A stretch of 64,000 nucleotides of DNA from Owenia fusiformis (Eukaryota; Annelida; Polychaeta; Sabellida; Oweniidae): the NCBI GenBank assembly GCA_903813345.2, contig CAIIXF020000003.1, positions 26,735,248 through 26,799,247 of the forward strand, in the 5' to 3' direction. The notes under the pieces are model-generated. The model did not search any database, had not been told where the DNA came from, and saw nothing but the letters and a program-made list of their open reading frames with translations. The translations under genes were made by a program, and so were the position numbers. Below are positions 1 through 64,000 of the stretch, piece after piece (positions within the stretch are counted from its first letter, which is position 1; the number at the start of each line of letters is the position of its first letter).

Positions 1-235
1 CGAGAAAAACGAAAACAGTATACAGAGTTTGTTGCATCAGAGCCTGTCCAATATCATGCATTCTTCAAGAGCTTTTATAATTCTTCTTTATCAAGTCGCA
101 GACATCCAAATATGAATAGATGAATTGCCAATTCTATGTTTTTCATAGATGTGATATTATAAAACAACCTAGCTGCACTGTTGAGAAAACCCATTCTCCG
201 ATGCACATAAACTTACATATACAAAATATACTTAC

Positions 236-274
236 AACTGTCAGTCCAAACGCAAGACAAATAGAATGCTTCAT
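236..274 (-). CDS. Signal-peptide exon of a second paralogue (rest off the left edge)
   Basis: Thirteen codons (MKHSICLAFGLTV) and a perfect GTAAGT donor, same length, phase and strand as the exon at 29508-29470. Similarity continues through both flanks (about 166-480 here, about 29395-29720 there), covering the region upstream of the ATG, so leader and promoter were duplicated together. The remaining exons of this gene would lie left of position 1. Confidence 0.5.
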
Positions 275-885
275 CTCAGTATGTCGCTAACAGTGTAAAG
301 GGTGCTTCAATGGCTGTCTTGCCGTGTCCGTCTCCGGAATGCAAACGCATATACAATTATGCTTCGCGTTTTTAAATAGTTTTCAAATGAAAAATAAATT
401 TGATACTTCCTATACTAAGAAACCTTATTCTTTTGCTTTCGTTATTCAAGATTTTACTTAGAAACAGCTTGGTAAACAAAGTCTGGGATCACTTCTCCTT
501 TGACCTTTAATCAATATTGCATTTGTTCTTGTACCCTATATCAGAAACAGAACAGAGATCTCAATGGTCAACTGGGGGTAGTACTAGACATACTGCACTC
601 TAGATACGTGGTTGAAAATATTCAAAATAGTGCTAAAAGATACCTAGCTGCTATTAGGATTTATTTATCATTTATCAAAAGAAATATATACCAGACATGA
701 TTATCTAAGACACTACACAGTGTCACATGAAATGAACATCATGTGCTTGAAAAAATGTTCTTCCAAGGAGAATTGTTTTTAATTTTTCAGAAAATTTGAC
801 CAATATGTATGCGCACGTGACAACGGAAACATATTAAACATACATGTATTAGTTTAATTATACATTTAAAATTGAAAGAGTTTTT

Positions 886-1623
886 AAAGGAGTGGTATCG
901 ATATGGAGAACTGAATTCAACAATGTTTTTCTCTTTAACCAATCATTGAAAACATTCTGTAAAGAACACGGTATTTTATGTAATCTTGACTGATTGACAA
1001 CAATTTAATGCAAAAATCATTGAGAAATATTTTATATAACTGTTTTAACATTTTTTTGCTTTTTTAGTGCAATTGTTTTTGCTCCTTTCTACCAATTCTT
1101 GAGAATGAAATAAAATGTCTTTTCGAATCTTGTTGGAACAAAATAGCACATACAACATTTTTTAGACTTCTCAATGTTATAGTAATACAAAGGAATTTTT
1201 GGTTGATTTTAAAAAAGTATTCAAAAAATAAAACAAAATCCCCCAAAATATATAAAAATCAAGATAAACCTTTTATTTCATTAACAAGACACTTTTTTGA
1301 AATCAACCAAAATTTCTTTGTATAATTACAATATTGAGAGACCTAAACATGTTGTGTTTATGTCGTTTTGTTCCAATGAGGTTCGGAAATATGTTTCATT
1401 TCACTCTGGAAACATGATATATTTTCTAAAACAATATAGATGAAAGTATATATCATATACAAGGGGCGATCCATATATTCTGATAAAAATGCTCTCATTT
1501 TGTGATTTTTTCACATATCCCTCTCATTTTTTCAAATTATATTGTTACCATTCAAAAGATTTTTTATGACTGGTTAAGAGAAACGTGTGTTCAAAAAGTT
1601 CTCCATATCGATACCACTCCTTT
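886..1623. mobile_element. Foldback element, family 'AAAGGAGTGGTATCGAT', copy 1
   Basis: Ends are inverted repeats (AAAGGAGTGGTATCGATATGG ... its complement CCACTCCTTT). The arms extend inward for hundreds of bases (CAAGGTTCGGAA / GTTGGAACAAAAT segments on both sides). Non-coding. Other copies lie at 9824-10539 and 36439-42390. Confidence 0.7.
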
Positions 1624-2016
1624 GGAATATTTCTAAAAGGTATTATCAACACCCTGACCATTGTGATCCTGTTCATGGTTTTGATATGTGGTACCAATGC
1701 AACTGATTACGTTTTATTTATACCATTCCATCTTCAGAAGAGCCAAAACTCCCGCTAAGAGCATGTTAATATTACCAAAAATATTCAAAGGAGGGTATAA
1801 TTCTTACTGTGCCAAACATTTAAGAAAATGGGGTACAGGGATGTTTTCATTCTTATCGAATAAGGGTAAAATGAGGAGACAGTTGTAACTGGGGAGACTC
1901 TCAGATCTGTCACACCAGTAACAGATTGTAATGTCCCCCGTTGATAGGATTTAATACTTGTAGTTACTAGCATCCAAGTTATAGTGTAGTCGAAATCGTC
2001 GGCTTCTCTCCCACTG

Positions 2017-2094
2017 TGGCGTAATGGTTTAAGCGTTGGCATAATGTGTATTTATTAATTGTGTTTGTATTTATTAGGTTTCAGGTTCGAATCC
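2017..2094 (+). repeat. tRNA-derived SINE head
   Basis: A perfect pol III B box (GGTTCGAATCC, 2084-2094) with a 4-bp T-stem follows an A-box-like TGGCGTAATGG (2017-2027). The 57-bp gap and missing acceptor-stem pairing argue against a working tRNA gene. Confidence 0.35.
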
Positions 2095-2221
2095 TGCATT
2101 GATATATCATGTGTAAAATTATTAACCGTCTGCACACTTTATATTGTATTGTATGTTATATAGTCTCAATATATTGTAGCCTATTATTATTGGTGCCCAT
2201 TTTTTCATCTTCAAATGATAC

Positions 2222-4534
2222 TGTAACGACCCATCAGCCTGTCTACTCTTTTCAATGGTTTATATCTGGTCTGATGTGCCGTTACTGATCCTCATATTTG
2301 CATTGTTTCAACTACATTAATTAATAGTTTCACTGTTCACCAGTAAGGAGTTTTACTGTACTATTTTTGCTAACTTTAGTAAAGGTCACCATGACTCATA
2401 CGCTTGTGCAACGTTTGGCCTGTTCACTCTATACAATTCTGCTTACAGGATATAGGTCCATTGATCATCTTGCCTTAATGTGATTACTTTAACTTATGTA
2501 TGTTATTTAGTATGTCTATTCTATTGTATGCATGTTTAAATATATGTACATAACTTTAGTTTGTCTTATTTTGAACTGTGATTCATCTGGTCATGTGATT
2601 TGGCGTAGGGATTTTGTGCACTACTTGTCTTTTGGAATTTTCTCAATCATGGTGGACCAGTTTGTGTTTTCTCCTCATTTTCTTGGATTTATAGCAGTTT
2701 GCGTTGGTGAATCGTGGTGCATTGTGGTTCAAGGTAATTATAATGATATATTTTAATTGTTCTATGACTTTGAATGGGATTGTTTCAGTAATTGACCAGT
2801 AATTGAGATGTGAACTTTTGAAGTGATTTCCATGTGTTTTCGTGTAATTTCATCTCGATTTCTCATCAAATTATCAATGTTATCAACGTAATTAGCAAGG
2901 TTTAATTATTAAAAGTATACTGAAATTTCTAATGAACGTGAAAATATGACCTTTTTAATGAAAGAAAGGGGCTATCTATTCTGTTGGATATGAGATCAGC
3001 CTGTTCTAGCTTGAGTGAGTCATCATCTAGCTCCTATTAGCTAAGCTCTCCTTCTAGCCTTTTACAGCCACTTTACTGTGATTTAAGTGTTTGATTGGTC
3101 TTGGTGTATTTCAATTGTGTATGTAACGTATATAAACTTACTTGTACCAATTATATGTGATTATTTTATAATTCTTGAAATAGATTAGATAATTTTAAAC
3201 GTGTTGTTTTGTTTATCTTTAAGGAGTTTAGTGAGATATGTTTATCCCCCTCCCATTTACATTTGACTTCCATTGACATGACATGATACACGTGACTTCT
3301 AGCCAGTTCCAGTTCCCTAAGTCAACTGCAAGTGTAACACGCCCCCCCCCCCATTCTAGTCACGTGTTACCCATAGCTAGAAGTGGCTGGAACCCTTATA
3401 CTTCCTTGGTACCCATAGCTAGAAGTGGCTAGAACCCTTATACTTCCTTGGTACCCATAGCTAGAAGTGGCTAGAACCCTTATACTTCCTTGGTACCCAT
3501 AGCTAGAAGTGGCTAGAACCCTTATACTTCCTTGGTACCCATAGCTAGAAGTGGCTAGAACCCTTATACTTCCTTGGTACCCATAGCTAGAAGTGGCTAG
3601 AACCCTTATACTTCCTTGGTACCCATAGCTAGAAGTGGCTAGAACCCTTATACATCTCAAGTTACCATAGCTAGAAGTGGCTAGAACCCTTATACTTCCT
3701 TGGTACCCATAGCTAGAAGTGGCTAAAACCCTTATACTTCCTTGGTACCCATAGCTAGAAGTGGCTAGAACCCTTATACTTCCTTGGTACCCATAGCTAG
3801 AAGTGGCTAGAACCCTTATACTTCCTTGGTACCCATAGCTAGAAGTGGCTAGAACCCTTATACTTCCTTGGTACCCATTGCTAGAAGTGGCTAGAACCAT
3901 TATACATCCTGGATAACGGCTGCTAGAAGTGGCTAGAACCCTTGTACATCCCAGGTAACCATTGCTAGAAGTGGCTAGAACCACTATTCACCCTGGATAC
4001 CATTGCTAGAAGTGGCTAGAACCCCCAGTTTATTAATATAAACAGCATTAGCCCCATTTATAACGTGTAGCCAGACAGTTAACACATTTATTACTGATTG
4101 ACTATAAGACTTATGACAGACTGAGTAACGACTTATAAACCCATATGTAATTGTCTTATTATTCAATTGTTACTGTTTAAGTGATACTACTTTGGAACAA
4201 GATAACAGTCTGGGACTTATACATCCTGGATAACGGCTGCTAGAAGTGGCTAGAACCCTTGTACATCCCAGGTAACCATTGCTAGAAGTGGCTAGAAACA
4301 CCATTCACCCTGGATACCATTGCTAGAAGTGGCTAGAACCCCCAGTTTATTAATATAAACAGCATTAGCCCCATTTATAACGTGTAGCCAGACAGTTAAC
4401 ACATTTATTACTGATTGACTATAAGACTTATGACAGACTGAGTAACGACTTATAAACCCATATGTAATTGTCTTATTATTCAATTGTTACTGTTTAAGTG
4501 ATACTACTTTGGAACAAGATAACAGTCTGGGACT
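2222..4534 (+). repeat. Left long direct repeat (5' LTR candidate)
   Basis: Aligns with 7284-9277 almost base for base. It differs by carrying an extra 317-bp tandem duplication: 3901-4217 and 4218-4534 are copies of each other. Confidence 0.75.
3369..4020. repeat. 42-bp minisatellite array in left long repeat
   Basis: About 15 head-to-tail copies of a 42-bp unit built on GCTAGAAGTGGCTAGAACCC plus TTATACTTCCTTGGTACCCATA. One unit is shorter and altered (around 3652-3667), and the last three are diverged. Because 42 is a multiple of three, one frame stays open, but it is a repeat translation. Confidence 0.9.
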
Positions 4535-7283
4535 AGACTAGGGACTAGGGTTCTAGCCACTTCTAGCAGCCGTTTAATTATTACCTAATAATTAGACCCA
4601 CTTTGGTTTTTTTTAAAGAAATATTTCAAAGTAGTATTGTTTTCAATCGTTTTATGGTGTCAATGTGTTGTTTGATGCTAGTTTAATCTTGTTTTTCACA
4701 CTGGTACGTGTGCATTGCCGTTTTGAGAGTTCCAAAGACCCGGTCCTTGTAGCATTCCACAGGACTGTATCGTTTTAGGTTGGTGAAGTAGCCCGTTGTT
4801 CTACTTCAAAGTGTGAAGTGGTACGTATCTTTACCACAGACCCTCTGGTTTGGTATGTAGGTGGGACCTAACATACAAACATATCAAATCTTCCCAAGCC
4901 AAAATTATAGATCCCAGTTGTAAAACCCTTACCATGACTCACTGGAACATCTAGCAGTGTCATGTCTTGAAAGCACATACATTATGCATGTGTTGGTGTG
5001 GATGTCCCCTGTACCCTGTTCCCGTCCTGTTAGTGAGTTTCTTTCGATGATGGTCGTGCTGGGCATGATTATAATTGAGAGATAGCTTGGGTAGACGTAC
5101 CCATACAGTGACCCGAATATGCCCCTCCCCCTTACATTCCACTTGCCCGAAATGTGTGTGATGGTACGATCCTCTTGTGCTTTCCTGGTTGATGAGGAAA
5201 AGTTGTGCTATATCTCCCTACAACTGGAGATCTCCATAGCCATATCAGAACGTCTGGTATACTTTCTCTTTTGCCTACTCCAACAAAAGACCCCTGCAAA
5301 ACCTGTCCGACTAGTATAGAGCCATTGACTTGGGTAGGGTGGTCCAGGAAGCCCCTGCCCAGTGATCATACTTCTAACCAGTCCCAACATATTTGTGTGC
5401 ACCTGTCCCATATCGTATATATGTGACTAGGAAAGTTGTCTATTGGGAAATAGTCATTATATGACTGATAATTGGAGTAGCGATAATGGAATATCCGAAG
5501 GATGACCGAATTGGTCTGATTAAGTCCAGCGTGCAAACCTATGCAACTTCGTAGAAGTAGGTCACCATGCATATTACCATCTTATGTGTCAATGGTGGTC
5601 CCCATCCAAGTAGTGATTGGGATCTGTTATCTGTACAGTCTGATAGATATTTGAGCTACTGCCTCTATCTTGGTAGTCTGTATTACCAAGATGTTTACCA
5701 ATATGTTTATAGCGAACTGTCAGCGGAAGTGAGCATGTCCGGCCGTACCTTTTGCTGGCATCAATCAGCTTTTGTTCCAAGGAGGGCTGATTGTTACAAG
5801 TTCCCTATGTGGAGAGTAATCGTGCAACAACCCATGTACCATCTGATGTGGCTGACATTTACCGCATGTGTAAATGGCATTTGCTACGAGAGCAAATGTT
5901 GTTTACTATGTGTGTACATGTATCCTTGGCAACTTGTATTTCCTGAGAAGCCACGGGGCTGTTGTGTTTCTTAAGAGTGGAACCCTAATGATAGATGGTT
6001 TGAGTGGCCTGTGCTACTTGTCGTCCCTACTGTCTCTGATTGCCAATATCCGGTAGATATTGACAAATTATGAATAAAGCTTCCATTAGCGTTCCCCCCT
6101 TTAGTGATGTTGTTGCCTCCACACGGGCAGATTGTCCCATGAATCCACAGAGTTGCTTACTTTACCATCAGATTGCATCTCTTCCAATGATGGCATGGTG
6201 AAGTGTACAGTCACTTGTGCCTCATTGATTCATCCTTTCCATTATTGATTACCAACTGAAGTAATGTGAAACGACTGTCTACCCAAACCGTTACCTTGTT
6301 GCCCTAGAAGATGACCTAGGCTCAACCGTTACACAATTGGAGTAATTGTGAACGTAATGTTCGAGGCAGAGTTCCCTTGTACATAGTGTATATAATTGTG
6401 ATGGTGCCGAAAACTGTCAGTAAAACAGTGCACCAACTGTGAAATGTTATCTCCATCCCTCAATGGTCCCTAAATGTCTAACTTCCAGCAATGTCACCCA
6501 GCTATAGCCTATTTTATCTTGTCCCACAGTCTTAAAGTAGGCGGACATTGAATATGTTGTGTGGTTACCATGGTTGAAGAGCCTATGAGCTATTATAGAT
6601 ATGAACGTCTGTGTAGCGTGTCTCATACAAGAGAATTACTCGTTGGCTGACGATGGGAGGAAGTTGTAGCTTTTGTAGATTGGAACATCTGCATAGCAAT
6701 GGTTCGAGAATGGAGTTTCTCTTCCAGGTTTAGAGATGTCAACCACAAGCCAACAATATAGAGAGACATTGACGTGAACATTCTGTAACCATACACATAG
6801 GATTATAGGAGAATTGTACAGCATATCTGATCTTCATACTGTATTTGACGTGCTATATATGAACTTATGACTCTCCCTGTTATACAGAGAAGCAATATGA
6901 TGCAGGAATATATAGACACATTACCGTGTCAACAGTTATAATAACTTTTGATTATGTAGTGTTCTGGATACAACTAGTGGCAATTAAACATTCGTTAGAA
7001 TTCTACGAAGAACACTATCTTAATAACTATAACTACAAAATATATGTGCAATTTGAACTCTTGATATTTATAAAAATGTTTGAACCAAATGGATATTGTC
7101 ATGACATGTTTTTCAGGTGATGCAAGTTGTAAGTGTATAACTTTGTAAACTACTGTATTATCATGTCACTTTTGGATCATGTGTCATCTTTGATTGAAAT
7201 ACTTTTGTGTATTATTGATTGTGATTTGATTTGTAACTTGTGTGTAAAAGTTCGGGACGAACTTATTTTAAAGAAGGGGGCAG
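4535..7283. other. Interior of the LTR-type element, no recognisable genes
   Basis: The longest open frame (5567-5974, plus) resembles nothing known and has no splice or promoter context. No protease, reverse transcriptase or integrase motif was seen on either strand. Confidence 0.5.
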
Positions 7284-9277
7284 TGTAACGACCCATCAGC
7301 CTGTCTACTCTTTTCAATGGTTTATATCTGGTCTGATGTGCCGTTACTGATCCTCATATTTGCATTGTTTCAACTACATTAATTAATAGTTTCACTGTTC
7401 ACCAGTAAGGAGTTTTACTGATTATTTTTGCTAACTTTAGTAAAGGTCACCATGACTCATACGCTTGTGCAACGTTTGGCCTGTTCACTCTATACAATTC
7501 TGCTTACAGGATATAGGTCCATTGATCATCTTGCCTTAATGTGATTACTTTTACTTATGTATGTTATTTAGTATGTCTATTCTATTGTATGCATGTTTAA
7601 ATATATGTACATAACTTTAGTTTGTCTTATTTTGAACTGTGATTCATCTGGTCATGTGATTTGGCGTAGGGATTTTATGCACTACTTGTCTTTTGGAATT
7701 TTCTTAATCATGGTGGACCAGTTTGTGTTTTCTCCTCATTTTCTTGGATTTATAGCAGTTTGCGTTGGTGAATCGTGGTGCATTGTGGTTCAAGGTAATT
7801 ATAATGATATATTTTAATTGTTCTATGACTTTGAATGGGATTGTTTCAGTAATTGACCAGTAATTGAGATGTGAACTTTTGAAGTGATTTCCATGTGTTT
7901 TCATGTAATTTCATCTCGATTTCTCATCAAATTATCAATGTTATCAACGTAATTAGCAAGGTTTAATTATTTAAAGTATACTGAAATTTCTAATGAACGT
8001 GAAAATATGACCTTTTTAATGAAAGAAAGGGGCTATCTATTCTGTTGGATATGAGATCAGCCTGTTCTAGCTTGAGTGAGTCATCATCTAGCTCCTATTA
8101 GCTAAGCTCTCCTTCTAGCCTTTTACAGCCACTTTACTGTGATTTAAGTGTTTGATTGGTCTTGGTGTATTTCAATTGTGTATGTAACGTATATAAACTT
8201 ACTTGTACCAATTATATGTGATTATTTTATAATTCTTGAAATAGATTAGATAATTTTAAACGTGTTGTTTTGTTTATCTTTAAGGAGTTTAGTGAGATAT
8301 GTTTATCCCCCTCCCATTTACATTTGACTTCCATTGACATGACATGATACACGTGACTTCTAGCCAGTTCCAGTTCCCTAAGTCAACTGCAAGTGTAACA
8401 CGCCCCCCCCCCATTCTAGTCACGTGTTACCCATAGCTAGAAGTGGCTGGAACCCTTATACTTCCTTGGTACCCATAGCTAGAAGTGGCTAGAACCCTTA
8501 TACTTCCTTGGTACCCATAGCTAGAAGTGGCTAGAACCCGTATACTTCCTTGGTACCCAAAGCTAGAAGTGGCTAGAACCCTTATACTTCCTTGGTACCC
8601 ATAGCTAGAAGTGGCTAGAACCCTTATACTTCCTTGGTACCCATAGCTAGAAGTGGCTAGAACCCTTATACTTCCTTGGTACCCATAGCTAGAAGTGGCT
8701 AGAACCCTTATACATCTCAAGTTACCATAGCTAGAAGTGGCTAGAACCCTTATACTTCCTTGGTACCCATAGCTAGAAGTGGCTAGAACCCTTATACTTC
8801 CTTGGTACCCATAGCTAGAAGTGGCTAGAACCCTTATACTTCCTTGGTACCCATAGCTAGAAGTGGCTAGAACCCTTATACTTCCTTGGTACCCATAGCT
8901 ACAAGTGGCTAGAACCCTTATACTTCCTTGGTACCCATTGCTAGAAGTGGCTAGAACCATTATACATCCTGGATAACGGCTGCTAGAAGTGGCTAGAACC
9001 CTTGTACATCCCAGGTAACCATTGCTAGAAGTGGCTAGAACCACTATTCACCCTGGATACCATTGCTAGAAGTGGCTAGAGCCCCCAGTTTATTAATATA
9101 AACAGCATTAGCCCCATTTATAATGTGTAGCCAGACAGTTAACACATTTATTACTGATTGACTATAAGACTTATGACAGACTGAGTAACGACTTATAAAC
9201 CCATATGTAATTGTCTTATTATTCAATTGTTACTGTTTAAGTGATACTACTTTGGAACAAGATAACAGTCTGGGACT
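7284..9277 (+). repeat. Right long direct repeat (3' LTR candidate)
   Basis: Copy of the left repeat with only scattered substitutions and small indels, pointing to recent origin. It lacks the 317-bp duplication. It stops matching after CAGTCTGGGACT. Confidence 0.75.
8429..9080. repeat. 42-bp minisatellite array in right long repeat
   Basis: Same array, unit number and order as in the left repeat, including the altered unit. The array therefore existed before the two long repeats separated. Confidence 0.9.
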
Positions 9278-9823
9278 GTGTAATGCCAAGGCTACGCTAC
9301 ACTTGTATGGCAGATACATGGCCCACGATTGTTACAATACCACCAGTTTTTATAGATATTCTTTATTTATTTATTTTCTTATTCCTCTTAACCACTTTTC
9401 TCCTACTTCTAGCTAGGTCTGAGATAACTCTTATATGCTTCTACTAAGGACCTGAGCTGCACTTGGCAGGGAAGGAATTTTTATCTAGGTCAAGGTCGAA
9501 GGCCAAATCTAGGTCAAATCAGAGTTTTTTTTAAGTTTCTCAGATTTCGTCTTCATATTTCATGAGTATTTCTTGCAATGAATTAAAATGTAACTAGATA
9601 AGCATTCCCTACAAATTGCTTACTATATGTTTGCGCTAAATCTTTACCGTTTTTGAGATAATTGACGAAAAAAAATTGGTCATATTGCTTCAAATTGACC
9701 AATTTATTTTTTAAAATCATCTACAAATCACCGGGAACTCAAATCTGACCTTTCTTTTGACCTTCTGGGTTCAAATTTAGGTTTATTTAATCACAAAAAG
9801 ACCCACTGATGTCTAAGAAAGTC
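9278..9823. other. Intergenic; TTGACC/AAGGTCA-rich interspersed repeat
   Basis: Contains pieces of a dispersed sequence rich in AAGGTCAA and GCTTCAAATTGACCAA, also seen near 10550-10800, 11940-12080, 30080-30190 and 39810-40110. No coding signal. Confidence 0.4.
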
Positions 9824-10539
9824 AAAGGATAAGTATCGATATGGTGAAGTGAATTCAACAATGTTTTTCTCTTAAACCATTTATAGGAAACATTCTGTAA
9901 AATACACGGTCCTTTATGTAATGTTGACTGATTGGCAACAATATAATGCAAAAATAATGCATATATTATATTTTATTTAACTGTTTTTGCTAACATTTTT
10001 TTATGTAATTGTTTTTTGTTCCTTTTTACGAATTCTTGAGAATGAAATAAAATGTCTTTCCGAACCTTGTTGGAACAAAATAGCATAAACAACATTTTCT
10101 TAGACCTCTCAATATTATAGTTATACAAAGGAAATTTGGGTTGATTTAACAAAAAGTATCCAAAAACTTCAAACAAAACCCCTAAAATAGATAAAAATTA
10201 AGATAAAGATACTTATTTAAAATCAACCAAACTTTCCTTTGTACAATTGCAATATTGAGAGACCTAAACACGTTGTGTTTATATGTCGTTTTGTTCCAAT
10301 GAGGTTCGGATAGATATTTCATTTCATTCCGAATATATGATACCAAGAACAAAAAAAGTGTCTGATGTGTTTTTCTAAAACAATATAGAGAAAAGTCTAT
10401 ATATATAATTCAAATTATAATGTTACCATCCAAAAGATGACCATTAAATGGACGATGTGTAAAATTTTCAGAATGTTTTGATGACTGGTTTAAGAGAAAC
10501 GCGTGTTCAAAAAGTTCATCATAACGATACCACTCCTTT
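9824..10539. mobile_element. Foldback element, same family, copy 2
   Basis: Same structure as 886-1623 with more substitutions at the left tip (AAAGGATAAGTATCGAT). Confidence 0.65.
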
Positions 10540-12613
10540 GCAAGGTCAAATGTCAAGGTCATCAAACTAAATCACAAACTGTGTTTTCTTAGTTTATCAA
10601 AGTTGATGATTATAAATCAATATTTTTTGATGAAAGTCAGAATATATATTCCACTAAAGGTTCTACACATATAAGCAATTGACTATCCATTAAAATTGTG
10701 CGACAGTTTTGAGATATTAGACCTCAAAAACTGAAAAAATGTCAAATTTCGAAACTTTTCAAGACTAATTTTCAACTTGCTTCAAATTGACCAAACATTT
10801 TTATTTAGGAGTACATATACGCGATAAATATACTTACATTTTGTGAATTGTGTTATATTTGGTCTATATTTAACGTGACAGAGTAGTGCTCGATGATTTA
10901 TTAATGATAAAACGCATTATTAGTTAATACATAAATAAAGGGGGGGGCACTAAAAACTAGCTTTCGAATGATGCTGGTTTTTAGTGTCCCCAAGGGGACA
11001 TTCAAAACTTCAAGGGGGACACTTAAAACTTGGAGTTAACTGTCCGACGGACAAGCATCCCCAGGGTTAACTGTCCCACGGACACTGGCCACTGGGGACA
11101 CTTAGATCTATTACACCGGTGACTCGGAAGGGGCCATTATCCCCGGGGAACCATAATTTCTTTCACACTGGCCATGGGGATCGAAACGAAAGAAAATACC
11201 TAAGAGTACACCAGTCATAGGGAAAACAAACCCACCTATTCCAAAGTACGGTCTAACGTGATAGAAAACAATGATCTCTATTTATCGAACAATTTGGGAA
11301 ACCCTCTACTGCAACATCGACGAAGACAAATGACTGTTTCATGTCTTATTAATGATATTCTTTAGGTATATAAACCCAAATGATTTGAAAAATGATACAA
11401 TGACCAAGTTGTTGTGCCCCATAGTTCATAAGATAAGTCACCCCATGCAAACATATCGCCTAAAATTACATTCGTATGATGCGAGACTCGACATTAACCA
11501 CCGGGGAAATTTTTACTTCACTGCACCCACTACTCTATCTTTGCCTATATGTTTTTTATCAACAAAATTCTACAAACTGCTTGATGAATATATTTTAGGT
11601 CTGAAGAACACTAGAAATAAATGTATTTTACGTTCAGAAATATGGAAATAAACCCACGGCCTCCATTTGCAACTTAACTGTACCCCGTTTCCCTTTTGAA
11701 CGTGGTCACGTTGGGTAGTATGTTACCGTTGTCATGGTGTTCCGGTGTGATATTGTCAGATGGATCAATTTCCGAGGTCCAATGTAATAACTGTCCTGAT
11801 TTAGCATGTTGGTCCTACATAAATTGAGCCAAGGATGTTTCAATACAAAGCAGGCGCAATATTCGTTCGGGGATAACACGCTCTATTACACCAAGCAGGG
11901 ATTATGTCCAGCTTCTGTTGTGGACAAAATAACTTGTAGATGTTTTTGAAAAAATGGTCAATTTGAAGCAAGTGGAAAAAATACCTTTGGACCTTTTTGA
12001 GCCTCTTTGACCCTGAGGTTAAATCTAAAGTCAGATTTGAGCTTTGTAGATGGTTTTGAAAAAAAATTGAAGTCAGTCTAAAAAGTATTTGTTAAGTTAT
12101 TGGCAGTTGTAAGAATTTGTTACAGACGCCAACCACCACTCGCAGTTACAAAAAAATAGAGACCATAATGTAATTAGGATACACAAATTCAAATGCTACT
12201 AATCTTATGCTCGAGCAGTGAAGCCCCTCTCCTACAAGTAACACATATGCGTATTAAACAAACCACAAAATAATGGTTAAAGCGTGATAATTTCAATTAT
12301 ATTTCTGCTATATAGCATACATGTATCTATATCTAGAATAGTTTTATCACATGATAGGGCCCGTCGTACATAAGTAATGTAGCAAAACATGCTTGCTAAC
12401 GATGTAGGAAGAGTAAATATCAAAGGTTCTTTATACAATGAAATAAAGGTATGGTAATGAACTTTGTCGTTAACATCAATTGTGGATTTTCAATCTCATT
12501 ATTATAAAAAATTGTCATCGCACTAATATTAGTAAGCTATTATTTAGATACAAATATATTTCTGAATTATACCTCTTCAAAAATGCAATAGTGTTCAATG
12601 TTTTAACATTGTT
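10540..12613. other. Intergenic region downstream of the actinoporin-like gene
   Basis: No gene recognised. 10540-10800 and 11940-12080 carry the AAGGTCA-type repeat. 10940-11160 is a compact block of small palindromes and repeated GTTAACTGTCC(C/G)ACGGAC and CCAAGGGGACA motifs. The plus-strand open frame at 11352-11651 has no recognisable product. Confidence 0.4.
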
Positions 12614-13039
12614 TTAGCCATTAATCATATCCTTTAAACCGATGGCAAGATCATCAACGCTCTGGGGTATGAAACGTATAGTCGCTTGCGGCCTATGAGT
12701 CGTTCCCATGGAACCAGACACACATACGTCATATTTGCAAAACCTGAGCGTGTTGGTGTTTCTGTAATAAGCCTTTTTAACAAACCAAGAATTATCAGTA
12801 CGGTAATACATGTCATTGAACGATGGGTCGAATGGCTGTTCAGGGAGGATGCCAATCCCAAGCCAGTTACTGTTGTGGTTTTGGTTCCAAGGAATAGACC
12901 ACATAACTATTACTCTATACGCGCTGCCTCCTTTCACAAATTTCCATGATGCGACACCAGAGGTGCCAGTCGCCAGCCAGCCAGTTTTATGAGCTATCAT
13001 AGTTTCCTTCGTTCGAGGTTTCACTGACGTTGGTGGGGT
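12614..13039 (-). CDS. Actinoporin-like pore-forming protein, C-terminal exon
   Basis: Minus-strand last exon of 426 nt. It follows a strong acceptor (a T-run then CAG, ending at 13040) and ends at a stop at 12614-12616. It matches the membrane-binding half of the actinoporin (sea anemone cytolysin) family: an ATGTSGVASW turn like the family's ATG-x-x-GV, a VMWSIPWNQ strand, the conserved Ser-Asn-Trp (NSNW) of the lipid-headgroup pocket, a DMYY aromatic pair, and a final beta strand (ATIRFIP). Family members bind sphingomyelin-type lipids and insert an N-terminal helix. The exon length and the spacing from the conserved Trp of the upstream exon fit the family. Related proteins are known from cnidarians, molluscs and some vertebrates. 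Whether this one is toxic, digestive or endogenous cannot be told from sequence. Confidence 0.8.
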   Translation of the reverse strand, partial: TPPTSVKPRTKETMIAHKTGWLATGTSGVASWKFVKGGSAYRVIVMWSIPWNQNHNSNWLGIGILPEQPFDPSFNDMYYRTDNSWFVKKAYYRNTNTLRFCKYDVCVSGSMGTTHRPQATIRFIPQSVDDLAIGLKDMING

Positions 13040-13196
13040 CTGAAAAAATGATTGGGTCTACAATGACTTTATTATCAACACTTGAATTACTTGAATTAGT
13101 TTATATGATGAATATTTCATCCAATGTGATTTTTCATCGTTAATATGTTTCATATGATTGATAATTGCATAATTTTAAGTTTTTCTCCAGATAAAG

Positions 13197-13875
13197 ATTT
13201 TGATCCACCGACCAACTTTGGGGGTTTTCAAATCCAAACTTTGTATTAAATGAGTTCCTACCATCCAGTTTATCCCGTGCCAGGACTATAGTCTGGAGAA
13301 CGTCTCAATCTTTTGCCTGTACGATTACAACATGTGAGAATTTTCTAAGCCTCTTACACTTAAGATCCCTACTTCAATGGATTCTTGGATATTTTAGCAT
13401 TCTTTTCGTGTAGTTGAATCCACAATTATCTGGGTTTATCGGCAGAACGGGAAGATTTTTCTTTTTTATCGAGAGAGATTCCATCACTTTAAGATGGCGG
13501 TTGGGTTTAAAAGGGAATTCCCCGCTTGACTGGCCCGGAAGTACCAATAAATGGAGGAATTAATTTGACGGTTTGAATTTAAATATTACACGCAAATATT
13601 GCGATCAAATACGAAAATCTCTTCGTTCTGCCGATAAACCAAGATAATTGTGGATTCAACTACACGAAAAGAATGCTATAATACCAAGGAATCTATTGAA
13701 GTACGTATCTTAAGTATAAGAGGCGTAAAAAATTCTCCCATGTTGTAATCGTACAGGCAAAAGATTGAGACGTTCTCCGAGACTATAGTCCTGACACGGG
13801 ATAAACTGGATGGTAGGAACTCATTTTATACAAAGTTTGGATTTGAAAACCCCCAAAGTTGGTCGGTGGCAAAAT
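13197..13875. mobile_element. Foldback element in the actinoporin-like intron
   Basis: Two arms of about 280 bp in inverted orientation: CCACCGACCAACTTTGGGGG at 13205 pairs with its complement ending at 13869, and the match continues through ACTATAGTC, TGTAGTTGAATCCACAATTATC and the GGCAGAACG segments. Non-coding centre. A further partial piece of the arm (GACGTTCTCAGGACTATAGTCC) follows at 13880-13910. Confidence 0.75.
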
Positions 13876-14209
13876 ATCGAGACGTTCTCAGGACTATAGT
13901 CCTGGCACGGGATGATATCCAGTTAGTTACAATTTTATCATAAAATAAACAAATCAACACATTTATCATAAAGTTGGAATCTTGCTATTTGTATATTCAG
14001 GATATGGGCCAATAAAATACCCCTTAGTTTACAACGACTTGATTGGTTCCGAGTTAGAGCTATTTACTGCAATATCATGTACGTTAAGTACGTTAGTGAG
14101 TGCATGGGATATAATTAGTTCAGCTTTAGTGCACTGCATGTAACAGGCCAGGTACAATGTAAATTTTCTTTTGCATTAACTTTTCAAATATTAGGTAATT
14201 ATCCAAATG

Positions 14210-16948
14210 TACGGAAAGCGATAGGGGACATGCGCATAATTCAAAATCGAATGGAGTTTTAACATGGGAGTGATATCACACACCGCGGCCCAGTCAGATA
14301 GATTTCATCGCGCACTGAATGAATTACAGGGGCCGCGTTGTGCAAAGTTAATTAAAATAAAGTGCGCAGAAATTCCGGCATTCAGTGCGCGATGAAAAAA
14401 TGATTATCTGTGAATAAATGCCCAACAAGAAAGGGTAGCACAACAAATTCAACTTTTTTCGAAAGACTGCAGACTTGACCTGCGAAATTGTAATTTTGGA
14501 TCACAGTGATGCCTCTAGAGAGGATATCTATGAGAATTACAGATTATAGTGCGCAGAATTATAAAGTCAAACTGACCTCAAAATGGTAGTACACAGTGTA
14601 CACTGCCATCTTTCAATAAAGTAACTACAGACCTTCGTATACAAAATACCAGAATGATTGATGTAATACCTGTATACCATTTCTTCTGGGAGAAGGAAAG
14701 TTCCTATATGTATTCCATGGCCGTAGCCAGGGGGCCTCAACCCCCTCCCCCTTGCCAAATATTCGTTCAAAATCATGCAGTTTTTCACCATTCTTAGCAC
14801 TTTTCGCATGATTTTTTTGCCATAACTGTCAAAAAGCTCCCCCCTCTTGGCAAAATCTCATCCTTGGTAAAACCACTCCCCCAGGTTAATCCAGGATACG
14901 GGTCTGTATTCTTAGACGAGATTGTTCAAGAACATAAGGTAGACATAAGTGACACCTGTTAAAAGCTAGATCTTTTCTAAGTTATTAAGTCATCAATCAG
15001 CAGACTGGTAATTGTATCCCCCACCCACTTCAAACTACATACACTAACATACTATTACAATTTTATCTGTGTTTATTTGACTGTAGAAGGTGTACATTCA
15101 TAGCATTGAATTGCATTTCATTGCATTGTATTGTATTGTATAGCACATCATTGTATTTTATTGTACTGCATTTTATTGTATTGCACTGCATTGTATTGTA
15201 TTGCACTGCATTGTATTCTATTGAATTATATTGTACTGTATTGCACTGTATTATATTATATTGCACTGCATTGTACTCTATTGCACTGCATTGTATTGTA
15301 CTGCAGTGTACTACATTGTATTGCGCTGCATTGTATTGTATTGCACTGCATTATAATGTATTGCACTGTACCACATTGTGTTGCACTGCATTGTATTACA
15401 CTGTATTGTTTTGAATTGCACTGCAATATATTGTACTGCACCATATTGTATTGCACTGTATTGCAGTGCACTGCATTGTATTATATTGCACTGTATTGTA
15501 TTGCACAGTATTGTATTGCATTGTCTGGAATTACACTGCATTTTATTACACTGCATTGTATTTTATTGCACTGCATTGTATTGTACTGCAGTGTACTGTA
15601 TTGTATTGCCCAGCATTGTATTGTATTGCACTGTATTGTATTGCATTGTATTGAATTGCACTGTATTGTATTTTATTGCACTACATTGCACTACATTGTA
15701 TTGCACTGTATTGAACTGCGATGTATTGTATTGCACTGCATTGTATTGCACTGTACCACATTGTATTACACTGCATTGTATTGAAATGAACTACATTGTA
15801 TTGCACTGCACGACATTGTTTTGCATTGTATTGTATTGCACTGCATTTTATTGTATCATATTGCACTGCATTTTTTGCATCATATTATACTGCTTTGTAT
15901 TGCATCATATTACACTACATTGTATTGCATCATATTGCACTGCATTGTATTGCATCATATTGCTCTGCATTGTATTGCATCATATTGCACCGCATTGTAT
16001 TGCATCATATTGCACCGCATTGTATTACATCATATTGCATCACATTGTATTGCATCATATTGCACTGCATTGTATTACATCATGTTGTACTGCATTGTAT
16101 TGCATCATATTATACTGCTTTGTATTGCATCATATTACACTATATTGTATTGCATCATGTTGCACTGCATTGTATTGCATCGTATTGCTCTGAATTGTAT
16201 TGCACTTCATTGTATTGCATCGTATTGCTCTGAATTGTATTGCACCGCATTGTATCACATCATATTGCACCACATTGTATTGCATCATATTGCACTGCAT
16301 TGTATTACATCATATTGCACTGCATTGTATTGCATCATATTCCGTATTTACCATTTCAGTTACAGTTTATTACATAAAATGTTATTTATAAGATTATAAT
16401 TTTGAAAATGTTTTATACAATATCACTTAAAAGATATGAAATGGCCCAAAATAATATATTTTCAATGGAACCCTTTGCAAGGGTCACTTCAACATAACGC
16501 CACGTGTGATCTTTATGCATACGCCCTCTTTTAATGAACATTATCTTTGAAACCATATTAGAATCGAATCTAATAAAAGTGCGCATCGTGGTCCTGGATG
16601 TACTGCGCGCTAGAATCGGGAAATCTCAAAGTTCTCCTCGTTAGAGCCATCAATATTATCCAAAATTGTCATTTCGCTGGTTCACTCCGCAGTCTTTCGA
16701 AAAAAATCAAATTCGTGGTGCCACGAATTTTTATTCGTTATTTATTCACAGATAATCATTTTTTATCGCGCACTGAATGCCGGAATTTCTGCGCACTTTA
16801 TTTTAATTAACTTTGCACAACGCGGCCCCTGTAATTCATTCAGTGCGCAATGAAATCTATCTGACTGGGCCGCAGTGTGTGATATCACTCCCATGTTAAA
16901 ACTCCATTCGATTTTGAATTATGCGCATGTCCCCTATCGCTTTCCGTA
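14210..16948. mobile_element. 2.7-kb TIR element filled with minisatellite, copy 1
   Basis: Terminal inverted repeats of about 200 bp start TACGGAAAGCGATAGGGG and end with the complement. A 6-bp direct duplication CAAATG flanks both ends (14204-14209 and 16949-16954), so this is a transposed unit. The interior is a minisatellite (15100-16345) with no transposase, so the element is non-autonomous. 6-bp target duplications and long TIRs occur in Polinton/Maverick and Dada types, but the termini do not settle the family. Confidence 0.8.
15100..16345. repeat. TTGTATTGCACTGCA minisatellite in TIR element copy 1
   Basis: Short degenerate units built from ATTGTATTGCACTGC with 5-bp phasing. From about 15850 the array changes to a longer unit, CATCATATTGCACTGCATTGTATTG. 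Start and stop codons are scarce in several frames, producing long Cys/Ile/Leu/Tyr-rich frames that are not genes. Confidence 0.95.
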
Positions 16949-16954
16949 CAAATG

Positions 16955-17487
16955 CGAGTAGGTAGTTACCAGTTTCACCACCAGGTGGCTGATTCGGGTC
17001 AATTAACATGGCAGGTATAGTAGAAAGTTCCCTTGAACTTGAATATTATCAATTTAAGTGGCTCAATTTTCATATAACCCTTTAGGTCATGTGTCTGCAA
17101 CTTATACTAATGAAAATATGTCCAGTAAAGCAAAATATTATCTGTCCACTAAAAGAAAAGATATTTCATTTTTTGTGATTTTATAGCATGGGGTCTATGG
17201 GGAATCTCCCCGAGCTAGAAGTCACATTTTCAAAGAAAATTAATTTTTCAAAGTTGATAAACACTTTTTAAAACCACATTTCTAGATGTAATTTTACATG
17301 TAGATTTTAAATATGATATTAGTTTGACTGAATTTTGAATTTTAATGACGTAAATCAAGATTATTTCTACTCGCATCTGGATTATTGAATAGGGTGTTTA
17401 CAATTAGCTCAGCTTCAGTACACTGCATGTGACAGTCCTGATGTAATGGATGGAGTAGAATTTGTAAGTAAGCTTATATTAATACTG
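16955..17487. other. Intronic sequence, no feature beyond a diverged direct repeat
   Basis: 17400-17437 (TTAGCTCAGCTTCAGTACAC...) resembles 14115-14152 on the other side of the TIR element, in the same orientation. Nothing else recognised. Confidence 0.35.
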
Positions 17488-17741
17488 TAGGTAGCAACAC
17501 AAAAAATTAATAAACTGTTTCATTTTCGGAAGAATGTACAGTAACAAAAGAAGACGACATGTAGATCTACATTGTTAAATCATGGAAACTGTCAAAAACT
17601 GTCAACCGTCTTTTGTTCCACACTGGTTTTGATAGCTTGCAAAGTCTCCATATTTTAAAAACACTAGAAAAATAATATAGTCTTCTTTTGATATAACTGT
17701 ACACTCTTTAGAAATAACTACAGCTGTTTTGTTGCTACCTA
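17488..17741. mobile_element. Short MITE with TAGGTAGCAAC ends
   Basis: Inverted termini TAGGTAGCAACACAAAA and TTTTGTTGCTACCTA, with a second inverted match inside (ACAGTAACAAAAGAAGAC / GTCTTCTTTTGATATAACTGT). No clear target duplication. Confidence 0.6.
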
Positions 17742-17965
17742 AGTAGGGTTTAAGAAGGTATAATCTGATTCCTGAAAGTGGTGGGCATTTTGGCCAACCC
17801 TGTATATGTTATATTAAATCAATGTGATAATATTAAGGGATAAAAAAGTACCTATTTTAGAAACTGAGAAAATAAGCCAGTCTTATAGCATAGCAATCAG
17901 CAAAAGGGAGATTATAATACATATAGCAATATAGGCACATGCAATAAGAAAGTATAAATATTTAC

Positions 17966-18198
17966 ACTTATTTGTCCCCACCAGTTTGCACCGCGCGGGT
18001 CTGACAGTAACCATTTTGAATAGTTCTCCATTTCAATTCCGACCGTTACTTGGTAACCAGTTTGCGCCGCAAGAGCACTTGTCGTTGTTCCTATGAGGCT
18101 TGTGCCTGCTGCTATACCCGCGGAAATTAGTGTAGCAGTAGCACCAAAATCGCGCTTCTCCTCGGAACCAAATTCATAATCTTTCACCGACTTGGCTG
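17966..18198 (-). CDS. Actinoporin-like pore-forming protein, N-terminal helix exon
   Basis: Minus-strand exon of 233 nt between a good acceptor (TTTTTCTTTCAG) and a GTAAAT donor. It encodes a charged leader (VKDYEFGSEEKRDFG), an alternating Ala/Gly/Ile/Leu stretch (TLISAGIAAGTSLIG) typical of the amphipathic N-terminal helix that actinoporins insert into membranes, and the first core strand (QVTVGIEMENYSKW). It leaves in phase 0, matching the exon at 13039. It enters in phase 1, so a further exon upstream, besides the 13-codon leader exon, seems to be missing from this model. Nearby GT sites (17967, for example) are weaker alternatives that would not keep frame with the next exon. Confidence 0.75.
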
Positions 18199-19092
18199 CT
18201 GAAAGAAAAACGTGAACATTGTAAAAGTATGACAAAGTATCATGAAATGAAAACTCCATCATCCGTGAGTCAACTGTCAGGATGTGTGAGCGCACGCAGG
18301 TTTTGAGATATATAGAGAATTCGACAAGGAGGATTAGTTCCCAGTTTTTATAACTCTATATTCGACCTCTGGTTGACCTTGATCGAAAATGTCGTTATTT
18401 TCTGACATTATAACTGACTATGAATTCATAATCAGCGATCAAAAAATGCGAATTAAGGTACAGATGGAAAATAACATTTTGGTAAAAAGTTGCTATACCT
18501 GCACATGTTATTTTCTGGTACACTATACTGTTAAGTATGAAGGCATATGTGTATTTCCTTGCTTTTTTCCGGAAAGTATCATTACATTGTCTTCTTTTAG
18601 TATATCTGATAAAAGGTCAATGGGAACTCCAGGAAATTCTGATTTTTCACACTTTCTATTTCTCCAAAGAACGAATGGCTATAGAAACCCGTGGGGTCAC
18701 TTAACATTTTTTGAAAAATGCAATGTTGTTAACTTCCTCGATATGTAGGATGAAATTGTAGATAAATATGTATATTTTCAAGAAATAACAATAAAAAACA
18801 TTCAAGATTACTGATATAAGTATATTTTGGTTGATTTGGGAGGTATGTATCACTTCCTGTGAAAATATGAATTTTTTATCAGTCCCAGAAAATGTCTCCA
18901 GAATGTATAAACCTAACTTGGCAGATGTCCCATTGTTTGATTGTGTCACTCTATACACTCATTGGATTAATATTTAATTTTGTACATATGAATAGTCATA
19001 TTTCAATAGTCATTGAGTAGGGATTAGTTATGTTTGCAATTGTGTTGACCTACTTATTTTTAGAGAGAGGAAGGTCATGATAAACTCTTCAT

Positions 19093-19197
19093 ATAACGCC
19101 TGGTTCTTACCTAGAAAGTTATATGTAGTAAGGGAATAGTGTACTTCTAAGGTACATCTTGAGATATATAAAAATCTAGGTAAGGACCAGGCGTTAT
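19093..19197. repeat. Small hairpin ATAACGCCTGGT...ACCAGGCGTTAT
   Basis: Inverted arms ATAACGCCTGGTTCTTACCTAG and its near-complement 105 bp apart; probably a miniature foldback insertion. Confidence 0.6.
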
Positions 19198-19766
19198 GCA
19201 AAAATATTACTTTTATGCAATTTTCAACATGAAATAAAATGATGTCAGCCATTTTGAAAATCCTTAGAATGATTGTGAAATTTTATGCTTGCACTGAAGC
19301 ATACCTCTAGAGAAGCATATAGTTTTACCATGGCTCTAAACAACATGATTCACATGTAATTACTTTCAATACATTCATATAAATGTACATGCAAAATTAA
19401 GATGATTGTTCTACAATCATTTAAAGATATGCTATACAGATATGTAGGTCAGTATTACATAATCGTGAAATGAATAAGTCTGAATATATCATTGGTCAGA
19501 AAACACTCAAACCTGCTTGAAACTGTAAAAGTTTATACACTCTATTCCACACTGTATAGAAATAAAATAACTTACACTATAAGTAACTGTGAGCCAACCA
19601 TTGCATAGAAAAAACTTTATGCACTGTTTATAAGATTCACTGAGACAAGTGGGTCAATACTTCGTGTACTTTATGTGCTCTCACACAATTACCTTCCCTT
19701 GCATAAAGTTGCTGTACGGTTATATGTAACTGAATATTGTATATTCATCACAAACAACCTTAGCAA

Positions 19767-19875
19767 AATGATGGTTCGACGAAATGGACGGTTCGCTAAA
19801 ACCAATAAACCAGGCAATCCAGACCAATTTGGAAAGAAACTAGATAGCGTGATAGCGAATGAGGATAGTAAGTGA
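19767..19875 (+). other. Short basic open frame ending at a consensus donor
   Basis: ATG ATG GTT ... encodes MMVRRNGRFAKTNKPGNPDQ and a few more residues before GATA|GTAAGTG, a perfect donor. It could be a first exon of a transposon-borne or host gene. I do not recognise the product. Confidence 0.25.
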
Positions 19876-20329
19876 AATATATTTTGCAAAGGTCAGCTTG
19901 TAAACTACCGGGTAACCCTAAATGATGAGAAATATGTACAAAATATGTTTTGCATGATTTATTCATATCCCAATGATTTAACTCCTTCACTGCATCTAAT
20001 AAGGTATATAGATACTAATTACGGGACATTTAGAAATTAAGTGACTAGGCCAAAGCAAGCATGTTTGAGATTTTAATGATTTTAAATAAATTACCACTTC
20101 ATTATTTGCTTTTAGACATTCAATCAGTTTTATTTGTCCAACAAACCATATTCACAATTGTTCAATCCAACGAAGATTAGGGGATAAGCTATAGAGACCC
20201 CTCCATTTGTCCGTCCATCCATCCTTCAACTAGACAACAGCAACACCAAAGTGTAGCAAATTCCATAGAACAGCCATGGCTGGCATTTTTTACAAACAAA
20301 GTATACAGCAAAAATGGCAGCCATTTTTC

Positions 20330-20570
20330 AAAATGGCCACCTTCTACCAAAAGTGTCATTAGACAGTGTGCCACGCTTATAGTATTCACGCATCAAATAT
20401 GAACAAAATCGCTCCACTACTTTTCGTGTTATAGTAAGATACGTTAAAATAGCCGCCTTCTACCAGAAGAGTCATTAGACAGTGTGCCATGCTTATAGTT
20501 TTCATATACCAAATATGAACAAAATCGCTCGACTACTTTTCGAGTTACAGCAAAAATCGTAAAATAACGA
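20330..20570. repeat. Two-copy tandem repeat of about 120 bp
   Basis: The segment from CACCTTCTACCAAAAGTGTCATTAGACAG to AAAATCGCTC...TTTTCG is repeated once directly after itself with minor changes. Confidence 0.7.
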
Positions 20571-21906
20571 GTAAAGGCCGCCATAGTTCAATTCTTTTGA
20601 AGCAAATGATTCTAAAAGTACAACATATCTTTGAAAAAATATCATTCTGTTAAGTGAAATTGTAAAAAATATTTTGCAATGTTTAAAACTGAATTAAAGC
20701 ACATGATTCAATGAATAGTGGATGCTTCAATTCACGTATGTCTTCTAGTCTATGCTTTGAATTCGGACTACCACCCTCGTTCATAGTCTAGAATCGGGAC
20801 ATATGTTAAATTTAATCATCTACAATGCATTGAGTCATTGGTTTAACTCCTATAATATAATATGCCTATCAATATAATATGTAATTATTTAAGTATCATC
20901 TCAATGCTTTAATTTTAATATAATTATTTTGATATTTTACTACTGTAACTGTATAATATGTAGTTTGCATTACTGTTGATAAATAAATAAATGATTGCAC
21001 TGTTCAGTAAAGAAATATAGCAATTGTATATTTAAACTGACTATACACTATAGAAATGATTTTCATTGAAAAATCAAATCAGTACCAAAATTATGGTTAC
21101 CCTGTAGTAGTGAAAGGCACATAAAAAATGAATATCACCCCCTTCAATCTATTTTTACAGGTTTTTATGATTATTTCAGATTTTTCTATAGTTTGCGTAA
21201 CCAGGACGGTGAATTTTCTTCATTTTTCATCAAACATTTTGTCTTACCAATATTTATAATATCTGTCAATTTTATCAAAATCGCGCCGCTACGTTTGAAA
21301 ATAATTCAAATTATGTAGTTTTTCCCATTGAGCTCCATTATAAAAATGGAATTTTCAAACTTAATATTTTAAAATTCTACGTGGTGAAAAGTTGCATATT
21401 GAGTAGTTAGTTAATGTTATGGTGTTAAAAATTCAAAACAAAAAGGAATAAAGAAAAAATGCCACAGAGAAGTCTCAATAGAGTCTCTTTAATCTTCATA
21501 TGACAGCCATCTTTTTTGTCAATGAATAATTTTTTATATTATCACAGTTCACTGGCTGATCATACCAATGTTCATATTTAGAAATCCACCTCGTCTTTTT
21601 TGCGCAGAAGAAATATACTGTAAGTCACAATCAGTATGCGGGAAAACGACATTTGCTCATAAAATGCCCTAAGCAAATTGAACTGTATGAGTGAACTGCA
21701 ATCACTCAGTACCCCCTATATGGAGACAGAGGGGTTACATCTTAAATCGTAGTGGACTCTTTTGAGGACTTCCCCATTTTGACTGAGCCAAGCAATCTAA
21801 ACGATACACGGAGATGACCATCTTCAAGTAGATGAGAAATATACCATCATTGTTAAAAAAAGAAACACATGGCCTATTTTGTGTAAAAACCCAGTAATAG
21901 GTTTAA

Positions 21907-22143
21907 GTGTCCTCTAAATCTCACTATACATGGGTGGAGTACAACTCCGATCCAAATGTTTGTAATAGTATTGATGCAATCAATGGATCGTGTTGTTCAT
22001 GCCCAGTTGGGAGTGGGGCTGTAGGCACAAGGGGTATAAAAGCAAAAAAGAACTGGACAAAGTTTGACTTAAAATCAAAAGATATGTCCGAAATATTGTC
22101 ATCTGAAGAAGATGATGATAGCTCTTCGAGTCTCTTATTATAA
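21907..22143 (+). pseudogene. Possible decayed SWIM-type zinc-finger tail of a transposase
   Basis: The frame contains CNSIDAINGSCCSCPVGSG, which resembles the I-x-G-x-x-C-x-C-x-x-G motif of the SWIM zinc finger found at the C-terminus of some invertebrate transposon proteins. The expected following Cys-x-His is absent, so it would be degenerate. It is followed by an acidic Ser-rich end (SSEEDDDSSSSLLL). Identification is tentative. Confidence 0.3.
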
Positions 22144-23070
22144 TGAACAAACACATGAATGTGCTCAGCTACAGAAGAACAACAGTTATGTAAAGTCCAG
22201 AGTAACCTTTTAGAAATTGTTATATTTTATGTGACATAATAAATTCAGTATTTCACTGCCACTTTAATACAAACAGTATATGAGCAATTGCTCTCAAAAA
22301 GCAGATCAATATATAATTGATTGATATGCATTTTTTGACTTGTTAATTACTTGTAAATGTGTTTTTTAATGTTGCCTCTTGTTCTTTCTCATTGTGATGT
22401 AAATTAAAAAACTCAATATTCTTTTCCGACACATTCTTGCAAACATTCTTCTAGACAATTGATTTCAATAAAGTATAAAGATCACTATTCAATATTTTGT
22501 TTGCATTTTGACTTGTTATATGTTATGTGTATTTAAACATTGTCCATTATGCTTTGTCACTATTATGCAAGATAATACCAAGAGGATCAATTAAGAATTC
22601 TTAAACGACTGTAAATAATGATTATTTTGATAATAAATAGAAACAGTGACAATAATGATGTGAAAAGAGTGATTTTTCCTTCAAAGGTCATGTTATAACA
22701 GACCTATATTTTGAACTGTAAAGGTCAGAATGACCTAATTTTTTAACTTGGTTATCAAACAAAGTCCCTTTTTTGATATCCTGTGCAATTTCTTATAAAT
22801 ATCTTGGGGGCTAATATGTGGTCTTAAAGACACTCGTCCTTTCTTTCAAAGTTTCCAGACAACACACGAGCTACCATTGACCTGTTTCCAGGTTTACTAA
22901 AAGTAGACAGTGTAATGATACTTTCCTGAAAAAAGCAAGGAAATACACAGATCTAAATACACACATGCCTTCATACTTAATTTTGTACCAGAAAATAACA
23001 TGTGCAGGTACAGCATTTTTTTACCAAAATGTTACTTTCCAGCTGAACCTTATTATCATGATCACTTCTT

Positions 23071-23480
23071 CACGCGGTTCTAACTTCAACCATTAATTTG
23101 AATTTAGACCTAAGCTACCAGATGTTTGAAAATCGAGGATTGTGAGTCCACACTGCACCATTTTCCTTCAACCTTGTTCCATTCAAAACTCAACAAAAGT
23201 ACCTTTCTGTTGTTACATAACTCTGTTATACAGAGTGTCTCCTTTTGGCAGCGTTTGGATCCCCAGCTGTAAAAAGTGCTTTTCACAGCTTGGGCCCCGA
23301 ATGCCGCTAAAACAAGAGAGTGTGCAATAAAGCAATGCACCAACAGAAAAGCATTTTTGATTTTGAATGGGACAAGTTTGAAGAGAAACGGTAGTTTGCA
23401 GTAGGAGACCCACAATCCTTGAATTTCAAACATCTGGTAGGTCTAAAATTCAAGTTAACGGTCAAAGTTAGTACCGCGTG
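23071..23480. mobile_element. 410-bp palindromic element with 5-bp target duplication
   Basis: Nearly the whole unit is an imperfect palindrome, from CACGCGGTTCTAAC to GTTAGTACCGCGTG. TTCTT flanks both ends (23066-23070 and 23481-23485). CAC...GTG ends and a 5-bp duplication recall Transib-type transposons, but no transposase is present. Confidence 0.75.
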
Positions 23481-23485
23481 TTCTT

Positions 23486-25899
23486 GGGTGTTTTAATGTT
23501 TTGTTTGGAAATAAGCCCAAACTCGCGAGTCGGATTGGGAGCCAATCCTTGTTTTCATTAGCGACCTGTCATTGAATTAAGGAATAAATAATGATAGGCC
23601 ATTCAATATGGTGAAATTCAGCACGAGTTGGACAGAATGTTGTACAAAGCAAGAACCAAGGGAAAGATCAATACCCGGTGATTTCAGCGGGAAGTGGCGT
23701 TTCGTTCATTGGATGAGCTGCGCGCGCACGCATAAATGTGATTATCCAATATAATTAGGGGAGGGCTATTTGAAGTAGTTTTTGGTCTCAGGCGCGACCC
23801 AGGGCTGTTGTCTTAAGGACATTTCGTTGAAAATGAGCCATTCGGCTGATAATTGGTAAGAGTTTGCGATCTTATAATGTATAACTGTTACTCAGACACA
23901 TATTTTGACACGATTCTGTTGGAAATAAGCTTTGAACCGAGAGATATTCACGATTGATATGCACATTTTTGATTGTGCCATTGCTTTTCTATTGCACAAC
24001 CCATGTATTGATAGAAGAAACATTAATAATACAGATTGGTTTACCTTCAATACATGGCAGACACTACATATCGGTCTATTAATACCAGTTTGTGCCTTAA
24101 ATAGTTTTATATTTCCATCCACGGCCTGGAGCCTGGGTGTGTTTGTCTCTTATGTGTATGCTTGTGCATGGACTTCTAATCACTAGCAGAATTTAACATG
24201 ATGCAAACTCGACATTATAACTCATGCTGTAACATTTTGACTTCGCTGGAAAACAATAGGAATTATTTTTCTTGCCAATCAATCATGAATCACAATCAAA
24301 ATTTCAGAATGATCAATCAGGCAATGATCCAAATCAAGTTATAACATTATATGATATTCAGCAAGAAGTCCGGTAGAAATACAGAATATTTAAACATCAA
24401 AGCTGAAAGTTAAATGCTAATCTGTCAATTTTCTGTCTGCAAAAGAGCGTCCCAAGAGCGTTTACATTTGACACAATAACAGACTGAGGCCTTGAAATCT
24501 AGGATTCCCCAGGAAAATATGACGTCATACTAATTAGCATAAGGATTTCCCTTTTGGTGTGGGTCGAGCCTTGTTCGAAAACACAATCCATAAATACATG
24601 CTAATTTCTAAGGAGATAGGAAGTGTATAACGTGTTTATCGATTTTGTTTAAAGATTTAATCAATTATCAAATTGTTTAAGTGGATAAAGTGGTCACACT
24701 TGCTTCAATTCATAGCGAAATCGACGGATAGAAACTGACCGAATTCCCGATATGCTACCCCGTATTACTGTAGGCTATAAGCACAGTGACCTACAGAGGG
24801 CGCTATCACAAACAAGTACTGGACGAACCGATAAATTCCCGGGTATTGTAACGCCCTTGCAAGAACCGAAGGTGAGTGCATTTGTACTAACATTCTGTCC
24901 AACGAGTGCTGAATTTCACCATATTGAATGGCCTATCATTATTTATTCCGATTTAAACATAAAAATTAGTAAAAGCCGTGTCTGTGGAACGGGCATGAAG
25001 GAAGAATACGCATGCTGTCAAGATTCTGAAGTCGGCCGGAAAAATTTTAGAATTTGTTTGGGCTGTTCTATTTTACTCCCCGTTTTAGATTTTATACGGT
25101 GTATGCAAACATGGGGTGTTGATAAAATACAAGGAGGATTGGAAGCCAGGGTTCCAACTCGATATTCTTTAATCTCCACGCGTGCGTCATTTGCTATTCG
25201 TGTCTGTATAATTTGTACGACTGCATGGAGAATGACCCGATACTCTCCAACAAAGCTATCGCTAGGTGATTGTTTTGCAGAATATCGGTGTTGCATTCTG
25301 GGAGCCAATCCTCCTTGATAAAATAGTTACAGTAGTTACGGAGGGAGTAAAAAAGAACAGCTATCCCCGGACAGAGCCCCAGATGTGCAGCTGAGATGTG
25401 ACGTCACTCAAAACAATGCAAATTGCAGATTGAATAGAGCATGGTCGTGCATCTATGGAGAATTAGAGAACGTTCTATATTGGCTATGCTGCATTCTGAT
25501 TGGTTGAGAAATTCGAATAGAGCACGGTCATGTTTGAATGGCATTTGATCAATCGGCGACGATAATATGGCGTGATTGATATCAGTCATAGACCAATCAA
25601 AATAATGATCATGTCTACATAAGTTGAGGTCATCTCTGCTGAGTTTTAAATAAAATCAAATATTTAATACAATGAAGAAATATTGATGAATGCTTCCTTA
25701 CCACTGTCTTTGAAATCGATGAGATCTGAGATTACTGAACCATACGATAATCCAGTCCAGAAGACCTGCAATAATATTAATAGAGATATAGAATGAATGT
25801 ACACCATTATATTCCTATACATTTTAATACATAAATTGTCATATTAATTTTTCGAAAATAACATGGCAGAACATATTTCCGTCCCTTTCTATATTTTAA
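23486..25899. other. No recognised gene
   Basis: The longest frame (24752-25318, plus) has no family resemblance and no splice context. 25275-25320 (GGAGCCAATCCTCC) recurs at 42625-42650 and in part near 23535-23555, so it belongs to a dispersed repeat. Confidence 0.4.
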
Positions 25900-27164
25900 G
25901 GTGCCATGTAAGTTAACAGGAAATGACAAAACAAAAAGTGACAAAACCATGCTGGATTTTGAAATTTTTTTGAACCAAGTAAACAGAGTTCTGTTTTGAC
26001 CTCCAGTCAGTTTAACTAGTTCCACATATAATTTTAATGACCGGGATCACAATGGCCATGGTCAGAATGATGATGAAATAACCTTTCAGCCCTGTGAAAA
26101 TATGACTGAAAAATAGCTAAGACTAGGTGCTCAGGAAAGGTCACTGAACACAATCTTTTGACTTTTTTAGCTATTTTCAGTCGCATTTTCAGAGGGCTGA
26201 ATAGGTTATTCCATCATGTTTATGGTCATTCTGACCATTTCCATTGTGTTCCCGGTCATGTAAATGATATGTGGAACTAGAGTCCATTTCACTGCTTCAT
26301 TTCGTCAGTAGAACGGCAAAAATAAGAAATTGGGAGACCATTGTGTAATAATATATGGAAAAGTATATTCATAATGTACATGAATGACATTTGTATATTT
26401 CAGATTTTTTAGTTTTTTGTGCAATAAGCCTGTGCCGTCTTGTAATTTGAAGAATTTCAGCCATGTTAATCTTATTGAAAATAACATGGCAGAGAAGCAT
26501 CCAAATATAAGAGGCCACACACTTTATAAGCGAAACTAGAAGCAATCCAAGATATGCAAATGTCATTCATGTACAATAGGAATATATTTTTTCATATATT
26601 ATTATTATTAATTTATCTTTCAGCTTTTACTGACGCAGTTAAACAGTGAAATGGACTCTAGATTCACTGAACAGAATCTTATGAATTTTTCAGAAAATGT
26701 GCTCAATATATTGCTCTAAATGATAGTCTTTGAAAATTTCATATCATTCATAGAAAAAGAAAAAAAATGAAAAAACTTATTTGAAAAGCGATCTATTTTC
26801 CGTTTTATGACCGCATTTTTGTTTAAGACAATTTTCTAAAATTTAAAAGATTGTATCAGTTAGAGCATTGTATATTGGGCACATTTTCTGAAAAATTTTA
26901 AAGATTCTGTTCAGAGACCTTCCCTAGTTTCTACTTTTAGCTTTTTTTCAGTCACACTTTCAAAGGGCTAAAATTAAAGGTTATTTCATCATGTTTAGGG
27001 TCATTCTGACCATACACATTGTGATCCTGGTCATGTAAATGATATATGAAAATAGTTAAATTGACTGGAGGTCAAACCAGAACTCTTTGTTCAAAAAATG
27101 TCTAAAAATGCAAAATTTTTGGTCACTTCCTGTTTCGTCATTTACTGTTAACTTCCATGGCACC
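25900..27164. mobile_element. TTAA-flanked palindromic element A
   Basis: Ends GGTGCCATG...CATGGCACC flanked by TTAA (25896-25899 and 27165-27168). The arms are long and inverted (GTTAACAGGAAATGACAAAAC, ACCTCCAGTCAGTTTAACTAG and their complements). A further inverted-end insertion sits inside (26277-26661, CTAGAGTCCATTTCACTG...CAGTGAAATGGACTCTAG). TTAA targeting fits piggyBac or Kolobok types. Non-autonomous. Confidence 0.75.
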
Positions 27165-27168
27165 TTAA

Positions 27169-28791
27169 GGTCTCATGGAAGTTAACAGGAAATGACAAAA
27201 CAAAAAATGACAAAGCCATGCTGTATTTTGAAAATTTTTTGAACCAAGATAACAGAGTTCTCTTTGGACCTCCAGTCAGTTTAACTAGTTCCACATATCA
27301 TTTACATGACCGGGAACACAATTGAAATGGTCAGAATGACCATAAACATGATAGAATAACCTTTTCAGCCCTCTGAAAATGTGACTAAAAAAATAGCCAA
27401 GAGTCGGTGCTCAGGAAAGGTCACTGAACAGAATCTTTTGAATTTTTAAGAAAATGTGCCCAATATATTGCTCTAAATGATACAATTTAAAAAAATTTGA
27501 TATCATTCTTAGAAAAAGAAAAAAATGAAAAAATCTGATTTGAAAATCGATCTATTTTCCTTTTTACTCCAGCCATTATTGTTTCAGACGATTTTTAAAA
27601 ATTTCAAAGATTGTATCATTTAGAGCAATATATTGGGCACATTTTCTGAAAAAATCAAAAGATTCTGTTCAGTGACCTCTCCTTAGCACCGACTCTTAGC
27701 TATTTTTCAGTCACATTTTCAGAGGGCTAAAAAGGTTATTTTATCATGTTTATGGTCATTCTGACCATTTCAATTGTGTTCCCGGTCATGTAAATGTAGT
27801 CATATAAATCCGACCGTTATATGCTGTTCTTCGATATTCCTTGTTCCTATTTGGATATTTATTTTTTATCATTTTCTTAGCATATACCGTCGTAGATATT
27901 ATTGCTGACAAATTGCGGTAAACGCTTTTCTGGCTTGTCTTGGTAACCGTAGTTACCATGCTAACCAAAGTCACACAAATTATCGAGTAATTATTTAGCT
28001 CCAACATCAAAGTGTTAAATCTTACCTTAGACATGTAAAACGCTTGATAATTGACGAAATATAATCAATTGAATTATATTTTCATTATCGCCCACCATGT
28101 TGCTGAATGTTGTTTCCGGTAGTCTAAATGTAAAACATGTATCAAAACGGAATCATAATTATTTATTACACAGAGATCGATTCCAAAGCCGTTCTCTCAT
28201 ACTTATTACTTTTCTCATTTTGAAACAATAACTTTTCCAAATAACTTCCCTTCTTAACGACACTGCTTCCCTTTCAACTGATTTTTTCGTGTAACAAGTA
28301 CTTATGATTTCGTTTAACATTGTTTTACATATAGACTCAGATTAACCCGGAAGTGACCTTGGCATGGCAAAATGAAAAAATTTTAAAATCCAAGCGGCAT
28401 GCTTATATTTCTTCAATTACCAAGCGTTTTACGTGTCTAAGGTAAGATTAAATACTTTATAGTTGAAGCAAAGAAATTTATTTATCATTTGTGTGAATTT
28501 GGTTTGGTAGACAGGCCAGGAAAGCATTTCCCGCAATTTAGATGTGCGGAGTGTGTATGACCCTAGTATGCAAGAAAATAAGAAAAAATAAATATCCAAA
28601 TCAGAAAAAATAATAACAAATAACATCATACGAGGGTCAGATTTATATGACTATGTAAATGATATGTGGAACTAGTTAAACTGACTGGAGGTCCAAAGAG
28701 AACTCTGTTATCTTGGTTCAAAAAATTTTCAAAATCCAGCATGGCTTTGTCATTTTTTGTTTTGTCATTTCCTGTTAACTTCCATGAGACC
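27169..28791. mobile_element. TTAA-flanked palindromic element B, sharing a TTAA with element A
   Basis: Ends GGTCTCATGG...CCATGAGACC between TTAA at 27165-27168 and 28792-28795. Arms are homologous to element A. It is interrupted by the insertion at 27797-28653. Confidence 0.75.
27797..28653. mobile_element. Nested element with 8-bp target duplication
   Basis: Inverted ends TAGTCATATAAATCCGACC and GGGTCAGATTTATATGACTA. The 8-bp duplication TGTAAATG lies at 27789-27796 and 28654-28661. An 8-bp target site is typical of hAT elements. Interior about 0.86 kb, non-coding. Confidence 0.75.
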
Positions 28792-28799
28792 TTAAGGAG

Positions 28800-29469
28800 G
28801 TAAGTCTCAGTGTTCGAAATTTTGCTAGAAAAGACTGTCAAGAAGATTTGTTTTGTAAAATGTAAAATAAAAAACGAGAAAATTCAGTGACAGAAGGTAC
28901 ATTTTACAAAAAAATATTCTTTACAGTCAAGATACATTAGTGCACTCTGTGCAAATGTGAAAGATTTAGACCGTATATGAAACGAGTTATTTATTCTTGA
29001 AAATAACGTGTGACTCCTAGGAGGACTGCATAAAAATTCCGAACATACAGAGTTCATGGCTTTCAGACCATGGCGGTTTGAAAATGGTAATAGAAATGGT
29101 CTACTCATTTATTCATTGTCGAAACGGTAACCAAAAATTATCCGACAGTATTCTTTTTATTGATTTTCTGTCACATTTTCAGTGGGCTAAATTTCTTATT
29201 TCAATATATATAGTGTTTCCATTTTTACTCCCACAGTGAGCTTGATCAAACAAACGATATGTGGAACCAACAAAAAATTGAGACAAAGTCCGACTGAAAC
29301 ACATATAAGTTTTGATGGACAAAATATGCTAAAAAAATGTGCTTCTTGTTTCGGCCATCTTGGAAATTGTTCGAGAAGTTCAGCCTCACCCTAAACAAGC
29401 TAGCTGTACTGCGGATAAAACTTCTCCAATGCACATAGGCTTACATATACTTGAAAACAATATACTCAC
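28800..29469. other. No recognised gene; conserved 3' flank of the leader exon
   Basis: From about 29395 the sequence matches the region beside the leader exon at 236-274. The rest shows nothing recognisable. Confidence 0.35.
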
Positions 29470-29508
29470 AACTGTCAGTCCAAATGCAAGACAAATACAA
29501 AACTTCAT
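29470..29508 (-). CDS. Signal-peptide exon, probably exon 1 of the actinoporin-like gene
   Basis: ATG at 29508-29506 followed by 13 codons (MKFCICLAFGLTV) and a perfect GTGAGT donor, phase 0. It is a classic short secretory leader with Lys at position 2 and a hydrophobic core. It lies on the same strand and upstream of the two actinoporin-like exons. Assignment to that gene is inference: the gap is 11 kb and the phases (0 out, 1 in) need at least one small exon between, or use of the weaker GTATAT donor 4 nt further on. Confidence 0.45.
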
Positions 29509-29720
29509 CTTTGTGTATCGTTACAGTATAAAATGTGTTTCTAGGACTCTCTTGCCGCGTCCGTCTCTGGAAAGCAAACGTCTTTTCAATCCGATTGTGC
29601 TTCGCGTTTTGAATACTTTCAACATAAAAAACTAAAGTTGATACTTTCATACAACTCATATACTCAGAAACCTTAAGCTTTTGTTTTAGTTATCCAATAC
29701 CTTACTTAGAAAATACATGG
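29509..29720 (-). promoter_or_regulatory. Putative promoter/5' leader shared by the two signal-peptide exons
   Basis: Similarity to 275-480 extends about 200 bp upstream of the ATG (for example CTCTTGCCGCGTCCGTCTCTGGAA against GTCTTGCCGTGTCCGTCTCCGGAA, and GTGCTTCGCGTTTTGAATA). Retained similarity outside coding sequence suggests either recent duplication or shared control. No TATA box was identified. Confidence 0.35.
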
Positions 29721-30558
29721 TCAACAGAATGTTCTATTTTTGTTCGTTGGAGCGTAGCGACTAAGAACATAAATGATTTCTATTGGATGAACGCATAGCT
29801 CAGTTCAACGTTGGTTGAATGAGTGAGTGAATGTTTTCGTGCTATTTTTAGAGTGTATAGAAAAATACTCTGAGCTTTGTCACCGTGTTATGCCTGAGTA
29901 ATTTCTAGGCCACATTTGCTCCGATTCGTCGGCCGGCGCCTGGCCGATTGCAGTATTTTGTTCAAAACGCAGGCCCGTAGTCAGGATTTGCCAAGGGGGG
30001 TTGAGTTTTCAAAAATTTCCAGGGAGGGTCACATTTGACAATTTTGGCCCAAATATGGCTAATATCACTTGAGAAGTGCTCAAAATGGTGAAACTGCATG
30101 ATTTTGAAAGAATTTTTGGCCTGAACGGATTCGACTTGCTTCAAAATCTGACCTCAAATTAGAGATTGGACCTTCAATTTTGAAAAAATACTCAATCAGC
30201 AGGGATTACAAGGAGGCAATACAAGATACTTTTTGGTAATTCCATAGATAACCAGGCCCAGGGCGCTGGTCAGGTCCACTCGGATTTTGTAACTTTTTAA
30301 CATTGATATGCAACAAAATCCCCATTCAACTGTTATTTAGATTTCGTCTCATCGTGTTTTATGCATATGATACGACGTCAGATACTGTACATCACGGCGT
30401 AACAGTGTAATTGTTCATTTTACCGACAAAATGCAAAGATTTACGCGATAAATATGCGCAATGCTCCTCCAAGTAATTGCAAACGTTTTAATATTCGTGG
30501 AATCTTCTTAAAAACTTCAAGTTTTGTTAAGATTAATGTGCGCTTCAATACAATTCTA

Positions 30559-33500
30559 TACGGAAAGCGAAAGGGGATATACCGCAGAATTTAAAATTCA
30601 ATGGAGTTTTAACATGGGAGTGATATCACACACCGCGGCCCAGTCAGATATATTTCTGCGCACTTTATTTATTTAATTCACTTTGCACAACGCGCCCCCT
30701 GTAATTCATTCAGTGTGCAATTAAAAACTGTTTATGAGTGATATCGCACACCGCGGCCCAGTAAGATCGATTTCTGCGCACTTTATTTATTAACACACTC
30801 AAAATATCGCGCTGAAGCTTGTATATGCTGGCGCGATGTAATTATAGTTTTCTGTTAATAAATGCCCAACAAGAAAGGGTAGCACAACGAATTCAACTTT
30901 TTTCGAAAGACTGCAGACTTGACCTGCGAAAATGTAATTTTGGATCACAGTGATGCCTCTAGAGAGGATATCTATGAGAATAACAGATTATAGTGCGCAG
31001 AATTATAAAGTCAAACTGACCTCAAAATGGTAGTACACATTGTACACTGCCATCTTTCAATAAAGTAACTACAGACCTTCGTATACAAAATACCAGAATG
31101 ATTGATGTAATACCTGTATACCATTTCTTCTGGGAGAAGGAAAGTTCCTATATGTATTCCATGGCCGTAGCCAGGGGGCCTCACCCCCCTCCCCCTTGCC
31201 AAATATTCGTTCAAAATCATGCAGTTTTTCACCATTCTTAGCACTTTTCGCATGATTTTTTTGCCATAACTGTCAAAAACCTCCCCCCTCTTGGCAAAAT
31301 CTCCCCCTTGGTAAAACCACTCCCCCAGGTTAATCCAGGATACGGGTCTGTATTCTTAGACGAGATTGTTCAAGAACATAAGGTAGACATAAGTGCCACC
31401 TGTTAAAATCTAGGAGATCTTTTCTAAGTTATTAAGTCATTAATCAGCAGACTGGTAATTGTATCCCCCACCCACTTCAAACTCCATACACTAACATACT
31501 ATTACAATTTTATCTGTGTTTATTTGACTGTAGAAGGTGTACATTCATAGCATTGAATTGCATTTCATTGCATTGTATTGTATTGTATAGCACATCATTG
31601 TATTGTATTGTACTGCATTTTATTGTATTGCACTGCATTGTATTGTATTGCACTGCATTGTATTCTATTGCATTATATTGTACTGTATTGGAATGTATTA
31701 TATTATATTGCACTGCATTGTACTTTATTGCACTGCATTGTATTGTACTGCAGTGTACTACATTGTATAGCGCTGCATTGTATTGTATTGCACTGCATTA
31801 TAATGTATTGCACTGTACCACATTGTGTTGCACTGCATTGTATTACACTGCATTGTTTTGAATTGCACTGCAATATATTGCACTGCACCATATTGTATTG
31901 CATTGCATTGCAGTGCACTGCATTGTATTATATTGCACTGTATTGTATTGCACAGTATTGAATTGCATTGTCTTGAATAACACTGCATTTTATTACACTG
32001 CGTTGTATTTTATTGCACTGCATTTTATTGTACTGCAGTGTACTGTATTCTATTGCACAGCATTGTTTTGTATTGCACTGTATTGTATTGCATTGTATTG
32101 AATTGCACTGTATTGTATCTTATTGCACTGCATTGCACTACATTGTATTGCACTGTATTGAACTGCGATGTATTGTATTGCACTGTATTGTATTGCACTG
32201 CACTGAACTGCGATGTATTGTATTGCACTGTATTGTATTGCACTGCACTGTATTGAACTGCGATGTATTGTATTGCACTGCATTGTATTGCACTGTACCA
32301 CATTGTATTGCACTGTATTGTATTACACTGCATTACTTTGTATTGCACAGTATTGTATTGCATTGTCTTGAAATGAACTACATTGTAACTGTATTGTATT
32401 TTATTGCACTGCATTGCACTACATTGTATTGCACTGTATTGAACTGCGATGTATTGTATTGTACTGCATTGTATTGCACTGTACCACATTGTGTTGCACT
32501 GTATTGTATTACACTGCATTACTTTGTATTGCACAGTATTGTATTGCATTGTCTTGATTTACACTGCATTTTATTACACTGCATTGTATTTTATTGCAGG
32601 ATAATGTATTGTATTCCACAGCATTGTATTGTATTGCACTGTGTTGTATTGCATTGTATTGAATTGCAGTGTATTGTATTTTATTGCACTGCATTGCACT
32701 ACATTGTATTGCACTGTATTGAACTGCGATGTATTGTATTGCACTGCATTGTATTGCACTGTACCACATTGTGTTGCACTGTATTGTATTACACTGCATT
32801 ACTTTGTATTGCACAGTATTGTATTGCATTGTCTTGATTTACACTGCATTTTATTACACTGCATTGTATTTTATTGCAGTGTAATGTATTGTATTGCACA
32901 ACATTGTATTGTATTGCACTGTGTTGTATTGCATTGTATTGAATTGCACTGTATTGTATTTTATTGCACTGCATTGCACTACATTGGATTGCACTGTATT
33001 GAACTGCGATGTATTGTATTGCACTGCATTGTATTGCACTGTACCACATTGTATTGCACTGCATTGTATTGAAATGAACTACATTGTATTGCACTGCACG
33101 GCATTGTTTTGTACTGTATTGCATTGCACTGCATTGTATTGCATTATATTGCACTGTATTGTATTGCATCGTGTTGCACTGCATTTTATTGTATTATATT
33201 GCACTACATTGTATTGTATCATATTGTTCTGCATTTTTTGCATCATATAACACTGCTTTGTATTGCATCATATTACACTACATTATATTGCATAATATTG
33301 CACTGCATTGTATTGCATCATATTGCTCTGCATTGTATTGCATCATATTGCACCGCATTGTATAACATCATATTGCACCACATTGTATTGCATCATATTG
33401 CACTGCATCGTATAACATCATATTGCACTGCATTGTATTGCATCATATTCCGTATTTACCATTTCGTTACAGTTTTATTACATAAAATGTTATTTATAAG

Positions 33501-34069
33501 ATTATAATTTTCAAACATTGAAAATATTTTATACAATATCAATTAAAAGATATGAAATGGCCCAAAATAATATATTTTCAATGGAACCCTTTGCAAGGGT
33601 CACTTCAACATAACGCCACGTGTAATCTGTATGCATACGCCCTCTTTTAATGAACATTATCTTTGAAACCATATTAGAATCGAATCTGATAAAAGTGCGC
33701 ATGTCCTGGATGTGCTGCGCGCTAGAATCGGGAAATCTCAAAGTTCTCCTCGTTAGAGCCATCAATAATATCCAAAATTGTCATTTCGCTGGTTCACTCC
33801 GCAGTCTTTCGAAAAAAATCAAATTCGTGGTGCCACGAATTTTTATTCGTTATCTCGTTATCTATCCACAGATAATCATTTTTTCATCGCGCACTGAATG
33901 CCGGAATTTCTGCGCACTCTATTTTAATTAACTTTGCACAACGCGGCCCCTGTAATTCATTCAGTGCGCGATGAAATCTATCTGACTGGGCCGCAGTGTG
34001 TGATATCACTCCCATGTTAAAACTCCATTGGATTTTGAATTATGCGCATGTCCCCTATCGCTTTCCGTA
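30559..34069. mobile_element. 3.5-kb TIR element filled with minisatellite, copy 2
   Basis: Same family as 14210-16948: TACGGAAAGCG...CGCTTTCCGTA ends and a different 6-bp duplication, ATTCTA, at 30553-30558 and 34070-34075. The left TIR is rearranged, with the CACACCGCGGCCCAG block present twice. The interior flanks of the minisatellite are nearly identical to copy 1. Confidence 0.8.
31545..33450. repeat. TTGTATTGCACTGCA minisatellite in TIR element copy 2
   Basis: Same unit types and order as copy 1 but about 650 bp longer, through higher-order repeats of about 280-300 bp in the middle (for example the GAACTGCGATGTATTG block recurs many times between 32155 and 33010). Confidence 0.95.
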
Positions 34070-36584
34070 ATTCTATATTCAAAAAGGTTGTGTCACGATA
34101 TACAGAATTAGAATCACCAGAAAGTACCCTACCCGTTTTCTTCTTTGTCGCGCTTTTCGGCCCTGCGCTCTTGTTGTCGCACCGTCTTTCTAGACTCTTT
34201 CACAATTCCCCTTGTCATATTCAACTGATAAACACAGACGGGAAGATATTAAGGATTGTTAAATGCATTATTTGTAATCTATTTTAACTCGAATATTTAG
34301 TTTTATTTATTTAAAGCAATGAATAATAAAGGAGAACATATAATACGCTAACGGCGTAACGTCTTATTTTGTAAAGGCTTCACTTGGGGTTGCGGTGATA
34401 AAACGATGTCTATCTCAATATATACTGGTTCAAATTAAATTAAATTAATTGTATGTAGTAAGAGGTATATTTAAAAGAACATGCTGAGACATTGGAAGGT
34501 TTTGAATGTTTATCCCTTAATTAGAAATATTTGAACTCAAAAAATGAAATGTAATTTTGTGAATTTTTCACATGGCTTCACTTCATATTTCTTTCAATTT
34601 ATACTTCTTACAGACTGAATTTTAATCGAAATGATATAGTTTTTTGATAAAAATATAGAATATGATATGCCTTTCAGAAATCAAAAAAGAATAATTCACC
34701 TTTCAAACGATTTAATGTTTAATTGATCAAAATATATATCTTGTTGGTACGAAATTCTGCCTGTCGACACTTTTTTTGCATAAATATAAGCGTTAAGTTA
34801 GCATTGTTATATTATGACGTCATCACACAGAATCTGTTTGTCTTTTCCAAAATGGTGAGTTTAAATATTATGACAATTTGAGAAAGATCCGTTGGGAAAT
34901 GAAAAAGTTATCTTCATTTTTCGTTTAAAATTAAAATCACTTTTCTTCAAAATGTTACAGTCGACACGAGGTTTTAGCATAGAAAGTTGCATAATACGGC
35001 TTGCGTGATTCTCATTTAAAAAGTCCCAAATCAGTTATTTGGAATTCTGATAGGCAAAATATTTCATGGACATATGTGTTCAACTGATGACGAAAAATTG
35101 TAGAAAAATATGATTTTTCTGTCGATATATTGCAGTTTTAAAAGTAAGTACGCATTAAAAATGCAGTAAAATGCCGCGATGTACATACACGTCGCACGAA
35201 ACTGGGGACAATTAGCGTAACATTATGGCGTCAAAAAACCAAGACAAAACAATGAGCAGCATAGGGCGCAAACAGCCTTACAACGTCAAAAACGACAAGC
35301 GTCACATTTTTGTCAAGTTTAGTCAACCTAAAAATAAAATACTTCATCCTTATCTAATCATGACAAAATCTACAGGGTAGCAAGATCTCGAGGACAATAT
35401 TTCTAAAATGTTTTTGAATTTTGGAAAACGGTCAAGAAATCCACTTGGGGCGTTGGTAAAAATTGATATGTGTGGAATTTGTGTCACGATATACAAACTG
35501 GTTATTGTTTTGTAAATTTCGCCATGACAATATTGTGCAGTTAATTTTTCTTTCAAATCAGACTTGAATTAGAAGGTTAAATGAAGGTAAACTTATTGCT
35601 CGTCCCATTCGCCTTCAAAACCTTACACAATTTTGAAAATTTTAAAAGCGTTCATATATGATAATTTGAACTGTAGCCGTTAAGCAATTGTGACGTCATA
35701 AATGAACATGTTCCATTGAATAAATTGTGAAATTTTAGTGGGATTTTGATCATTATTTCAAAAGTTATCCCAATTTCAACGAGCCCTGTAAGTGTAAAGT
35801 GTTACGCCTTACAGCGTATTTGACGATTTTGGGATATGTTTAACTTTAAAAATATGTTGGATCCCATCAAAATTTTGAAGAAAAAATAATTTCACTGAAA
35901 TGCGAATAAAAAATACTTCAAAATGATATATAAAACACATAGCTAGCTTTTTAAATAAGGCAGAGATTAACGCTCAGAGCTGAAATCAGCCCGTATTTCC
36001 CAAATTGTCCCCAGGTCCGTGCACGTCATAACAGTATCTGACGTCGTATCATATACGTTTTATGTTATTCAACAGCATTTTTATTTTATGTTAAGTAATT
36101 GTTTCTCTAAAATTTAAGGATAAATAAAAAGTGCCAGGAATGCAACTTTAGATGCCGTAATAAGGGAATACAACCTACTCTTTCTCCATAGAGATATATG
36201 TTAAATTGACAAAGTTTAAATCATAATTGCTCAAATGTCAGCCCATCGAGATCGTGTACAGCTGCTGTAGTCCTAATCAAAAACTTCCCATTAGCTTATA
36301 CGGTGAGAAAAATACCCCACCAGGAAAATTGTATGATTTACAGCGAGCATTGATTTTTGGGTCTGTAAAAAGCACGTGGGGTGTGATTATGCCGGCGATT
36401 TACTAAGACCGCCAAAAGTATAATTAATTTTTGGGATCCAAAGGAGTGGTATCGATATGGAGAACTTTTTGAACACGCGTTTGTCTTAAACCAGTCATAA
36501 AAAAATCTAATACATCGTCAATTTAATGGTCATCTTTTGAATGGTAACAATATTATTTGAAAAATATATATATACTTTCATCTA

Positions 36585-37225
36585 CAGGGTGTCCCGAAAG
36601 TATGCCCCCCCCCCCCCCCTAGGCAGACATATTCCAGTGTCCTCATAGTATGTGTCATATATCATTTTAAAACTTATCCAAAGTTACATTGATTTGCCAA
36701 GTATCATGGTTTAACTCCCAAATGGGAAAAAGTTACATTTATTTTTAAAGTTAGTGTCTTGTCAAAATAAAGTTCAATTTTACACCACATTACTAGTCAA
36801 TGTGTCCCCCTTGGCCATGTTAACAGCAGCAATTATTTTCAGATATGACCTTAAAAGCCCTTCAAATAGGGGTGTGGAATTTTATAACCCTCTTAAAACC
36901 TGTTTAGGGACTTTAGAAGAGTTTCGTTAGAGTTTCTACCCTCACCGTTCTCTTTTTCCAACTCAATATCCCTCCGACCCGAAAAGAATTGCTGCTGTTA
37001 AGATGGCCCGGGAGGACACATTGACTAGTGATTTGAAAATTGAACTTAATTTTGACCAAACACTTAAATTTTGAAATGCCTGTAATTTTTTCACATATGA
37101 GAGTTGAACCATGATACTTGGTGAATCAATGTAACTTTGGATAAGCTTTAAAATGATATATGACACATACTATGACGACACTGGTATATGTCTGCCTAGG
37201 GGGGGCATACTTTCGGGACACCCTG
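36585..37225. mobile_element. Tc1/mariner-type MITE, copy 1
   Basis: Inverted ends CAGGGTGTCCCGAAAGTATG flanked by TA on both sides (36583-36584 and 37226-37227), the TA target of Tc1/mariner. The arms are long and inverted throughout (CCTAGGCAGACATAT, ATCATTTTAAAACTTATCC). Non-coding. Confidence 0.8.
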
Positions 37226-38786
37226 TATATTGTTTTAGAAAACACATCAAGCACTTGTTTTGTTCTTGGTATCATGTTTCCAGAATGAAATGAAACATCT
37301 TTCCGAACCTCATTGGAACAAAACGACATAAACACAACATGTTTAGGTCTCTCAATATTGTAATTGTACAAAGGAAATTTTGGTTGGTTTTAAAAAAGTA
37401 TCTTGTTAATGAAATAAAAGGTTTATCTTGATATTATCTATTTTGGGGGATTTTGTTTTAATTTTTGAATACTTTTTAAAAATCAACCCAAAATTCCTTT
37501 GTATAACTATAATATTGAGAGGTCTAAAAACATGTTTTAATGCTATTTTGTTCCAACAAGGTTCGGAAGGACATTTTATTTCATTCTCAAGAATTGGTAG
37601 AAAGGAGCAAAAACAATTGCACTAAAAACAAAAAATATTAACAAAAACAGTTACACGCCTTACCATCAACAAGGTACAGTCACGTGACCGTGACAAAATA
37701 TACCGTAGTACACTTTTGATGTACTTTGTCACCATTAACTGATTTTAAGCAAAGACTATATGATGTAGGTTTGATGCAGGTTTTCAAAAATAAATTTGAG
37801 GAATACATAAAGCATTTCATGTTTGATTTCGCGTGTATTCGATTTCAAAGACAATTATTTTTCTAATTACGTTAAAAGATCTTCGAGCAATGCTCGATTT
37901 TTTTCGTTGTAAGTCTACCCATACAATCGTTCGGTTGGAAAATGTTGTTTCTTACACATTTCCTTTGGTAATTTTCTCCACTGACGTCTCAGAGTGTCGA
38001 ATATTTTTATGAGAATGTGTTTCTCTAAACTACACAGTTTAAGATGGGTGAAGATTTAATAAATATTCATGCATTTGGTATAATTTAAAAAATCAGAAAT
38101 ATACGTTGTCAACTCACAGTGTATGTTGTCCCTGTAATTGAAATTCAACGAACATGCTCCTGTATCCCTACAGATAAACAGGTAAAAGTGATTTTTTCGT
38201 TGAATGCTATTTTATTTTATGAAAGTTTTAATATGGTGATTAATATGTGACCATGGCGTGTTATTTTCCGACCTCTTTGACCACTCTGCGTCGGTACGTT
38301 ACGTTATGTTTCGTTGCATGGAGAGATCTATACTAGCTAATCCAAGATGACTTTCAAAATTTATGCTACAGGGTGTCCCGAAAGTATGGGCCCCCTAGGC
38401 AGACATATACCAATGTCTCCATAGTATGTGTCATATATCATTTTGTCTCCTTAGCCGCCATGTTAACAGCAGCAATACTTTCCATATATGACCTTAACCA
38501 GGCTTCAAATAGGGATATGGCGTTTTGTTATCCTCATAAAACCCTTTTAAGGCACAAGAAGAGTTTCCAACTTTCCTTGGAGTATCTACCCTAAACGTCA
38601 TCTTTTTAAAACTCAATATCCATCCTATATTCGAGAATAGCATCAATATTTTCTGTCACATTCAGGTCAGGGCTGTTTCCAGGATACTGAAATCTTTTTG
38701 GCAAAACGCTAATTTTTAAAATGCCTGTTACTTTTTACCATTTGAACCATCATATGTAACTTTGGATAAGCTTAAAAATGATATAT

Positions 38787-41432
38787 GGGACAATTTACGA
38801 TAATTGATATTTCAAAAAATACAAAATTCGAAAATCAAAATATTCATATGGCGATGGTTTTTTCTTGAATTGCAGAGGAAACACATTATATTTTATAAAT
38901 TCGTAAGCGGCATCATTGGAATTGGTATTTCGAAACCTGAGCAATTTTCAAAGGAATAAAAAATTAACATATTCTCGTTAATCGTTCAATAAGTCTGGTT
39001 TAATTTCAAATAAGATATTATTTATCACATTTGTGCGTGTCAAACAAAAATAAACATGTTTCCTTGGATATTAGTATTGGATTGTGAAAATAAACATGTA
39101 AATAGAGTCAACCTTATCGTTTGAAATTATTAGCCGCAAATTATTTTGAACGACCCCTATGTCAAAAGCGATAACTTAAGAAATGGGCAAGATACGTTCA
39201 TACACTTTTACAATTACAGTTCTTCTCCGATGCACTCACTATAGGACAAAGTTTGATGCTTCATTTAATATGTTTTTTCCAACAAAAGGTGTCTAATAAT
39301 CATGAATTCTCAAATACATACCTGTTTTGGAGGATACATTTATATTAGACTCCATTGATCATTCCAAGAGTACCCCTTTTACTATGACATGGCCTACTTT
39401 ATAACATCATACATTATAAATAATGTCAAAAAGCAAAATATTTATTCATTTTCACTCTTTTATATACTTTAAGGTATTTTGATGTAATCTATTCCTTTCG
39501 CCTTGTTTAATTATATTTGTTAAGTCTTTCGATTTAAAAGTCTAATTTTGAAAGTGAATGGACCGGGTCCTATTATCACATGGTGTGTATCAAATTAAGC
39601 GTGACAGGTGAACACGCATCTAAAAGAGCATTTTCGAAATGTCCATCATGATTTTAAGTTACTGGGGTTATCTCTTTTTCCAAATAACACGCACATTTTT
39701 TTGAAGTCTTTCTTTATATTACTCAGGCCCTTAGCCAGGCTGTGTATGTGGGTGGGGGATTGGGGGCTCGTGCGATCGTGAACGATTTTCTTTCTATTTG
39801 ACCTTCAAGATTTGACCTTCGGTGACCTTTTCAAGGTCAAAAAAGGTCAAAAAGATATTTTCAACTTGCTTCAAATTGACCATTTTTTCAAATCATCTAC
39901 AAGTTATCAGAAGTTCAAATCTGACTTTAGATTTGATATTGGACCTTAATTGACCTTCTCAAGGTCAAAAAGGGTCAAAAAGGTATTTTTTAACTTGTTA
40001 CAAATTGACCAATTCTTTTTTCAAAATTATCTTGAAGTTCTCAAAAGTTCAAATCTGACTATAGTTATGACCTTCAATGACATTTTCAAGGTCAAAAAAA
40101 TATTTGACCTTCTCAAGGTAAAAAAGGTCTGTCATGGGAATATTTGATGTCTGGACAGGGGGATGGGTTCGAGCCCCCCCCCCCCCCCCCCTTTACAAAA
40201 ATCTGGTTACGGGCATATTGCTCATATTGCATGTGAAGTATTAAAGATTGCAATGGATGCAATCATTTTCATTGGAATCGATATAAAAGTATTATGGCAC
40301 TTACAACTTACAATGACTAAGATAACATTTATCATTTCGGGTAAAGGCCAAACATTCATTATAGGGAACGACAAACGGCATTCAAAATATAATATCATGA
40401 AAAAACACGCAGCGTGAACAATGAGGGAATAAGAAACATCATTCAAAGTTGTATGGTTATGTGTCGGTCATGGAAATAAAAAAGAAAGCACAGCATGTTG
40501 GATAGAAATGTAAAGCATCGCTATTCCCACAAAGTCTTAAGACTGTAAGATGATCATATGTGAAACTGAGAATGAAATATATTGTTTCTTGGTTTGGCAA
40601 AGACTCATTCGTTGCTGTAATTTAAATATAAGCATAAAAATACGAATACAACTAACTTTTGAAGGTACGTTTATATTTCACATAATTTTAAAGTCATTTT
40701 GTATCCTCCAACACATGCTTAATTAAGTTTTACAAAGACAATTCAAATAATTCAAAAATTAAATAATGATGATCTAAACACTTTTATTAAGTACTTTCAT
40801 TTCTCAAAATAATAATCTAAAAATATTTTTTCCCAAAGATGATATTTTAATGTTTGGAGAATACAAAATATTGGACAGCCTAATTTAGACAACTTGAATT
40901 CACGACAGAAATACCTACACTCAATTATATATCTCCATTGTCTGCAATCGAAGATATGTTATCAAAATGTACCTTCTGGCATAGCTTTCACCAAAATAAT
41001 GCATCAATAATGTATATTAATATGTCCGATGTGTTGGAGGATACAAATATTTGACAAATCGTATACATATAGTAAAACATACTAAATTATGTGACTAAGA
41101 CATATCAAACATCCCGCTTTCAAGAGTTAGTAGCACATACATTTTATTAACATGCTCAAAAATATCAACGCAATCGATACATTTTAGGTTAGGAAATCCG
41201 AGTTTATATTTGCCGAAAGAATAAAATATTTCTTAATTGTCAAAAATTCGATCATTAAAGTGATATTTAAAAAAAAGATAAGCAATGTTCCAAACAGGTA
41301 CCTTGTGGTAATGATTGCTTAAAGTCTGGTCAACAAAAAATAACACATTGCATGTCCATAAAATCAACATATATGTCGCAGTCTCTAGTACAACGCCAGA
41401 TTTTTAAAATATCAATTATCGTAAATTGTCCC
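38787..41432. mobile_element. GGGACAATTTACG element with ATAT target duplication
   Basis: Inverted ends GGGACAATTTACGATAATTGATATTT, 4-bp duplication ATAT (38783-38786 and 41433-41436). Removing the element and one ATAT restores exactly the GATATATGACACATAC sequence present in the intact MITE copy, which proves the boundaries. The body is non-coding. Confidence 0.8.
39723..40214. mobile_element. GGCCCTTAGCCAGG repeat, innermost insertion
   Basis: Ends GGCCCTTAGCCAGG and CTGGTTACGGGC are inverted. Flanks ATATTACTCA and ATATTGCTCA look like a slightly mutated target duplication. The middle has several copies of an AAGGTCAAAAAGGTATTTT / CTTCAAATTGACCA unit and a C-tract. Related ends occur near 14718 and 29970. 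Confidence 0.55.
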
Positions 41433-42745
41433 ATATGACACATACAACTATGGAGAAATTGGTATATGTCTGCCTAGGGGGGGGGAGAGGGGCATACTTT
41501 GGGAAACTCTGTATATCTGGAAAGTGCAGAAGTTCAAAAGCCAGGTTAGGGAACACAAAAAAGAATTAGTAACATTGAAATTTAATCATATCAATGACAA
41601 TTTTATGGATTAACGGACAAAATATTAGAGTAAATATATCTGATATGCCTATCATTATTATTACTTTATTATCAAATATGTTCCTTGTATTACAAGTACA
41701 TTATAGCATTCCATTCACTGTAAAATTAACTGTGAATTGAGATCTGTAAGGCCAATGTGACAACATACATTCGAGTTGACAACATACATTATCTATTTTT
41801 CGTAGTAGCATCCAAAGTAAAAAGCGGTTTTGCATTAACTCTGGATGTATATTTGTATACTTATCTTAAGTTGTGTTAGTCGTAGTTTGGCTGTTATTTG
41901 CATAGCAAAACAAAAATTAGAGAGAATTTTGCGAAATTCAGTCAGGATTTAGAGATCCCTGACGTACTGGGTAGATCTATAACAAGATATTGAAGTTGCT
42001 GAGGATCATTTGAAGTAGATATGCACATTTGCAACTTAATTACAAATCGAATGCAACAACTACCTGATGATGAACTGACACAATATTGATCAAATCAATG
42101 CTAGTTCTTGCCTCGCTTCCTCATTCTAGAAAATGGCGATTTAAAATGGCGGAAATGACATAGTACATCAAAAGTGTACTACGGTAGATTTTGTCACGGT
42201 CACGTGACTGTACCTTGTCGATGGTAAGGCGTGAGTTATATAAAATATTTCTAAATACTTTTCGCATTAAATTGTTGTCAATCAGTCAACATTACATAAA
42301 ATACCATGTTTTTTTACAAAATGTTTTCAATGATTGGTTTAAGAGAAAAACATTGTTGAATTCAGTTCTCCATATCTATACCACTCTTTGTAATTGTAAT
42401 CTGTCAGTGGTCCCTGACACTCCTGCTAGCTATTTCTAAACATTAATAAACAGTTCAAAAGATTCGAACCAATATTTCGATCATTTCTTGTGAGTTTTTG
42501 ATTTTTTCGTAAGGAAATAAGACCAAAATTCATGATTCAAAGGTTGAAGTGAGCAAAATGGCGCTGTATGAATTCGAATTTTGTATCACGACATGCCCAT
42601 TTATGGGACAGAATATCGATGTTGCACTCTGGGAGCCAATCCTCCTTGGACTAACCAAAAATCTCGCGCATGCGCGAACGAGATAGGGTAGAGTGATCAC
42701 ACCATGAGAAGAAAATATTTACCCAGGGATTATTGTCCATCAATG

Positions 42746-42893
42746 CTTGAGTCACATTTGTGCCAATTCATCGCCGGCGCCTGGCCGGTTGAGTATTTTG
42801 TTCAAAAGTGTATTCAGTAGTTTTGAACAAAATACTCAATCGGCCGGGCGCTGGTCGATAATTAATCGTGGCAAATGTGACGCAGGTACGTAA
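42746..42893. repeat. Near-perfect hairpin GCCGGCGCCTGGCCGGTTGAGTA
   Basis: About 65-bp arms around a 12-bp loop (TTTTGTTCAAAA ... TTTTGAACAAAA). A single arm of the same sequence lies at 29905-29970, so the unit is dispersed. Confidence 0.75.
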
Positions 42894-43170
42894 TAGGATA
42901 GTTTCTAAATAGCCGAAAAATCAATGAAATCTCGTGCTGCCATATTTTATTCAGCTTTTAACTTGGGCTAGAGCTTCATTCATTTACATGCTAAAATCTT
43001 GGAAAAGTGGCTTAATTTCATGATTTATCAAAATGTGTTTGTTGAATCTGTATAAAACTTGAATGATATACCACATGATGACCCTGTTTATGAACATGAT
43101 GTGATTAAACATGCAAATGTTGATTGATATACAAATAATCCACGGATTTAAAGAATTTTAGCATTGCATC

Positions 43171-44150
43171 TGTAACAACCGGGGGTCACACTCGCCTAGC
43201 CGTGACGTATAAAAAAAGTACAAGATGTTACAAATATACTGTGGTAGCGTATATGTGGCCTTGACTAGGGAGTGTGATGGTTGTTATGAATTTTAATCTG
43301 CTCTACTGACAACTAACAGTCACACTGATCTCAATAATAACATAAAATATGATTTGAATTAAAATATATATATTGCGTAATCAACTATAAGTATGAAGAA
43401 TATGTACAATGAGTTTTTACAATGAAGCTAAGGTCCTTCAGATGGTATACCAAACAAGATACTGAAAACAGTTTTCAATCTTATTACCAATCTGACCTTA
43501 TATAATACACACAACTACTTCATGTAGATGCTCAACAACACTAGTGCCACCTTTTGGCAAATATTCAAACTGATAAAAGTACACACATGGCAATGAATAT
43601 CTATCTTCAACTAAAACCTTGCAAAATTAGTATGCTACCCTAAGCTGCTAATATTCACAGAACAAAAGGAGACATAATTCTGAATATATATCTGACTGGA
43701 ATCAACGATAGCAACTAAGAAATGATGAAAGTTTGCAAAATTAGGTCACTTGACTTAGCCCTCTATTCCTGTTCAAAACTAACTTCCTTGCCCTATTTAA
43801 CTTGATCTATCTTATCCTAGGCCATTTACTGTTAACAGAATCATATCCTATCCTATCTTAGGACCTTAAGTCCTACATTTAAGACGATTCTAATCCGCAC
43901 GATATAAAATAGTTGCCAATCTAAATTCTCCACGTGCGCCTCCAAACGCTTTTATAAGACGTGCTCTGATTGGCTAATCTAAACTAGGCTGAAGTTTTTG
44001 GCACCAAATTCAAAAGTTATAAAAAGTTTAAATGACCTTTAAACCTTACAATAAATTGAAATAATAGAATTAACATTAACAGATATATATGATCATGAAA
44101 TAATTAAACTGGGCATGAAATATAAAAAGTAACAACCCAGGGTTGTTACA
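43171..44150 (+). mobile_element. Candidate solo LTR in the TMEM26 intron
   Basis: Begins TGTAACAACC and ends GGTTGTTACA (TG...CA with inverted tips), flanked by CATC on both sides (43167-43170 and 44151-44154). Length 980 bp, no coding region, which fits a Gypsy-type solo LTR. Orientation is not certain. The end lies about 260 bp before the TMEM26 exon acceptor. Confidence 0.55.
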
Positions 44151-44407
44151 CATCTATGTACATTTGGCCCAAGTTTTTTAAATTGTTATAGAAAAATATT
44201 CAAATTACATAACTGTGTAAATCAAAGCTATTAAAGGAGAAAACATTTCACTGAATTCAAATATGCCATTTAAAAGAAGGTAATGTAAGTCATTAGAGGT
44301 CTAATATGCAAGTCTCTTAAAATCTCACGAAAAACATTTAGCGAGATTTCAAAAGCTATATGGAAACTATACTATTACTGAATGTTCAATATCCTAATAT
44401 GTTATAG

Positions 44408-44578
<171 letters not shown>

Positions 44579-44863
44579 TAATTGTACTGAGAATGGATCA
44601 CTGATCGGTAGTATCTCATTCATTCAATATTTGGACACTCATTCATTGTTTATAGGTCCCCGTTGTAAAATTCACAGAAAACCGTTAAAACGAATTTCTT
44701 CCATTGGATTAGAATTACAAAAAAATGATCCCAAAACTACAAGATTCGCCAAATAAAATTACCCCTAGGAAAGGCTTCTATCACAAAAAGAAAGGGTATC
44801 CATATATTTTTCGAATATTCTTATTAAATTTTTTATTACAATATGTTTTGCTCGATGTTTTAG

Positions 44864-45645
44864 GGATGGCTGCGGACATTATGGAATTGTTTGAGACATT
44901 CCAAGAAGATGCCGTGAAATACAACAGACTACTTGTGATCGTTGTGCTCTCTTTGTGGACGGCGAGTCTTCTACAGTTCGCACTTGTAAAAACAGCCACC
45001 AAAAAACCGACGAAGCGAAATGGCAGGACGGATTTGTCTTTAGATGAAATGGCAGGTGCTCCTCTTCAGGAGATTTTCATGGAGAAAAATCAACCGAAGC
45101 GTACAAATTGTTTTGAGACTGAGATTTGGTCTATTTTATCCACTATTTACCTCCAAGACGGTCCCTTTCTTGTACTACGTCTTATTTTGATAATTCGTTA
45201 CCGGGTCCTTAGCTACATGAATTTCTTCTTCACGTGTAAAAATTCACTTATCATAGTCCTCCAGATTTACCGCATCATGGCCATATGTACGAACACTCCA
45301 GATTTGAATGACTCTACGGCCGAGAGTACTCCAAGAGCAAGACGGAGAAATTTCGTAACTGGAGCAAGTATGGGCTATTCAACTGATAGTGAAACGACAC
45401 CTTTTCGACCTGCAAAAGGCCCAAAAAGGCAGAAGAGCACAATGGACTTAACCTCTGATACCGATAACATACCGTTGAATCGACCCAAACGCAGAGATCC
45501 ACCGGAAGTGTTTGAATATGATAACTCACCAGCATCGAGAACCGCTATGACTTCACCAAAGGGTAGAAAATACATGTTAGATCAACATAAATCCAGTTTG
45601 GACAAAGAAATGGGTTCTAGAGCATACCATCCCACAATCCACTGA
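44864..45645 (+). CDS. TMEM26: TMEM26-like membrane protein, last exon
   Basis: Follows acceptor GATGTTTTAG. Joined in phase to the exon ending at 44555 it restores the family motif LLVFIGMAADI across the junction. It carries a membrane segment (LVIVVLSLWTASLLQFAL), the family hallmark LQDGPFLVLRLIL, a further hydrophobic segment (NSLIIVLQIYRIMAI), and a long polar, phosphorylatable tail to the stop at 45645. TMEM26 is a multi-pass plasma-membrane protein of poorly known function. The gene is convergent with the Reeler/anaphylatoxin-like gene; stops are 3.9 kb apart. Confidence 0.85.
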
Positions 45646-48600
45646 CTCAGACAATGGACTAAGATTCAAATGGAAAGTACCAAGTGCAAATGTAGATGAC
45701 CTAATTATCCAATCATATCATTATCCGAATCCAAATCAGATACATCTGAACATGTAAACAATTTGGATATACTTGTCTTGGCACGGAGTAGACTCTCGGG
45801 GATTGGTATGACGTCTATAATTGATTCGAAGTGCTATGGAAATCAAATAATTCAAACATCACGTGTTTAATGTAGACAAGATTTGAAACCAATCAAAAGT
45901 ATGACCTACATGTACAAAGCCTTTCAAAAGGTGCTGTATGAGTTTTACCCTGCGCATAGAGTCTAGTCATTAGGGAGTTAAGCTTGCATGAAATCAAAAC
46001 GCCAACCAATATGTATGACCAATCGCTCATACAATTGCATCGATTAAATAACTTACGTTCGCGTTTAGGTTGAAGCAAAGTTGAACGAATGCAAATGGTA
46101 TATGATTTGTAACCTAGAGCGACAATGAGCCCTGGGGTGATTTTGATAATAAGAGCACTATTTAGACAAACTTCAAGAAATAGATCTACATTAAATTCGA
46201 TATTACGTTCACACATATACATGTGTATGTGTGTGTGAGTTATTTAGGTGTTTGTCTCATATTTATCCAGGATTTTGACAATTTCGATTTTTCGATATTT
46301 ACGATATTTCTGAAGACGTTTGTTTAATCGAAAAAGTACATTTCAGGTTCGAAATTTTAGATTCTTCGGTTACATCAGTTCAGTCGAAAAATATTTCGAT
46401 TTTCTCGATATTTTCGATGAAATTAACTAAAACGAAAAATTGCATTTCAGTTTTCGATACTACATAGGTGCCCGTATAGATATCAAGGTCAATATTGACA
46501 TTTCGGCTTATCCACTCGAGATAAGCTAAAATTAAGTCAACAAACCCCTCTTTCGCTAACCCTAACGCCCGATAAGAGGCTTCCTGGCCCCCAATGTCCA
46601 CCCTATTTCCCTCCCCCACCACGCCCCTACCAAGGGTATAGTTAGGGGTGAAGTCTTCTCAGCCTAACCTAACCCCCCACCCCTAAACACTTTGGCGCGG
46701 GTCCCGTCTCTCTAGCGCTAACCTTTCGGGAGATAGAAATCTGGCTGTGGGCGCCGTTTTCTTTGATCTCGCCGACACCTCCGGCCCCCTCCCCGAAACA
46801 TAAACTGCCAGTTTTACCTTTAGCTCCTGGCAATATAACTGTATTGATAAATGACCATCATAATAAACCCCTTTTCTCAAAACATAAAGAACCATAATTA
46901 TTTTGGTTGTGTTTTGCATTTTTATCGAATCTTTCATGTTTACACGAATTTAATATTATATTCTTACAACATTTTCAATTATGTATCATTATTACATTCA
47001 TAATTTACTCATAATTTTTAATTTGTAAATACTATTTTGAAAATAGATAACGTACCTTGATGAATAACGAATAACAGTGAAAGTATTAAGAATATTTTGT
47101 GGGACTGCTTGCCTACGCAAAGTATATCCAGTGTTCCATTTAAGAATTAAAATCCGCATTTGATACGGTTTTGGCCAAAATGTCAGCAGGATCATAAGTG
47201 ATGAACATGTTATTAAATGATTGGTCTAGATTTTCAAGTATCCTGTCATTATACGTTCAAGACTACGACAAGACACTTTATGAGATAACGAGAAAGGAGA
47301 GCATTTCTAAAATTGTATATAAGCTATTCTTTAGATGAATTGTCGTGGAAAATGGGAATCAATTCGATTGCGTCTTGTATTAAATACATGATAGATAAGT
47401 AACGAAAAATGAAAGAAGAAACGCCAATATTGGAAGATTTGTTGTTTGAAGAGTGTTTCAAAATGAAAATAAAAGTAATCTTCACATGAAGAAGAGTGAA
47501 TATAAAGTAAGAGTGTATTTGGAAAATACAATGTACAGTGCCTAAATTGAAAATGTGGCTATGTTAAGAGGTGCTCGGATTACAACGGTGTTCAGATATA
47601 TAGGTTTTAATTGATTGTACGCGTTTAAAAGATTATGCAATATACTAATCTGTCCATGTTACATATCTTAATATTTTGTTTCGTTCATTTTCATCAGATT
47701 TAAGGAAATTTTGAAAAAAACAGTGTGCATGTGATCGAGTAAATGTGAAAATTGCACCAATTTAAAAAAGGCTTCACATATCACATTTTGATCAAATTTG
47801 GTAAGACTTAGTGTCTACAATTATAATGCCAAAGTAGAGGTCTTTAGGGTAAATGTATCCTGGTAGTAAATGGTTCCATGCATAGGAGCAACGATTTGAT
47901 GAGTGCTTATCTTCAGGACATATTAATTTCGTGATATCAATCTTCTGAAAATTGAGTATTTTACTTCATAATGTTACATAATTTAGTTGTATAAAATAAA
48001 TTATATTCAGTATTGGCATTTTGAAATATCTTTGTTGCCCTTTGGCCATTTGACAAAAACACACAAAAATTTAAAAATTGTATTTTTCAAAGAGCAATAA
48101 CAAAGAATGTCTAGGTGTCTATTTATTGAGTAAGTTAGTCATAATAAACAAAGATAGTTTGGGATCATTCTGGATCACAATTCTGATACTGCAAGATATA
48201 AACAAACTATAGACATTTCCTTCAAAATTTAGGGCCAATTAATTGCACGTGTCGGTATTTTGTCTACAATTGCCAAATGCGAACAATAAGATATTTTATA
48301 AAGATTATATTTGAAATTCAGGGTAATTGAACAAATCTAACAGCTATATTTAAGCTTCAATATTTTGTTTAACATTATATTTCATTGCTTTACTTTATAT
48401 ACATACATAGGCAGGACATTTTCATGACACATGTACACGATATAAATATTGATATATTGTTCATTTGTTATTGATTGTCTGTGATGGGAGCCTTTGCATA
48501 AAGTGCCATCTTTCATTGACTCTTTGGATGTCGCGGCATGACATATAAGTCAAGTACAAAAATAAAGCAAGCTACACTACGTTAAACTATTCCATAATTT

Positions 48601-49538
48601 TACAAATATATTATGTACAAAAACATGTTATTTACATATATTACAAAATATCTAAAGCAATGGGTCACATCCAAATTAGTCTTCAGCCAAGTTCATATTT
48701 TTGAATGTTTTGTTAATAAAACACTCAACTTGTTTTGGACGTATTTATCTTTTGAAGACATTCAGGTTGATTTTTATCAAGATTAATTTTGCTGGTGATG
48801 TTCTCAAACACCATTTTTCTATTTTCTTGGTGCGTTTTGCCAATTAATCACGAAATCAATTTCATTTACTATACCTCCACAAAAGTAACATAATCTTTCA
48901 TATTCAGGGTTAGCCTTGGTTCTCATATCTACCCAGCTCTATTTAGAGTCTATGAGAACTTCAATCTCAGTCGGGTAAAGGATTGCCTATGATTTTTTCT
49001 CTGGAGGAGTCACTATTGCACACTTTCAAAAGTAATCAGAACTGGATAAAATTGTAAATCACACTTCCATTTGATACACTTTTAGGTAAAACTTGTATGA
49101 ATACATATAGTCATCTTCGGCAATTTGTTCATACCAGTTAAAATTAAGATTAGAATCTTTTAAAGTGTTATAAACCTTACTTTTCAACGTATCGTCAAAA
49201 CCTAAACTCTGCATTTCGGTAGTCATATACATGTTATGTAGAAAGGATTTCCTTAGACAATAAGCCCAATCCAATATTAAATAATTGAATATCCAAACAT
49301 ATTCTTATGGGTAATGACCCAGCTTTTCATAAACTGCTAATGCATTTGGTGTTTTCACATCAAGAATGTTTTTAAAAGTAAAGGTGAATAGTTTCAAAGT
49401 ATGTAGTACCATTTTAATTTTGTAGATGGAGCATTGTATTGTATAATAAAACCTGTAAAGTGGAACACTATTTATCTTGGAGGTGTTCAACTCACACAGG
49501 TTTTACTTTATCTCAGATCGATAATGTCAGATATATTC
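45646..49538. other. Convergent intergenic region between TMEM26-like and Reeler/anaphylatoxin-like genes
   Basis: Presumably holds both 3' UTRs. 46260-46460 is a degenerate tandem repeat built on TTTCGATATTTTCGA. 46540-46800 is a GC-richer interspersed repeat (GCTAACCCTAACGCCCGATAAGAGG). No further gene recognised. Confidence 0.45.
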
Positions 49539-49650
49539 TTAATAATTCTCTTCACCCAGGTCATCCATGTCATACATGTCCTCATATGAGTAGTCATCTG
49601 TGGTTGTAGCTGTAGGCTTAGGGGTTGTAGGTGCCGTAGTTGTTGTTGTC
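49539..49650 (-). CDS. Exon 20: Thr-rich, acidic Tyr tail and stop
   Basis: Terminal exon: a TTTTTAPTTPKPTATTT run followed by DDYSYEDMYDMDDLGEENY and TAA at 49541-49539. Four Tyr lie among Asp/Glu residues, the usual context for tyrosine sulfation in secreted proteins (inference). Confidence 0.75.
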
Positions 49651-52600
49651 CTGAAATTGACAAGGGATAACTTTAAAAGTGAACTTCATTGATGTATGAA
49701 GAACTGAAATTACGCAATGCTGGTACACAGTTCAATACATTTGTTTTATTGAAAGTGTGAACTGTCTCAAGAAGATGAACATAAAAACTAAATAAGGTCC
49801 ATCAAAGGATTAGGCTGAGCAAATGTTTTCATAACACTTTAAAAACAAAAGTGTACCCATGTTTCCTCAATTCCAAAATAGACCGACGAAAGTTCTTTTT
49901 TCACTTACCTCGGTTCGTAACTACAACATTTTTTGAAGCTGAAGAAACAAATCCTCTTTGCGAATGGTCCAACTCTCTTTAGTCTCTTCAAGAAGCCAAA
50001 TGCATCACTCTTGCAGACTGCTATCTCGCTGGTATTCTCCTTTCTGGCCTGCATGCGTCCTGTTCTACAACATTTTCTCTTCAGTAGAGGTATTTCTGTA
50101 ATATAAATTGTTGTTCATTGATTGAAAGACATTGAATAGTATTGCATTGTAGAATTACATAGGATACTGTTCACAATATATTTTATGGGCGACAATCGTG
50201 TTTCAACCAGTGATTATTTGCTCTATTAGTTATTTCTTGATTTTAACTTCTCAGAAATTATCATTATATCAGTGTGTGTCAGACTGACACGATGTTCTAT
50301 TATGAATTATTGTCATTTCTTGATTAATTGTATCATTCTTCAAAATCTTACTTTTTCCTTTACGTCTACGATGTTGTTCTTTCTTATGTTCACGTCCCGT
50401 GTCTTTCTGTATTCTCTCTTCTTCCTGTTCATCATCTGTGTCATCAGCTTCCAGCTCAGCAACACTTTCCTTTTCTACCTGCTCTACATCGGCATCACTG
50501 ATCTCACCTCCGGAGAACTCAATTTCAGAGATTTCATTGGCAACTTCCTCTAAATCTTCTTCCTAATTAAAAGTAAATGCAACTGTCTAAATGTGCGTTG
50601 AAATTAAAAAAAGGACGATATCAAATTATTGTTAATAATTAACTAATTATGTATATCAATACACCTTACCTCTTTGGTAGTCTTGTACATTGTAACTGTG
50701 GCGATCACTGGTTTAACTGTTGTTGTCGGTAGTCTGTAAAAAATAAAATTCAACATTTTTATTCAAGATTAACAATAAGGGGGTTGCCCAGAAACATTAT
50801 GTTTACTGTAAGATATGGTTAAATGATTTGCAATTATTAGCCTGAAAATCGTTAATTTCAACATTGCAAACAAATTCCCAAATGATGACTTTCTTATCAC
50901 TAATATGCCAAGTTCATATTATTTTAGTGATTCTTTACATTTATAAGGAAGAAGTTCTTAGTTTTTTTTAAAATAGGATAGAGGTGCCAAAAATTTACAA
51001 AATTGTTTTCTTATACTGTTATTTTGTTTCCCAATTTGGGAAATAATATTCGTACATCATTTTGGTGATAAAAAAATATTATCAAGTTCAAAATAATAAA
51101 GCTTACCTTGGAGGAGAAATTTTGCTGCAGCATTTATTGAATGATATGAAACAAATTCTCCTGGCCATTCCTGCCAACTTTCTGAACTTCATGACAAAAT
51201 CTTTGGCTCTGTTCCTGCATACTGCAGTTCTCTTGCTCTTCTTTGCAATGATGAATCCTGCTCTGCAGCAGTAATGCTTCAATATCTTTGCTGAAATGGA
51301 TATGAGTATATAAAGTTGATTTAATCGGAGTGATGGAATATGAATTTTTAGGGAAATGATCAAGGAGAATATCATGTCGATAGGGCGACAGGATTTTGAC
51401 TTGAATATTGATTCTATTTTCTGCTTATTTCCAAGGATAACACGTTATTATGGGATGAATACAGTTATATTGTGTCATATTTCCTCACCACCTGAAACAT
51501 GTTATAATTGTTAATTTAATTGCCTGTAAGTATTCAACCAAACCTTAATGTTTTAACATGAACCTTTCCAATAAGCAACTTATTAATAAGGTTTTTTGAT
51601 TTTTTAAAGCTGATCCTTCTCACCTCTCCCTCTTCCTCTGTGTCTTGGGTGGTTTTTATGTTTTCGTATCATGACCCGTGGTTTTTTCACTTCCTTACTA
51701 GAGTCAGCATCATCGCTGTCACCATGAGAGACCTCAACTCTCTCATTAAGTTCATCAACTGTGTCATCTTCCGCTTCTTTTAGATCATCTATCGTTAGTT
51801 CATCCTCGGAGAATTCTAGTTCATCAATTCCACCCATAACAATGTCAATGGAATTATATAATTCTTCGTTGGAGCCTGAGAAGGATATTTCTGTTGAGGA
51901 TTCTGATGTCGTAACAGTTGAAGGCATATGAGTAGGAGATGAAGTAGGTGTTGTTGTCCTGAAATTGTCAAGGAATCACTTTAAAAGTAAAAATAATTGA
52001 TACGTGAACTGAAACGACTCGGGAAATTCCGATACATAGCTAAATGCATTGGTTCTACTGAAAGAGTAACCTATTGTACAAGATCAGACTGAGCAAAGGT
52101 ACTCTAACTAAGTAAGATAGATTTCAATACGTTTTCCAATAAAAAGAGGTTTAAAATTGACACGATTGTTTCGTTTTGCTGTTTGCTATTTATGTTGTTT
52201 CCTAAACTGGGAAATAATATTCACACATCATTTGGGTGACCTAAAAATGATAATCAAATATAAAATATCAAAGCTTACTTTGGAGGTGAAATTTTACTGC
52301 AGCATTTATTGAATGATATGAAACAAATTCTCCTGGCCATTCCTGCCAACCTTCTGAACTTCATGACAAATTCTTTGGCTCTGTTCCTGCATACTGCGGT
52401 TTTGTTGCTCTTCTTTGCTATAATGAATCCTGCTCTACAGCAGAAATTCTTCAATAGCTTTGCTGAAATAAAAAATAAATGTATATAACTATATTGTGTC
52501 ATACTTCATTACCATTTGAAACGTATTACTATTGTTTATAATTGCATTATAAGTCTTCAATTATTGTTTCTGATTTGTTGATCTTACACTAAGTGTTTTA

Positions 52601-55600
52601 ACATGACCTTTTCGAATAAGTAACTTATTGATTAGTTTTTTTTGATTTTTTAAAATTAATCCTGCTCACCTCTTCCCCTTCCTCTGTATCTTGGGTGGTT
52701 TTTATGTTTTCGTCTCATGCCTGATGGTTTCTTTATGTCCTCACTGAGGTCATCTTCATCGCTGTCAATATCAGTGATCTCGACACTCTCATCAAGCTCA
52801 TCAACTGTGTCGTCTTCCGCTTCTTTTAGATCATCTATAGTTAGTTCATCCTCTGTGAATTCCAGTTCATCAATTTCATTCATCACAATATCAATGGAAT
52901 TATCTAGTTCGTTAGAGGCTGATAAGGATATGTCTGGTGAGGATTCTGATGTGGTTGTAGTTGTAGGCTTATGGGTAGAAGGTGTAGTAGTTGTTATCCT
53001 GAAATTGTCAAGGAATCACTCTAAGAGTGAAGATAGTTGATACATGAAGAACTGAAGGGACTCGAGAAATGCTGATAAATAGTTCAATACGCAGGTCCTA
53101 CTGAAAGTGTGAACAATTTCAAACAGTTGAACAATGAAAACTGAATAAGATGCATCAAAAGATCAGGCTTAGCAAAAGTGCTCTCATTCTTCAACATAAG
53201 GAGCTTGACTTTAAAAATATTAGTATATCCATATTTCCTCAAATTAGATCTGGGGGCGATTTTTACACTGTAGCTAACAATTCTTAGATAAAATCTCTGC
53301 TTTTAGTTCATAACTTGACACTAAATCCTAAGTTACAGCAATTCCAAAATTAGACCCACCTAGGTTCATAATTACAACATTTTTTGAAGCTGAAGAAACA
53401 AATCCTCTTTGCGAATGGTCCAACTCTCTTTAGTCTCTTCAAGAAGCCAAATGCATCACTCTTGCAGACTGCTATCTCGCTGGTATTCTCCTTTCTAGCC
53501 TGCATGCGTCCTGCTCTACAACATTTTCTTTTCAGCATAGGTATTTCTGTAATACAAAATATCGTTCATTGAGTGAGACACTATATTCTAGGATAATATT
53601 AGAAACAGTTACTATAAGTTTCACTGACATGTACCTTTCAATCACTGGGGATTTGTTATGCCATTAAACTTGCTTACATTCCATCGGTTTTTTATTTTAA
53701 TTCCTCGAAAATTATCACAACATTAATGCTTGTCGGTTCGACTGACAATGTGTGTTAAATGCCATATTTTTAATTATTGTTACTTCTTAATTGAATTATA
53801 ATTCTTTCAAACACTTACTTTTTCCTTTACGTCCATGATGGTGTTCCTTCTTATGTTCACCCTTAATTGGTCGTCTCGTATCTTTCTGTATTTTTCTCTC
53901 TTCTTGTTCATCATCTGTGTCATCAGATTCTAGCTCAGCAACACTTTCCCTTTCTGCCTGCTCTATATCGGCATCACTGATCTCACCTCCGGAGAACTCT
54001 ATTTCAGAGATTTCATTGGCAAATTCTTCTAAATCTTCTTCCTAATTAAAAGAAAATGCAACTGTCTAAATGGGCTTTAAACTTTGAAATGAATTTAAAA
54101 AAGGCTAATTCGAATTATGTAATGCTAGAAGGACTGTTCCACTTTAATTTATTCCTGTTGTTGTCTGGCTCGCTGAATACAATCTAACCTTGATTGGTAA
54201 TGATTGTAAAACTCATTTGTTCATAGGTGAAATGAATTATATATCATCTTATATCAATACACTTTACCTCTGTTGTAGTCTTGTAGATTGCAGTTGCTGT
54301 GTTTGATGGATTAACTGTTATTGGTGTAGGCCTGTGAAAAATAAAATTCAATTATTTTTATTTAAGATTAACTATTGTAAGATTTTCGAGAAGCGTCTAC
54401 TTTATTGAGAGGCTTTACTTTACATATAATTAAACATGATAAAAAATGGTTGAATAATTTGTAATGATTAGCCTAATAATGGTAAAATTTAACCTTAAAA
54501 GCAGCCTTTCCAAACTGAGAAATATATTATATCAGTTAAGTGACAAAAAATCATTATCAAATTTAAAATACCAAGGCTTACTTTGGTGGTGAAATTTTGC
54601 TGCAGCATTTATTGAATGATACGAAACAGATTCTCTTGGCCATTCCAGTTAACTTTCGCAACTTCATGTCAAAACCGTTGGCTCTATTCTTGCACACTAC
54701 AGTTCTCTTGCTCTTCTTTGCTGTGATAAATCCTGCTCTGCAGCAGTAATGCTTCAATATCTTTGCTGAAATAAATATCAATTAATGTAATTAATTATAT
54801 TATGTCATATTTCCCGAAGCATGTTCTTATTGTTCATTTTAATTGCACTTTTAGTTTCGTACTCTTGTTTCTGATTTGTCAATTTACACGATGCAATTTT
54901 TATTTTGTGAATTGAACCTGCTCACCCATTCCTCTTCCTCTTTGTCTTGGGTGGTGATTATGTTTTCGTCTCATGCCATCAGTGGCCCCAACACTTTCAT
55001 TAAGTTCATCAACTGTGTCATATTCTGCTTCTTTTAAATCATCCATCGTTAGTTCATCCTCGGAGAATTCCAGTTCATCAATATCATCCACCACAACGTC
55101 AATGGCATTATCAAGTTCTTCGTCGGAGGTTGCTGATATTTCTGATGAGGATTCTGCTGATGATGACCTAGATGATGATCTGGATGTTAGTGAGTCTTCA
55201 GATTCTTTCGAGTACTTGTCAGAACTCTCCTTTCTCCATCGAGTGTTAGTCATTTTAGCGTTAGCCTTCCATTCTTGTTTGGTGTCATTGAAGCAGTCAT
55301 AACGATCCTCACCTGGACAAATGGATAATTCAAGACACGTTCATGTGTATTCTGTTTATAACATGAATATACAAACCTACTTTGAAAGTTGTTCCTTATT
55401 AGAAATACTTTTTGTCTCGTTCCAAAATTTACAATTGATTAAGCCAGGATGTTTAGTTAGGTGTATTCTCTAGATAGTAAGCAAATACCACAACATACAC
55501 ATTACTTGGGTAAAACAATGGTTTACTGCGTATGCCCGGGTTAAAATTAGTTGTATAGGTGTTAACTGTTTTACCTTTAAAGTCGCAGCATTTTTCAATT

Positions 55601-58600
55601 GCAATATTTAGGCTGGGCTTGATCCATCTTCCACTATTTGTAGGTAGTCCCTTCTCGCACATCATGTCTACTCTCCGTTCCTTTAGATCTTGGAAACAAT
55701 ACAATCGTGCATTATCAGCCTACAACATCATATTAATGTCCATTAATGTTTTAAAATGAATTATGTAATAGATTTTAAAAGATGAAATAAAATGACCGTT
55801 ATTCACTTATTACATACAATCAACAAGTCAGTCAGTCAGTACATAAGTTTATATGTAAGCGTCTTTATCTTTAGTTATAACACCACATACCTGAGCACAA
55901 CATTTTTTGGTAGCATTCAGATTTTCCTGAGCTATCTCTTCAATGTCTGTCCCTTCATCCCCATCTAACTTTGCCCAGAACTGTTCAATACGGTGCCACA
56001 TGACTTTCCATCCCCATCGATTTAAGGTACCCATCTCTATGTCACTTTCCTCTCTAATCTTTGAACACATGTGCTCCACTCTTTCACTCCAGTCTTTGCT
56101 TCTCTAAAATGAATATTACAATGTATATAATTATATCAAATCAATGAGCAGAAACAATTTTTGAACCAGCCATCCATCAATGTCTTGCAAGATGCCTCAT
56201 CAGCAAAATAGCCAAGTTGCTCAAATGTGTACAAAATACTTAATTTTCATAGGTTTACTTACATACATCAGACAGATTGATTATTATTTTGATATGTACC
56301 TCATGGTGTCTGTGTCCTTGTCTCATTCTTTGTCCCCTGTGTGGTTGTAATTTTCCCATAACTGGTTTAAAGACCCTTTTGACTGCCTGTATACCCCGTT
56401 CTATATTTCTCCTCATTCCACCAGGGTTGCCATTGCCAGTCCTTTTTATCGTACCCTTTGCATTGTCTAAATGTGTTTTAACTGTTTTGTCAACCATTGC
56501 ATCCTCATCATCATCCACGTCATAATGTGATTCCTCGTCATCAAGGCCAATCATTTCCTTTTCATCACTCTGTACATCTGGGTCGTTGACATCATCAGTC
56601 ATCGGAGACGGTACAACATGATTGACAGATTTCTTTGGTATTTTGGGCTCACCTACGATATAAAAAGCGGTGAACATGAATTTCTTTCTTTCGGCAAAAT
56701 GTACCTTAATTCCAGCAGTGAAGAAATGATGTTTATAAATAATATTGATAGAAATGGTGGGCAAAATTATTTGTATTAAAATCTGCATATTATATGATAG
56801 AGTATATCTTTGAAAACAATAAAGAAATGACATTGCAATGACATGGCATATAATGGCGATGCATGAATTAAATCCTGGAGCCAAGTCACAACTCCATTTA
56901 GAATTTCAATTACTTTATGGCCCGCTAGACCATGTATAATTTTGAAAAGGATGAAGCTGTATAGATAAAATGTAGCTTAGATTGTGTAAAAAGATAATAT
57001 TCGATAAAGTATCGTATTATTTTAAGTATCGTATTATTTTTTACCTTGTATACACACTCTCTTTGTTAAATGGTCATCGTTGGCAAAGTGACTGGCCTCA
57101 TCGTCTGAGATAATAACAGCGCTGAAATCAAACATCATGGAGATTAATATTGTATGAGATCATATTCAATGAAATTGGCATCGATGGATGGATCATAATA
57201 AATGGAGATAGCATACAACATATCACACTCAATGAAAATAATATTAAGTTTTTAAAGAACTAGAATTATCAATCTAAAAATATATGAAAATTAAAATTAT
57301 TTTCATATGAAATGCTTCATGAAAATATTGTAAAAAGGATTTGTACATTCTTAATACCTTAATCTGACACATCCACATTCAGGAGTCGTCCATCTAATTG
57401 TTATTTTGGAGATTTGCTTTTTATTATCACCTCGATTTGTAATCATAAAGGGACATTCATCCAATGAGTGATACTTGTCATACGGCTTCTGGCGGAAATT
57501 GCCGAAACCACAAACTTTATCTTCGGACTCGGAGACCAGTCGAAATTTTAGGAAAGACTTCTTTGGGTTAAGAGATCTAACAGCAACTACAAATATACAA
57601 CATAAGTTAAGTACAAAATGTATATTTTTACATAAAGCAATAATCCATTTACACAAACATATTTCAAGTATATTTGATAAGAACATATTAGCAGTATCAC
57701 CGTCTTCAGTATTTTTGTCATCATCATTACAGGTCATTCGAATCTATCATGAAGCACAACAGTTTTTACTTTATTTCACGATAATTCCCCGATTTGAAAG
57801 TCACCTATATCTGACAAAGAATATGGATGGCCATCTGCTTTCTCAATTTTAATAAATTTGAACATTGTTGCATTTTAAATCTTCAGTTTTCAATATATTA
57901 TATGATAAGATTATCTCAATTTTGTTTTTAATACAAGAATCTAGTGCAAAAGATATGTTTTCAACTTGTGTAATCAATTCCCGTCATTTCATTGGCCTTA
58001 CAAAAGGAACTTTCAGAAGAATAATCAGAATGGCAGAAATGAACAAACCTTTAACATCCCAGACAATGACCTGGGTGACATTTGAAACATTGTCCAAGTA
58101 GGCAAACTGAATGACTTACCATTGTATTCTTTTAATGGCATGAGCTCCTCTCCAGGCTTTGTACCATAGATTATCAGGTCATACATGGGAGTATTAATTC
58201 TCCACAGTTTGTTTTCCTCGGGCTTCGAGTATTCTGGTACACGAGGGGGACATTGTGCAATTACTGGAATAAAGAATATAGTTTATTAGAAAGCTATTAC
58301 ACCGTTTTGGAAACAGTTTTTACACCACTCCAATGCGGATCCGAGGAATTCATTTAAAAAACACTATTAATGCATTTACAATACGATACTCGCTGTAGTT
58401 TTATGAAAGGTTCTTGATCCGAAGTCATTGTTTACTTGAAGAACGGTGCTTTCTAGCTACTTTGAAGTCAATTGTGACTACAGATATAAACGCACACAGT
58501 ATAAACGTAGGTTACTTGGTGTATCATATGTAGATTATTTGCACTGATTCAAACCGATGTTCTCACAGTCGATACCCACGGCTCCGGTTGGGATGTAATT

Positions 58601-59577
58601 TAATTTTGTTTGTTAATTTTTATTTATTTATTTGCCATACACTTTTTAAACAGTGGCACAATCGAAAAGTTCCAGTGCGGCGGTACATATACAACAAATC
58701 ACATTAAAGACATAATCACATTAAAGACATAAAATTCAATGCAGATAAGTAACATATTATGTTAAATTGTACACATGTTATGAATTTAGAATATCGTTAT
58801 TAACGGTTACTTAATTTTTTTGACACACTTGTGGAACAAGAAACCATTTACTTCATCCCAGGGCTCTTCTTTTATAGCTTTGATATTAAGAATGACATCA
58901 AATTTGAAGCAAACACTGATCTGGAATACAAGTTTCTACTTGCTAGTGTTTTAAAGAAATGATTGTTGTTGATACAATTATCAGGATTTCTTGCCAGACT
59001 CAACTGAGGACAAAAGTAAGCGGAGAAAACTTATCATTGTACCAATAAATGCTCGATACTAATGTTATGGAAAGAAATGAAGTTGGTTAGATTTATATAA
59101 TATCGAAATATCATTTGCTCCCTCGAAAAGTCGATTGCACGTTGATAAAACGGGTACATCTACGAAAATGAGCTGACACCCCACATCAAGTGACAAAAAA
59201 CAAGGAATATCAAAAAAAAAAAAACAATAAAAGAAACATTAAAGAGAATAATCATTCAAATGTAAAACAAACCACAAATATCCCAAAATGTATCTCCTTG
59301 AATGTGAAGAAATGTCGGATTATACTTTTTGTATACCATTCCAAAATGTTATCACAATTTAAACCACTCGACCTTATATGAAGAACAAAGTAAAAAAAAA
59401 TATTCATTTTGTGCCATCGACAATAGTTGTAGATACTTTTGTAGTATACAAGATATAACAGTCTTCGTTTCAAGTAATGATTCAAAGGTTCAACATCAAA
59501 ACAGAATGCTTACGTCGCATAATTTGCTTACCTTGCTGAATGACTATAAGACACATTGCCAAAGTTATGGACCCCAT
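49539..59577 (-). CDS. Secreted Reeler / albumin-like / 5x anaphylatoxin-like protein, complete 20-exon gene
   Basis: Gene model built by reading splice sites on the minus strand. Exons: 59577-59532, 58263-58120, 57586-57358, 57121-57045, 56652-56300, 56103-55891, 55719-55575, 55312-54926, 54765-54582, 54331-54268, 54041-53819, 53546-53360, 52998-52670, 52462-52279, 51958-51624, 51290-51107, 50733-50670, 50562-50352, 50095-49909, 49650-49539. All introns are GT-AG, all 19 junctions agree in phase, and the coding length is 3,858 nt (1,285 aa plus stop). Order: signal peptide (1-15), Reeler-like domain (about 18-165), acidic then basic linker (166-283), albumin-like cysteine domain (about 284-415), then five basic CC...C...C...CC modules (about 533-592, 690-750, 862-921, 1035-1094, 1188-1248) between acidic linkers, and an acidic Tyr-rich tail. 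No membrane segment is seen after the signal peptide, so it should be secreted. Function is not known; Reeler and anaphylatoxin-like domains suggest defence or extracellular matrix. The exon model is strong; domain names rest on visual pattern matching. Confidence 0.85.
49909..50095 (-). CDS. Exon 19: anaphylatoxin-like module 5 (type B)
   Basis: 187 nt, nearly identical to exon 12 in protein (KRKCCRTGRMQARKEN...CFFSFKKCCSYEPR). The near identity at DNA level suggests a recent duplication or gene conversion. Confidence 0.65.
50352..50733 (-). CDS. Exons 17-18: Thr-rich segment and acidic linker
   Basis: Exon 50733-50670 (64 nt, RLPTTTVKPVIATVTMYKTT) and exon 50562-50352 (211 nt, EEDLEEVANEISEIEFSGGE... 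ending KKEQHRRRKGK). These are copies of exons 10-11; exon 18 is 12 nt (four codons) shorter than exon 11. Confidence 0.75.
51107..51290 (-). CDS. Exon 16: anaphylatoxin-like module 4 (type A)
   Basis: 184 nt. CCRAGFIIAKKSKRTAVC, a 21-residue basic gap, then CFISFNKCC. The closest relative is exon 14. Confidence 0.65.
51624..51958 (-). CDS. Exon 15: Thr-rich acidic linker
   Basis: 335 nt. It opens with KTTTPTSSPTHMPSTVTTSE, continues with the shared acidic block (IDELEFSEDELTIDDL) and ends RKHKNHPRHRGRGR, a dense basic stretch directly before the next cysteine module. Confidence 0.75.
52279..52462 (-). CDS. Exon 14: anaphylatoxin-like module 3 (type A)
   Basis: 184 nt, same phases as exons 9 and 16. 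Cysteine frame CCRAGFIIAKKSN...C...C-FISFNK-CC. Few changes from the other two type-A copies. Confidence 0.65.
52670..52998 (-). CDS. Exon 13: Thr-rich acidic linker
   Basis: Starts with a mucin-like Thr/Pro run (TTTTPSTHKPTTTTTSE), a candidate for O-glycosylation. It then carries the acidic block IDELEFTEDELTIDDL and ends basic (KHKNHPRYRGRGR). Paralogous to exons 8 and 15. Confidence 0.75.
53360..53546 (-). CDS. Exon 12: anaphylatoxin-like module 2 (type B)
   Basis: 187-nt exon. The module begins KRKCCRAGRMQARKEN and ends RICFFSFKKCCNYEPR, with the same CC...C...C-x6-CC frame as type A but a distinct sequence subfamily. Nearly identical to exon 19, which has the same length and phases. Highly basic. 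Confidence 0.65.
53819..54331 (-). CDS. Exons 10-11: Thr-rich segment and acidic linker
   Basis: Exon 54331-54268 (64 nt) gives a short Pro/Thr segment (KPTPITVNPSNTATAIYKTT). Exon 54041-53819 (223 nt) gives an acidic block (EEDLEEFANEISEIEFSGGE...) ending in basic HHHGRKGK just before the next cysteine module. The pair recurs as exons 17-18 (64 and 211 nt). Confidence 0.75.
54582..54765 (-). CDS. Exon 9: anaphylatoxin-like module 1 (type A)
   Basis: 184-nt exon (phase 1 in, phase 2 out) encoding CC-x15-C-x21-C-x6-CC with the CCRAG start and CFVSFNKCC end. The anaphylatoxin signature has CC-x(2)-[GAP], a central C and C-x(6,7)-CC. The gap between the third and fourth cysteines is longer here than in C3a or fibulins, so I call it anaphylatoxin-like. 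The module is very basic (many Lys/Arg, few acids). Exons 14 and 16 have exactly the same length and close sequence. Confidence 0.65.
54926..55312 (-). CDS. Exon 8: end of albumin-like domain and Ser-rich acidic linker
   Basis: Begins GEDRYDCFNDTKQEW, completing the preceding cysteine domain. It then runs into an Arg/Ser stretch (SLTSRSSSRSSSAESSSE), a strongly acidic block (IDELEFSEDELTMDDLKEAE) and a basic end (MRRKHNHHPRQRGRGM). The acidic block is repeated nearly unchanged in exons 13 and 15, so this exon is the founder or a copy of the linker unit placed before each type-A cysteine module. Confidence 0.75.
55575..56103 (-). CDS. Exons 6-7 (running into exon 8): albumin-like cysteine domain
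   Basis: Exons 56103-55891 and 55719-55575, with the last cysteine in the start of the next exon. The cysteine order is C (EHMCSKIRE), about 50 helical residues rich in Trp, CC-x9-C-F (KKCCAQADNARLYCFQDL), x12-C (MMCEKG), x22-CC-x8-C-F (EKCCDFKGEDRYDCFNDT). This C...CC-xn-C...C...CC-xn-C arrangement with helical spacers is the serum-albumin/ECM1-type half-domain pattern. Exon 6 is phase 0 at both ends. It could instead be an unnamed helical cysteine domain. Confidence 0.55.
56300..56652 (-). CDS. Exon 5: acidic-to-basic linker
   Basis: One 353-nt exon, about 118 residues without cysteine. The first half is very acidic (DDVNDPDVQSDEKEM, then a run of Asp/Glu around YDVDDDED). The second half is very basic with many Arg/Lys/His and ends HRGQRMRQGHRHHE. 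Likely an unstructured spacer; the basic tail could hold proprotein-convertase sites, which is inference. Confidence 0.75.
57045..58263 (-). CDS. Exons 2-4: Reeler-like domain
   Basis: Three exons (58263-58120, 57586-57358, 57121-57045) encode about 150 residues that fit the Reeler (Reelin N-terminal) domain: an opening QCPPRVPEYS, a central Tyr/Lys-Pro-Gly-Glu stretch (YGTKPGEELMPL), a VCGFGNFRQ strand, DECPFMITNRG, and the typical closing strand KITIRWTTPECGCVRLR, which matches the W-x-x-P...GC/V-x-F/L-R ending of the family. Reeler domains occur in spondins, reelin, DOMON/ferric reductase proteins and small invertebrate defence proteins. The exon edges are AG|/GT with matching phases 1, 2 and 1. 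Confidence 0.7.
58560..59190 (-). repeat. Possible 3' fragment of a non-LTR retroelement in intron 1
   Basis: Read on the minus strand it ends with GGCAAATAAATAAATAAAAA, the short tandem tail common to CR1/L2-like elements. No clear coding remains. Confidence 0.3.
59532..59577 (-). CDS. Exon 1: signal peptide of the Reeler/anaphylatoxin-like gene
   Basis: Starts with ATG at 59577-59575 and encodes MGSITLAMCLIVIQQ, a short hydrophobic leader, before a perfect GTAAGC donor in phase 1. This ATG was chosen because it opens directly into a signal-like segment, lies about 140 bp downstream of a TATA box on the same strand, and its phase fits exon 2. Confidence 0.75.
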
Positions 59578-59714
59578 ACTGGATGTTACGTCCGTGAGCG
59601 TCGTGATCTTGAATGTTGACGTTCGGTAAATCACTGCTTTTGTTCTTGCTGCAGAGTGTTCTTTGGCTCAGATCGTCTGTCGCTGTTGTGATACTCTTTA
59701 ATCTGACACTTCGA

Positions 59715-59722
59715 TTTATATA
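59715..59722 (-). promoter_or_regulatory. Candidate TATA box of the Reeler/anaphylatoxin-like gene
   Basis: Read on the minus strand this is TATATAAA, about 140 bp upstream of the chosen ATG. It predicts a start site about 30 bp downstream and a 5' leader of roughly 110 nt. No other core element was recognised. Confidence 0.45.
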
Positions 59723-62700
59723 CAGTTGTAGACAGTGATGTCACTCTGAATTATCATGTAATTCGAAGAACTGAGGATAGAAGTCATAAGCCGTTGTGTG
59801 ATAACAATGTAAATGTTGAACTAAAGTGCCCTTTATCAATGCCATAATCTCAAATACTTTTAAAAATTAGGAAGTAGTCAGATTCTAGGATTTTAAGAAG
59901 AGGTCAGGTTCAATAGTGATAATAAATAGTTTCATCTAGAATATCAAAATGTTATTGGGGGCTGTTTTTTTAATTTTATTTCAATCATAATCCGCAGTCC
60001 AATTCCAATTACAAAAAGAAAAAATACAAAAAATTAAGAGATCAAAACTTTGTATACGTTGCGTTAATTGAATTTGGCTAAGCCTATGCTGTCTCTTGCA
60101 CATGTATTTGTATATTGATGCTTTTCTAAATCTTATTTTGAAGGATCGTTTCAAAATTAAGATGGCTGAAACTCTCAAAAAAGAGGACGCAGTTTTATTG
60201 CACATTATACCGTACATAAAAAAGCTAACTGCAAGATGTTTGCTGAGGACAAATATTTTCTATATTTACGACTTGTTGGCAGCAATGGCCAGCGGGTACT
60301 TAGATTTGGTCCCCGGTGGTCATTGACCCCCGGACGGTAACAGAGATACAAGGTACAGTGATCAACATAATACATACTCAAATCCATTGCACCTGGGCCC
60401 ATCATTTTAATCAAATTGTCTAGATATAGATAGATAGTAATTATCTGCATTATAGATACATTCATGTTTTAAACAATTTTGAATGCCCAGCTGTGTTTGA
60501 GTAATTCTTATGGAACGGAAGCCCGTATTAGAGAAAGAGATAATTTTGAAACAATTAAAGGCAATAATCGAATGGTCAATTGTTATCACTTAATAAATGG
60601 TTATCAATAATCAAATAAAATGTTTACAATAACGGGACAATGGCAACGCTACGGAGTAGCATATCCAATTGATGAAGGCGATACAATAACATCCTTGGTC
60701 CAAGGGCATTTCACTTCTTTCCTGAATTGAGGAATAAATGAAGTCCTTTGAATGAAGGATGATACAATAATCGTTACTCTAAAATAAATGCTTATTGTAA
60801 ATATGATTAGTTCGAAGCGTTTTGCCGGTTAAGTTGAAAACATTTATTTCTATTTGTTCATGTGTTATTCATTTAGGGTGCGTAATTTTCAAAATTCATC
60901 ATTTTTTCTTTCACTTATCTTTGCCTTGGTGTAAACTATTGCATATATTATTACTGTATGTGTGACAACCAGCATTTTCGAACTTTTCGAACGAAAAGTA
61001 CATAAAAACAACATTTTGAAATTGAAACATTTTGTAAGACTACAATATTAGCCAAAGTTGTTTGACTTTTACATGGGACCTTTAATGAATGTTTTCTTAA
61101 TGTCGGCCTAAAAGCATTGATTGAATTTGCATGAACAAAATGCAACATACCTATCTCTAAATGTAATATTCCTAGAGGATAAATTTTACCATTTCATATA
61201 ATCATGTCGCGTGATAATGCATTTCCATTAAATACAAGAGCAAGATCGGCCCACTCATGCTTGAGTTACAATCAAGACGGACAGACTGACGGAGTGCATT
61301 TCTTTAACCGTACCGAACGCTTGACATTCCGCTTCAGACAAACAAGTACATCGTGCAGCCTGCAGGTGTTCAACTTCAAAGTGATATATTACCATTTACT
61401 ATCTATGTACACCACTTGAAAGATCATAACTATTACGTTAACACTGATAACTGAGAACCAGTGTTAGTTCTAAGAATAAACATAATATTAAACACATTAC
61501 AATACGTATTATCTAATATATTTTATTTATTTACTAATTTGTTTGCTCTCAATATTTATGACAGTGGAGAATGAAAGTTATCAATGCGGCAGAGTGATAG
61601 AGATCCAATTGTGAGAGTAACCATTAGAATACATTTAAAAAGTTAACAAACTGCATACATAAAATACGTACATGTATACTCCAAGCGACCGCCCTCCCCT
61701 CCCCCTTTACCAAAAAATATTTTTTTATACGAGATTGGTATTTAACTATGCAAACATGGCTCTAAGGTATGCTCAAAATGTACCGGAGAGGATCTAAATT
61801 TCCTTTTTACGCTTTGAGTGGGCGTATCATAGGCACAACCCATCCGTAGGCAAAATCGCCCCCCCCCCCCCCCGATGCACATTTGAAGTCAGGCAAAACA
61901 TTTTAGGCCTTTAAAACCAACAATTGTTGAAAGGATCTGTATCTATTAGTGAATTCGAACCTATAAGAACTTTGAAAATTATTAAAAAAGGTAAAATGGA
62001 ATTCCAAAATTGTTTTTATGCAATTTGAATCTATTAAGTTTATTTTCAACAAATCACAAAATCAGTGTGGAAAATATGGTAAAAAAAGGTGTTTTTAACA
62101 ATGGTCATGTTGACTCTTCAAATGAGTAATTTTGACATATTTTCACAGAACCTTGATCAAAATCTTGGGTTTTGTAGATTTTGTAGACTTTATTTCACTT
62201 GTCAATATAAGAAATACAATGTGTCCTAATCTTCAAGCTTCATTTCATGTGCCATTCATGCATAAATAGTAAGTAATCCCATCGTACTGGTTGTAAGCAG
62301 TGAATGACCTTCTCCCGACAGATTAAGGTACTTCCACAAACCAGGCCCCTCTGAATTTACCTTCATTGTTTAGTATTGACACTATTTTATAATTCAAACA
62401 TGAAATAAGAGAGGGTCCTAAGTGTGGAAGATAAACAATATTAAAGTATAGCAAAAATTTTAGTTTCAAAAAGGAGGCCATATTGAAAGTGCCATGCAAG
62501 AATCCATTCTGTCTTGAATGTATTGCTTTAGGTAGGTGCAACATAGAACCTTCTACAAAAATAGAAAATCTTATTTGGAAAGATATTCTGGACCGAACCT
62601 TCATTTACAATAACTATTGTGTCAACGTTTCACTCCACAGAGACATCCAACCTGGGTTCCCATAGATAATTCTGAGCATCATGTTCAAACCTCTAATCAG
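59723..62700. other. Upstream flank of the Reeler/anaphylatoxin-like gene; no gene seen
   Basis: Only short open frames without family resemblance. 61680-61910 includes C-rich tracts of the dispersed GCCCTCCCC type. Confidence 0.4.
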
Positions 62701-62734
62701 TATTCAATTTTCAACGATAACAAGATCAAAGAAA

Positions 62735-63480
62735 ACATGTGTCATTAGCAATGAAGCAGTTACATGGGGTGATCAACAAGTTCTCTGCTTAGTCTCCCAA
62801 CTATATATTGAAGATTATCAATATATGGATGGCCGCCTTGATTTGCTTGAACAAAATAATTATTCTTCAAATTATTTTTATGTAAGTTAATCTTATTCTC
62901 TGAACCCCGGGTCTGAACCTGAGTTTAGTTTAGATAACAATTGTGATGTTATTTAATTCTTAGTATTCGATAATGGACACCCTAATTTGCATAATCACAA
63001 TCGTTATTTTTTTAAATCTTTTTGTTAATTTATCTTTCATTCGTTGACCCTGAAAACCTGGATTTAGGCACCAGTATTGTGATGCTTTATTGACTAATCT
63101 CCGAAATATTGAAGATAATCAACAATTCCATAATGACCGCCCTAATTTGTATGATCACAATCATAAAGTTTATCATTTCATCTTATTTTTGACCCAGAAA
63201 ACCTAGGTTTAGACACTAGTATTGTGGTGCTACTGTGCTGAGTCTCCGGAATATTGAAGATAATCAATGACTTGATAATGGCCGTCCTAATTTGCATAAT
63301 CACAATTATTTTTGTTTTAATACTTTTTCATCATTTCATCTCATTATTTGACCCTGAAAACCTAGGTTTAGACACCAATATTGTCATGCTACTATACTAA
63401 TTTTACAAATATTGAAGGTTATCACTATTTCGATAATGGCTGTCCTTATTTTGCATAAAGAATAAAATTAGGTTCTAATC
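62735..63480. repeat. Degenerate tandem repeat of about 150-180 bp, four to five copies
   Basis: Each unit contains ATATTGAAGATAATCAAT, a GATAATGGCCGTCCTAATTTGCAT segment and a GACCCTGAAAACCTAGGTTTAGAC segment. Copies are clearly related but diverged and non-coding. Confidence 0.75.
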
Positions 63481-64000
63481 TTGATTTTTTCTTCATGAAA
63501 ATTCTATTTACGACAGGTTTGTTGCCAGAATCTAATTATATTTACAATATACTGATGGAAATGTACCTTTTTGGCCCAGTCACTCCTTATATTGGAAGTT
63601 ATAAATATTAATTCTAACGATGGAAAATGTACACCCCCTTCTCAGAATGCCAATTAAAATTCGACATGTAAAACATGTCTCTGGTTGATCAATCTTTGTA
63701 GGGTTCCTTTAGATAAACTTTAACACAATACAAAGAGGGCAGCACCTAACTGGATTGAATATCAATACACGGTGTCTCAACATAGACCGTCCCCTCATCA
63801 ACCATAGTCCTAAAAGATGCCTCCATTAATTGTTATATATCATATGAAAGATTATATTCAATACTGGACATTTTAAACTTCTAAATATATCTACAAAACA
63901 ACTTTTAACGAAACCTTTCTTATATTGTAGTTCCCACTGACCACATGTACTATATAACCCACATACTGTATTATAGTACTGAGAATAGTCTACACGGTAT

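What the first reader, a model, noticed from the sequence alone, without database searches (positions are those of the whole stretch)
49539..59577. Undescribed architecture: Reeler + albumin-like + five anaphylatoxin-like modules in one secreted protein
Seen directly: a complete 20-exon open gene whose exon junctions all agree in phase, with a signal peptide, Reeler-type closing strand, a C/CC/C/C/CC/C albumin-like block and five CC...C...C-x6-CC modules. Established: Reeler domains occur in spondins, reelin and invertebrate defence proteins, and anaphylatoxin domains in complement C3/C4/C5 and fibulins. I know of no protein joining these three. Inference: a lineage-specific secreted defence or matrix protein.
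Basis: partly seen in the sequence, partly recalled or inferred. Interest (0 to 1): 0.88.

Follow-up and report, generated by a model that had tools for sequence, protein, structure and literature searches.

The report
Worm protein with repeated cationic modules
A gene, very probably of a marine Owenia worm, encodes a secreted-looking protein that joins a Reeler-like and an albumin-like part to five positively charged, cysteine-rich modules resembling the complement fragment C3a, each preceded by an acidic spacer of similar opposite charge; it may be a store of releasable defence peptides, but its function is untested.

Summary
A 20-exon minus-strand gene (59577 to 49539) gives one 1,285-aa frame with GT-AG introns and agreeing phases. 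P0001, an unnamed Owenia fusiformis protein, has the same order of parts and runs across 18 of 19 exon junctions. It is the only homologue that three searches found, and has two modules where the window has five, A-B-A-A-B. The source is very probably an Owenia annelid.

Domain names are partly supported. The albumin-like block hits Pfam Serum_albumin at E 7e-6, below cutoff. The Reeler-like part hits Spondin-1 at E 0.003, not Pfam Reeler. The modules have the anaphylatoxin cysteine order, but longer loops, no Pfam match and weak fold evidence.

New here: each module exon (net +12 to +16) follows an acidic spacer exon (net -13 to -19), and 7 of 7 modules end at one Lys or Arg. Modules evolve under purifying selection. 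I favour a charge-masked precursor of C3a-like peptides; a polyampholyte tube or mucus protein is the main rival. Function is untested.

The parts
59532..59577 (-). exon 1: start codon and signal-peptide-like N-terminus (MGSITLAMCLIVIQQ...)
   Evidence: P0001 begins the same way
57045..58263 (-). exons 2-4 (58263-58120, 57586-57358, 57121-57045): Reeler-like domain, aa about 19-165
   Evidence: phmmer to Spondin-1 Reeler structures E 0.0032-0.004, two-sequence profile E 0.0086-0.011; no Pfam Reeler match reported
56300..56652 (-). exon 5: acidic block (net -13) followed by cationic block (net +11)
   Evidence: same order, longer, in P0001
55575..56103 (-). exons 6-7 (56103-55891, 55719-55575), with the start of exon 8: albumin-like C/CC/C/C/CC/C block, aa 284-432
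   Evidence: Pfam Serum_albumin E 6.9e-6, 26.3 bits, cutoff 34.4; 0 of 8 cysteine-fixed shuffles match it
54926..55312 (-). exon 8: end of albumin-like block, Ser-rich stretch, acidic spacer (whole exon net -16), basic tail
54582..54765 (-). exon 9: anaphylatoxin-like module A1, net +15
53819..54331 (-). exons 10-11 (54331-54268, 54041-53819): Thr-rich linker, then acidic spacer (net -14) with basic tail
53360..53546 (-). exon 12: module B1, net +12
52670..52998 (-). exon 13: Thr-rich linker, acidic spacer, basic tail (whole exon net -19)
52279..52462 (-). exon 14: module A2, net +15
51624..51958 (-). exon 15: Thr-rich linker, acidic spacer, basic tail (whole exon net -13)
51107..51290 (-). 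exon 16: module A3, net +16; the AlphaFold model is of this module
50352..50733 (-). exons 17-18 (50733-50670, 50562-50352): Thr-rich linker, then acidic spacer (net -16) with basic tail
49909..50095 (-). exon 19: module B2, net +12
49539..49650 (-). exon 20: Thr-rich linker, acidic C-terminus (net -8) and stop
   Evidence: near-identical end in P0001
59716..59722 (-). TATATAA, possible core promoter 145 bases above the ATG
   Evidence: consensus match only

Best explanation
SHOWN: one intact gene, very probably of an Owenia annelid, encodes a 1,285-aa protein with a signal-like start, a Reeler-like domain, an acidic/cationic segment, one albumin-like double-cysteine block, and an array of five units of two related types (A-B-A-A-B). 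Each unit is an acidic spacer, a basic tail, a 61-62 aa strongly cationic six-cysteine module and one Lys or Arg, next to a Thr-rich or Pro/Thr-rich stretch. INFERRED: the modules are disulphide-tied, mainly helical, C3a-like peptides. The acidic spacers neutralise them during storage and secretion, as acidic prosegments do in antimicrobial-peptide precursors (recalled). Trypsin-like or proprotein-convertase cleavage at the basic borders would release cationic peptides that damage microbes or call haemocytes, while the Reeler-like N-terminus would hold the precursor at a microbial or matrix surface. Neither cleavage nor activity is shown.
For: Gene and architecture. Charge: spacer exons 8, 11, 13, 15, 18 net -16, -14, -19, -13, -16; module exons 9, 12, 14, 16, 19 net +15, +12, +15, +16, +12. 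Variance of 50-aa net charge is 106 against a shuffle mean of 17 and a maximum of 34 in 2,000 shuffles; P0001 gives 111 against a maximum of 36. Each of 7 modules (5 window, 2 P0001) follows a basic tail and ends at a single Lys or Arg, although types A and B differ between the last CC and that residue. Modules are under purifying selection (dN/dS 0.17-0.26 in four like-type pairs; the A1/B1 pair gave no ratio), spacers less so (0.27 for the B pair; 0.38, 0.41 and 0.69 for the A pairs). AlphaFold gives three helices. From papers: recombinant Reeler proteins inhibit Vibrio growth in shrimp work (PMC12113285, abstract and passages); a Reeler protein was found in a library of immune-challenged Platynereis, an annelid (PMC1939704, passages); the C3a-like subunit of bivalve C3-like proteins acts in chemotaxis and phagocytosis (PMC8960428, abstract and passages).
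Against: Only 2 strict RX[KR]R furin motifs occur and both lie inside B modules, so border cleavage needs another protease. Module amphipathicity is not exceptional: the 18-residue maximum is reached by 11-28% of shuffles. The modules fail ANATO on loop length and Pfam. The structure rests on one model of five (pLDDT 73; the others 39-42). The units share ancestry, so the charge pattern is not five independent observations. No expression or infection data were seen. The search for papers on acidic propeptides in multi-copy precursors gave 1 listing, on a fish hepcidin, so that analogy is from recall.
Confidence: 0.38

Rival explanations
1. A structural polyampholyte of tube, mucus or cuticle: alternating acidic and cationic blocks, Ser-rich (possibly phosphorylated) spacers and Thr-rich (possibly O-glycosylated) linkers drive charge-mediated condensation, and disulphide modules add stiffness; no peptide is released.
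For: Block charge alternation; 13 S-x-E motifs in the window protein and 25 in P0001; long Ser-rich and acidic runs in P0001. Owenia lives in a tube (recalled; PMC4375521 on tube-dwelling polychaetes holds the name 12 times, listing only). Sabellariid worm cement uses oppositely charged proteins (recalled).
Against: Modules are more conserved than spacers by dN/dS, whereas a purely electrostatic role would mainly need composition. Reeler-like and albumin-like parts are not known to me from worm cements (recalled). No tissue data.
Confidence: 0.3
2. An extracellular-matrix adaptor that works like fibulins or ECM1: Reeler-like, albumin-like and ANATO-like parts are docking modules and the spacers are flexible linkers.
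Confidence: 0.2
3. The Reeler/albumin part and the repeat part are two neighbouring genes joined wrongly in both the reader's model and the P0001 model.
For: No transcript evidence was available here; both models could share a prediction bias.
Against: Phases agree through 20 exons and exon 8 itself carries both the end of the albumin-like block and the first acidic spacer; P0001 is colinear. In the published O. fusiformis annotation 31,678 of 31,903 transcripts have RNA-seq support (PMC9977687, passages), but whether P0001 comes from that annotation, or is one of those transcripts, was not seen.
Confidence: 0.05

Closest known systems
P0001, unnamed protein of Owenia fusiformis (annelid)
   Same: Same signal-like start, Reeler-like domain, acidic/cationic segment, albumin-like block, A and B units and C-terminus
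   Different: Two modules (A-B) instead of five; 26 extra aa between exons 4 and 5 and a much longer acidic, then Trp-, Pro/Arg- and His-containing cationic segment in the exon 5 region; one extra cysteine in the albumin-like block
Anaphylatoxin (ANATO) modules of C3/C4/C5 and fibulins
   Same: Six cysteines in the order CC-C-C-CC, CCxxG, C-x6-CC; three predicted helices
   Different: Loops of 15 or 17 and 21 residues, outside the recalled PROSITE pattern in 7 of 7; no Pfam ANATO match reported; no A2M, EGF or fibulin domains reported
Serum albumin family and ECM1
   Same: Two C...CC-x9-C motifs (positions) and a Pfam Serum_albumin hit over profile 32-130 of 176
   Different: Part of one domain only, below the curated cutoff, in an annelid; albumins have three domains (recalled)
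Reeler proteins (spondins, insect and shrimp defence proteins)
   Same: Query residues 58-150 align to the Spondin-1 Reeler domain, including its last strands up to LTK-x-C
   Different: No Pfam Reeler match reported; joined to albumin-like and ANATO-like parts
Multipeptide antimicrobial precursors with acidic prosegments (recalled class)
   Same: Cationic cysteine-rich units separated by acidic spacers
   Different: Modules of 61-62 aa, ANATO-like, behind a Reeler-like/albumin-like N-terminus; processing not shown

Membership tests
Anaphylatoxin domain (ANATO) | six cysteines in order CC-C-C-CC with C-x6-CC | tested here: met
   7 of 7 modules (5 window, 2 P0001)
Anaphylatoxin domain (ANATO) | loop lengths of the PROSITE signature (pattern written from recall) | tested here: not met
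   0 of 7 modules match; spacings 15 or 17 and 21
Anaphylatoxin domain (ANATO) | match to the Pfam ANATO model | tested here: not met
   not reported for any of 7 modules scanned singly with max E 10 (5, 2); the filters drop most matches above about 0.1
Anaphylatoxin domain (ANATO) | helical bundle fold | tested here: inconclusive
Complement C3/C4/C5 | alpha-2-macroglobulin, thioester and C345C domains | tested here: not met
   none reported by Pfam for either full protein
Fibulin | EGF array beside the ANATO modules | tested here: not met
   no EGF reported by Pfam for either full protein
Serum albumin (PF00273) | paired C...CC...C motifs and profile similarity | tested here: met
   E 6.9e-6 for the segment, 3.7e-5 for the whole protein; P0001 2.4e-5; 0 of 8 cysteine-fixed shuffles match
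Serum albumin (PF00273) | score above Pfam's curated cutoff (34.4 bits) | tested here: not met
   24-26.3 bits; by sequence no PDB match at E up to 1, one serum albumin at E 4.4 with a two-row profile
Reeler | sequence similarity to solved Reeler domains | tested here: met
   three Spondin-1 sequences at E 0.0032-0.004, next match 0.89; weak
Reeler | match to the Pfam Reeler model | tested here: not met
   not reported for the window protein, P0001 or their N-terminal segments with max E 10
Antimicrobial-peptide precursor | proteolytic release of active cationic peptides | not testable with these tools
   only basic borders and charge blocks seen

The most novel reading that the evidence does not exclude
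An annelid lineage has evolved a complement-independent reservoir of C3a-like peptides: a Reeler/albumin-headed polyprotein whose A- and B-type anaphylatoxin-like modules are kept latent by charge-matched acidic spacers, released with a C-terminal Lys or Arg as vertebrate C3a is with its Arg, and multiplied by unit duplication.
Probability: 0.22. Interest if true: 0.82.

Novelty: new variant of a known kind. Interest (0 to 1): 0.6.

Why it matters
If right, it shows anaphylatoxin-like peptides delivered by a dedicated polyprotein instead of by cleavage of C3. Whether annelids keep C3 is disputed: PMC8960428 reports its loss in representative annelids (passages), while PMC11312191 reports C3 in Annelida (passages). 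It would also be an albumin-family-like block in an annelid. Even under the rival reading, alternating charge blocks with disulphide modules would be an unusual biomaterial. In the held open-licence library no paper has both 'reeler domain' and 'anaphylatoxin'.

Tried and rejected
Homologues beyond Owenia: three protein searches gave P0001 alone (1 of 6,743 candidates; 1 of 799; none of 20). They see only proteins of 0.55-1.75 times the query length that share exact five-residue words. Sequence search of solved structures with single modules and the five-module profile found nothing; the albumin-like segment found nothing useful. Pfam Ribonuclease_P matched 2 of the 5 window modules (A2, A3; best E 2e-4) and the A module of P0001 (E 0.0019), below its cutoff, and not A1 or the B modules; I take it as chance likeness of a basic stretch. 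Whole-P0001 AlphaFold was poor (pLDDT 43) and was not searched. Foldseek on the module gave nothing better than E 1.3. Amphipathicity was not exceptional. The window protein has no other match in the window outside 49000-60000 at E up to 0.01. The 26-aa insert of P0001 was not found between exons 4 and 5. Paper searches: 'albumin-like domain' with 'invertebrate' gave 0 papers; albumin superfamily/ECM1/evolution gave 1,034 papers, 12 listed, nothing usable in the listing; Owenia with albumin gave 18, listing only; C3a with antimicrobial gave 56, 12 listed, not read; fibulin with domain shuffling gave 3, not read.

Full report
OBSERVATION. The minus strand from 59577 to 49539 carries 20 exons. 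I listed splice sites and spliced them: 3,858 nt, 1,285 codons and a stop, GT-AG at 19 introns, no internal stop. Upstream there is a TATATAA at 59722 and downstream GATAAA at 49512 and 49476; these are consensus matches only.

INDEPENDENT SUPPORT. A search of about 5.8 billion proteins returned one homologue among 6,743 candidates: P0001, an unnamed 1,044-aa protein of the annelid Owenia fusiformis on a 37-Mb contig. It aligns at 65.9% over 621, 78.1% over 338 and 70.2% over 242 columns, gaps counted, in the three main blocks. With ten residues on each side of each junction placed on P0001 without gaps, 18 of 19 junctions keep 5 to 10 identities on both sides, repeated units being matched to the same P0001 place; junction 4/5 does not, as P0001 has 26 extra residues there. 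The window is therefore very probably from Owenia, as a paralogue of P0001 or as the gene of a close relative; I could not tell which, because the tool for the window's own genome did not complete. The published O. fusiformis assembly is 505.8 Mb with 12 chromosome-scale scaffolds, and 31,678 of 31,903 transcripts have RNA-seq support (PMC9977687, passages); whether P0001 is among those was not seen.

UNITS AND SELECTION. Modules fall into type A (exons 9, 14, 16) and type B (exons 12, 19). Compared with A3, the other A modules are 89% and 84% identical and the B modules 42%. The acidic spacers are also alike between types (alignment), so the repeating unit is spacer plus basic tail plus module. 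P0001 has A-B; the window has A-B-A-A-B. Introns of the duplicates still align. dN/dS is 0.17-0.26 for four like-type module pairs (the A1/B1 pair gave no ratio), 0.27 for the B spacers and 0.38, 0.41 and 0.69 for the A spacers.

CHARGE. Spacer exons carry net -16, -14, -19, -13 and -16; the modules that follow carry +15, +12, +15, +16 and +12 (exons 8, 13 and 15 also hold other stretches). The variance of 50-aa net charge is 106 in the window protein (shuffle mean 17, maximum 34 of 2,000) and 111 in P0001 (shuffle maximum 36). The units are related by descent, so this is one design kept, not five inventions. Each of 7 modules ends at a single Lys or Arg beside a Thr-rich or Pro/Thr-rich stretch, though the residues between the last CC and that position differ between A and B.

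MECHANISM. I favour a latent precursor: acidic spacers mask cationic disulphide-tied modules until trypsin-like cleavage at the basic borders frees them with a C-terminal Lys or Arg; a C-terminal Arg is conserved in C3-like ANATO domains (PMC8960428, passages). Shown: the gene, its relative, the charge blocks, the borders, the selection. Inferred: masking, cleavage, activity, targeting by the Reeler-like part. Against it: only two strict furin motifs, both inside modules, and ordinary amphipathicity. A polyampholyte tube or mucus protein is nearly as likely; a fibulin-like adaptor comes third.

LITERATURE. In the held open-licence library no paper has both 'reeler domain' and 'anaphylatoxin'. 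Recombinant shrimp Reeler proteins inhibit Vibrio (PMC12113285, abstract and passages), and a Reeler protein was found in a library of an immune-challenged annelid (PMC1939704, passages). Two papers disagree on C3 in annelids.

VERDICT. A real, uncharacterised architecture so far seen only in Owenia; its domains are distant relatives or look-alikes of known families; function open. Interest 0.6.

Noticed in passing
12614-13057 (-) and 17912-18355 (-): Possible exons of an actinoporin-like pore-forming protein; the first matches Pfam Anemone_cytotox at E 1.7e-4, below its cutoff; the second was placed by eye and had no Pfam match.
   Followed up: partly
44713-45645 (+): Long open frame matching Pfam Tmem26 at E 3.1e-37.
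   Followed up: partly
2222-4217 and 7284-9277: Direct duplication of about 2 kb at 99.3% identity that contains an array repeating at 42-base offsets (Tandem Repeats Finder was not run).
   Followed up: no
14387-16948 and 30831-34069: Two long stretches of related simple-repeat-like DNA, 82-88% identical in the longest matches, open in several frames.
   Followed up: no
27299-27796: Stretch of about 500 bases that matches its own reverse complement at 86% (palindrome, possible fold-back element).
   Followed up: no
P0001 residues 231-510: The Owenia relative has a long acidic run, then a Trp-containing cationic stretch and a Pro/Arg/His-rich stretch that resembles proline-rich antimicrobial peptides by eye; much of it is missing in the window gene.
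   Followed up: partly
A2 and A3 modules, 52279-52462 (-) and 51107-51290 (-): Short likeness to the RNase P protein (Pfam, best E 2e-4, below cutoff), not shared by A1 or the B modules; probably chance.
   Followed up: partly
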